A stretch of 34,906 bases of DNA. Source: a virus. Shown in pieces: positions 1-34,906 of the stretch (the first letter of the stretch is position 1; the number at the start of each line of letters is the position of its first letter). The notes beneath the pieces were generated by a model, which saw nothing but the letters and a program-made list of their open reading frames with translations, did not search any database and was not told where the DNA came from. Both the position numbers and the translations under genes were made by a program. The stretch covers positions 1 through 34,906 of IMG/VR virus record IMGVR_UViG_3300009502_000127, one strand, 5' to 3'.

Positions 1-2032
1 ACGTGCCGCAGCACTGATGGCAGATACTAACGCTACAGCGGCAGCAAATGCACTGACTGCGGCACAGGAACGACTTGCCACAGCAGAGGCGGTAGCAACG
101 GCAGCAATCACAGCAGAAGAAGACGCTGTGGCTGCATTGAATATTGCGTATGATTATGAAATAGACGTTCAAACAAAATACATCGAACAAATGGCAGCGC
201 TCAACGAACAAAGATATGCAGGCATTGCACTTACCATAGAACAAACTGCAGCATTAAATGCACAGGATGCCGCCGCAGCAGCCAATGCAGCAGAAGAAGA
301 AGCGTTAATGGCAGCAGAAGAAGCACGTGCAGTCGCTACGAGTACTGCTGCAATGGCCACCATGGCAAATACTGCCGCCACCACGGCGGATGTGGCCGCC
401 GCCGAAGCCGCTACCGTCGCCACCAGTGGATTCAGTGTTGCCATGAAGGGACTTGGTGCCTCAATAGCGGGACTTGGCACCTCCTTGATGGCGATGCTAC
501 CCATGGTGGCACTGGCCGCTGTAGCCTTTGCGGCGTATGAGGTATATGAAACCTATAGTGACTCCATGGAAAAAGCCCAGGAAAGTGCGATTGGCCTTAC
601 CGCTGCCACGCAAGCCATGAGTCATAATGACGCACTCATCGATAGTTATGATCGAGAAATCAGCAGACTGCAGACACTCAACGAGACGTTGGGGGACAAT
701 ACAGCGGCTCGTCAAGCCAACACTGATAAGATTAACGAGACGCAAGCGCAAAAGGATGCGGCAGAAGATAAGAAGGCGCTACTCACGGCCACGCAGGACA
801 AAGCCAAGGCCGAAAAGGCGATTGAGGACTCCTTCCACGATGGTTTCGGACGTAACGCCCGCAAAGTTGCCGACTATGCCATTATTGCGACACAATCCAT
901 CATTAACCCCGTGAACGCTGCACTGGCATGGAAGGACTTACATAGTCTGCAGGCCGAAGACAGCAAGGCACGTGATGCGGCGCTCGCCGAATATCGTGCA
1001 AGTATTGATCCGACTAATGCCAAGGCGTTTGGCCAGCCTATCAGTCCACTGGCTGTGCTTGAAGGCAAGTTGCAGGATGCCAACAATACGCTGGGTGCGA
1101 CTCTTGCGAATCCTAATAGCTCTGCTGATAAGACAGCAGCCGACGCCGCCAGCAAGCAATCAAAAGAGGTACTGTCTGCACAATCATCAACTGCTAAAAT
1201 ACAGCAAGATGCTGCGAAGGTACAACTTGATTATGATTGTCAGATTAATAAAGTACGGGCTGATAGAAATGATGCTGATGCATTAGCTTCTAATAATACA
1301 AATATTCAGGCAAAACAATTAGCTATGACATATAGTCAATCTGATAGATTGAGAATTACCAATGCAATGCGCATTGCAGATGAAAATACAAAATTTACTG
1401 ATGATCAGGCACATAAAACACTCGCAGGATTTGGAGCTGATGATAGCGGTATTGGTTCGGCTGTGCTTGGTACACTTGATATAGCAAAAGGCGAAGCGGA
1501 CATTCGTGCAAAATGGGCTAGTACTATTAGCACCGAGGAAGATAGTGCAAAACGTCAATCAGATGAATCTGCCCTATCTGCAGAATTATCTACATTCAAA
1601 ACGAATGCACAAGCACAATTAAATATTGCACTGAATCATGCAAAAACAGCACATGATATTCGCCTTGATAATATTAAATCTGAAGGAGACGAATCAGTAC
1701 GACAATTGGAACGGTTCAAATCTGCCCAAGATACACTACTTGGAATTACTGTATTCAATAATCCGTGGATTAAATCAACACTACAGGCCTTACAATCAGC
1801 ACCAGATATGTTGCGTACGGCCGGCGGAGCGAGTAGTGCTGGACGTAACTTATTTAATATGGGTAGTGTGACAGCCATGTCTACTGCTCCAACCCAACAT
1901 GTACATGTCACAGTATCAGTATTACCAAATGATGGTAAATTTGGCGCTGCAATAGATACACATGTTACAAGTATCATAGGTTCTATTGCACAACAGGTTG
2001 GTGGGAGAATCACCACTGGACGAAATTATTAA
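1..2032 (+). CDS. Tape measure protein, C-terminal part (continues from the right end of the window)
   Basis: This is the 3' part of the tail-length tape measure gene. The frame is open from base 2, and its first codons (R-A-A-A) are the same four that end the partial gene at 33728-34906. Merging the 13-base overlap gives one protein of about 1065 aa. The visible part is Ala/Gln/Asp-rich and strongly helical, with a hydrophobic stretch (about residues 140-175 of this segment, roughly 425-535) typical of tape measures. Members of this family span the tail lumen, set its length and help DNA pass the envelope. The first ~1.2 kb is GC-richer, with many GCC/GGC codons, while the last ~0.8 kb is AT-rich, suggesting a mosaic gene. 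An internal ATG at 17 is not the real start. The gene is followed at once by a P-form GATC element. Confidence 0.85.
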   Translation, partial: RAAALMADTNATAAANALTAAQERLATAEAVATAAITAEEDAVAALNIAYDYEIDVQTKYIEQMAALNEQRYAGIALTIEQTAALNAQDAAAAANAAEEEALMAAEEARAVATSTAAMATMANTAATTADVAAAEAATVATSGFSVAMKGLGASIAGLGTSLMAMLPMVALAAVAFAAYEVYETYSDSMEKAQESAIGLTAATQAMSHNDALIDSYDREISRLQTLNETLGDNTAARQANTDKINETQAQKDAAEDKKALLTATQDKAKAEKAIEDSFHDGFGRNARKVADYAIIATQSIINPVNAALAWKDLHSLQAEDSKARDAALAEYRASIDPTNAKAFGQPISPLAVLEGKLQDANNTLGATLANPNSSADKTAADAASKQSKEVLSAQSSTAKIQQDAAKVQLDYDCQINKVRADRNDADALASNNTNIQAKQLAMTYSQSDRLRITNAMRIADENTKFTDDQAHKTLAGFGADDSGIGSAVLGTLDIAKGEADIRAKWASTISTEEDSAKRQSDESALSAELSTFKTNAQAQLNIALNHAKTAHDIRLDNIKSEGDESVRQLERFKSAQDTLLGITVFNNPWIKSTLQALQSAPDMLRTAGGASSAGRNLFNMGSVTAMSTAPTQHVHVTVSVLPNDGKFGAAIDTHVTSIIGSIAQQVGGRITTGRNY

Positions 2033-2033
2033 C

Positions 2034-2142
2034 TTTTTAATCTGGATCAAAGAAGGGTAGGATTATTATATAACTTTTGATTAAGTTCTCTAGTGCAAAT
2101 ATATACAGTAATTCACACTCCTTTTCTGATCCTGATTAAAAA
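2034..2142. repeat. GATC-core element pair: P form 2034-2061, Y form 2118-2142
   Basis: An inverted pair of the dispersed element fills the gap between the tape measure stop and the next gene. The P copy (TTTTTAATCTGGATCA then AAGAAGGG) starts two bases after the stop. The Y copy (CTCCTTTTCTGATCC then TGATTAAAA) ends 19 nt before the ATG at 2162. The two arms are largely reverse-complementary and could form a stem-loop in RNA. Total span is 109 nt, the same as the pair at 11032-11140. Confidence 0.85.
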
Positions 2143-2161
2143 TATAAGAAGGATATACGCT

Positions 2162-2554
2162 ATGAATAGTATACAAATATTAGAGCACACATCACAAGTC
2201 GCACGAACAGCACAGACTTTTACAGCCACAACAGCATTATATTTTCGTAATAGATGCGTACAGGCAAAATTAACAGCTGAAGTTGTTGCATGGAATGCTA
2301 TCGTAAATGTAGTCTTAGGGAGAACAACACCAGTGGCACTGTCAGTGGCACTGTCAGCAGCACCTACAGATGTATTGGAAGCGCAGGACGATCTTGCAAA
2401 AGTCAAAGCATTAGAAATAGAATTAGAAGGCACTATTGCACATCTGCAAGAAGAAACGTCTCCTATAGTACCTACAACGTCTACAAATGCATCCTCGACA
2501 CCGAGCGAGCCTACAGCTATAGCTATAGCTATAGCCACAGCCGTGCCAGAATAA
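2162..2554 (+). CDS. Hypothetical protein following the tape measure
   Basis: A 130-aa protein I do not recognise. The ATG at 2162 is preferred over an in-frame GTG at 2093 because AAGAAGGATATACGCT immediately precedes it and the upstream codons run through a GATC element. The N-terminal half is a plausible helical domain; the middle has an acidic helix (EAQDDLAKVKALEIELEG). The last ~30 residues are low complexity (Pro/Thr/Ser, then Ala-Ile repeats from a hexanucleotide array at 2515-2532). A 32-base stretch near its end (2461-2492) is almost identical to a non-coding sequence at 16671-16702. By position, directly after the tape measure, it may be a distal-tail component, but that is inference only. 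Confidence 0.65.
   Translation: MNSIQILEHTSQVARTAQTFTATTALYFRNRCVQAKLTAEVVAWNAIVNVVLGRTTPVALSVALSAAPTDVLEAQDDLAKVKALEIELEGTIAHLQEETSPIVPTTSTNASSTPSEPTAIAIAIATAVPE
2511..2536 (+). repeat. Hexanucleotide tandem repeat (AGCTAT)n in a coding region
   Basis: Three perfect AGCTAT units with flanking partial units encode alternating Ala-Ile near the C-terminus of the 2162-2554 protein. Unit length is a multiple of three, so copy-number change would alter protein length without shifting frame. Confidence 0.8.
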
Positions 2555-2574
2555 TAGGAACAGGAATAGATATT

Positions 2575-4260
2575 GTGAGTAACACCTTTGTCGTGGTTGC
2601 ACCAAGAGATTTGTCTACCTTTGCCTCATGGCCCGTGCCTTTTGATGGCGTGATTGGCCTTGCCATTCGTGAGGATGATCCAGAAAATATCACGGTGGCT
2701 ATCCCAGATCCAGCAACAGGCATCGTGCATATCTATGATGTGTCTGGTGTAGAACTCCATGCCATACCTACGGGCGCTATTGGCATTACCGATATACAAT
2801 ATGTGAGCCATAAGTATTATCTTAGTTGTCCTACCGCAATTTATGTCTTTAGTGATTCCTGGGCACAGATGATCACCTATCAGCAGTGTCTCTGGAGTAT
2901 AGAAGGCGCAAGTGATGGTACTACACCAAATACCTTACCACTCCCTACCTATCCACCAGGATTTGTCTTCAGTACACCCTATAGTGATGTATGGAATATT
3001 CCCATCTATATTACAGGATTTTTGGCCTTTGCTGATGGCACCATCCTGTACCAATTAAGCCCTATTCGTGCATCAAGTAGTCTCAATCCCCTCGATGTGA
3101 TCATACCAGTGAGTGGTGATCCCTATATCCTGCCCAATGCCGCAGGGTATGTCGCAGGCCAATGGGGTACTACAGGCTATTATACCGGTGGAGATATTCC
3201 CTGTGGTATTACATGGGGCGATGGAGCCTATTATTATAGTATTACCTCCACACCCTACTATGGAGATCCTGGTATCACATCACCTACCATCACGTATTTA
3301 AGTACACATGTCGTCTATTTGGATAGTTTCTTAACACATGGTACGGGCACTGTCTGGTATACCTCAATCGACGAAGGCACACTCTTACCGACATGGGTAG
3401 AAGCGCCTATAGCACTTGTCTCGAGTGCCGTCGCTACAGATGCGTCTATTGCCTTTATTGGCGTGGAGTGTAATGCGGCCACCAGTGATTATTCCTCCCT
3501 GTATTCACGGCCATTTAACACGGCGATATCTTCGCTCACAGCCCCCTTTGCATCCTTTTCACCAGATACTAGTTATAATAGTATCAAAGGTGTTGCACTC
3601 AATGAACATGGTGAAGTCTACTATGCTAGTGGTAATGCGGGTAAAGCAACAGATCTTTTTGCTCCGAATACATTTGACATACAATATGTGAGTTATGCAT
3701 TAACACAGTCAAGATATTATAATGTGACACAACATATCTTTGGCACAGATTATACGCATCCTGCACTTACCCAGATAGCGTCACTGCCTCTTGGATATCC
3801 CTATGATACAGGCATACCTTATGCAGACTTAGTGTCCGAGAGCAAAAGTGCCTTACCATATATGGGGAGTTGGGCACATATTACATGGTGTCAGACAACG
3901 CAACAAGTCTTTGGTATCTTCTTTGCACATGTCTCTCCACGTTGTGGTAATGCCTCAGCTATGAATATTGTCTCTACGACTATCGATCAGACGGGCAAAC
4001 TTCATAAAGCATGGATCGAGGTTGAAACAGCACCAAATTGGGTAAATTATAATAATCGTAATGCTGATGATACACTTCACAGTAGTACTGTATCTGTCCA
4101 TATTAATGATGGCACAATACCAGTAAGTAATGTCTGCATAAGTTGTGATCATAGAGATGTACTCACGATTAACTATGAAGAGCCTGCCTATAACTCTCGT
4201 GTACGAACAAGTACGAGTTACGATGGTGGCAATTCCTGGACACTTACTCCTATAGCCTAA
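2575..4260 (+). CDS. Distal tail / adsorption protein with C-terminal Asp-box
   Basis: A 561-aa beta-rich protein. I choose the GTG at 2575 because coding character begins there and an AGGAACAGGAAT purine tract lies just upstream. The same frame is open to an ATG at 2290, but that stretch overlaps the previous gene and translates to implausible Arg/Ser/Tyr-rich sequence. The protein is rich in Gly, Tyr, Thr and aromatic residues with recurring short strands (for example IGVECNAATSDYSS, KGVALNEHGEVYYASG), consistent with a beta-propeller-like fold. It ends in TSYDGGNSWTLTPIA, which matches the Asp-box/BNR motif (S-x-D-G-G-x-x-W) of sialidase-like propellers. No catalytic residues can be assigned. 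Its place between tape measure and fibre genes suggests a tail-tip or host-recognition role. The next small gene ends with the same Asp-box. Confidence 0.7.
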   Translation: MSNTFVVVAPRDLSTFASWPVPFDGVIGLAIREDDPENITVAIPDPATGIVHIYDVSGVELHAIPTGAIGITDIQYVSHKYYLSCPTAIYVFSDSWAQMITYQQCLWSIEGASDGTTPNTLPLPTYPPGFVFSTPYSDVWNIPIYITGFLAFADGTILYQLSPIRASSSLNPLDVIIPVSGDPYILPNAAGYVAGQWGTTGYYTGGDIPCGITWGDGAYYYSITSTPYYGDPGITSPTITYLSTHVVYLDSFLTHGTGTVWYTSIDEGTLLPTWVEAPIALVSSAVATDASIAFIGVECNAATSDYSSLYSRPFNTAISSLTAPFASFSPDTSYNSIKGVALNEHGEVYYASGNAGKATDLFAPNTFDIQYVSYALTQSRYYNVTQHIFGTDYTHPALTQIASLPLGYPYDTGIPYADLVSESKSALPYMGSWAHITWCQTTQQVFGIFFAHVSPRCGNASAMNIVSTTIDQTGKLHKAWIEVETAPNWVNYNNRNADDTLHSSTVSVHINDGTIPVSNVCISCDHRDVLTINYEEPAYNSRVRTSTSYDGGNSWTLTPIA

Positions 4261-4282
4261 AGTATACGTTATCTAAAATCCT

Positions 4283-4305
4283 TATTCTTGATCAAGATAG
4301 GGTTG
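4283..4305 (+). repeat. GATC-core element, divergent P form
   Basis: TATTCTTGATCAAGATAGGG (4286-4305) resembles the shorter P copy at 25013-25034. It supplies an AAGATAGGG tract 13 nt before the ATG at 4319. Confidence 0.6.
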
Positions 4306-4318
4306 TAGAAATATTATT

Positions 4319-4588
4319 ATGATGCGAGTCATTACACAATCAAATTTAATTGTCAGGGCCATGTATATCAATGGCGCTATTGCTATTGCACATGGTGATA
4401 CTGGTGCTTTTGTGCCTATGTCGTCTATTATATTACCCACGGCTGCTGTAAATGGTACTATCGTCACAGGACTGAGTCTCGTAGAAACACAGCGGGGAAA
4501 TCTTGTTCTCGATCTTGTGTTTAGTGATGTCACACCACCATTAGCCTACATCAGTCGTGATGGTGGCAATACATGGGATGTATTATAA
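4319..4588 (+). CDS. Small tail-associated protein ending in an Asp-box
   Basis: An 89-aa protein (ATG at 4319, with a second ATG at 4322). The sequence is beta-rich and its end, AYISRDGGNTWDVL, carries an Asp-box (S-R-D-G-G-x-T-W) that aligns with the last residues of the preceding 561-aa protein, so it may be a detached paralogue of that protein's C-terminal domain. A P-form GATC element ends 13 nt upstream and is the only candidate Shine-Dalgarno site. Its TAA overlaps the ATG of the next gene by one base (TAATG), which implies translational coupling to the large hub-like gene. Molecular function is unknown. Confidence 0.7.
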   Translation: MMRVITQSNLIVRAMYINGAIAIAHGDTGAFVPMSSIILPTAAVNGTIVTGLSLVETQRGNLVLDLVFSDVTPPLAYISRDGGNTWDVL

Positions 4589-7425
4589 TGTCAACTGATC
4601 CAACACTTACTAATAGTATTACGCTTCCTAGTCCAAAATATTACATCTCACCTATGGAAACTCTAGGTATACAAACACATGCAGGATTTTGCACCAAGCA
4701 TGTGATTGCTGATGAAACAGGCCCCATTATACCCTATACGGTACCTGATGTAAATGGCGCCTACTTTAGCACAAATCTAAAAGGTGTCATGATTGCACCT
4801 AATTTAAAATCAGCATATGGATCAATGGTAATGTCAGATTGGCTATTATCAGGTGGGCCATGGGCAACAACAGATATCGGTACCACATCACCACTTGCCA
4901 GTATTATGACAGCATTTGGCCCTGGAGATGATAATAATGTGATCTTTACACTCGTAAATAGTGGACAGAGCACGGCCACCATTACATACCTTGATCCCCA
5001 CGCTACAAATGCCACATTAGCCATTACTGTGGATGGGCTCAATATTTGCATCAGTCTTGCCACAAATAGTATGGGTGCTATTACTACAACGGCCAAACAG
5101 ATCGCCACACTCATTACAGATACACCTGAGGCGAGTGCTATTTGTCATGCGATTGTTGAGCCACTCTTTTATAATAGTAGTGATGGTGAAGGTACCGTAT
5201 TGGCTATGCCTGCCATTACCTTTAGTGAGAAGTTAACATATACACATCTTGTGGCGCAAAGTACAGATACTAGTGTAGTATCAGAGGCAGAGTTTGTTGG
5301 TAATTATACGGCGAATCCTACACTGATGATATCACTGCAACGCACAGAACTCTCGACAGATTTCTCAGCGGAAAAATATACGATGAAATTTGGAGGAGAG
5401 AATTTCTCACTGACATGGAATGGCACAAGTCGTTATGTCACACTGACATATCCTGGAGTGGTACGTGATGCAATTACGGGTAAAATTGTCTCTACACAAA
5501 TGACAACAACACGATTCAATGTGAAGGAAAGTGACGGAAAAGCTTTTTACATGGAACCCAACCTTATGTTCCAAATACAGAGTGTTGGCGCTGTACCATC
5601 GACATACACCATTCCCGGCGAACCCTCAAGTGCTATCTCGCATATCAGTGCTGGACAAGTCTGGATTACCTGTTCTGCATGGGGCAATGAGCCATGGATT
5701 ATTAATGATGTTGTATCAAACTATGGTGTAGTAATACCACAGGGCAAATTTACAATCATTGGCCAAGGCTCACAATGGTGGTTTAACATTAATCAGCTGC
5801 AGTATAGTACATCAGCCTCTTTTAGTACCACGCCACTGCTCACACAACAATCTGTTGTATTAAGTGATATGGTAATGCCATCAACACTAGTTGGACGTAA
5901 TATGCAATGGGCTATTTGGGGCACTGGTTGCTATGTCACATATACGAATTCGTCATGGCTTGATGGAGGGGCGACATCTATTGGTAATGTGCCACTATGG
6001 TATGGCACACCAGAATGCTCAGCAACGGTGGTATTGACAGATGCTACTACTGGTATATTCACTATCAATATGTCTGGCGATGGATATCATACGCCTATTA
6101 TCCAACGCTGGCAAGCGTGGTTTGATCCTATCTATGCGCTACCTAATGTTCCAACAATTATAGATATCACGGATTATGTGATTATTGGTAGTCCAGAGGA
6201 GCATCTGACTATTGAGAATAGCCCAAATAGTATGAAGTTAGCTATTAATAATTATCAGAGATGTTATGAGATATACATCAATGCTAACACACCTGATAGG
6301 CTCAAAACTGGTGGTGTCTCTAATCTGCTCCGTGGTGAGATTCTGCTGCACGTTGACTCAGGTTGGCAGACACAAAATGCGTATATTGATGGCACCTTTG
6401 ATTATACAGATATTGTGCCGAATGCCAAGATGATATGCATTTGTCAACAACCTGATAGTGTTGATCCTGTGGCTGGACAACACACGAGAGAATTAACGGG
6501 TTATGATTGTTTAAGCCTCATTTCTAATACTCGATTATTGACTGCTCCCTGTTACCTCGGTGCAAGTTTCGATTATGCTTTACGCTCAGTCCTTGCATGG
6601 GGTGGTATAAATCCTGTGTGGTTCGAGCCCAATTCTGAATTTGTGACAACAAATGGTGCTGGCCAAACGCTAAATTATAGTTTGGATGATCCACTACGAG
6701 ATTATTATAGTGCTCCTTTTGATCCAGAATTTGGTGTCAATGTCCTAGATTTTTATCGGCAGATTTGTGAACAAGGCGTGAGGGCTGAATTACAAGCGAT
6801 GCCCTATAGTGATACGGCTGATACGTTACCAGAAGGATGGGCTGGGACTGATCCAAACTTACCACTGCCTATTGTACGATTTCGCTGGGATGTTGACTCG
6901 AAATTAAGTCTCTCCTCAGGTATAAGTTTTATTGCTGGTGCTGTAACAGGCACACAGATTGCCATGGCGGATACCAAGGCCAGTATGAATATTGTCGGTA
7001 AGCCTAATCTTATTGTCGTCGTCGGTAGGAGTGTTGATGGACTCCAAGTCATTGCCACAGCACCACGTGTCCCTATTGATATTGATGGTACATGGCTACA
7101 CAGCAATGCGGTAAAAATACAGGCGATGCATAAGCCAGATCTTATTACCTATGCAGCCTGCGAAAGAGTGGCGGCATGGTATTGGTATACACTACTACGT
7201 CCAAGACTTACCGTCAGTGTACACACAGTTGATGTGAATACTGCGATGTTGCTCCCTCGACAAGTATGTAATATCACCTTTGCTGATAATATGGCCGGTG
7301 ATTATAGTGAAAGTTCCAAACTCTATAAGGTATCAGATATTGTGGTGAAGCATGGTGTTGATACCTATCATGTAGATTTTCAAGCGCAAGATTTATGGGT
7401 TCTTCCTCCTGATCTAGTCAATTAA
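4588..7425 (+). CDS. Large tail hub / baseplate-like protein
   Basis: A 945-aa protein starting at the ATG of a TAATG overlap; an upstream in-frame ATG at 4573 lies inside the previous gene. Residues about 114-208 hold a structural module (N-x-x-I/L-x-F ... ITYLDP ... ISLATN-x-x-G-x-I-T-T-T ... A-x-I) that is also found in the head protein at 28723-29517. The middle is beta-rich. The C-terminal half (from about residue 530) has features of phage tail-hub proteins: a short strand block around YVIIGSPEEHLTIEN, a segment RGEILLHVDSGWQTQNAYID, then an alpha/beta stretch with RELTGYDCLSLISNTRLL. I infer a gp27/hub-like role joining the tail tube to fibres. The assignment rests on position, size and sequence style rather than on a diagnostic motif. 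Confidence 0.65.
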   Translation: MSTDPTLTNSITLPSPKYYISPMETLGIQTHAGFCTKHVIADETGPIIPYTVPDVNGAYFSTNLKGVMIAPNLKSAYGSMVMSDWLLSGGPWATTDIGTTSPLASIMTAFGPGDDNNVIFTLVNSGQSTATITYLDPHATNATLAITVDGLNICISLATNSMGAITTTAKQIATLITDTPEASAICHAIVEPLFYNSSDGEGTVLAMPAITFSEKLTYTHLVAQSTDTSVVSEAEFVGNYTANPTLMISLQRTELSTDFSAEKYTMKFGGENFSLTWNGTSRYVTLTYPGVVRDAITGKIVSTQMTTTRFNVKESDGKAFYMEPNLMFQIQSVGAVPSTYTIPGEPSSAISHISAGQVWITCSAWGNEPWIINDVVSNYGVVIPQGKFTIIGQGSQWWFNINQLQYSTSASFSTTPLLTQQSVVLSDMVMPSTLVGRNMQWAIWGTGCYVTYTNSSWLDGGATSIGNVPLWYGTPECSATVVLTDATTGIFTINMSGDGYHTPIIQRWQAWFDPIYALPNVPTIIDITDYVIIGSPEEHLTIENSPNSMKLAINNYQRCYEIYINANTPDRLKTGGVSNLLRGEILLHVDSGWQTQNAYIDGTFDYTDIVPNAKMICICQQPDSVDPVAGQHTRELTGYDCLSLISNTRLLTAPCYLGASFDYALRSVLAWGGINPVWFEPNSEFVTTNGAGQTLNYSLDDPLRDYYSAPFDPEFGVNVLDFYRQICEQGVRAELQAMPYSDTADTLPEGWAGTDPNLPLPIVRFRWDVDSKLSLSSGISFIAGAVTGTQIAMADTKASMNIVGKPNLIVVVGRSVDGLQVIATAPRVPIDIDGTWLHSNAVKIQAMHKPDLITYAACERVAAWYWYTLLRPRLTVSVHTVDVNTAMLLPRQVCNITFADNMAGDYSESSKLYKVSDIVVKHGVDTYHVDFQAQDLWVLPPDLVN

Positions 7426-7428
7426 TAG

Positions 7429-7453
7429 TTTTAATCTGGATCAGAAAGGATGG
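7429..7453 (+). repeat. GATC-core element, P form
   Basis: TTTTAATCTGGATCAGAAAG followed by GATGG, beginning four bases after the hub gene stop. Its AGAAAGGATGG tract lies 10 nt before the ATG at 7464 and is the apparent ribosome-binding site of that gene. Confidence 0.85.
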
Positions 7454-7463
7454 TTTTATTATT

Positions 7464-7697
7464 ATGAATATTATAGAAGAACTTATGCGCCAGTCAGTGG
7501 CTGCAAGTAAAGTGAATATTGATCACAGCCGTGGTATTGATGGGACACTTTTGTCTCGACGCCAACGAGAGTACATGAATAAGAGTATCTATATCTCTGC
7601 ACCAGCGATCGTAGCAACAAGTATCCCAATAATTCCAGGAACAGGCCTCTTTACCTTTGGCACCAGCACGTTTGGTTCAACTGATCTTATCGGATAA
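7464..7697 (+). CDS. Small hypothetical protein in an element-bounded cassette
   Basis: A 77-aa protein I do not recognise. The N-terminal half is helical and charged (MNIIEELMRQSVAASK, LLSRRQREYMNKS); the C-terminal half is Gly/Thr/Ile-rich (IPIIPGTGLFTFGTSTFG). Its ribosome-binding site is supplied by the P-form GATC element at 7429-7453, and a Y-form copy lies downstream at 7751-7773, so the gene sits inside an inverted pair of elements. Its stop codon falls within the first unit of a triple 17-bp palindromic repeat. It lies between hub and fibre genes and could be a small tail accessory protein. Confidence 0.6.
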   Translation: MNIIEELMRQSVAASKVNIDHSRGIDGTLLSRRQREYMNKSIYISAPAIVATSIPIIPGTGLFTFGTSTFGSTDLIG

Positions 7698-7732
7698 GTG
7701 ATCTTATCGGATAAGTGATCTTATCGGATAAG
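7682..7732 (+). repeat. Three perfect 17-bp tandem repeats, each a palindrome
   Basis: The unit TGATCTTATCGGATAAG occurs three times in a row (7682, 7699, 7716). Each contains the perfect dyad CTTATC-G-GATAAG. The first unit includes the stop codon of the preceding gene. It could be an operator array or a weak RNA structure; there is no T-tract for a classic terminator. Confidence 0.9.
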
Positions 7733-7750
7733 CCATAGATTAAAAATTCT

Positions 7751-7773
7751 CCTCCATTTCTGATCGTGATTAC
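7751..7773 (-). repeat. GATC-core element, Y form on plus strand
   Basis: CCTCCATTTCTGATCGTGAT followed by TAC, ending 18 nt before the fibre gene ATG at 7792. It is the inverted partner of the copy at 7429. Confidence 0.85.
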
Positions 7774-7791
7774 AACATAGGAAATATATCA

Positions 7792-9750
7792 ATGTCAACA
7801 CACACCTATTATCAGACAAGTGACTTAGCCACAACAGGTGAAGTACTTACTGCAACGAATTATAATAATCTTATTACGGAGTCACAAGCTGAGTTTGAGA
7901 AACGTTGGAGCTTAGTTAGCGGCTTTTATGCAGTACCATCATTAAGTATTAGTGGAACATCTGTCTTTATGACTGTAATTGATGCTCTAGTACTTGGTAG
8001 ACGCATCACCAATGCAGGGAGTATACCATTTACAGGCAGTAATAGCGCCGGTACCTACTATATTATGGTAGATGATACAGGAGCATATAGTACTGGTAGT
8101 GCTCCTGTCAGTGGCAAATTAACCATAGGCACTATTGCATGGGATGGTACAACCACATTATCATCATTAGTAATCACAGCCGTCATTGGCCTCTCTATTA
8201 TTGGTATGAGTGGTAGCTCTTCCGTCATCATACCATTTAAGGGCCCATGGACTGTATCCACAAGTTATAGTGTAGGTGATATTGTTACCTGTGTGGTAAG
8301 TGGCATCACAAATGTCTATATCTGCAATACAGCAAACTTGGCCTCAAGTGGTAATAAGCCCGCAGGTGCTGATTGGACACTCTTCTCGCCCGGTGGCCCA
8401 CAAGGCCCTATGGGTATTCCTGGCCCAGCTCCTACACCTACAGGCACATGGCAGTCTGGTGTAGTATATGGCCTCAACTCATTAGCTGTGTCCTTAACAG
8501 CAGATAGTAATAATTGTTATAACACGTATATTTGTATCTTAGGCCACACAGCATCAAGCACGAATGCTCCTGTCAGTGGCGCTAGCTGCAATACCTATTG
8601 GCGGATTTATACTCGGGGTGGCACGAAAGGTGATGCTGGTGCTGATGGTGCTGCACAAACTTATACCGATAGAGGTACGTGGGCAAATCTGCAATCCTAT
8701 GTCAATACTGCTGCAAATATTAGTCTCGTACATTATAATAATAATCTCTACCGCTGCCTAGTCTCACACACATCAGGCACTGGTGTCAATGCGCCAGGCA
8801 CAAGTGGTGGTGCTACCTACTGGGCCTTATTTATGGCGGCACTTCCAGCGTCCGGAGTATTAAATTTTGAACAGAGTGGTTGGGTAACCAGTACATCCTA
8901 TAGTATTGATGATGCGCTTTTTCATAATGGTGGCACGGTATATTGTTTCTCAGCCCATACGTCTGGCTCTAGTACTGAGCCATTTGTGGGCGCTGATTGG
9001 CAAACTGTATGGTATCCACTAGCTATTCAAGGTACTGCTGGTACTGCTGCCACGAGTATTATCCCCTATGGTATGTGGAGTGATGCAAGTGTATCTTACC
9101 CCCTTGGTGCATTAGTAACAGATGTACTGAGTGCTGGATCTGATATTATGGGTTGGTATATCTGCATACGATCTAATACCAGTAGCTCACTCAATAAGCC
9201 CTATCTTGATGCCACACATTGGATATTACAATGGGATACCACCCAGAGTTATGCCGCAAGTGCTGGTGTTGCAGCAAGTGCCAATAGTCTTGCTCCTAGT
9301 TTTGTTGCTGCATTACGTGCTGGAACTATACCTAATATTACAGATGACTTATTGCTCCTTGATCAGGGTGGCGTATTTGTTAGCACTAATGCTATCAATA
9401 TTGTACAGTCTGTGCCAAAAACACTATCATTCACGATTGATACTCCTACGGGTACTGATGACTTTCCCATATTTCGCTTGCCTTATGGTGGAGTGATTGT
9501 TCGTTATAGTGGCAAAGTATTACCTGCAACAGGCGCATCTTGTGATGGTAGTTTATACCACGATGCTGCTGGCACATTACATGCAATTACGAGTGCAGAT
9601 CATACATTTAATGGCACTGATAGTACTGTCTCTACATTTAATGGTTATAGTAGTTTTGCAGCGGGTACATATATCGTATGGAAATCGAGTGCTATTTCTG
9701 GCACTCCTACAGCACTTATCATCACTATTATTGTGCAAGAGGGCGCATAA
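7792..9750 (+). CDS. Tail fibre with collagen-like linkers and repeated carbohydrate-binding-type modules
   Basis: A 652-aa modular fibre. Residues ~1-140 form the presumed tail-attachment region. Five related modules follow at roughly 151-198, 218-273, 295-347, 362-410 and 427-480. Each has a W-x(4-6)-Y...V opening, a central Y-x-C/Y-x-C-F strand and a closing P-x(3-10)-W/Y-W, the pattern of CBM5/12-like chitin- or sugar-binding modules common in phage fibres. Collagen-like stretches (GGPQGPMGIPGPAP at ~201-214, GGTKGDAGADGAA at ~276-288) separate them, as in trimeric fibres. The C-terminal ~150 residues form a distinct beta-rich tip. The likely role is receptor binding at a glycan surface. 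The gene ends two bases before the next ATG, so the next gene may encode a tip or chaperone partner. Confidence 0.8.
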   Translation: MSTHTYYQTSDLATTGEVLTATNYNNLITESQAEFEKRWSLVSGFYAVPSLSISGTSVFMTVIDALVLGRRITNAGSIPFTGSNSAGTYYIMVDDTGAYSTGSAPVSGKLTIGTIAWDGTTTLSSLVITAVIGLSIIGMSGSSSVIIPFKGPWTVSTSYSVGDIVTCVVSGITNVYICNTANLASSGNKPAGADWTLFSPGGPQGPMGIPGPAPTPTGTWQSGVVYGLNSLAVSLTADSNNCYNTYICILGHTASSTNAPVSGASCNTYWRIYTRGGTKGDAGADGAAQTYTDRGTWANLQSYVNTAANISLVHYNNNLYRCLVSHTSGTGVNAPGTSGGATYWALFMAALPASGVLNFEQSGWVTSTSYSIDDALFHNGGTVYCFSAHTSGSSTEPFVGADWQTVWYPLAIQGTAGTAATSIIPYGMWSDASVSYPLGALVTDVLSAGSDIMGWYICIRSNTSSSLNKPYLDATHWILQWDTTQSYAASAGVAASANSLAPSFVAALRAGTIPNITDDLLLLDQGGVFVSTNAINIVQSVPKTLSFTIDTPTGTDDFPIFRLPYGGVIVRYSGKVLPATGASCDGSLYHDAAGTLHAITSADHTFNGTDSTVSTFNGYSSFAAGTYIVWKSSAISGTPTALIITIIVQEGA

Positions 9751-9752
9751 TT

Positions 9753-10184
9753 ATGAGCACATATACTCCTATTCCTATTCCTATTCCTATTCCAAGAAAA
9801 TTTGCTAGTGCCACTGCTAATGTTCATTTCTCTGTAGGCAGTCCTGTGTGTCTTGCTATTGATGGTAATGCCGAGTTATCTATTGCAAATACTACAGGAA
9901 ATTATCAATGCGTTGGACTTGCTACCATGCCAGCAGAAGTGGGAGAAAAGGTATTATATGTCACAACGGGTTATATTTTATCAGTGACAGATTGGACAAA
10001 TATTGTAGGCACTACAGCATTAGTAGAAAATGCAGAATACTTCCTAGATCCAACCACTGCGGGAAAACTTACGACAACTATTCCCACCATTTCTGGCGAT
10101 GTTATGGTTTCTGTCGGTAAGACAACCGGAACTTCTATTTTGCAGATTAATGTGTGCCAACCCGTAATTATTGGTGGTGAGTAA
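9753..10184 (+). CDS. Small fibre-associated structural protein
   Basis: A 143-aa protein starting at the ATG two bases after the fibre stop. It opens with a Pro-Ile dipeptide run encoded by a hexanucleotide array, then has a beta-rich body. The C-terminal part (ALVENAEYFLDPTTAGKLTT ... VMVSVGKTTGTSILQINV) resembles the short fibre-tip segment often seen at the end of phage tail fibres, where a Y-x-L-D/S-P-x-T-A-G-K-L-T strand pair precedes a V-G-x-A/T hairpin. I infer a fibre tip or capping protein made as a separate chain. It is joined to the next gene by a TAATG overlap. Exact function is unknown. Confidence 0.65.
   Translation: MSTYTPIPIPIPIPRKFASATANVHFSVGSPVCLAIDGNAELSIANTTGNYQCVGLATMPAEVGEKVLYVTTGYILSVTDWTNIVGTTALVENAEYFLDPTTAGKLTTTIPTISGDVMVSVGKTTGTSILQINVCQPVIIGGE
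9768..9793 (+). repeat. Hexanucleotide tandem repeat (CCTATT)4 in a coding region
   Basis: Four CCTATT units encode (Pro-Ile)n near the N-terminus of the 9753-10184 protein. The period is a multiple of three, so expansion would keep the frame. Confidence 0.9.
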
Positions 10185-11014
10185 TGAGTGCAAACATAGG
10201 TAATGATTTTATCTTTGCTCCTCCCGTTGTAGCTGATGCCTCACTACCAGCAGTATTTACAGCAAATACGTATGGCATAGAGAAGGCTGAATATTGTCGT
10301 ACAAATGGTGTACCATTAACGATATGGTTCTATGGCAACAACGAGGCATCTATTCCGGGAGAGGAATATTTTTGGTTTAGCGATTCAGCTACTACTATCA
10401 CTATTAATGGCGGTTCCCCCTTTTATCCCTTATCTACTGGTAGTTATTCGCTTGTCCAGAATGGTAGTGCCGTCAATCCAGTAATGATGTGGTGGGGGCC
10501 GGGCATCTATTATTCCTATGTGCAACGAGGAGCTATCAGTTTTAGTGCCACAGATTTGGGCAGTTCTCCAATCACCTCACTCGTTGTCTCAATGGGGCAG
10601 ATGGGATCGTATGCGTACACCGGAGTCACAATCACTCCTGTTGTGTTAGAAATTGATTTGGGTACTACTAGTGATCCATATGCTCCTTACAGTGATAATT
10701 ATAATCAGGTATGGGCGGATATTACCAATGCTGCGGGAGGCACGACAAGCTACACCATCACTCCGAGTGCCGGTACTGGTGGGAGTATCAGCCCCTCATC
10801 TCCGCAATCTATCAGTAGTGGTGGCAGTCAACTCTTCACGGCCAGTCCAGACAGTGGCTATATTATCTATAACTGGTATGTTGATAGTAGTTTTGTGCAA
10901 TCAGGTGGCAGTACCTATACCATTAGCAGTGTGTCTGCTGATCATACTGTGCGTGTTGATTTTCGCTATACAGGAAGTAGTAGAAAACGGATTATAGTTG
11001 TTACTTGTACCTAA
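10184..11014 (+). CDS. Virion surface protein with C-terminal divergent InlB B-repeat-type domain
   Basis: A 276-aa protein whose ATG overlaps the previous stop (TAATG). The N-terminal ~185 residues are beta-rich (jelly-roll-like composition, no diagnostic motif). The C-terminal ~80 residues match the divergent InlB B-repeat-type domain: SYTITPSAGTGGSISP, then G-x-x-x-x-F-T-A-S-P-x-x-G-Y, then Y-N-W-Y-V-D, then a closing S-x-D-H-T-V-R-V-D-F. A close homologue of this domain forms the N-terminus of the tail-tube protein at 31500. Such small immunoglobulin-like domains decorate phage virions and may bind surfaces weakly. It probably belongs to the fibre or adsorption apparatus. The basic tail after the domain (SSRKR) is unusual. 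Confidence 0.7.
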   Translation: MSANIGNDFIFAPPVVADASLPAVFTANTYGIEKAEYCRTNGVPLTIWFYGNNEASIPGEEYFWFSDSATTITINGGSPFYPLSTGSYSLVQNGSAVNPVMMWWGPGIYYSYVQRGAISFSATDLGSSPITSLVVSMGQMGSYAYTGVTITPVVLEIDLGTTSDPYAPYSDNYNQVWADITNAAGGTTSYTITPSAGTGGSISPSSPQSISSGGSQLFTASPDSGYIIYNWYVDSSFVQSGGSTYTISSVSADHTVRVDFRYTGSSRKRIIVVTCT

Positions 11015-11031
11015 TATACTATTATTCTTAT

Positions 11032-11140
11032 ATTTTAATCTAGATCAGAGATAGCGGTTGGGAATTATTTCATTATGATGGCTATTACTGTGCACCAGAG
11101 TTCTAGAAATATAATCTGTCCTTTTTGATCCTGATTAAAA
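11032..11140. repeat. GATC-core element pair: P form 11032-11061, Y form 11118-11140
   Basis: The P copy (ATTTTAATCTAGATCAGAGA) begins 18 nt after the previous stop. The Y copy (TCCTTTTTGATCCTGATTAA) ends 17 nt before the ATG at 11158. A 17-codon reading frame (11075-11128) runs between them and stops at the TGA embedded in the Y copy. Confidence 0.85.
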
Positions 11141-11157
11141 CCTTGGAGTTATTACTT

Positions 11158-11517
11158 ATGTCAATATATACGATACCACCCATCATTGATCCACTCACCA
11201 GTGCCATGTGGCTTATTGCTGGTAATACCTATGATAGTACAGGTACTGATGGATTACCTATTGTCATTAGTGTTGATGCTACTAATGGGCCCAGTAGTGT
11301 CTTAGCAAATTTTAGTCTTATACTAAGTGGCATATCGATACCTATTACATTACCTACGCCTATGATTGCCAATGATGTATTGACTTTTACATTTGGACTT
11401 ACAAGTCAGCAGACGCTCTATGCTCATACAGGCACCTATAGTATAATTGCTGCATGGCCCACTACACCAGTGACTACCACCACTATTATTGATAAAGCAT
11501 TACTTACGGTATACTAA
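11158..11517 (+). CDS. Small beta-rich hypothetical structural protein
   Basis: A 119-aa protein; the ATG at 11158 is chosen because TTGGAG lies 8-13 nt upstream and because upstream in-frame codons run through a GATC element. The sequence is Thr/Ile/Pro-rich with regular strands (GLPIVISVDATNGP, LANFSLILSGISIPITLP, LTFTFGLTSQQTLYAHTG, YSIIAAWPTT), the profile of a single immunoglobulin-like or fibronectin-like domain. There is no signal peptide or membrane segment. Its position after the InlB-type protein suggests another virion accessory or baseplate protein. I do not recognise a family. Confidence 0.6.
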   Translation: MSIYTIPPIIDPLTSAMWLIAGNTYDSTGTDGLPIVISVDATNGPSSVLANFSLILSGISIPITLPTPMIANDVLTFTFGLTSQQTLYAHTGTYSIIAAWPTTPVTTTTIIDKALLTVY

Positions 11518-11542
11518 ATAATTATTTAAGGATGATTCTCCG

Positions 11543-12151
11543 ATGACTGATAGTACCCCTACTGCTACTTCTCTTGCTTCAACTCCTACTTCTACTACTA
11601 TTATTGTAGATGCTGCTACTAATACTACGACTACTACTACCACTCCTCCTCCTAATACTGAAAGGGATATGGCGATGACAGCTGCTAAGGCCCATATTGA
11701 GGCCGAGACGGTTGCCGCTACCGCTGCTATTACTGCGGCGATTGCTGCTGCGACGGCTGAAGCGACTGCCAAGATTGTCGCTAATGTTGCTATAGCGAAT
11801 GCTGGTAGAGCCGCTGATGTTGTGTCCTTAGCCGAGATGAATATCACAGATCATGCACTTTGTGGCTCGCATACCGCAAGTATTACAGCACTTATCTGTG
11901 ATGATCAACGACACCAGTCTTGCATAGAGCAGATTAATGAAAACTTAAGTCGAGTCACGGCCAGTCTTGATAGAGTGCAAGCCAACGATGAAGAAGATCA
12001 CCGTCGCTTGGGTATCCTATGGGATGCCAATAATAAATATGATGGCAAAACTACGAATGCAAAAGCGATATCAACATGGGGTGCAACAGTAATAGGATGG
12101 CTACTAGCTATGGCGTCAATTGCCTATAATATATTTCACAAAACACATTAA
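11543..12151 (+). CDS. Coiled-coil protein with C-terminal membrane anchor (possible lysis accessory)
   Basis: A 202-aa protein with AAGGATG 10-15 nt upstream of the ATG. Residues ~1-35 are Thr/Ser/Pro-rich; ~40-95 are an Ala-rich helix (VAATAAITAAIAAATAEATA); ~110-155 form a second helix with heptad character (IEQINENLSRVTASLDRVQ). A C-terminal transmembrane segment (ATVIGWLLAMASIAYNIF) is followed by HKTH. This layout of a helical ectodomain and one C-terminal membrane segment directly before a holin-like gene is common for phage membrane or lysis accessory proteins, but I cannot name a family. Confidence 0.6.
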   Translation: MTDSTPTATSLASTPTSTTIIVDAATNTTTTTTTPPPNTERDMAMTAAKAHIEAETVAATAAITAAIAAATAEATAKIVANVAIANAGRAADVVSLAEMNITDHALCGSHTASITALICDDQRHQSCIEQINENLSRVTASLDRVQANDEEDHRRLGILWDANNKYDGKTTNAKAISTWGATVIGWLLAMASIAYNIFHKTH

Positions 12152-12188
12152 CTAATAATTATAATTATAATAATAAGTCAGGAATAAA

Positions 12189-12632
12189 ATGTTAAATTTA
12201 AAATCTGGTTGGAAAACTACAGAATTTTGGCTACATACCTTTGTCACAGTAGCTGGTACATTACTTGCAACTGTGCCACATATCACTGAGATGGCAGGTA
12301 CTGCCGAAGCTGTTATCCATGCCATAGGTGCTATTGTTGCACTCCTAGCATCACTTAATTACTGTAACCAACGAGTTGCTCTTAAGGTGGCGGCATTATC
12401 TACAACTGCTATTGCTACTATTGATGCTGTAGTACCACCATTAGCACCATTAGCACCATTAGCACCATCACTAGCATCATCATCAGCACTAGCACCAGTA
12501 CTAGCGCCAGTAGAAGTAACTACTCAGCCAGTTGTTAATCAACCAGTTGTTAATCAACCAGTTGTTAATCAACCAGTTGTTAATCAACCAGTTGTAGTAC
12601 AACCAACTGATGGATCTGACGGATCAAATTAA
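12189..12632 (+). CDS. Holin-like membrane protein with repetitive C-terminal tail
   Basis: A 147-aa protein. It opens with GWKTTEFWLHTFVTVAGTLL, matching the short W-K-T-T-E-F-W signature of a widespread phage holin-like family. Two hydrophobic segments follow at ~14-32 and ~43-58 (AIGAIVALLASLNY). A Pro/Ala-rich linker (PLAPLAPLAP) and then five Q-P-V-V-N/V pentapeptide repeats come from a perfect 15-nt DNA repeat. The predicted role is to permeabilise the inner membrane at lysis. I see no endolysin next to it. The acidic Gly/Asp/Ser C-terminus is presumably cytoplasmic or periplasmic. Confidence 0.65.
   Translation: MLNLKSGWKTTEFWLHTFVTVAGTLLATVPHITEMAGTAEAVIHAIGAIVALLASLNYCNQRVALKVAALSTTAIATIDAVVPPLAPLAPLAPSLASSSALAPVLAPVEVTTQPVVNQPVVNQPVVNQPVVNQPVVVQPTDGSDGSN
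12528..12602 (+). repeat. 15-bp tandem repeat (CCAGTTGTTAATCAA)4-5 in a coding region
   Basis: Four perfect units (12528, 12543, 12558, 12573) and a degenerate fifth encode Q-P-V-V-N repeats in the holin-like protein. The period preserves the frame. Confidence 0.9.
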
Positions 12633-12640
12633 TTAAAAAT

Positions 12641-12727
12641 CACCATTTCTGATCATGATATAAAGTATAGAGTACTATCTACTATAGATAATATCTTTAT
12701 ATTTTAGTCTGGATCAAAAGAGGAGGC
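12641..12727. repeat. GATC-core element pair, Y form 12641-12665 and P form 12702-12727
   Basis: Here the order is Y then P. The P copy (TTTTAGTCTGGATCA then AAAGAGGAGG) ends 5 nt before the ATG at 12733 and is a very strong Shine-Dalgarno sequence. The Y copy (TCACCATTTCTGATCATGAT) follows the holin-like gene. Confidence 0.8.
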
Positions 12728-12732
12728 ATAAT

Positions 12733-12885
12733 ATGATTGTATTATCAGCAAATTCTAATGTATGTGCCGTGCATACTGGAGAAGAGGCATATGATGATGA
12801 TGAAGAACGATATGCACAATGCTCCTCAACTTTATGTATGCCATCCGTTAGATGTACCTATGGATCAACTCGAACACAAGCGTGA
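12733..12885 (+). CDS. Small Cys-containing acidic protein, start nested with the next gene
   Basis: A 50-aa reading frame whose ATG sits 5 nt after the AGAGGAGG of a P-form GATC element, the best ribosome-binding site in this part of the window. The peptide has an acidic cluster (EEAYDDDEERY) and four cysteines. I do not recognise it. It overlaps in another frame the membrane protein starting at 12791, so the pair may be co-translated, in the way nested lysis genes often are. The strong start signal supports real translation; the function is unknown. Confidence 0.45.
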   Translation: MIVLSANSNVCAVHTGEEAYDDDEERYAQCSSTLCMPSVRCTYGSTRTQA

Positions 12886-13018
12886 TGTAAGTAGTCTAGG
12901 CCCTATGCAACTTACTCCAACTGTACAATATGCATTACTCTCCCTACGAGTCTATCTTATAGTTATGGGGCTTTTGTGTCTCTATCATATATTAGTATTA
13001 TCACACTTCTTTAAATAG
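12791..13018 (+). CDS. Small C-terminal-anchored membrane protein
   Basis: A 75-aa frame with a run of ATG codons (12791, 12794, 12797, 12800) preceded by GGAGAAGAGG. The C-terminal third is a transmembrane helix (LRVYLIVMGLLCLYHILVL) followed by SHFFK. The same frame is open from a TTG at 12737, which is less likely as a start. The stop codon lies inside the stem-loop of an intrinsic terminator, making this the last gene of the plus-strand late region. A lysis-related role (antiholin or spanin-like) is possible from location, but there is no lipobox and no family match I can see. Confidence 0.5.
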   Translation: MMMMKNDMHNAPQLYVCHPLDVPMDQLEHKRDVSSLGPMQLTPTVQYALLSLRVYLIVMGLLCLYHILVLSHFFK

Positions 13019-13030
13019 GAGTGTGTTTTT
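13002..13030 (+). terminator. Intrinsic terminator at the end of the late region
   Basis: Stem arms CACACTTCT (13002-13010) and AGGAGTGTG (13017-13025) pair over 9 bp with one G-U. The 6-nt loop is TTAAAT, and TTTTT follows at once. It includes the stop of the last late gene. Confidence 0.85.
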
Positions 13031-13218
13031 ATATAGCATATTTTTATGTTTCTGTCAATAGCCTATGTTTAGATCATTATTAAACAGGGTACAATAAATT
13101 AGAACTAATTACAGGTTATTCTGTAGAACTCCTAATTCTACTAATGAATATCCATCTACTAAGACGTTCTCAATCCACCAATTACTTATTGCTAGATAAG
13201 TAGAAGGCCCCCTCTCAC

Positions 13219-13752
13219 ATGAGCACATCTTCCTTTGCTAAATCCTTAAAATTAGGATTAGCCAACGAATCCATCATTACTAAATATCTGAACTCTCGTA
13301 ATTTTATAGTTATTCCTGCCTATCAAATTGAGCAATCTACTGGAAAAGGCCCACGTGTATTTGCTCCTATGGATGAGCAATTAATTACGCCAGACTTATT
13401 GTGCATTAGAAATGGTAAGATGCGATGGACTGAATGCAAAAGTAAGGCGGAATTTGTTCTCTATCGAAAAACTGGAATCTTTCAAACTGGTTTTGATATT
13501 GCCTGCTTCGAACAATATCAAAGAGTACAAGAAGTAACAGGCATTCCTGTTTATATTATGTTCCTCAATGCTCCTCGATATGGTATTAGTGAACCTTCCG
13601 GCCTGTATTATCAAACACTTGATAAATTAGTCGAAACTATTGATCACAGTTGCACCAATGAGAAGACGGGCAGTAAAAGTGGTGGATTACACTACTGGAA
13701 TGAGTATGATCTTATCAAACAAGCCGAGTATAATGACGTAATGATTTATTAA
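13219..13752 (+). CDS. PD-(D/E)XK-family nuclease (resolvase-like)
   Basis: A 177-aa protein with a PD-(D/E)XK core: an N-terminal helix with E17 (LGLANESIITKYLNS), then ITPDLLCIRNGKMRWTECKS, giving P58-D59 and E72-x-K74. This matches single-domain phage nucleases related to Holliday-junction resolvases and VRR-type enzymes, which cut branched or replicated DNA using a divalent metal. The C-terminal half carries conserved-looking aromatic segments (YQRVQEVTGIPVYIMFLN). It lies alone between two terminators, so it is its own transcription unit. AGAAGG is present ~11-16 nt upstream. It is the only clear DNA-metabolism enzyme outside packaging. The 200 bp upstream hold no gene I can support. Confidence 0.75.
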   Translation: MSTSSFAKSLKLGLANESIITKYLNSRNFIVIPAYQIEQSTGKGPRVFAPMDEQLITPDLLCIRNGKMRWTECKSKAEFVLYRKTGIFQTGFDIACFEQYQRVQEVTGIPVYIMFLNAPRYGISEPSGLYYQTLDKLVETIDHSCTNEKTGSKSGGLHYWNEYDLIKQAEYNDVMIY

Positions 13753-13775
13753 AAGTAATACTAACAAATATATAA

Positions 13776-13818
13776 AAATGGCCGGTATACCCCTACAGTA
13801 CACCGGCCATTTCGTTTT
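13776..13818. terminator. Bidirectional intrinsic terminator between convergent genes
   Basis: A perfect 11-bp stem, AAATGGCCGGT (13776-13786) with ACCGGCCATTT (13802-13812), has a 15-nt loop. It is T-rich on the plus strand (CGTTTTG) and A-rich on the other side (TATAAAA). It separates the nuclease gene from the convergent minus-strand gene. Confidence 0.9.
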
Positions 13819-13895
13819 GTATCCCTCTCACAGAATAACGATAAGAGTATAGCACACTTTGTGATTACTGTCAAGCTATCAGTTATTAACGTCTA

Positions 13896-15149
13896 TTAAC
13901 GTCTTCTGGCCTCTTTCCGATGCTTGCCATCCTTCTGTTTGTCATTTGTGTTGTACATCTTATAGCCTGACATTCGATCGGCAAATTGCTGCTGTTTCTC
14001 TGCCCTGCGAAGCTTCTGTGCTACAAATTCTAATCTAGCTTCCTTAGCGGCTTTGTTCTTATCCTTATTCTGTAGATAATATTGCTTAAGCTCCTCCATA
14101 TCTAATTTAAGTTTAGCCTCACGTAATTGTAGCCTTTCTTTTTTATTTTTAGCAGACAATTTTATATTAGCAGCATCTCCTGTTGGATTAGCATAGTGCA
14201 TGTTTCTAGCATCAAAATGTCCAATAGATTCTGGTACTGTAAGAGCATCGGCAAATTGCCATCCTATATAGAGTCTCCATGATAAGGTGTTATATCGTAC
14301 ACAGCAGAGTTTATGTTGGCTCCAATCCCACAGTGTATGTGTTAATCCTCTGTATGTATATATTACTGATTGTCTCTTAGGTAGTAATGCATGTAGTTGA
14401 TGTATATCTACCCATATGCTTTCATCAGGATCAAAAAGGGTGGAGTTTTTTATAATATAATTCGTGCCGTCATAGCCAGATTGTATGCTCCAGTCTCTAA
14501 AATCATTATAACTATTGGATGATGTCCAGATAGTGCTATTTTTGTGGATACGCTGCCAGATTCTATAGAGTCTTGACTTTCTGCCAATGCCTATTGTGCC
14601 ATTCTCCGTTTCTAATATTGCTGTACCAGGGGTATCTATAGGGGCTATTAGGGAGGGTGTTGTCAGGGCATCTGCAATAGGCCAGTTATGTTGCAGTCTC
14701 CACTTGAGTTGACTATAACTTATTATACATCTATCATCAAGGCTCCATTGTGATATTGTTTTCTGCTCTCCATTATATGAGTAAAACTTATATTTTGCTC
14801 GGAGATTTTTAACTTGTAGACAACCACAACTCTTTGTCCCATAGGTAAGATCAGTAAGCAGATAATGATTTACTACCTTCATATTACCACAGGAGCACTG
14901 ACAGAGGTAATTATAATCTTGTAATTCTTTCATGACTGTGAGTTGCCCATACATAGCACCTATTTCTCGATGTTGTAGGTATGCTACAGGCCTAATGGCG
15001 TCAATAACTGACATTTTACCTTTCTGTAATCTTTTACGCAGTGTCTCATACTTAATATTAATATGTGGTAAAGCAGCCAACTCTCTAATAGTTAGCTGCT
15101 CACCATTATATTCATATCTTGTAGTTGTATATCTGTTAGTAGTACTCAT
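13896..15149 (-). CDS. Zinc-ribbon protein with three HTH modules (degenerate HNH/AP2-type phage family)
   Basis: A 417-aa protein. Domains: HTH module 1 at ~12-55 (YNGEQLTIRELAAL ... DAIRPV); a zinc ribbon at C83-x-C85-x-C87-G with S107-C-G-C110; HTH module 2 at ~122-165 (YNGEQKTISQWSL ... ADALTTP); an F-R-D-W segment at ~217-245; HTH module 3 at ~264-307 (YRGLTHTLWDWSQ ... ADALTVP). A long basic coiled-coil tail follows (~325-417, KEARLEFVAQKLRRAEKQQQ). The zinc ribbon and F-x-x-W...N-G-Y segments are those of phage HNH/AP2-type homing-endonuclease relatives. I see no H-N-H triad, so it is more likely a DNA-binding protein than an active nuclease. It follows its paralogue at 15151 by one base (TAGTATG). 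Confidence 0.7.
   Translation of the reverse strand: MSTTNRYTTTRYEYNGEQLTIRELAALPHINIKYETLRKRLQKGKMSVIDAIRPVAYLQHREIGAMYGQLTVMKELQDYNYLCQCSCGNMKVVNHYLLTDLTYGTKSCGCLQVKNLRAKYKFYSYNGEQKTISQWSLDDRCIISYSQLKWRLQHNWPIADALTTPSLIAPIDTPGTAILETENGTIGIGRKSRLYRIWQRIHKNSTIWTSSNSYNDFRDWSIQSGYDGTNYIIKNSTLFDPDESIWVDIHQLHALLPKRQSVIYTYRGLTHTLWDWSQHKLCCVRYNTLSWRLYIGWQFADALTVPESIGHFDARNMHYANPTGDAANIKLSAKNKKERLQLREAKLKLDMEELKQYYLQNKDKNKAAKEARLEFVAQKLRRAEKQQQFADRMSGYKMYNTNDKQKDGKHRKEARRR
14422..14445 (+). repeat. GATC-core element inside a minus-strand gene
   Basis: TCATCAGGATCAAAAAGGGT on the plus strand (P form). On the coding strand it is Y form and encodes L-F-D-P-D-E-S. Confidence 0.65.
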
Positions 15150-15150
15150 A

Positions 15151-16050
15151 CTATTCTTTAGCTACTTTCGCTGATCGAGATTTACTTACTTTATCCTTTG
15201 ATTGCGCCATAAGAGGCATCGTTTTTGCGATAGATTTTAATAATATAAGTTCGGGCACTTTATAATATTTGCATCGTTTCCACTGTGGATATTCGTAGTT
15301 ATGGAGTAATCCTTGTTTGGTAATCCAGTGTAGTCGAGATTTGCCTACATCAAGATATTCGAGAGCATCTTTCCGGCAGCAGCACCAGCAGTTAAACGCA
15401 TCACTATAAAATGGGGCAATATATGGCATGGCATTATTACTACGTGGTGGGGTAGTAATGGCCTCTTCGGCTGGGATGCCATAGAGTAGCCTTTCTATTA
15501 ATGTTGTTTCTGCAATACAACATCGAGGATCATGGCTCCACTGTACGGCTGTCTTTGATTCTCCAAAGGCATAGATAAGTACTGTGTTAGATTTATTACT
15601 TAATATTTGTTCGGATGTTCCAAAGTAACAATTATCTTGATCAGAAGGGAGGGTAATATTTTTGCGGCCAAGTTTTAGTCCCTGTCTCCACCCATTATCG
15701 TAGGCCCATAGTTTAAATGCTGTATAACTTTCCCATGGACTTGTATGTACATTATATACTTTATTAGCTTGTAGCATCTCGTTGTAGGCTATATATAATG
15801 TGTGTCGTCCACGAGCCATTGATCCATCACCATGTATTGTTTTTGATTTTATGACTGTATCTGATCGTAGACATCCGCAGCTTTTTGAGTGCCCATTTCT
15901 CAGCGACGCAGCCTGCACTGATTTTATATTTGGATTTCCACAAGCACATGTACAGTTGTATGCTTGCCGCTTATTTTTTGTATCTCGGCCAATAACGATC
16001 CAACGGCCATACACTTCGCCAGGATTAATTTCTGTATGCTTTCTATTCAT
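15151..16050 (-). CDS. Zinc-ribbon / HTH DNA-binding protein, paralogue of the downstream gene
   Basis: A 299-aa protein. The zinc ribbon is at C33-x-C35-x-C37-G with S57-C-G-C60; an F-K-L-W-A-Y-D-N-G-W segment (~112-121) takes the place of the AP2/HNH region; an HTH module lies at ~158-201 (GESKTAVQWSHD ... AEEAITTPP). A C-terminal winged-helix-like DNA-binding segment (~224-272, RKDALEYLDVGKSRLHWITK) resembles excisionase/MerR-type HTHs. The last residues are basic. There is no HNH triad. A good ribosome-binding site (AAAAAGGAAATT) precedes the ATG on the minus strand. It is likely a sequence-specific regulator. It forms a two-gene unit with the 417-aa paralogue. Confidence 0.7.
   Translation of the reverse strand: MNRKHTEINPGEVYGRWIVIGRDTKNKRQAYNCTCACGNPNIKSVQAASLRNGHSKSCGCLRSDTVIKSKTIHGDGSMARGRHTLYIAYNEMLQANKVYNVHTSPWESYTAFKLWAYDNGWRQGLKLGRKNITLPSDQDNCYFGTSEQILSNKSNTVLIYAFGESKTAVQWSHDPRCCIAETTLIERLLYGIPAEEAITTPPRSNNAMPYIAPFYSDAFNCWCCCRKDALEYLDVGKSRLHWITKQGLLHNYEYPQWKRCKYYKVPELILLKSIAKTMPLMAQSKDKVSKSRSAKVAKE
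15632..15653 (+). repeat. GATC-core element inside a minus-strand gene
   Basis: TTATCTTGATCAGAAGGGAG on the plus strand (P form). On the coding strand it encodes T-L-P-S-D-Q-D-N, the same reading phase as the other coding copies. Confidence 0.7.
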
Positions 16051-16176
16051 GATGATAATTTCCTTTTTGAGTATTCTATATTTATAGTACCCAATCTAAA
16101 TCAGTCTTAAACATGCCTCATTAGAATTTATTGAAGAATTTTATAACTGCTAGTTAGTACGTCTGTTGATAACTTC

Positions 16177-16203
16177 TCCACCTTTTCTGATCCAGACTTA
16201 AAG
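16177..16203 (-). repeat. GATC-core element, Y form
   Basis: CACCTTTTCTGATCCAGACT then TAAA. Paired with a P copy at 16303-16328 across ~100 nt of non-coding sequence. Confidence 0.85.
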
Positions 16204-16302
16204 CTATAGGATACTATCTACTGTTACTCGATATCCCATAGCTCTTTAATATAATTATAAAGTACTGGATTACCGAGTATCTGTAGTAGTATTCCTGCAG
16301 TC

Positions 16303-16328
16303 TTTAGTCTAGATCAGAAAGAAGGGTA
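16303..16328 (+). repeat. GATC-core element, P form
   Basis: TTTAGTCTAGATCAGAAAGA then AGGGT. No gene starts within reach downstream. Confidence 0.85.
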
Positions 16329-16393
16329 TTATATTCACTTCTACATGTACTATTCGTAAATTATAGAATTAGTAGCTCTCACTCTCCAAAACA

Positions 16394-16539
16394 ACTATTT
16401 AATATTAATAGATTATTAGTAATACTAATACTTACTAAAATAGTAAGAAATGAAATACTGTCACTTACTATTTAATATTAATAGATTATTAGTAATACTA
16501 ATACTTACTAAAATAGTAAGAAATGAAATACTGTCACTT
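16394..16539. repeat. Perfect 73-bp tandem duplication with internal dyads
   Basis: Units 16394-16466 and 16467-16539 look identical. Each contains the palindromes TTAATATTAA, ATTAGTA-A-TACTAAT and CTTACTA-AAA-TAGTAAG. The pattern is like iterons or paired operators. Confidence 0.9.
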
Positions 16540-16647
16540 AATTAAACTATGCGAAACACTATAAAATTTCACGGGTTTTGCATAATAAAAGCATATTTCT
16601 TATTTCTCGTCATTTCTAGCATCTAAATTAACAGAGACATCCCAAAG

Positions 16648-16706
16648 CCCATCTTTTAGTTTTTGGAGCGTCCTATAGTACCTACAACATCTAGAAATGC
16701 ATATCC
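16648..16706 (+). repeat. Dispersed ~60-nt repeat, copy C
   Basis: It runs from CCCATCTTTT to TAGAAATGCATATCC. Copy B at 17663-17721 has the same two ends with the same internal spacing (46 nt from CCCATC to GAAATG), and copy A at 17511-17580 is looser. The segment 16671-16702 matches 2461-2492 inside a gene at about 30 of 32 positions. Confidence 0.75.
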
Positions 16707-16740
16707 CATAGCATCACCAGGACTACAGAATTAATTTACA

Positions 16741-16764
16741 GCCCTCTTCTGATCCAGACTAAAA
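16741..16764 (-). repeat. GATC-core element, Y form
   Basis: GCCCTCTTCTGATCCAGACT then AAAA, in the non-coding block. Confidence 0.85.
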
Positions 16765-16933
16765 GAACATAAGCAACTTATCATATCTAGGCAGACATAG
16801 TACCTAGGCAAAAACACTCCCCTGCGCCTGTGCCCGTGCGTTACTATAGACGTGTGCGTGTTACTATATACGTGCGTGTTACTAACCATAGGTAATAGTT
16901 ATATTTTATGTTTATAATACTATAATCTAAAAC

Positions 16934-17007
16934 CTAAGGTTTTAATATAATTCTAGTATTATATTCTATTCTAAGGTTTTAATATAATTCTAGTATTATA
17001 TTCTATT
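16934..17007 (+). repeat. Perfect 37-bp tandem duplication
   Basis: The unit begins CTAAGGTTTTAATATAATTC and occurs at 16934 and 16971. AT-rich and non-coding. Confidence 0.9.
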
Positions 17008-17191
17008 CTTCAGTATTAGATAAGCCTTAGAATTTACTAGCGTAAATCCTAAGGTGGTTACTACGTAACCAATTAGAGTATAAGTAATTACTATGTTACG
17101 TACGAGGCCTGGAACCCCAGTGCCTTCATTTTTCTGTTTTAGCATAGGATGCTTGCGCCCATCAAACACCTAGGGTGGTAATTCGCCTAAT

Positions 17192-17290
17192 ATTTTAATC
17201 ACGATCAGAAAGGAGGGTGAGGAATTCATTGGCTGCGAATGTCTGATAGGCAGTAAATATACTGCTGCTCTTTCTGATCCAGACTAAAAA
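17192..17290. repeat. GATC-core element pair: P form 17192-17219, Y form 17267-17290
   Basis: The P copy includes AGAAAGGAGGGTGAGG, a perfect 10-base complement of the usual 16S anti-SD tail, yet no convincing gene follows. The Y copy is GCTCTTTCTGATCCAGACTA. The pair brackets ~47 nt. Confidence 0.85.
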
Positions 17291-17313
17291 CTACAGAAGA
17301 GCGTCGCTATAGG

Positions 17314-17340
17314 TTTTTATATCACGATCAGAAAGATGGC
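17314..17340 (+). repeat. GATC-core element, P form
   Basis: TTTTTATATCACGATCAGAA then AGATGG, 23 nt after the previous Y copy. No gene downstream. Confidence 0.8.
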
Positions 17341-17435
17341 TTAAAGTTATATCTCCTGATGATTAGATACTTCTGCTGGAGAGAGTTCGGCGATTACTAC
17401 GCTTCAGTTTTATCAGTAGAAGCAGGCTTCCCTCT

Positions 17436-17619
17436 CAGATTTAAGAAATTCTTCAAACACTCACAATATACGACGTATAAATTTTAAATAGCACTAGAGT
17501 GGCACTTACACCCATCTTTTGCATCCATGCCGCCCAAGAGGCCCTCCAGTAGCAGTGGACTTCGCAAGAAATGCATATCTACAGGACGGCTAATCCCCAG
17601 ATTTAAGAAATTCTTCAAA
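17436..17619 (+). repeat. Duplicated imperfect palindrome, copies 17436-17457 and 17598-17619
   Basis: Two identical 22-nt boxes starting CAGATTTAAGAAATTCTTCA lie 162 nt apart. TTTAAGAA and TTCTTCAAA are nearly reverse-complementary, as in a protein-binding site. Confidence 0.8.
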
Positions 17620-17662
17620 TACAACTGTTATAGCCACAAAAATAGTGATGGATGACACATTC

Positions 17663-17721
17663 CCCATCTTTTAGATTTTGGACTGTCTCAGCATACCTAC
17701 AACGTCTAGAAATGCATATCT
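17663..17721 (+). repeat. Dispersed ~60-nt repeat, copy B
   Basis: CCCATCTTTTAGATTTTGGA ... ACCTACAACGTCTAGAAATG ... CATATCT. It shares ends and spacing with copy C at 16648-16706, and its central ACCTACAACGTCTA block also occurs in the gene at 2162-2554. Confidence 0.75.
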
Positions 17722-17827
17722 CGTCCAAAGTCTAGGGCACAAACAGCAATAGTGGCAGGATTACCAGCCTTCCCGAATCTTATGATTCAGAGTCCAGTCC
17801 AAAAATATTGGACATAATACATAGCAA

Positions 17828-17874
17828 ATATTCCTGACTCTTTTAGTAAGAAATACCTAAGAAATCAGGAATAT
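17828..17874 (-). terminator. Long inverted repeat downstream of the minus-strand operon
   Basis: Perfect 10-bp arms, ATATTCCTGA (17828-17837) and TCAGGAATAT (17865-17874), lie 41 nt past the stop of the last minus-strand gene. Just inside is a near-duplicate ATTAGTTTTGCTNATATT. It may be a terminator for that operon, though the T-run is short. Confidence 0.5.
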
Positions 17875-17914
17875 TAGTTTTGCTCATATTCTAAATATTA
17901 GTTTTGCTAATATT

Positions 17915-18256
17915 TTATTTAGATTTAGAAGCTCTAATTGCCATAAGTCTAGCACCATTTGCCTTATCGGCTTCTATCTGTTTAGGAGTTCGTTCCTTCT
18001 TTTCTTTCTTCACAGATCTTTCATTCCATAAGGCACAGCCAGTATTCATACAATCTCTAACTTCTGAATCTACCCAACTACTGCAGTCCATGCATTTCCT
18101 TCCAATAGCATCACGAGTTCCATGTTTTTGCCCATCAGCATATTTACCAGAACGGAAAGGCCAAAGTGGACAGTTATTAGCAGTACATGCTGTAACCTCA
18201 CTAGAACTATCTAGGCAGCACCACAAACATTTTTTTCTAATATTTATCATAGACAT
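17915..18256 (-). CDS. Small protein with two Cys4-type zinc-binding repeats
   Basis: A 113-aa protein with two copies of a motif frequent in small phage proteins: residues 9-35 (KKCLWCCLDSSSEVTACT, then NNCPLWPFR) and 54-80 (RKCMDCSSWVDSEVRDCM, then TGCALWNER). The putative zinc ligands are C10, C13, C24, C29 and C55, C58, C69, C74, each closed by C-x-L-W. The C-terminal 30 residues are strongly basic (KKEKKERTPKQIEADK). Related phage proteins carry the consensus C-L-D-C-C...E-V-R-x-C...C-P-L-W-P-Y-R; their molecular role is not established. It is the last gene of the minus-strand operon, and its ATG directly abuts the previous stop (TAAATG). Confidence 0.7.
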   Translation of the reverse strand: MSMINIRKKCLWCCLDSSSEVTACTANNCPLWPFRSGKYADGQKHGTRDAIGRKCMDCSSWVDSEVRDCMNTGCALWNERSVKKEKKERTPKQIEADKANGARLMAIRASKSK

Positions 18257-18451
18257 TTAATTTTCCCCCAAGTTACTTAATCCACGAAGTATAACTGGTT
18301 GTGTTTTCCACTCATCATGACTGTCATAATATCCCATCCAAAACTTGCCCTCGAAAGCTATATCAAACCAATCTCTAGCCTCTAAGATAGTTTCGGCCTC
18401 GGCAGTAGCCACTACCAAACTTTGTTCATTTATCAATTCGTAGGTTCGCAT
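18257..18451 (-). CDS. Small hypothetical protein
   Basis: A 64-aa protein I do not recognise: MRTYELINEQSLVVATAEAE, then an alpha/beta stretch with aromatics (DWFDIAFEGKFWMGYYD), ending LSNLGEN. The composition suggests one small domain, with a strand followed by a helix (AETILEARDWF). Its ribosome-binding site derives from the GATC element at 18461-18486, which lies inside the end of the upstream gene: on the minus strand GGATCAGAAAAGGGTGAGG precedes the ATG. Start and stop abut both neighbours, so it is firmly embedded in the operon. Confidence 0.65.
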   Translation of the reverse strand: MRTYELINEQSLVVATAEAETILEARDWFDIAFEGKFWMGYYDSHDEWKTQPVILRGLSNLGEN

Positions 18452-19291
18452 TTAATTTTCCTCACCCTTTTCTGATCCAGATAATACTTTAAAATCTAAT
18501 CTATTATGTACAGTAGGTAATACTGCAATCACATCATCCCAGAGATAACCACGATTCACTGACTGTAGTATACCACACTTATGTAGTCTCCACAATCGAT
18601 TCCTACCAATATGTAGATAGGCTAATGTTTCGGCCCGTGTAGCATAGCCTTCGCCGGAAAAATTAAGTGATAGTACCCCAGTACCTGCATATGACTTATT
18701 TGGTGATACTGGTGTTGTCATTGCCTCATAAAGTGGCATACCTGATTTAATGCGTTTTGTCAATAACTGTTCGCTCACTATGCAGCGAGAGTCTCTTCCC
18801 CATGCAGCCAATGATTGTGTAGTACCCTCTAGTGTTAATAATATGGTATTCTTTTTATTGCTATTCATGCCCGAAACATCAGTGATATATGCATTTGCTA
18901 TAGAAAATGGCTGTGTGGTATCTTTCCGCAAGATTCGCATGCCACTAACATAATTATTGGCGCATGTCCAGTTATAAAAATCTTCGAAGGTTGTTGTGTT
19001 CTTCCATCCACTATTCGTCCAAACTCTATAGAGTGGCGTGTCAGAACCTCCATGCTTATAGTTACAAGCAGATATAGCTTCTTTTCGAAGACAGCCGCAA
19101 CTGCGTGTATGTGCACCAGTGATATGTCGTCGAGTGACAACGACATCTTTTCCACAATCGCAATGGCAGAGATAGGTTGTGGTAGTATTACGTATGCCCA
19201 CTGCAATTTTGGGTAATACTTCTACAATTACCAATCTGCCATAGCGATCATTTACTTGTGGATCTGGGTATTTTGTTGGCGTATTGCTCAT
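18452..19291 (-). CDS. Zinc-ribbon / HTH DNA-binding protein, third paralogue
   Basis: A 279-aa protein. I prefer the ATG at 19291 over the one at 19303 because GGAGGT lies four bases before it (ATGGAGGTACAAATG). Zinc ribbon C42-x-C44-x-C46-G with S64-C-G-C67; an F-Y-N-W-T-C-A-N-N-Y segment at ~105-114; an HTH module at ~153-194 (EGTTQSLAAWGRD ... YEAMTTP); and a C-terminal excisionase-like HTH at ~217-262 (TRAETLAYLHIGRNRLWRLH). The order matches the 15151-16050 protein. No HNH catalytic triad is visible. It ends V-L-S-G-S-E-K-G-E-E-N, encoded by a GATC element. It is probably a regulator of viral or host DNA. Confidence 0.7.
   Translation of the reverse strand: MSNTPTKYPDPQVNDRYGRLVIVEVLPKIAVGIRNTTTTYLCHCDCGKDVVVTRRHITGAHTRSCGCLRKEAISACNYKHGGSDTPLYRVWTNSGWKNTTTFEDFYNWTCANNYVSGMRILRKDTTQPFSIANAYITDVSGMNSNKKNTILLTLEGTTQSLAAWGRDSRCIVSEQLLTKRIKSGMPLYEAMTTPVSPNKSYAGTGVLSLNFSGEGYATRAETLAYLHIGRNRLWRLHKCGILQSVNRGYLWDDVIAVLPTVHNRLDFKVLSGSEKGEEN
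18461..18486 (-). repeat. GATC-core element, P form on the minus strand, coding
   Basis: On the plus strand CTCACCCTTTTCTGATCCAG; on the minus strand it encodes V-L-S-G-S-E-K-G-E and provides the AAAAGGGTGAGG ribosome-binding site of the next gene. Confidence 0.85.
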
Positions 19292-19451
19292 TTGTACCTC
19301 CATTTTCTTTTATCCACTGTTCTAACTTATATTGTGTCGTTAATAATCCAAATCGAGCAGAATCTAGTAGGGCGTGTATCAGTAATGTTCGCATTTCATA
19401 GGAGACAACATCATATTTGCCATGAGATTTAACTGTTGTATTAGTCATCAT
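19248..19451 (-). CDS. Small hypothetical protein
   Basis: A 67-aa protein beginning M-M-T-N-T-T-V-K-S-H-G-K-Y. The ATG at 19451 overlaps the end of the upstream gene (AATGATGACTAA), so the pair is likely coupled. The same frame is open upstream but would read through that gene's end. The body is a helical segment (SYEMRTLLIHALLDSARFGL) followed by a polar tail. It overlaps the start of the zinc-ribbon gene by 44 nt. A P-form GATC element (minus strand) ends six bases before its ATG and supplies AAAAGGGG. I do not recognise a family. Confidence 0.55.
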   Translation of the reverse strand: MMTNTTVKSHGKYDVVSYEMRTLLIHALLDSARFGLLTTQYKLEQWIKENGGTNEQYANKIPRSTSK

Positions 19452-19683
19452 TTTCTTGCCCCTTTTCTGATCCAGATAAAACAGTAGTAGCATAATAATT
19501 AGGAAATAGATATGCAAGTAGAGAAGGAGCACTATCAATCGCATGTCTATCTATATCAGTCATATTCGTCGCATCAACAATAACAATAGATTTTGCTCTG
19601 CCACATAATGTAGCAAATGCTGTAGTACAGGCAGCATCCCATGAAGAGTTAGAATTGCATGATAGCATAGTAGGGGTAGTCAT
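19441..19683 (-). CDS. Small hypothetical protein, first gene of the minus-strand operon
   Basis: An 80-aa protein with a good ribosome-binding site (AAAAAGGAAAACACATT before the ATG). It contains an alpha/beta-looking core (KSIVIVDATNMTDIDRHAID) and ends T-V-L-S-G-S-E-K-G-Q-E-N-D-D. The V-L-S-G-S-E-K-G block is identical to that at the end of the zinc-ribbon protein two genes downstream and in both cases comes from a GATC element, not from homology of the proteins. Function unknown. It faces the Ntn-hydrolase gene across a 170-bp divergent promoter region. Confidence 0.55.
   Translation of the reverse strand: MTTPTMLSCNSNSSWDAACTTAFATLCGRAKSIVIVDATNMTDIDRHAIDSAPSLLAYLFPNYYATTVLSGSEKGQENDD
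19458..19481 (-). repeat. GATC-core element, P form on the minus strand, coding
   Basis: On the plus strand GCCCCTTTTCTGATCCAGAT then AAAA. It encodes V-L-S-G-S-E-K-G and precedes the ATG at 19451 by six bases. Confidence 0.85.
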
Positions 19684-19853
19684 AATGTGTTTTCCTTTTT
19701 GTGGCTCATATATGTATGGCCAATATTAATATACCCACTATTAATATAGTCTAAACATATATCAAATTATTATTTTATTATATGTTTAGCCATTATATAA
19801 AGTGGGAATACTATTAGAGCAGGTAGGGTAACAGATAAAAGGAAATTAATAGC
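19684..19853. promoter_or_regulatory. Divergent intergenic region with an operator-like dyad at 19751-19789
   Basis: This 170-bp AT-rich gap separates two divergent units. It holds a perfect 11-bp inverted repeat, CTAAACATATA (19751-19761) and TATATGTTTAG (19779-19789), with a 17-nt spacer, and a nearby direct repeat of TATTAATATA. It suits a regulator site controlling both directions. I could not fix -35/-10 boxes with confidence. Confidence 0.6.
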
Positions 19854-20420
19854 ATGACATGTATAGTTGGTATAGAAGAAGATGGAAATGTATACATTGG
19901 TGGAGATAGTTTAGGTTCTAATGCTGACTGGCATAAGACAGTACGAGCAGACGAAAAGGTATTTCGCCGAGTACAGCCAGACACTGATGAGCCTTATATT
20001 TTTGGATTTACGACAAGCTTTCGTATGGGACAATTATTACGTTATAGTCTTTCTATTCCTGCACGTCATACAAAAGTAGATATATTTGAATATTTGGCAA
20101 CTGACTTCATAGATGCCTGCCGTACTACTTGGAAAGACGGAGGATTTGGAAAAATTGAGAATGGAGAAGAAATTGGAGGAACATTTTTGCTGGGTTATCA
20201 AGGGAAGTTATATACGATTCAATGTGATAACCAAATAAGTAGGAGTGTTCTGACATTTGCTGCCTGTGGCTGTGGCGAATACTATGCGCTAGGATGTCTC
20301 TATGGACTTAGTAGTATTGGCACACTAGCACCAAAAGAGAGAATAACCAAAGCACTGGAGGCTGCAACCATGCATAGCGCAGGAGTAGGTTCTCCATATC
20401 ATATTGTGAGCCTGCATTAA
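19854..20420 (+). CDS. Proteasome-like (Ntn hydrolase) peptidase
   Basis: A 188-aa protein resembling the single-chain Ntn-hydrolase/20S-proteasome-type proteins found in some phages. It opens MTCIVGIEEDGNVYIGGDS. After Met removal Thr2 would be the nucleophile, Asp18 in G-G-D-S matches Asp17 of proteasome beta subunits, and Lys35 in R-A-D-E-K-V-F matches Lys33. Further family features are FGFTTSFRMGQLLRYSL (~50-66), EIGGTFLLGYQGKLYTI (~107-123), the G-C-G...A-L-G segment and a C-terminal S-A-G-V-G-S-P-Y-H-I. HslV and proteasome relatives hydrolyse peptides as oligomers; whether phage copies are active proteases is not known to me. It has a good ribosome-binding site (AAAGGAAATTAATAGC) and is its own unit, divergent from the small-gene operon. 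Confidence 0.8.
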   Translation: MTCIVGIEEDGNVYIGGDSLGSNADWHKTVRADEKVFRRVQPDTDEPYIFGFTTSFRMGQLLRYSLSIPARHTKVDIFEYLATDFIDACRTTWKDGGFGKIENGEEIGGTFLLGYQGKLYTIQCDNQISRSVLTFAACGCGEYYALGCLYGLSSIGTLAPKERITKALEAATMHSAGVGSPYHIVSLH

Positions 20421-20428
20421 AATTCTCG

Positions 20429-20454
20429 GCCCTCTTTCTGATCGTGATTAAAAA
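20429..20454 (-). repeat. GATC-core element, Y form
   Basis: GCCCTCTTTCTGATCGTGAT then TAAAAA, 8 nt after the Ntn-hydrolase stop. Confidence 0.85.
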
Positions 20455-21115
20455 GATAAGTACTATACATTCCCTCTAGGTTTAAGTATCAATACTATAA
20501 GGGTAAGATATACGAGTAGGATACTCATATATTAAGTTAGGCACAAAGTAAAAAAGTATTAAGGATATATCCCAGAGCAAATATTTTCCTGTTTTAGAAA
20601 TCATATAACAATATAACAAAATAGAGAGTCGGCAGCCAGATCAGACACTTGTTGCCCATACTTCTAGATCTTCGCCAATTACTATATTTAGATATTTAGA
20701 TATTTAGATAAATAGATAGATATACACAATGGAACGAACAGCACACTAGATAGTAACTCAATCTCTATATTTTTATTGATTTTCTGGCAAGGCCAATATC
20801 TCCTCAATTCTGTGTCCATAATATTTACGTAAGTGAACACTACAACTTTGTGTTCCTCTTATATATATTATTCCTACTCAGCTCCAGTAGTAACTCTACA
20901 TATTAATTTCGCCGCTGCACTTATTAGTGGCAGATAAGGCCTGGAAGGTAGGGATTCTACTACTGGATACGATTTTAACCTGCTCACATATTAGCAGCAA
21001 GTAATACCTACACCTCACATAACTCTATACACCCAATCTATACTGTATAACAGCTACTAATGATTGCAGTGACAAGAGATGGAGGTGTAGGTGTTCCCAA
21101 TAACAATTAACTTTT

Positions 21116-21140
21116 CTGGCCCTCTTTGATCACGAGTAAA
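21116..21140 (-). repeat. GATC-core element, Y form
   Basis: GGCCCTCTTTGATCACGAGT then AAA, ending a few bases before the terS ATG. The gene lacks any other clear ribosome-binding site. Confidence 0.8.
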
Positions 21141-21144
21141 TAAC

Positions 21145-21729
21145 ATGAGTACTACTATAACAGATACTAGCATACAACATAGAACACTAGATATGAAGCA
21201 TCAACAGTTTGCAACTGAGTATGTGAAACACTTCAATGCCACGAAGGCCTATAAAGCAGTCCATCCTGGAGTAACTATAAAAACTGCTGGACAATTGGGT
21301 TGTCAAACACTAAAAGATCTTAGAGTACAAAATATCATCCAATCATTACTCAAAGAACAAGATGTCACAGCAGAAATGGTAATCGCTGAGCTCAAACGTA
21401 TCGCCTTTTGTCGTGCTACTGATATTGTAAGTTGGGATAACGCTGGTAATACTACTTTAATACCCTCATCAGAAATTAGTGAAGATGTTGATGCATCAGT
21501 CCTTATCATTGCACGTCCGGGACGGCAGGGGCAAACGATTGAGATCAAACGTGAGAATAAACTTGCTGCACTAGAAATTCTGGCTAAATATACAGGAATC
21601 TCTAATAAAACGAGTGTTGAACTGAGTGGTAAAGTTGATGTCGCACTCTCATTTGCTGATTTAGCAGTACTTGCCTCTGATACTACGGATACTACACCGA
21701 CATCTGGATCAGAAATAGAGCATAAATAA
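21145..21729 (+). CDS. terS: Terminase small subunit
   Basis: A 194-aa protein of the terminase small-subunit type (Terminase_2-like). The recognisable part begins at residue ~17 (MKHQQFATEYVKHFNATKAY), followed by AGQLGCQTLKDLRVQNIIQS, the N-terminal HTH that binds the packaging site. A central segment (VTAEMVIAELKRIAFCRATD) starts the oligomerisation region, and ENKLAALEILAKYTGISN is the typical C-terminal helix of this family. Two starts are possible: 21145 or 21193 (the MKHQQ codon). The last residues (T-S-G-S-E-I-E-H-K) include a GATC-core element. TerS recognises the phage DNA and loads the large subunit encoded next. Confidence 0.85.
   Translation: MSTTITDTSIQHRTLDMKHQQFATEYVKHFNATKAYKAVHPGVTIKTAGQLGCQTLKDLRVQNIIQSLLKEQDVTAEMVIAELKRIAFCRATDIVSWDNAGNTTLIPSSEISEDVDASVLIIARPGRQGQTIEIKRENKLAALEILAKYTGISNKTSVELSGKVDVALSFADLAVLASDTTDTTPTSGSEIEHK
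21702..21720 (+). repeat. GATC-core element, truncated P form, coding
   Basis: ATCTGGATCAGAAATAGAG near the end of terS, read as T-S-G-S-E-I-E. It matches the left half of the element; the SD-like half has decayed. Confidence 0.6.
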
Positions 21730-21731
21730 TT

Positions 21732-21871
21732 CTTTTATGTTTTGCTTAGTCCCATGAATGCATTTTATGTACTTCTCAATAATCCCCTCGTGAATCTATC
21801 CCAATCTTGAATTTTTAGTTAATAATAAAAATAACTTTATGTTTGGCCTAGTCCCAAGAATGCATTTTATT
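21732..21871 (+). repeat. Direct repeat between terS and terL (candidate packaging site)
   Basis: Two ~36-nt copies (21732-21771 and 21834-21871) share TTTATGTTT, TAGTCCCA and GAATGCATTTTAT in the same order, about 100 nt apart. The location between the terminase genes is where pac or cos sequences, or TerS-binding sites, may lie. The function is inferred from position. Confidence 0.6.
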
Positions 21872-21897
21872 GCGCCACAAGATAAAAGGAATGAAAC

Positions 21898-23280
21898 GTG
21901 GGAGCCGTAAATAAATTAGAAGCGCAAAATATATTATCCCGCTCCATTTCTGATCCAGATTTCTTCCTTAGAAATATATTAGGTAAGGATGCATGGCAAA
22001 AACAAATTGAGATTATGGAATCCGTACGAGATAATAAACGTACTAGTTGTAGGAGTTGCCACGGAATTGGAAAAACTGCTTGTGCTGCTTGGACTATTCT
22101 CTGGTTTCTATATACGCATCCAGATAGTGTTGTCGTTAATTTATCTCCGACATGGAGACAGACAGAACAACTCATTTGGCGTGAAATCCGATCAGCGCAT
22201 GCACAGACAAAATATCCATTAGGCGGTACACTCCTTAATACACGACTAGACTTAGGCCCCACATGGTATGCTATAGGTGTTAGCGCCGATAAGCCAGAAA
22301 ATGTGCAGGGATATCACGCAAAGAGTGGACATATCCTCTTCGTTTATGATGAAGCCAGTGGTATTGATCAGGATATCTTTGATGCCAGTCAAGGATCACT
22401 TGCCAGTGAAGGCAGTAGGCTTTTACTTATTGGTAATCCTACACAAACAAGTGGTGAGTTTTACGAATCCTTCCGATCACCTCTCTACCACACCATACAT
22501 ATCTCCGCATTTGATACCCCCAATTTTACAGATCCTGATACGACACACTTCCGTCCCTATCTTATTACGCCTGATTGGGTGGAGGATAAACGTAAGGCGT
22601 GGGGAGAAGATAGTCCACTCTGGGATTCTAGAGTTCTTGGTGACTTTCCTAGAAGTTCTGACGATACTCTTATCTCATTAGTTGATATTGAAAAGGCCCA
22701 GCTAAGATTCTCAGAACCATTAGACGCTACTAAGCCTATACGACTCGGAGTGGATGTTGCTAGGTTCGGCAGCGATAGCACGATTATCACAAAAAGTCAA
22801 GGACTCCATGCCTCAGTCATAAAAACCATTACGAAGATGGATACGATGGTGGTGAGCGGAGAGGTAGTAGATGCCTCTCGTAGCACAGGAGCCACACATA
22901 TTAATGTGGATGTAGGCGGCTTAGGTGCTGGCGTTGTTGACAGATTAACCGAGTTAAAAATGCCTGTACTCGGTATTAATAGTAGTAGTAGTCCTATTGA
23001 TAAAGAAGCCTATATTAATTTGCGAGCCGAACTCTATTGCAATCTGAGAGATGAATTTAAAGCTGGCACCATTGCTATTGATCCTCATGATAAAGAATTA
23101 GAGGCCGAACTCTCATCGCTTAAATATAAATTTACATCTGCGGGTAAATATCAGATTGAGTCTAAGGAAGAAATTAAGAAGCGCAGTGGTGGAAAATCTC
23201 CAGATAGAGCCGATAGTCTCTGCTTATCACGTTATGCCAAAGTAAAACCAAGCTTCAAGTTCCATTGGCCTCAGGGATAG
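21898..23280 (+). CDS. terL: Terminase large subunit
   Basis: A 460-aa DNA-packaging motor. The start is a GTG with AAAAGGA seven bases upstream. ATPase: Walker A CRSCHGIGKT (51-60), adenine/arginine region LSPTWRQTEQ (~82-91), Walker B ILFVYDEA (146-153), coupling motif LLLIGNP (175-181). RNase H-like nuclease: D286 in RLGVDVARFGSDSTII, D338 in INVDVGGLGAGVVDRL, and D436/D439 in SPDRADSLCLSRY. It translocates DNA into the prohead and cuts it. Length and motif order are complete. A Y-form GATC element lies near the N-terminus (residues 14-22, RSISDPDFF), in front of the ATPase domain. Confidence 0.93.
   Translation: MGAVNKLEAQNILSRSISDPDFFLRNILGKDAWQKQIEIMESVRDNKRTSCRSCHGIGKTACAAWTILWFLYTHPDSVVVNLSPTWRQTEQLIWREIRSAHAQTKYPLGGTLLNTRLDLGPTWYAIGVSADKPENVQGYHAKSGHILFVYDEASGIDQDIFDASQGSLASEGSRLLLIGNPTQTSGEFYESFRSPLYHTIHISAFDTPNFTDPDTTHFRPYLITPDWVEDKRKAWGEDSPLWDSRVLGDFPRSSDDTLISLVDIEKAQLRFSEPLDATKPIRLGVDVARFGSDSTIITKSQGLHASVIKTITKMDTMVVSGEVVDASRSTGATHINVDVGGLGAGVVDRLTELKMPVLGINSSSSPIDKEAYINLRAELYCNLRDEFKAGTIAIDPHDKELEAELSSLKYKFTSAGKYQIESKEEIKKRSGGKSPDRADSLCLSRYAKVKPSFKFHWPQG
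21941..21963 (-). repeat. GATC-core element inside terL, Y form in the sense strand
   Basis: GCTCCATTTCTGATCCAGAT then TTC matches the consensus closely and encodes S-I-S-D-P-D-F. Confidence 0.85.
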
Positions 23281-23302
23281 TAGTAATTGGGCAATAATAA
23301 AA

Positions 23303-23326
23303 TCTCCTCTTTTGATCCTGATTAAA
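23303..23326 (-). repeat. GATC-core element, Y form
   Basis: TCTCCTCTTTTGATCCTGAT then TAAA, 22 nt after the terL stop and just before the 14-nt tandem repeats. Confidence 0.85.
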
Positions 23327-23335
23327 GACTCTAGT

Positions 23336-23390
23336 AATGATTAACAATCAATGATTGACAATCAATAATTGACAACTAATGATTAGAACT
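23336..23390 (+). repeat. 14-bp tandem repeats upstream of the portal gene
   Basis: AATGATTAACAATC, AATGATTGACAATC, AATAATTGACAACT and a 13-nt AATGATTAGAACT follow one another. Two units create TTGACA boxes. Confidence 0.85.
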
Positions 23391-23398
23391 AATATAAT
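23369..23398 (+). promoter_or_regulatory. Consensus sigma70-type promoter
   Basis: TTGACA (23369-23374), an 18-nt spacer, and TATAAT (23393-23398) form a perfect pair of consensus boxes. The -10 box abuts the first portal ATG (23399), so a transcript starting ~7 nt downstream would favour the second in-frame ATG at 23417. Confidence 0.65.
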
Positions 23399-24820
23399 AT
23401 GGGTAATATATCAACCATGAGTAATAACTGGTTCTCTAACATATTTCATAGAAAAAGTCAAGTACCTGCTCTTATAAGTACTGCAGCAACACCTGTAAGT
23501 CTTAAATCTATTACAGGTGACGTTGGTGCAAATATTATCTTTAACAATGCTGATGGTACATTTCCAGGTGCAACGGCATGGGGCAATCTTGATAATCCTA
23601 GTGTTATTTCTACCAACTTTTTCGCCTATTATAACGAGGGTTATTTAGCCAATCCTATCGTCTATGCCGCCATAGAATCTATTGCATGGGCCATGGCAGG
23701 GATTCCGCTGAGAGTCTATCGAAATACGGGCCAGACAGCAGATATTAATCCAGAGATTCAGAACCATCCACTCGCCAAGCTCTTACGTAGCCCTAATCCT
23801 GATTGGGGTATGTCAGAAATTATCTATCAGGCTGCCGTATCCTATCAAGTCTGTGGTAATGCCTATATCCATGTCATTGGCCCAGATATTAAAGGTACAG
23901 GTAATCCCTGTATCATTGATACAGTGCCTGCCTGTTATATGCTGCCTATTCCGGCTGCCAATCAGCGAACAGTGGACTACTATAGTTATGCCATTCCATC
24001 AGAGACTGATGCCCACATGTTGAAAGATACGATCTGTCACATTCGAACGTATAACCCCAAATATCAGTATTTTGGCCTTCCACCGCTCATGGCCGCTGCC
24101 AAATCTATTGATCTCAATAATGAAGCACGAACGTTTAACTATCACTATATGAAGAATAATGGTGTACCAAGTGGCATCCTGAGCGTAGATCCTGAGATTA
24201 CATTACCAACTGATGAAGATTTAGAACAGATTCATGATGATGTCAAGCTACATTGGCAGGGAAGCCTGAATGCCAAAAGTCCAGCAGTCATTCCGCCCGG
24301 ATTTAAGTATGAAAAGATTGGCTCTGAACCCGAAGATATGTGTTGGAAAGAAACGCTAGAAACATCAGCAGCCGAAATCTGCAATGTATTACAATTCCCC
24401 GTTGTGCTCCTATCCATCAAGGATACTACCTATAATAATTATGCGACGGCACGTAGAGCCTTATATCAAGAAACAGTCATACCATTACTCAAAAGATTCT
24501 GCGGCCAACTCTCACGTCATATGCAGTCACGCTATCGAGATCCAGATCTCTATATTGATTTTCGTGTGGAAGATATTGAGGCTCTCAGCGTTGATGCTGA
24601 TCTTCAAGCCGAAACATTAGCCAAGAGCAAATTCCTCACTGTCAATGAAATGCGAGAAGCGACAGGCATGGGCCCAATTGCTTCGCCTGCCGGTGATCAA
24701 CTGATTATGCCCACTGGGAGTAATACACTGGAAAATATTCTCAATGGTGTTGCGGCCCCTAAGCTGTCTCCTGCCATAAATTCTACAGCTATAGCAGATT
24801 CCCTCATAGAGAATATATAA
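23399..24820 (+). CDS. Portal protein (HK97-type)
   Basis: A 473-aa portal: the ring of twelve subunits at the capsid vertex through which DNA enters and leaves, and to which the terminase and connectors bind. Family signatures include the N-terminal V-Y-A-A-I-E-S-I-A-W-A-M-A-G-I-P-L-R-V-Y segment, HPLAKLLRSPNPDWGMSEI, VCGNAYIHV, ICHIRTYNPKYQYFGLPPLM, ARTFNYHYMKNNGVPSGILS, the helix ICNVLQFPVVLLS, and the C-terminal LTVNEMREATGMGPI block. The length is normal. Alternative start at 23417 (MSNNWFSNIF), which a promoter overlapping the first ATG may favour. The stop directly abuts a small downstream ATG. Confidence 0.92.
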   Translation: MGNISTMSNNWFSNIFHRKSQVPALISTAATPVSLKSITGDVGANIIFNNADGTFPGATAWGNLDNPSVISTNFFAYYNEGYLANPIVYAAIESIAWAMAGIPLRVYRNTGQTADINPEIQNHPLAKLLRSPNPDWGMSEIIYQAAVSYQVCGNAYIHVIGPDIKGTGNPCIIDTVPACYMLPIPAANQRTVDYYSYAIPSETDAHMLKDTICHIRTYNPKYQYFGLPPLMAAAKSIDLNNEARTFNYHYMKNNGVPSGILSVDPEITLPTDEDLEQIHDDVKLHWQGSLNAKSPAVIPPGFKYEKIGSEPEDMCWKETLETSAAEICNVLQFPVVLLSIKDTTYNNYATARRALYQETVIPLLKRFCGQLSRHMQSRYRDPDLYIDFRVEDIEALSVDADLQAETLAKSKFLTVNEMREATGMGPIASPAGDQLIMPTGSNTLENILNGVAAPKLSPAINSTAIADSLIENI

Positions 24821-25012
24821 ATGTGTATTTATCCTACCTGTAGTAAGCATCCAGGAATATGCATTTTTCAAGAATGCTGTGCTTCGTATCCAATGTGCCA
24901 ACATCGTGATGCATTAGCCACATGGATACAAGAAGAGGCAAGACGGTGGGATATACTGGCATCACATATTAGAGTAGAAACAAAACCTATAGTTGCTCCA
25001 GAACATAAGTAA
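24821..25012 (+). CDS. Small Cys-rich protein between portal and protease
   Basis: A 63-aa frame whose ATG follows the portal stop without a gap. It is rich in cysteines in its first half (MCIYPTCSKHPGICIFQECC ... MCQHRD: six Cys and two His among ~28 residues), consistent with a small zinc-binding domain, and has a helical second half (ALATWIQEEARRWDILASHI). There is no separate ribosome-binding site, so expression would depend on coupling to portal translation. I do not recognise it; the abutting start and tidy fit before the next elements support it being real. Confidence 0.5.
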   Translation: MCIYPTCSKHPGICIFQECCASYPMCQHRDALATWIQEEARRWDILASHIRVETKPIVAPEHK

Positions 25013-25085
25013 TAGTCTTGATCAAAGATGGGTAGTATGATACTCCAGATAAAACTTCCACCCTCTTTCTGATCCTGACTAAAAA
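25013..25085. repeat. GATC-core element pair: P form 25013-25034, Y form 25058-25085
   Basis: The P copy (TAGTCTTGATCAAAGATGGG) begins at the preceding stop. The Y copy (CCACCCTCTTTCTGATCCTG) lies 37 nt before the protease ATG. An 11-codon frame (25037-25072) spans the gap and stops at the TGA of the Y copy. Confidence 0.8.
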
Positions 25086-25122
25086 CATACGCATTATATG
25101 CTATAAAGGTATACGATATACT

Positions 25123-26151
25123 ATGAAGACACCCATACAAGATAAAAAGCAAGTCTTTGCTCCCATGATGCTCAAGAAGTCTGATGATGGTATTGACGGC
25201 ATCATCGCAGGAATTGCAAACTGTACTGAAATGGTAGACTTAGGTGATGATAGAATCCTGGCCGGTGCCTTCAATAAAACACTGATTGAGAATCATTATA
25301 AGTTTATGTTGAATATTGATCATATGCGTGGACTAGAATCTGAGATTGGTGTTGGTTTTTTCTCGATGAAGGGTAATGATCTTATTCTTGAGCGAGGCAT
25401 TTTAAATCTTAATAAGGCGCATGTTACTCGGGAAATATTACCTACACTCATACAACGCCAAGAATATGGTATTCCTGCTGGACTCAGCATTGAATATATG
25501 CCAGTCAAGTTTCGGTTTGTTGAAGAGAATGGTGTCTCTATTCGTGAAATTTCAGAACTCAAACTCTATAAAATTTCTATTGTGGATAATCCCATGTCTC
25601 AGAATGCTGATGGCACTCGGGGCTCATTCCTTGATAGTATTAAGTCATACAAAGAAGGTGTACATTATAAAATGGATACTCCGACGACTACAGAAATAAA
25701 AGTTGAAGAGACAACTACAGCAGAACTTACACACAAACAAGCAAAGAAAGCAAAGAAAGCTGCCAAAATTGCAAAACTTTTGCTTCAGAATAAAGAAATA
25801 ATTCCATCCCCTATTTCTGATCAAGATAAAGACATCAGTACTACTAGTATAGTAGAACAGAAAGTCGGTAAACCTATTAAGAAAGAAACACTTGATGCCT
25901 GTATGAAATCTATACATGAATTAGGACTCGATCTTACAGGATATAAAGCGGCCCATAAAGCCTATCATAAATCAGTATCTGCACATATTGCCAATCTGAA
26001 GTCTATCCTTCAGCCGTCAACCACTCCAGATGATAGTCAGGAGCCGAATGACACTGATCCCGATACAACGGAAGATTGCGGAAAATCCGCAGTATGTTTG
26101 CCTACGATGGCAGAACTTATCCTTGCTGAACTTCAGAAGCAGTCAGCCTAA
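25123..26151 (+). CDS. Prohead maturation protease (HK97/S78-type), with scaffold-like C-terminus
   Basis: A 342-aa serine protease that cleaves the capsid N-terminal domains during maturation. Visible features: GIIAGIANCTEMVDLGDDRI and LAGAF (~27-50), the catalytic His region FMLNIDHMRG (H67), and the Ser motif GIPAGLSIEYMP (S122), followed by the ELKLYKISIVDNPMSQNA strand that closes the fold. Residues ~190-342 are Lys/Glu/Thr-rich and low complexity with helical segments (KQAKKAKKAAKIAKLL), which could act as an internal scaffold fused to the protease; no separate scaffold gene is visible. A GATC element is embedded in this tail (PISDQDKDIS). It lies directly upstream of the capsid gene. 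Confidence 0.88.
   Translation: MKTPIQDKKQVFAPMMLKKSDDGIDGIIAGIANCTEMVDLGDDRILAGAFNKTLIENHYKFMLNIDHMRGLESEIGVGFFSMKGNDLILERGILNLNKAHVTREILPTLIQRQEYGIPAGLSIEYMPVKFRFVEENGVSIREISELKLYKISIVDNPMSQNADGTRGSFLDSIKSYKEGVHYKMDTPTTTEIKVEETTTAELTHKQAKKAKKAAKIAKLLLQNKEIIPSPISDQDKDISTTSIVEQKVGKPIKKETLDACMKSIHELGLDLTGYKAAHKAYHKSVSAHIANLKSILQPSTTPDDSQEPNDTDPDTTEDCGKSAVCLPTMAELILAELQKQSA
25806..25830 (-). repeat. GATC-core element inside the protease gene, Y form in the sense strand
   Basis: ATCCCCTATTTCTGATCAAG then ATAAA, read as S-P-I-S-D-Q-D-K in the variable C-terminal tail. Confidence 0.8.
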
Positions 26152-26204
26152 ACCACAAAACTCTAACTATTATAGTATCCATAGAGATACGGGAGAAATT
26201 AATC

Positions 26205-27449
26205 ATGGGAAATGAATTCAAAGCTGCAGAAAAAGAAGCCAAGCAGCTCGCTATTGAAATTGCGGACAAAGCCAGTCATGCTGATGTAGAGCAAGTAAAG
26301 ACTGATCTGTTAGCTGCACTGGACACTAAGTTCGCCGAGCAGAATCGTGTTGCTGCTACTACTGGTACAACTCCTTCTAAAGCCGATGTTGCCAAAGAGA
26401 TCAAAGCCCTCATGGGTAATTCTGATCTTCGTACCACTATTGAAGAAGACAAAGCCTATGCCGCTTATCTCTCTAAGGGCATGAATCAAATGACACAGGC
26501 TGAAGTGAAGAGCTTAGGTTCTTATGCCGTGTCCGACGGCGGAATTTTAGTGCCACCTGAAGTTCGTGCTCAAATCATCTATCGTTTGCTCAACGTTGTT
26601 AATGTTCGAAATCTTGCCACCATTATCACCACCAATCCTGGTGTAGATGTCAGTTTCCCAACATTAGGCTTCTCAGTAACAGACTCCTGGAAGCAAGAGG
26701 GTGAGACTGTTGCTGTGGATACATTATCTGCACCATTTGGTAAGAAATCCCTACATACCCACAAGCACCAGAATATCTTCAAAGTTCCCAATCAACTCAT
26801 CAATTCTTCAATCGTCAATGTTGAGTCCACAGTGGTTGATTGGTATGTCAAGAATATTGCCCTCATTGAAGAGAATAAATACTTTAATGGTAATGGACAA
26901 GGTGTTCCTACTGGCTTACTGTCTAAAGATGCTGCTGGCAATCTCATCCTACCATCCGTGAATGCTGCAACGAGTGCTTCCGTGCCACTGTCCATTGCTG
27001 ACGTGCTTTCTCTTCCTTATCAGATTAAGGCCCAGTATCGAAACAAGGGTGTTGGTAAGCCTGCATTCATGGTTCCCCGTGGTGGAGTGTCCTATTTGCG
27101 TTCATTACTCGCCACGACTGGACAACCCATCTGGAGTGATATGCTCACTGCCGTTTCTGGACAGCCTCCTATGTTAGCCGGTTATCCTGTCTATGAAACC
27201 GAATATATTCTGACTGCTCTAGGAACTGTGACATTAAATAACTATGCAAGTTCAGTGACTGGTGATCCTCTCATGATCTTTGGTGACTTCAGCTACTACT
27301 GGATTGCTGATAGTACCCAACTCGAAGTGTTCCGTCTCAATGAACTGTATGCTGCCACTGATGAAGTTGGCTATCGCATCACCAAATGGACTGATGGCGC
27401 TCCAGTGGTTGCAGAAGCCTTTAGCGTTCTACTACGTAAGACTGCCTAA
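26205..27449 (+). CDS. Major capsid protein (HK97 fold)
   Basis: A 414-aa protein of the phage_capsid/HK97 family. Residues ~1-100 form a charged helical delta-like domain (AAEKEAKQLAIEIADKAS ... VEQVKTDLLAALDTKFAEQN) presumably removed by the upstream protease. The shell domain starts near SDGGILVPPEVRAQI, followed by VRNLATIITTNPGVDVSFPT, the E-loop region with W-K-Q-E-G-E-T and FGKKSLHTHKHQNIFKVPNQ, NKYFNGNGQGVPTGLLS, PAFMVPRGGVSYLRSLLATT and the C-terminal YRITKWTDGAPVVAEAF. GGGAGAAATTAATC precedes the ATG. Codons such as ATC, ACC and GCC are more frequent here than in its neighbours, consistent with high expression. I see no basis to infer covalent cross-linking. Confidence 0.93.
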   Translation: MGNEFKAAEKEAKQLAIEIADKASHADVEQVKTDLLAALDTKFAEQNRVAATTGTTPSKADVAKEIKALMGNSDLRTTIEEDKAYAAYLSKGMNQMTQAEVKSLGSYAVSDGGILVPPEVRAQIIYRLLNVVNVRNLATIITTNPGVDVSFPTLGFSVTDSWKQEGETVAVDTLSAPFGKKSLHTHKHQNIFKVPNQLINSSIVNVESTVVDWYVKNIALIEENKYFNGNGQGVPTGLLSKDAAGNLILPSVNAATSASVPLSIADVLSLPYQIKAQYRNKGVGKPAFMVPRGGVSYLRSLLATTGQPIWSDMLTAVSGQPPMLAGYPVYETEYILTALGTVTLNNYASSVTGDPLMIFGDFSYYWIADSTQLEVFRLNELYAATDEVGYRITKWTDGAPVVAEAFSVLLRKTA

Positions 27450-27457
27450 GTAGTAAA

Positions 27458-27526
27458 CTTTTTATCTGGATCAAAGAAGGGTGGTTCGAATTTATAAAAA
27501 TCCCCCTCTTTTGATCCTGATAAAAG
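27458..27526. repeat. GATC-core element pair: P form 27458-27484, Y form 27501-27526
   Basis: This is the tightest pair. CTTTTTATCTGGATCAAAGA then AGGGTGG faces TCCCCCTCTTTTGATCCTGA then TAAAAG across a 16-nt loop. About 20 of 25 positions pair, making a strong stem-loop just after the capsid gene. Confidence 0.88.
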
Positions 27527-27587
27527 AACTTCCTCACTCAATATATATAGTAGATGTTCAATATACATCTTATAAGGATACAATACC

Positions 27588-28019
27588 ATGTCATTTGTTA
27601 ATGATCTCACCCAGTTAGTTCCTAAGGCTGTTATTGCAGCGGGAACCTATAAAGGAAGCACCAATCCTACCAATGCTGTCATCGACACCTTTGGTTCTGA
27701 AAGTGGTGTCCTATTAATTTGCAACTGCACGGCACTCACTGATGCCCAAACCCTCTCTGTCACCCTCTGCAACAATGCTGATGGTACCACTGGTGCTGTG
27801 ACGCTTGATGCATTGCTTGCCACCAATCCAGAAGCCGTTGTGGGTTCTACCACCGCTGCTGTCTTTGAAGCCCTTGCCGGTACGGGTATCACCAAATTAC
27901 AGGTTCGTGCCCAGAACTATCGTTATGTCACTGTCACCTGCACTGGTGCTGGTGGAACTGGCGCTGCCTTCTCTATCTTAGCCATCGTGGGCCCTCAGAA
28001 TTCCGTTAACACGTTCTAA
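27588..28019 (+). CDS. Small head protein (putative decoration/stabilisation protein)
   Basis: A 143-aa protein right after the major capsid gene, with AAGGATACAATACC before the ATG. It is beta-rich with motifs MSFVNDLTQLVPKAVIAAGT, SGVLLICNCTALTDAQTLSV and the C-terminal NYRYVTVTCTGAGGTGAAFS. The same N- and C-terminal blocks flank an inserted domain in the 264-aa protein at 28723-29517, so the two are paralogues. Position and size fit a capsid decoration or stabilisation protein, and its codon use resembles that of the capsid gene. The exact role is inferred from context. Confidence 0.65.
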   Translation: MSFVNDLTQLVPKAVIAAGTYKGSTNPTNAVIDTFGSESGVLLICNCTALTDAQTLSVTLCNNADGTTGAVTLDALLATNPEAVVGSTTAAVFEALAGTGITKLQVRAQNYRYVTVTCTGAGGTGAAFSILAIVGPQNSVNTF

Positions 28020-28040
28020 GTAAGCCCTTGCTACGCTGTT

Positions 28041-28083
28041 AGTCCCACCCTGTAAGTTTTTCCTTTCTTGCAGGGCCGGGACT
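28041..28083 (+). terminator. Strong stem-loop after the capsid/decoration genes
   Basis: AGTCCC (28041-28046) pairs with GGGACT (28078-28083), and CCCTGTAAG (28048-28056) pairs with CTTGCAGGG (28067-28075) with one G-U; the loop is 10 nt. There is no T-run, so it may be an mRNA 3'-end stabiliser or attenuator rather than a classic terminator. Confidence 0.6.
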
Positions 28084-28130
28084 AGCCCTAGCCATAGCCC
28101 TAGCCATAGCCCTAGCCATAGCCCTAGTCC
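28083..28130 (+). repeat. 12-bp tandem repeat (TAGCCCTAGCCA)3-4
   Basis: Three perfect units and a diverged fourth follow the stem-loop. Non-coding, ending ~40 nt before the next ribosome-binding site. Confidence 0.9.
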
Positions 28131-28183
28131 TAGTCCATATATTCTACGAGAGAATAACAAACAATTAAAGGAAAGGAGTAGTT

Positions 28184-28723
28184 GTGGATACAATTATTGT
28201 ACCAGCGGCAAGTCCAGTTACGATAGAAATGATTGCAGAGATGGGCATCATTGATCCAGGACTCGATGCCACCAGAATTCAGCGGCTCATTAATGCGGGC
28301 ACGGATCTCTGCCAGCAATATAGTGGTGTGGCGTTATTGCCCCAGACACGTCGCTGTATTATAGATAGTGCTGATGGCACATTACCAAAGTCTCCTGTCA
28401 TTGCTATCCTATCACTCTCTGGATATAATAGCTATACCCATACTACCACGACACTTGTTGCTGGATCAGATACTGGGGTATCAGACTATTATTTACATAC
28501 ACAGAAATATCCAAATGCGATTGAGTTTTTAACCTCGTATTGGCGTCCAGCCGAAGTGACATGTACCTATGTCTGCGGATATGTTGATGCAAGTCATATA
28601 CCATCCAATCTTATTAGTGGTATCATCAATTATGTACTCGAAAACTACGAGAACCCAACTGCAGGTATCAGTCTCGCAACGTATAAATTATTTACCAGTG
28701 GCGGTAATATAAGGATTAGATAA
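28184..28723 (+). CDS. Head-tail connector (gp6-like adaptor)
   Basis: A 179-aa protein starting at GTG with an excellent ribosome-binding site (AAAGGAAAGGAG) a few bases upstream. It has the layout of HK97 gp6/SPP1 gp15-type adaptors: an N-terminal helix pair (ATRIQRLINAGTDLCQQYSG), a beta hairpin (RRCIIDSADGTLPKSPVIAI), then W-R-P-A-E-V-T-C-T-Y-V-C-G-Y and a C-terminal helix (ISGIINYVLENYENP). These proteins form a ring under the portal. The gene ends in a TAATG overlap with the next gene. Confidence 0.78.
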   Translation: MDTIIVPAASPVTIEMIAEMGIIDPGLDATRIQRLINAGTDLCQQYSGVALLPQTRRCIIDSADGTLPKSPVIAILSLSGYNSYTHTTTTLVAGSDTGVSDYYLHTQKYPNAIEFLTSYWRPAEVTCTYVCGYVDASHIPSNLISGIINYVLENYENPTAGISLATYKLFTSGGNIRIR

Positions 28724-29517
28724 TGGGACTCTATAATGATTTAACAAGCGGCAGTAAAGTTTCTGCCATTATACCAGCAGGTACATATAATAGTGGTAAT
28801 AACCCCGTATCACAAGTACTGAATATGGAAGGGTATCCTGATGGTGTACTCTTTATGGTTATTGCTGGTGCTGTCACGAATGCACAATCATTTAGCCTAC
28901 AAGTATCGAATACCGTCACAGCGGTTCCTGCTGTACAGTCGTCACTCACCACACTACTGACTGGCACGAATAATGATTTGAAATTTAGTGCCGTGCCTAT
29001 TGGTGTATTAGGCATGGGTATTAACATCACCTATGTTGATCCATCAGATGTGAGTCAGTCCTTAGGTATTACGGTAACTGGTAGAGCTATTCGTATAAGT
29101 CTTGCTACAGATGATACTGGAACCATCACCACGATTGCTAGCGATATTTCAGCACTGATATTAGCTACTCCTGCTGCACATGCACTTGTGACTGTGGCAA
29201 ATGCAACAGGTAATAATGGTACTGGTGTCGTCACTGCGCTGACAAAAACACCACTTGCTAGCGGGGCAAATGCTACCTATGCACTTGTGTCTCCCTATAC
29301 CTTAGTAAGTGGTACTGATGATTTTGCCATGATTCCTCATGGTGCTCTTGCTACATTAGGTGTTGCAACGACACAGGCAAATGCTGCCTATAATATTTGT
29401 CAATATCGTGGTAATTATCAATATGTTCAACTCGTAAGTACTGGCGCTGGTATCACTGGTGCTGTGTATGCTGTATATGCCTATCAAGCATCACTACTAT
29501 CTATTAATGGGTTTTAA
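28723..29517 (+). CDS. Larger paralogue of the small head protein with an inserted structural module
   Basis: A 264-aa protein. Residues 1-65 (MGLYNDLTSGSKVSAIIPAG ... DGVLFMVIAGAVTNAQSFSL) and the C-terminal ~45 (NYQYVQLVSTGAGITGAVYA) align with the 143-aa protein at 27588-28019. Between them, residues ~83-173 hold a separate module (NNDLKFSAVPIGVLGMGINI, TYVDP, RAIRISLATDDTGTITTIAS, ATGNNGTGVVTAL) that also occurs in the hub-like protein at 4588. This pattern indicates duplication and module insertion. It is likely a virion surface or head protein. Its start overlaps the connector stop by one base, so the two are translationally coupled. Confidence 0.7.
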   Translation: MGLYNDLTSGSKVSAIIPAGTYNSGNNPVSQVLNMEGYPDGVLFMVIAGAVTNAQSFSLQVSNTVTAVPAVQSSLTTLLTGTNNDLKFSAVPIGVLGMGINITYVDPSDVSQSLGITVTGRAIRISLATDDTGTITTIASDISALILATPAAHALVTVANATGNNGTGVVTALTKTPLASGANATYALVSPYTLVSGTDDFAMIPHGALATLGVATTQANAAYNICQYRGNYQYVQLVSTGAGITGAVYAVYAYQASLLSINGF

Positions 29518-29528
29518 GTCGTACTATA

Positions 29529-29558
29529 GTTTTTAATCTGGATCAAAAAAGCAGGGTA
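29529..29558 (+). repeat. GATC-core element, P form
   Basis: GTTTTTAATCTGGATCAAAA then AAGCAGGG, ending five bases before the ATG at 29564 and supplying its ribosome-binding site. Confidence 0.88.
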
Positions 29559-29563
29559 ATATT

Positions 29564-30013
29564 ATGACTGTCAATGATATTGGCGCTGAGATCCTTGATG
29601 ATTTTAAGGCTATTGCAGAAAGTTTTGGGTATACATTATCCTATTTATCCTCTCATCCAAGTATTGTTCAAGAACTTGTGCAATTAATAGCTCCTCTTTC
29701 TGATCAAGATTATAACATTAGTACTATATTAACTACTATACCAGACATACAACTCAGTGATGATCAATTGGCACGATTACGTATAGATGCCCCTGTGGTG
29801 ATAAGCGACGAACAATTCGTGATACTGACACAGGACGAAATACCATATAGTATACCTGAGACATTATTGACAATACCTGCAGATCCTACAACGACTATGA
29901 CTAGCACCCTGCATGATATACAGCATATACAGAGACAACAGCATAAAGCAGTACAGAAAATTGTTGTGCAGCAAATTATGGCCAAAGTCCATGCAAGCCC
30001 GCCTAAAATCTAA
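29564..30013 (+). CDS. Hypothetical protein in the head-tail connector cluster
   Basis: A 149-aa acidic, helical protein: MTVNDIGAEILDDFKAIAES, then FGYTLSYLSSHPSIVQELVQ, a central acidic region rich in Asp/Ile, and a C-terminal helix (LHDIQHIQRQQHKAVQKIVV). I do not recognise the family. The ribosome-binding site is the P-form GATC element directly upstream, and a second, Y-form copy lies inside the gene (29691-29713), read as A-P-L-S-D-Q-D-Y. Position suggests a connector accessory or a moron carried between head-closure genes. Confidence 0.6.
   Translation: MTVNDIGAEILDDFKAIAESFGYTLSYLSSHPSIVQELVQLIAPLSDQDYNISTILTTIPDIQLSDDQLARLRIDAPVVISDEQFVILTQDEIPYSIPETLLTIPADPTTTMTSTLHDIQHIQRQQHKAVQKIVVQQIMAKVHASPPKI
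29691..29713 (-). repeat. GATC-core element inside a gene, Y form in the sense strand
   Basis: CTCCTCTTTCTGATCAAGAT then TAT, encoding P-L-S-D-Q-D-Y. Confidence 0.85.
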
Positions 30014-30030
30014 AGGATACATCACATATT

Positions 30031-30450
30031 ATGTCTGCTGAAAAATTAGTGGCATTTAATGCTGGACGATTGCGCCATAGTTTAGACATTCTGAAGCCTA
30101 TCTCAATAAGTAATGGGAGCGGTGGTAAAACAAAAACCTATGAGACGCAAGCTGCTATTCGATGTGCAATAGATCCCATTACCGTATCAACACGAGATGT
30201 GGCGAAGACGATACGTGAGGGTGCTATACGGGATGTACCACTCTACACACTGATCATGCGCTATCATCCAGAACTTGATATCACAAGCAAATGGCGATTT
30301 TCGTGGACTTCTCCATTATGGAGTAGCCATCCAAACAATACACGTGTTTTTAAGATTGAGACATGGCCGCAAATTATGGATGAACGTCGCCGCTATGTCG
30401 CATTTATTGTGTCAGAAGTCACACAACTTGGTGCTGATACTACTTCTTAG
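30031..30450 (+). CDS. Head closure / head-tail joining protein
   Basis: A 139-aa protein of the phage head-tail joining (SPP1 gp16-like) type. AGRLRHSLDILKPISISNGS is the usual N-terminal R-H-x-I/L block; a central region contains IREGAIRDVPLYTLIMRYHP, and the C-terminal strands VFKIETWPQIMDERRRYVAF match the f-x-I...D-x-x-R-R...V pattern. Family members close the portal channel and bind the tail. AAAGGATACATC precedes the ATG by a short gap. Its neighbours (connector upstream, gp10-like gene downstream) follow the standard order. Confidence 0.78.
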   Translation: MSAEKLVAFNAGRLRHSLDILKPISISNGSGGKTKTYETQAAIRCAIDPITVSTRDVAKTIREGAIRDVPLYTLIMRYHPELDITSKWRFSWTSPLWSSHPNNTRVFKIETWPQIMDERRRYVAFIVSEVTQLGADTTS

Positions 30451-30458
30451 AAATAAAA

Positions 30459-30482
30459 TCCACCTTTTCTGATCTAGACTGT
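30459..30482 (-). repeat. GATC-core element, Y form
   Basis: ATCCACCTTTTCTGATCTAG then ACTG, between head closure and neck genes. Confidence 0.8.
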
Positions 30483-30516
30483 TACTAATCAACGGACTAT
30501 TGTGAAGCAATGAGAT

Positions 30517-30903
30517 ATGCCTACCATCATAACAACAGTAGAATTAACAGGCGATAGTCTTACATTATATGCTGAACGTATTATAGAAGCCTGTACACAT
30601 GTAGCAAAACATAATGCTGAAGAAATATTAGTCCATGCGAAAGCCGTCTTTCCACCTCCATCACATCTACCCTCACGTATTGGTGTATATGAAGTAGAGG
30701 ACAAACATATCAAGGATGAAATTGTACTTAAGGAAGCTGGTGAAGGCAGTTATATGGTTGGTGGTGATAATCCTGTATTATTATACATCGAAGAAGGCAC
30801 ACGAAATATGCAGGCACAACCTTGGCTAGCACCAGCAGTGATTAAACAAGAGCCAATTTTCCATGCTGAAGTTGCAGAGGCTATTACAAAGGCACTTAAA
30901 TAA
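30517..30903 (+). CDS. HK97 gp10-like neck/tail-completion protein
   Basis: A 128-aa protein with the hallmark of the gp10 family: an N-terminal helix with A-x-x-I-L/V-x-x-A-K (HNAEEILVHAKAVFPPPSHL) and, near the C-terminus, LLYIEEGTRNMQAQPWLAPA, matching Y-x-x-x-x-E-x-G-T-x-x-M-x-A-x-P-F/W-L-x-P-A. These proteins sit at the head-tail interface and help complete the tail. No strong ribosome-binding site is visible. The next gene starts two bases after the stop. Confidence 0.8.
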   Translation: MPTIITTVELTGDSLTLYAERIIEACTHVAKHNAEEILVHAKAVFPPPSHLPSRIGVYEVEDKHIKDEIVLKEAGEGSYMVGGDNPVLLYIEEGTRNMQAQPWLAPAVIKQEPIFHAEVAEAITKALK

Positions 30904-30905
30904 TT

Positions 30906-31359
30906 ATGTCAGTATTATTACTTCCAACAGAAGATTTTAGTAAAGCAGTATATGCAAGACTGTCGTCACAATTAACAGGTGTTGAGGTAACGGATGCCCC
31001 TGAGAAAGATATCGTACCTCCATTTGTGGTGATTGGAGAAACCATTTGCCAATTTCCTGCATACATTTGGTACATCGAGCTTTTGGCAATTAGATACCAA
31101 ACTGCATTGCTATACTGGCCCAGATGATAGATATCAAACGGTACAGATTGGACGAGCACCAAACTATGCACTCCAAGCCTTAGTCTATGCTGCACTCACA
31201 GATGATAGTTTAGGGCCTATCGTCATGAATGGGGATAGTGCAAATTGGCAAGTATCCACCATGCTACATCCACTTGATTCTCGTACCTTTATTGATGCAG
31301 ATAATAAATCTATGCATGGTGTGCTCAGCTTCCGATCATTTGTTATTTCCTATACGTAG
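30906..31359 (+). pseudogene. Tail terminator-like protein (DUF3168-type), interrupted by a +1 frameshift
   Basis: Two overlapping frames make one family-sized protein of ~150 aa. The first (from 30906) begins MSVLLLPTEDFSKAVYARLS and continues PPFVVIGET, typical of tail-terminator proteins. It then goes out of frame and stops at 31127. The second frame continues with ANFLHTFGTSSFWQLDTKLH, ALQALVYAALTDDSLGPIVM and ends ADNKSMHGVLSFRSFVISYT. Removing one T from the TTT at 31045-31047 gives a smooth G-E-T-I-A-N-F-L-H joint. The cause could be a sequencing/assembly indel, a real mutation or ribosomal +1 shifting. A tail terminator is usually essential, so an error or recoding is more likely than loss. 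Confidence 0.7.
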
Positions 31360-31499
31360 GCCTAAGCATCATCTTAGGATAATGTCAAGAGCCATGATTA
31401 GTTCTACATAAAACTGGGTAGACTATAATATCAACCCTGCATATTTGCCTTTCCTAGGCCTTACTATATCTAATAATTATTATTCGTGGAGAAATTTTT

Positions 31500-32222
31500 A
31501 TGACAACGTATACAATCACTCCGTCAGCTGGATCTAATGGTGCTGTATCACCAGCAGTTGTTACAACGGTAGCTTCCGGTGCTAATCTTACAGTAGTCGC
31601 TTATCCAGAAGTGGGCTACGGTGTAGATACCTGGACAGTCGATGAAGCACTGGCACAAACTGGTGGAGGTTATTTCACCTTTTCTGATATTGTCGCCAAT
31701 CATGTTATTGAAGTGGCCTTTGCAGAAGCTGTCGCTCCTGTTTCTGGTTTTAAAGCGTCAATTTGGGTTGCCGAACTCGGTACTGTTCCCACCTCCACTA
31801 CGGGCGCATTAAATCTTGGCACAGATTTTACGGTGACTGGTGCCAATGCTATCATAAAGGGACTGCCCACCTATGGTTCAAGCTCAACCGGTGTTATTGT
31901 TCCGTCTATTTATGCCAGTGGCGAGGAAACGACGGAGTTAAACCTGAAGACATACTTTGATCCTGATGGTTTAGCCACAAATCTATTATTGGCTTCATAT
32001 TTTGCAACAACTGCTGCGGCTAAGAAATTTAATATTACGATCAACATTGGGCCAAACTTTAGTATTATTGGACAAGGACTCATTGTTTCTCCCACAATCA
32101 CGGCAAAAGCTGATGGTTCTATTGCTGAGATGTCTATTTCAAAGATTCAACTTTTTAATGCAGCATTCAACACCAATTATGAAATAGCCAGTTTACCGGC
32201 AAATGGCATTGTATTACAATAA
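31500..32222 (+). CDS. Tail tube protein with N-terminal InlB B-repeat-type domain
   Basis: A 240-aa protein. Residues ~2-78 are a divergent InlB B-repeat-type domain (TYTITPSAGSNGAVSP, YPEVGYGVDTWTVD, ANHVIEVAF), homologous to the C-terminal domain of the protein at 10184. Residues ~82-240 are the tube domain (FKASIWVAELGTVPTSTTGA, LGTDFTVTGANAIIKG, YFDPDGLATNLLLASYFATT, KADGSIAEMSISKIQLFNAA), clearly paralogous to the next gene. Tail tubes of siphoviruses often carry an extra surface Ig-like domain, but usually at the C-terminus; here it is N-terminal. GTGGAGAAATTTTT precedes the ATG. The ~140-bp gap upstream holds a small CCTAAG/CTTAGG dyad and a TATAAT box but no gene. Confidence 0.75.
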   Translation: MTTYTITPSAGSNGAVSPAVVTTVASGANLTVVAYPEVGYGVDTWTVDEALAQTGGGYFTFSDIVANHVIEVAFAEAVAPVSGFKASIWVAELGTVPTSTTGALNLGTDFTVTGANAIIKGLPTYGSSSTGVIVPSIYASGEETTELNLKTYFDPDGLATNLLLASYFATTAAAKKFNITINIGPNFSIIGQGLIVSPTITAKADGSIAEMSISKIQLFNAAFNTNYEIASLPANGIVLQ

Positions 32223-32247
32223 TATTTACATCTTTAGGAGATAAATT

Positions 32248-32745
32248 ATGAGCACAAGTTTTGCTCCAGTATCTGGATATAGTTGCCTACTGCAAATTGC
32301 GCCTGATGTTGCATCATTAAGTGCAGGCACTGGATTTGCACTAGCCACAGATTTCACTGTCACACCATCACAGTCCCTCATTAAGGGCACACCAACCTTT
32401 GGATCCAGTGTTGATGGTGTCATTGATCCTTCCTATTTTAGCAATGGTGAAGAGACAATGGACTTGTCCTGGAAACAGTACTTTGATCCAACAGGTGTGA
32501 GCACAAATCTACTCCTGAATAGTATCTTTGCTCGTAGTGCCGCTGGTAAAGTATTTGGTATTAAAATTACGATTGGCACTCTGATTATTACAGCAAGTGC
32601 TATTGTCTGTGGTTATAGTATTAATCCTAAGCCAGATGGTTCTATTGCTATGATGTCCATCAGTAAAGTAGCCTTGTTTAATACTACGATAAATACACCC
32701 TACGAATTAGCAAATTCTCCAGAAATTGGAAGTGAGAACGACTGA
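32248..32745 (+). CDS. Second tail tube protein (paralogue lacking the extra domain)
   Basis: A 165-aa protein aligning along its length with the tube domain of the preceding gene: APVSGYSCLLQIAPDVASLS, LATDFTVTPSQSLIKGTPTF, GEETMDLSWKQYFDPTGVST, KPDGSIAMMSISKVALFNTT. It lacks the InlB-type domain. Tandem tube paralogues suggest a mixed tube or a specialised variant. TAGGAGATAAATT precedes the ATG. The tail ends PEIGSEND before TGA, one of the few TGA stops here. Confidence 0.75.
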   Translation: MSTSFAPVSGYSCLLQIAPDVASLSAGTGFALATDFTVTPSQSLIKGTPTFGSSVDGVIDPSYFSNGEETMDLSWKQYFDPTGVSTNLLLNSIFARSAAGKVFGIKITIGTLIITASAIVCGYSINPKPDGSIAMMSISKVALFNTTINTPYELANSPEIGSEND

Positions 32746-32762
32746 GGATTACAGTAATCTTT

Positions 32763-32846
32763 AGTTTTTAATCTGGATCAGAAAAGGGATGAATATATTA
32801 TGAGTGATGCCATAATTTCCGCCACCCTCTTTTGATCTGGATTAAA
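32763..32846. repeat. GATC-core element pair: P form 32763-32790, Y form 32822-32846
   Basis: AGTTTTTAATCTGGATCAGA then AAAGGGAT faces CCACCCTCTTTTGATCTGGA then TTAAAG. An 11-codon frame (32800-32835) starts nine bases after the P copy and stops at the TGA in the Y copy. Confidence 0.85.
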
Positions 32847-32881
32847 GAATTTAACACTCAAATAAAAAAGGAAAACTCAAC

Positions 32882-33289
32882 ATGTCTAATGAGACTAAAG
32901 TACCCATTACTAAACCTACAAGTAGCTATAGTTTAGATACATTCTTTAGTGAAATTAAAGCCAAGAAAGAAGCACGAACTATAGAACTGAAGGGAGATAT
33001 CATTCCCATTATTTGTGATGATCCTCCCTGTGGACTTATGCTTCGCTCTCCATATAATGCATTTTCTACTGTAGATAAACAGGGAAATCCAATGAATCCA
33101 GCCAAAGAGCTTTTTGATGCTGCCTTTGGCCCAGAAATCTACGAGAAGTATACAAATGAGAGTGATCCTATTCATTGTTTGAGTATGAGTGAAGTTCAGA
33201 TTACCTATATCTTTATTCGCTCTGGATTCGACATGGAGACAGTTCGGGCTATATATAATCCCACAAAAGAAGAAGCAGAAAAAAACTAG
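32882..33289 (+). CDS. Tail assembly chaperone, short (G-like) form
   Basis: A 135-aa protein made by normal termination at the TAG at 33287. N-terminal SYSLDTFFSEIKAKKEARTI, then IICDDPPCGLMLRSPYNAFS and a helical C-terminus (LSMSEVQITYIFIRSGFDME). Location immediately before the tape measure, size, and the slippery A-AAA-AAC at its end fit the G component of the G/GT chaperone pair that coats the tape measure during tail assembly. GGAAAACTCAAC precedes the ATG. Confidence 0.82.
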   Translation: MSNETKVPITKPTSSYSLDTFFSEIKAKKEARTIELKGDIIPIICDDPPCGLMLRSPYNAFSTVDKQGNPMNPAKELFDAAFGPEIYEKYTNESDPIHCLSMSEVQITYIFIRSGFDMETVRAIYNPTKEEAEKN

Positions 33290-33645
33290 CCAAGGCCAAG
33301 GAAGGTAAAGAAGAATTTGATCCACTAGAATTCTTTGGCCTTATTCTTTATGATTTTAGGCGCTTCCTTAATATTAATTTACGTGAGATAATTGGTACAC
33401 CAGAAGAGCCAGGTATTAGGGAATTTAACGTCCTACTTACCGGGCTCTTTTTTACTGAAGGAAGTGCTATTCAGACAGCATATCAAGCGTGGATTCGATG
33501 GTATGAAGAGCAGAAAGAAACAGCTGAAGGAACATCTATGCCAATAGAAGTGACGGATAAAACGAAACTCTTTGAGCAACTCATGCGGGCAAATGAAGAC
33601 AAACTAAATAGTTCAAAAACGCATATACGTACAAATATAAAATAA
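32882..33645 (+). CDS. Tail assembly chaperone, long (GT-like) form by -1 frameshift
   Basis: Slipping back one base on A-AAA-AAC (33280-33286) continues translation in a frame that is open to the TAA at 33643-33645. It adds ~119 residues to the 135 of the short form (total ~254 aa). The extension begins L-A-K-A-K-E-G-K-E-E-F-D-P-L-E-F-F-G and has alpha-helical segments (for example AIQTAYQAWIRWYEEQKETA). It has no start codon or ribosome-binding site of its own, which supports recoding rather than a separate gene. The long form should bridge the tape measure and the tube subunits, as lambda gpGT does. Confidence 0.8.
33280..33342 (+). promoter_or_regulatory. Programmed -1 ribosomal frameshift signal
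   Basis: The heptamer A-AAA-AAC (33280-33286) is in the correct zero-frame phase, followed at 33287 by the stop codon. Five bases later begins a perfect 8-bp stem, AAGGCCAA (33292-33299) with TTGGCCTT (33335-33342), an apparent stimulatory structure. Confidence 0.85.
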
Positions 33646-33646
33646 A

Positions 33647-33674
33647 AATCCCCTCTTCTGATCCAGATTAAAAA
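33647..33674 (-). repeat. GATC-core element, Y form
   Basis: ATCCCCTCTTCTGATCCAGA then TTAAAA, directly after the GT stop and ~54 nt before the tape measure ATG. Confidence 0.88.
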
Positions 33675-33727
33675 TTAAAGATCTATATCAATACCTAACT
33701 GTGATATACAACTAAGGATACCATATA

Positions 33728-34906
33728 ATGTCAGATACTCCAGGACTCAATATCAAGGTAAATGTTGATAGCTCGGCTGTTCCAGGACAATTAGCCGCTA
33801 TACAAGCAAGCATTAAAACAGCACAATCACAAATAGTCGGTAGTGCTACTATGGCTATTGATTCTGCTATGGGTGCTGGTTTTGCAAAAGCACAGGCCGG
33901 ATTTTCTGGATTGAACAGTTCTGCAGGTATTGCCGCTAGCGGTGTCAACACGTTAGGCAGTGCCCTGGGTGGGATGCGAAGCCATCTCTTAGAAGCCGGT
34001 GTGGCGATAGGTGTCCTTGTAGGTGCATTCGAAGGTATCATCCGCATAGCCAAGGAAGCGCAAAGCATCCAGAATAATGCCATGAGACTTGGTGTGAGCA
34101 CTGAGCAGTATCAACGTATGGCCGGTGTGGCTCAACAGATGGGCATCGATCCTGAAGCCTACGTCAAGGCCAAGCGCACCTTGGAAAAGCAGCAACAGGC
34201 TGCAAGTACCGATTCGACGGGCTCTGCGGCACAGGCCTTTCAGGCTGTTAACCTTAATCCGCTTGCTCCAAACTTTAGATCGATAAAGGATCTCCCACAA
34301 CGGATAATGCGCTATATCAATGAGCACCCCGATGATACGTCAGCCATTGCCGCATCAGATACACTGCTGGGCAGAGGCTCAATGAGCCTGCGTCCTTTGG
34401 CTAGTATGTCTGATGCCGAGATGAAGAAGGCCGAGTCGTCTGTGACGGTCCAATCACCCGAAGTGCTTGCCGCCAACGCCAAACTTGCAAAAAGCATGGT
34501 GGAGTTAAACGAAAAGTTTACCGTTGCCGCTGCCACCGTTGTCAGTGAACTCGCACCCGATATCGAAAAACTCTTTGGTGATATTACGAAAGGACTACCC
34601 CAACTCGAATCGTTGGGCAGTGCCCTCGTCAAAGTGGCCGATGTCCTTGTGTCTATTCCGTCCGGGCTTATCACGTTTGGTGCCGAGCTCTATATCATCT
34701 ACAAAGCGCTCAATGCCTTTAAGGGGTTAGCGACTGCAGCGACACATGCGCTGTCCCCCTACGTTGGCGTTGGCACTGCCGCTGCCACTGGTGAAGGTGC
34801 CGTTATTGGAGCCGCCGTCGGTGGTGGGCTGCGTCAAGGCAGTGCGGAGGCACGCACAGCAGCAGATGTCACACAAGACAGGGCCATCGCAACACGTGCC
34901 GCAGCA
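33728..34906 (+). CDS. Tape measure protein, N-terminal part (runs off the right end)
   Basis: The ATG at 33728, preceded by AAGGATACCATATA, starts a frame that stays open for 393 codons to the last base and continues at base 2 of the window, once the 13-base overlap is merged, for a total of about 1065 aa. The N-terminus (MSDTPGLNIKVNVDSSAVPG ... LAAIQASIKTAQSQIVGSAT) has the beta-strand-plus-helix opening of many tape measures. A hydrophobic segment lies at ~85-105 (LLEAGVAIGVLVGAFEGIIR), and further helical, Ala-rich blocks include LITFGAELYIIYKALNAFKG. The segment LGVSTEQYQRMAGVAQQMGI is a frequent tape-measure motif. Base composition is GC-richer than in the flanking genes. Confidence 0.9.
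   Translation, partial: MSDTPGLNIKVNVDSSAVPGQLAAIQASIKTAQSQIVGSATMAIDSAMGAGFAKAQAGFSGLNSSAGIAASGVNTLGSALGGMRSHLLEAGVAIGVLVGAFEGIIRIAKEAQSIQNNAMRLGVSTEQYQRMAGVAQQMGIDPEAYVKAKRTLEKQQQAASTDSTGSAAQAFQAVNLNPLAPNFRSIKDLPQRIMRYINEHPDDTSAIAASDTLLGRGSMSLRPLASMSDAEMKKAESSVTVQSPEVLAANAKLAKSMVELNEKFTVAAATVVSELAPDIEKLFGDITKGLPQLESLGSALVKVADVLVSIPSGLITFGAELYIIYKALNAFKGLATAATHALSPYVGVGTAAATGEGAVIGAAVGGGLRQGSAEARTAADVTQDRAIATRAAA

Follow-up and report, generated by a model that had tools for sequence, protein, structure and literature searches.

Genomic context of the locus

The stretch of viral DNA under analysis (34,906 nucleotides in full, hereafter the window) carries a gene whose product is very probably a proteasome-type (HslV/BPH-like) Ntn hydrolase of 188 residues, with an ATG start preceded by a purine-rich, ribosome-binding-like AAGGAAA. 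The gene lies just upstream of, and on the same strand as, a block encoding both terminase subunits, the portal, an S78-type prohead protease and the major head protein, and a gap of 725 bp separates it from the terminase genes (Table 1). On its other side, a small open reading frame (19441-19683) is arranged divergently with about 170 bp in between, followed upstream by three minus-strand HNH endonuclease genes within 13896-19303, while the interval 16051-17903 (~1.85 kb) holds no open reading frame of 60 residues or more.

A preliminary description of this DNA had assigned the gene its own divergent promoter region. The divergent layout is borne out and the promoter is not supported, since sigma-70-like matches in the gap (7, against 9.4 expected from shuffles) show no excess. 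The AT-rich imperfect palindrome located between the divergent genes is a possible candidate operator.

Table 1 Features of the Ntn hydrolase locus and the adjoining packaging and head genes. A1 and A3 denote the alignments of 15 and 77 homologues described in the text.
Feature	Position	Strand	Evidence
AT-rich imperfect palindrome, 93 bp	19724..19816	.	two 46-nt arms, 74% complementary; DNA fold z=-2.1
Predicted proteasome-type (HslV/BPH-like) Ntn hydrolase gene	19854..20420	+	PHROG profile, alignments, AlphaFold2, Foldseek
Thr2 codon (predicted catalytic Thr1 once Met is removed)	19857..19859	+	invariant in A1 (15/15) and A3 (77/77)
Asp18 codon (Asp17 equivalent)	19905..19907	+	invariant in A1 and A3
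Lys35 codon (Lys33 equivalent, here one residue later)	19956..19958	+	invariant in A1 and A3
Terminase small subunit gene	21145-21729	+	PHROG 51, E=5e-22
Terminase large subunit gene	21898-23280	+	PHROG 2, E=4e-41
Portal protein gene	23399..24820	+	PHROG 12, E=7e-67
S78-type prohead (head maturation) protease gene	25123..26151	+	Pfam PF04586 above curated cut-off; PHROG 80, E=6e-7
Major head protein gene	26205..27449	+	PHROG 10, E=4e-52

The two ends of the window (1-13 and 34894-34906) share the 13-bp sequence ACGTGCCGCAGCA, and when they are joined a single tape-measure reading frame of 1069 aa results. On both counts the record, though catalogued with those lacking end repeats, is probably complete, a circular or permuted genome of about 34,893 bp. 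None of the window proteins scanned was recognised as a replication, integrase or lysis protein or as an AAA+ unfoldase, HslU included, a host HslU being possible; no Rfam families or tRNA were found in the window. In the tail region (2093-4260), the frames 2093-2554 and 2290-4260 overlap, and as the former is protein-like and ends where the latter turns protein-like, the true start of the latter probably lies downstream of 2290. The large terminase subunit finds its best match (40%) in a Methanosarcinales virus, while matches to the remaining head proteins come from bacterial phages; searches with terminase or portal returned no close relatives of the window virus.

Protein family and predicted fold

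The window protein is matched over residues 1-187 by PHROG 1040, 'peptidase HslV family' (E=6.3e-20). A homologue of this type is encoded in 180 of the 50,697 GenBank phage records, and a single pattern scan gave 254 IMG/VR stretches with a homologue. Given these hundreds of homologues and the PHROG match, the window protein belongs to a widespread family already named in phage databases; the rarity implied by the preliminary description is wrong, and the protein, being of a known kind, adds one member to the phage proteasome homologues described before. Queried singly, it matched nothing in Pfam and NCBIfam and gave no confirmed match in the viral contigs scanned. Its homology to Pfam Proteasome is visible only via its relatives, 11 of 15 phage homologues matching that family. 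Two phmmer matches to gamma-hemolysin in the PDB (E=1.1) were discarded as chance.

Conservation was assessed in two alignments. A1 holds 15 sequences of phage homologues collected by plain tblastn, in which the window protein is 28-49% identical to the 14 others. A3 holds 77 homologues that a pattern scan, demanding one of two conserved peptides, collected from viral as well as bacterial contigs; as A1 was too diverse to yield patterns, a 4-row alignment was used for this instead. Because the patterns favour some N-terminal residues, the conservation of Thr2 and Asp18 in A3 is partly selected, and A1 is the unbiased test. The dN/dS ratio between relatives was 0.03-0.16 in every computable pair, about one quarter of the pairs giving no ratio as their synonymous sites were saturated, and such values point to strong purifying selection on the family.

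The AlphaFold2 model of the monomer, predicted from the 77-row alignment (pLDDT 95.9, pTM 0.91), is an alpha-beta-beta-alpha sandwich with proteasome beta/HslV topology, having four helices (56-64, 77-95, 142-152 and 160-174) arranged in two pairs. The best solved match by Foldseek was BPH 5ovt (E=4e-11, TM 0.79), followed by HslV (E=1e-9) and then by proteasome beta and Anbu, and the BFVD library holds the same fold in many phages. A profile of the 15 homologues searched against the PDB retrieved HslV 1m4y (E=5.5e-14), BPH 5ovs (E=8e-11) and then proteasome beta. The comparison with HslV and proteasome beta structures proposed in the preliminary description therefore returned a BPH/HslV-type fold and no fold foreign to Ntn hydrolases, and the identity proposed there is supported jointly by the predicted fold, the profile matches, the conserved residues and the purifying selection.

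Catalytic residues

The only invariant columns of A1 are M1, T2, D18, K35, G139 and G141, whereas in the pattern-selected A3 the columns T2, D18, K35, G51 and G139, among others, are invariant. An apparently intact Thr2/Asp18/Lys35 triad had been noted beforehand; these residues are indeed present, and their invariance in both alignments is far beyond chance. Thr2, in particular, whose absence among phage homologues would have spoken against the assignment, is retained in all 15 sequences of A1. The accompanying claim, that the triad falls at the proteasome spacing of Thr1/Asp17/Lys33, is correct for the aspartate and not for the lysine, which in the window protein comes one residue late. Counting Thr as 1, the exact Asp17/Lys33 spacing is found in 57/77 members of A3 and Asp17/Lys34 in 13/77, namely in the window protein plus a dozen relatives. 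The glycine equivalent to the oxyanion Gly47 (Gly51) is kept in 77/77 sequences of A3 and 14/15 of A1. The window protein further has the motif G139-C140-G141, and this Gly-Cys-Gly occurs in 70/77 of the subfamily (A3) and 7/15 of the diverse phage homologues; the HslV loop at the corresponding site is Gly-Ser-Gly. The position of proteasome Asp166 is not conserved in the family and is occupied by Met173 in the window protein.

The extra residue ahead of Lys35 and the lost Asp166 position are what an inactive relic, or a scaffold with a proteasome fold, might display. This explanation is very improbable, as the triad is invariant, dN/dS lies far under 1 in the relatives and the 17/34 spacing is shared with the dozen relatives counted above.

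Some homologues depart from the compact form at their termini. Short leaders (MKTT-TC, MMQTS-TC) precede the catalytic Thr in L046 8001, L093 3754 and L095 8001, where cleavage would be needed, and C-terminal extensions are present in L006, L007 and L025 (proteins of 388, 327 and 257 aa). Propeptides were reported only in proteasome beta and HslV in a 2021 survey (PMC8665760).

Comparison with known proteasome homologues

Phage-borne proteasome homologues were described by Fuchs, Alva and Lupas in 2021 as PPH, AAH and CPH, of which PPH was termed the first true viral member and AAH was noted in many phages (PMC8665760). Phage genome papers label such genes HslV or BPH (PMC7823757, PMC8953757), and no HslU was detected in the phage genome of PMC7823757. 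With AAH and PPH the window protein has in common a group I (HslV/BPH-like) fold, an occurrence in phages, rhizobia and actinobacteria, and a compact build without the C-terminal H5. Membership in PPH was rejected, PPH being ~140 residues long and without helix H2 whereas the window protein has 188 residues and four helices. The spread of the window family is compatible with that of the AAH cluster, whose reference is WP_035979212, and it is plausible that the window protein is AAH-like.

The beta-proteobacterial proteasome homologue BPH (5ovs/5ovt), although the closest solved fold and likewise endowed with an N-terminal Thr, is bacterial, is only 16-20% identical and went unmatched in the single-sequence search. 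HslV (ClpQ) is akin by profile homology and by the same triad, whereas the window family has its own FTxSFRMGQ motif and GCG in place of GSG, and HslV sequences are not close relatives; HslV proper was rejected, no HslU having been recognised among the window proteins scanned. Full-length homology extends to the phages of PHROG 1040 (among them Geobacillus virus E3 gp065, Moorella phage MTATph1 and the T5-like Salmonella phage S124), whose aligned proteins share the invariant Thr/Asp/Lys and glycines. These aligned phages are, however, 92-385 kb in size and carry the gene mostly among early or metabolic genes, as opposed to its place before the packaging block of a ~34.9 kb genome.

A proteasome-like protein of this kind could also be a specific effector serving host takeover or counter-defence. 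It would cut one host protein, for instance an immunity or transcription factor or a competing protease, or in another form act as a ligase or amidase like connectase. Such proteins can gain narrow functions, the ligase connectase being an example (PMC8665760), and the wide distribution in phages along with purifying selection would suit such a role. We consider it improbable in either form, since the model is compact and BPH/HslV-like, lacking the long helical insertion of connectase, and no defence-linked neighbours stood out among the loci examined.

Gene order in relatives

Viral contigs <70 kb often have the Ntn gene within the head block and on the same strand. The order terminase-Ntn-portal is seen at seven loci (L017, L019, L047, L052, L057, L083 and L084), portal-Ntn-protease at L048 and L082, protease-Ntn at L088 and Ntn-protease-capsid at L074, while at L025, L045, L096 and L100, as in the window, the gene is just upstream of the terminases. 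For L096 and L100 the candidate lysogens are Paenibacillus solani and Metabacillus bambusae, respectively. When 130 immediate neighbours were tallied by PHROG, portal, minor head, terminase and head-protease families led the list, with several unrelated terminase families beside the Ntn gene.

Of 45 testable loci, that is, those with comparison genes, 15 have a head gene next to the Ntn gene. The expectation, taken from the remaining non-hallmark genes at these loci, is 7.4 (p=0.0003, an optimistic value because some of the loci are related). The head-adjacent label undergoes 14 changes on the family tree, at least 5 of them forced by well-supported branches, and its scatter implies that the arrangement is not a single inherited block. 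The repeated placement of the gene within the terminase-portal-prohead protease-capsid block of small phages, or immediately ahead of it, is a new observation: in the literature searched, most subscription papers lying outside it, the head-block association is unreported, and no paper was found that connects proteasome homologues to terminase and portal. This gene order favours a late, virion-assembly-linked role in small phages and gives some support to one of the functions suggested beforehand, the processing of viral proteins.

Other surroundings occur in larger replicons. The Ntn gene is accompanied by thymidylate synthase (thyA) and DHFR genes in the large phages Geobacillus E3 and S124, and by ribonucleotide reductase and PhoH genes in large Pseudoalteromonas and Vibrio phages. 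Relatives at 47-49% identity reside on large Rhizobium and Mesorhizobium plasmids (including L113 and L115) outside any visible prophage; in the two rhizobial plasmids inspected, the gene is surrounded by metabolic genes and no phage genes lie near it. This setting outside prophages suggests domestication. In view of the metabolic contexts in large phages and of these plasmids, head assembly cannot be the sole role of the family.

The main rival explanation is general proteolysis late in infection, by which a chamber would degrade host or misfolded proteins and so recycle amino acids or relieve proteotoxic stress, the head-gene placement being merely a site that tolerates extra genes and is expressed late. 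It draws on the co-location with nucleotide-recycling genes (RNR, thyA, DHFR and PhoH) in unrelated large phages, on the degradative peptidases that are the nearest folds, and on the HNH endonucleases, typical inserted genes, that often adjoin the Ntn gene. Against it, the Ntn gene adjoins head genes about twice as often as the remaining non-hallmark genes at these loci do, and the adjacency recurs beside terminase families that are unrelated. We hold general proteolysis to be a serious contender, albeit one we do not favour.

Discussion

The following account is proposed for the window protein, taken as a group I peptidase of the proteasome type, from the HslV/BPH branch. Host methionine aminopeptidase, for which Met-Thr is a good substrate, is predicted from the Met-Thr start to remove Met1 and to expose Thr2 as the nucleophile, which would be activated by Lys35 and Asp18, with Gly51 and the Gly-Cys-Gly loop likely making the oxyanion and Ser129-like site. 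If BPH and HslV are a guide, the subunits would probably assemble into a ring chamber that hydrolyses peptides, an assembly we judge reasonably likely. As no viral unfoldase was recognised among the proteins scanned, the enzyme may, like BPH, take small or unfolded peptides as substrates, or may borrow a host ATPase.

The protein would most likely be made late, together with the products of the packaging and head genes that follow its own gene, and could cleave or clear peptides during head assembly, for instance misfolded structural protein or fragments of scaffold or delta domain. Since the window has its own S78 capsid protease, the Ntn hydrolase is no replacement for the prohead protease and would rather be a helper to that separate enzyme. 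The 725-bp gap before the terminase genes and the unconserved Asp166 position weigh against the proposed account. On balance, we assign a probability of about 0.45 to a head-assembly-linked role in the window phage.

In the literature searched, phage proteasome homologues are catalogued, though no experimental function was found for them. The window offers a compact case, a genome of ~34.9 kb with few recognisable enzymes beyond the Ntn hydrolase, and gene order narrows the functional guess to a late and head-linked one in small phages. A broader proposition, speculative and on present evidence unlikely, is that proteasome-type threonine peptidases are a recurrent, unrecognised head-assembly accessory of tailed phages, recruited repeatedly into terminase-portal-protease-capsid blocks, where they would trim or clear scaffold, portal or MuF-like proteins alongside the classical prohead protease. 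If a proteasome-type chamber does take part in capsid maturation, another class of protease would join those of head assembly.
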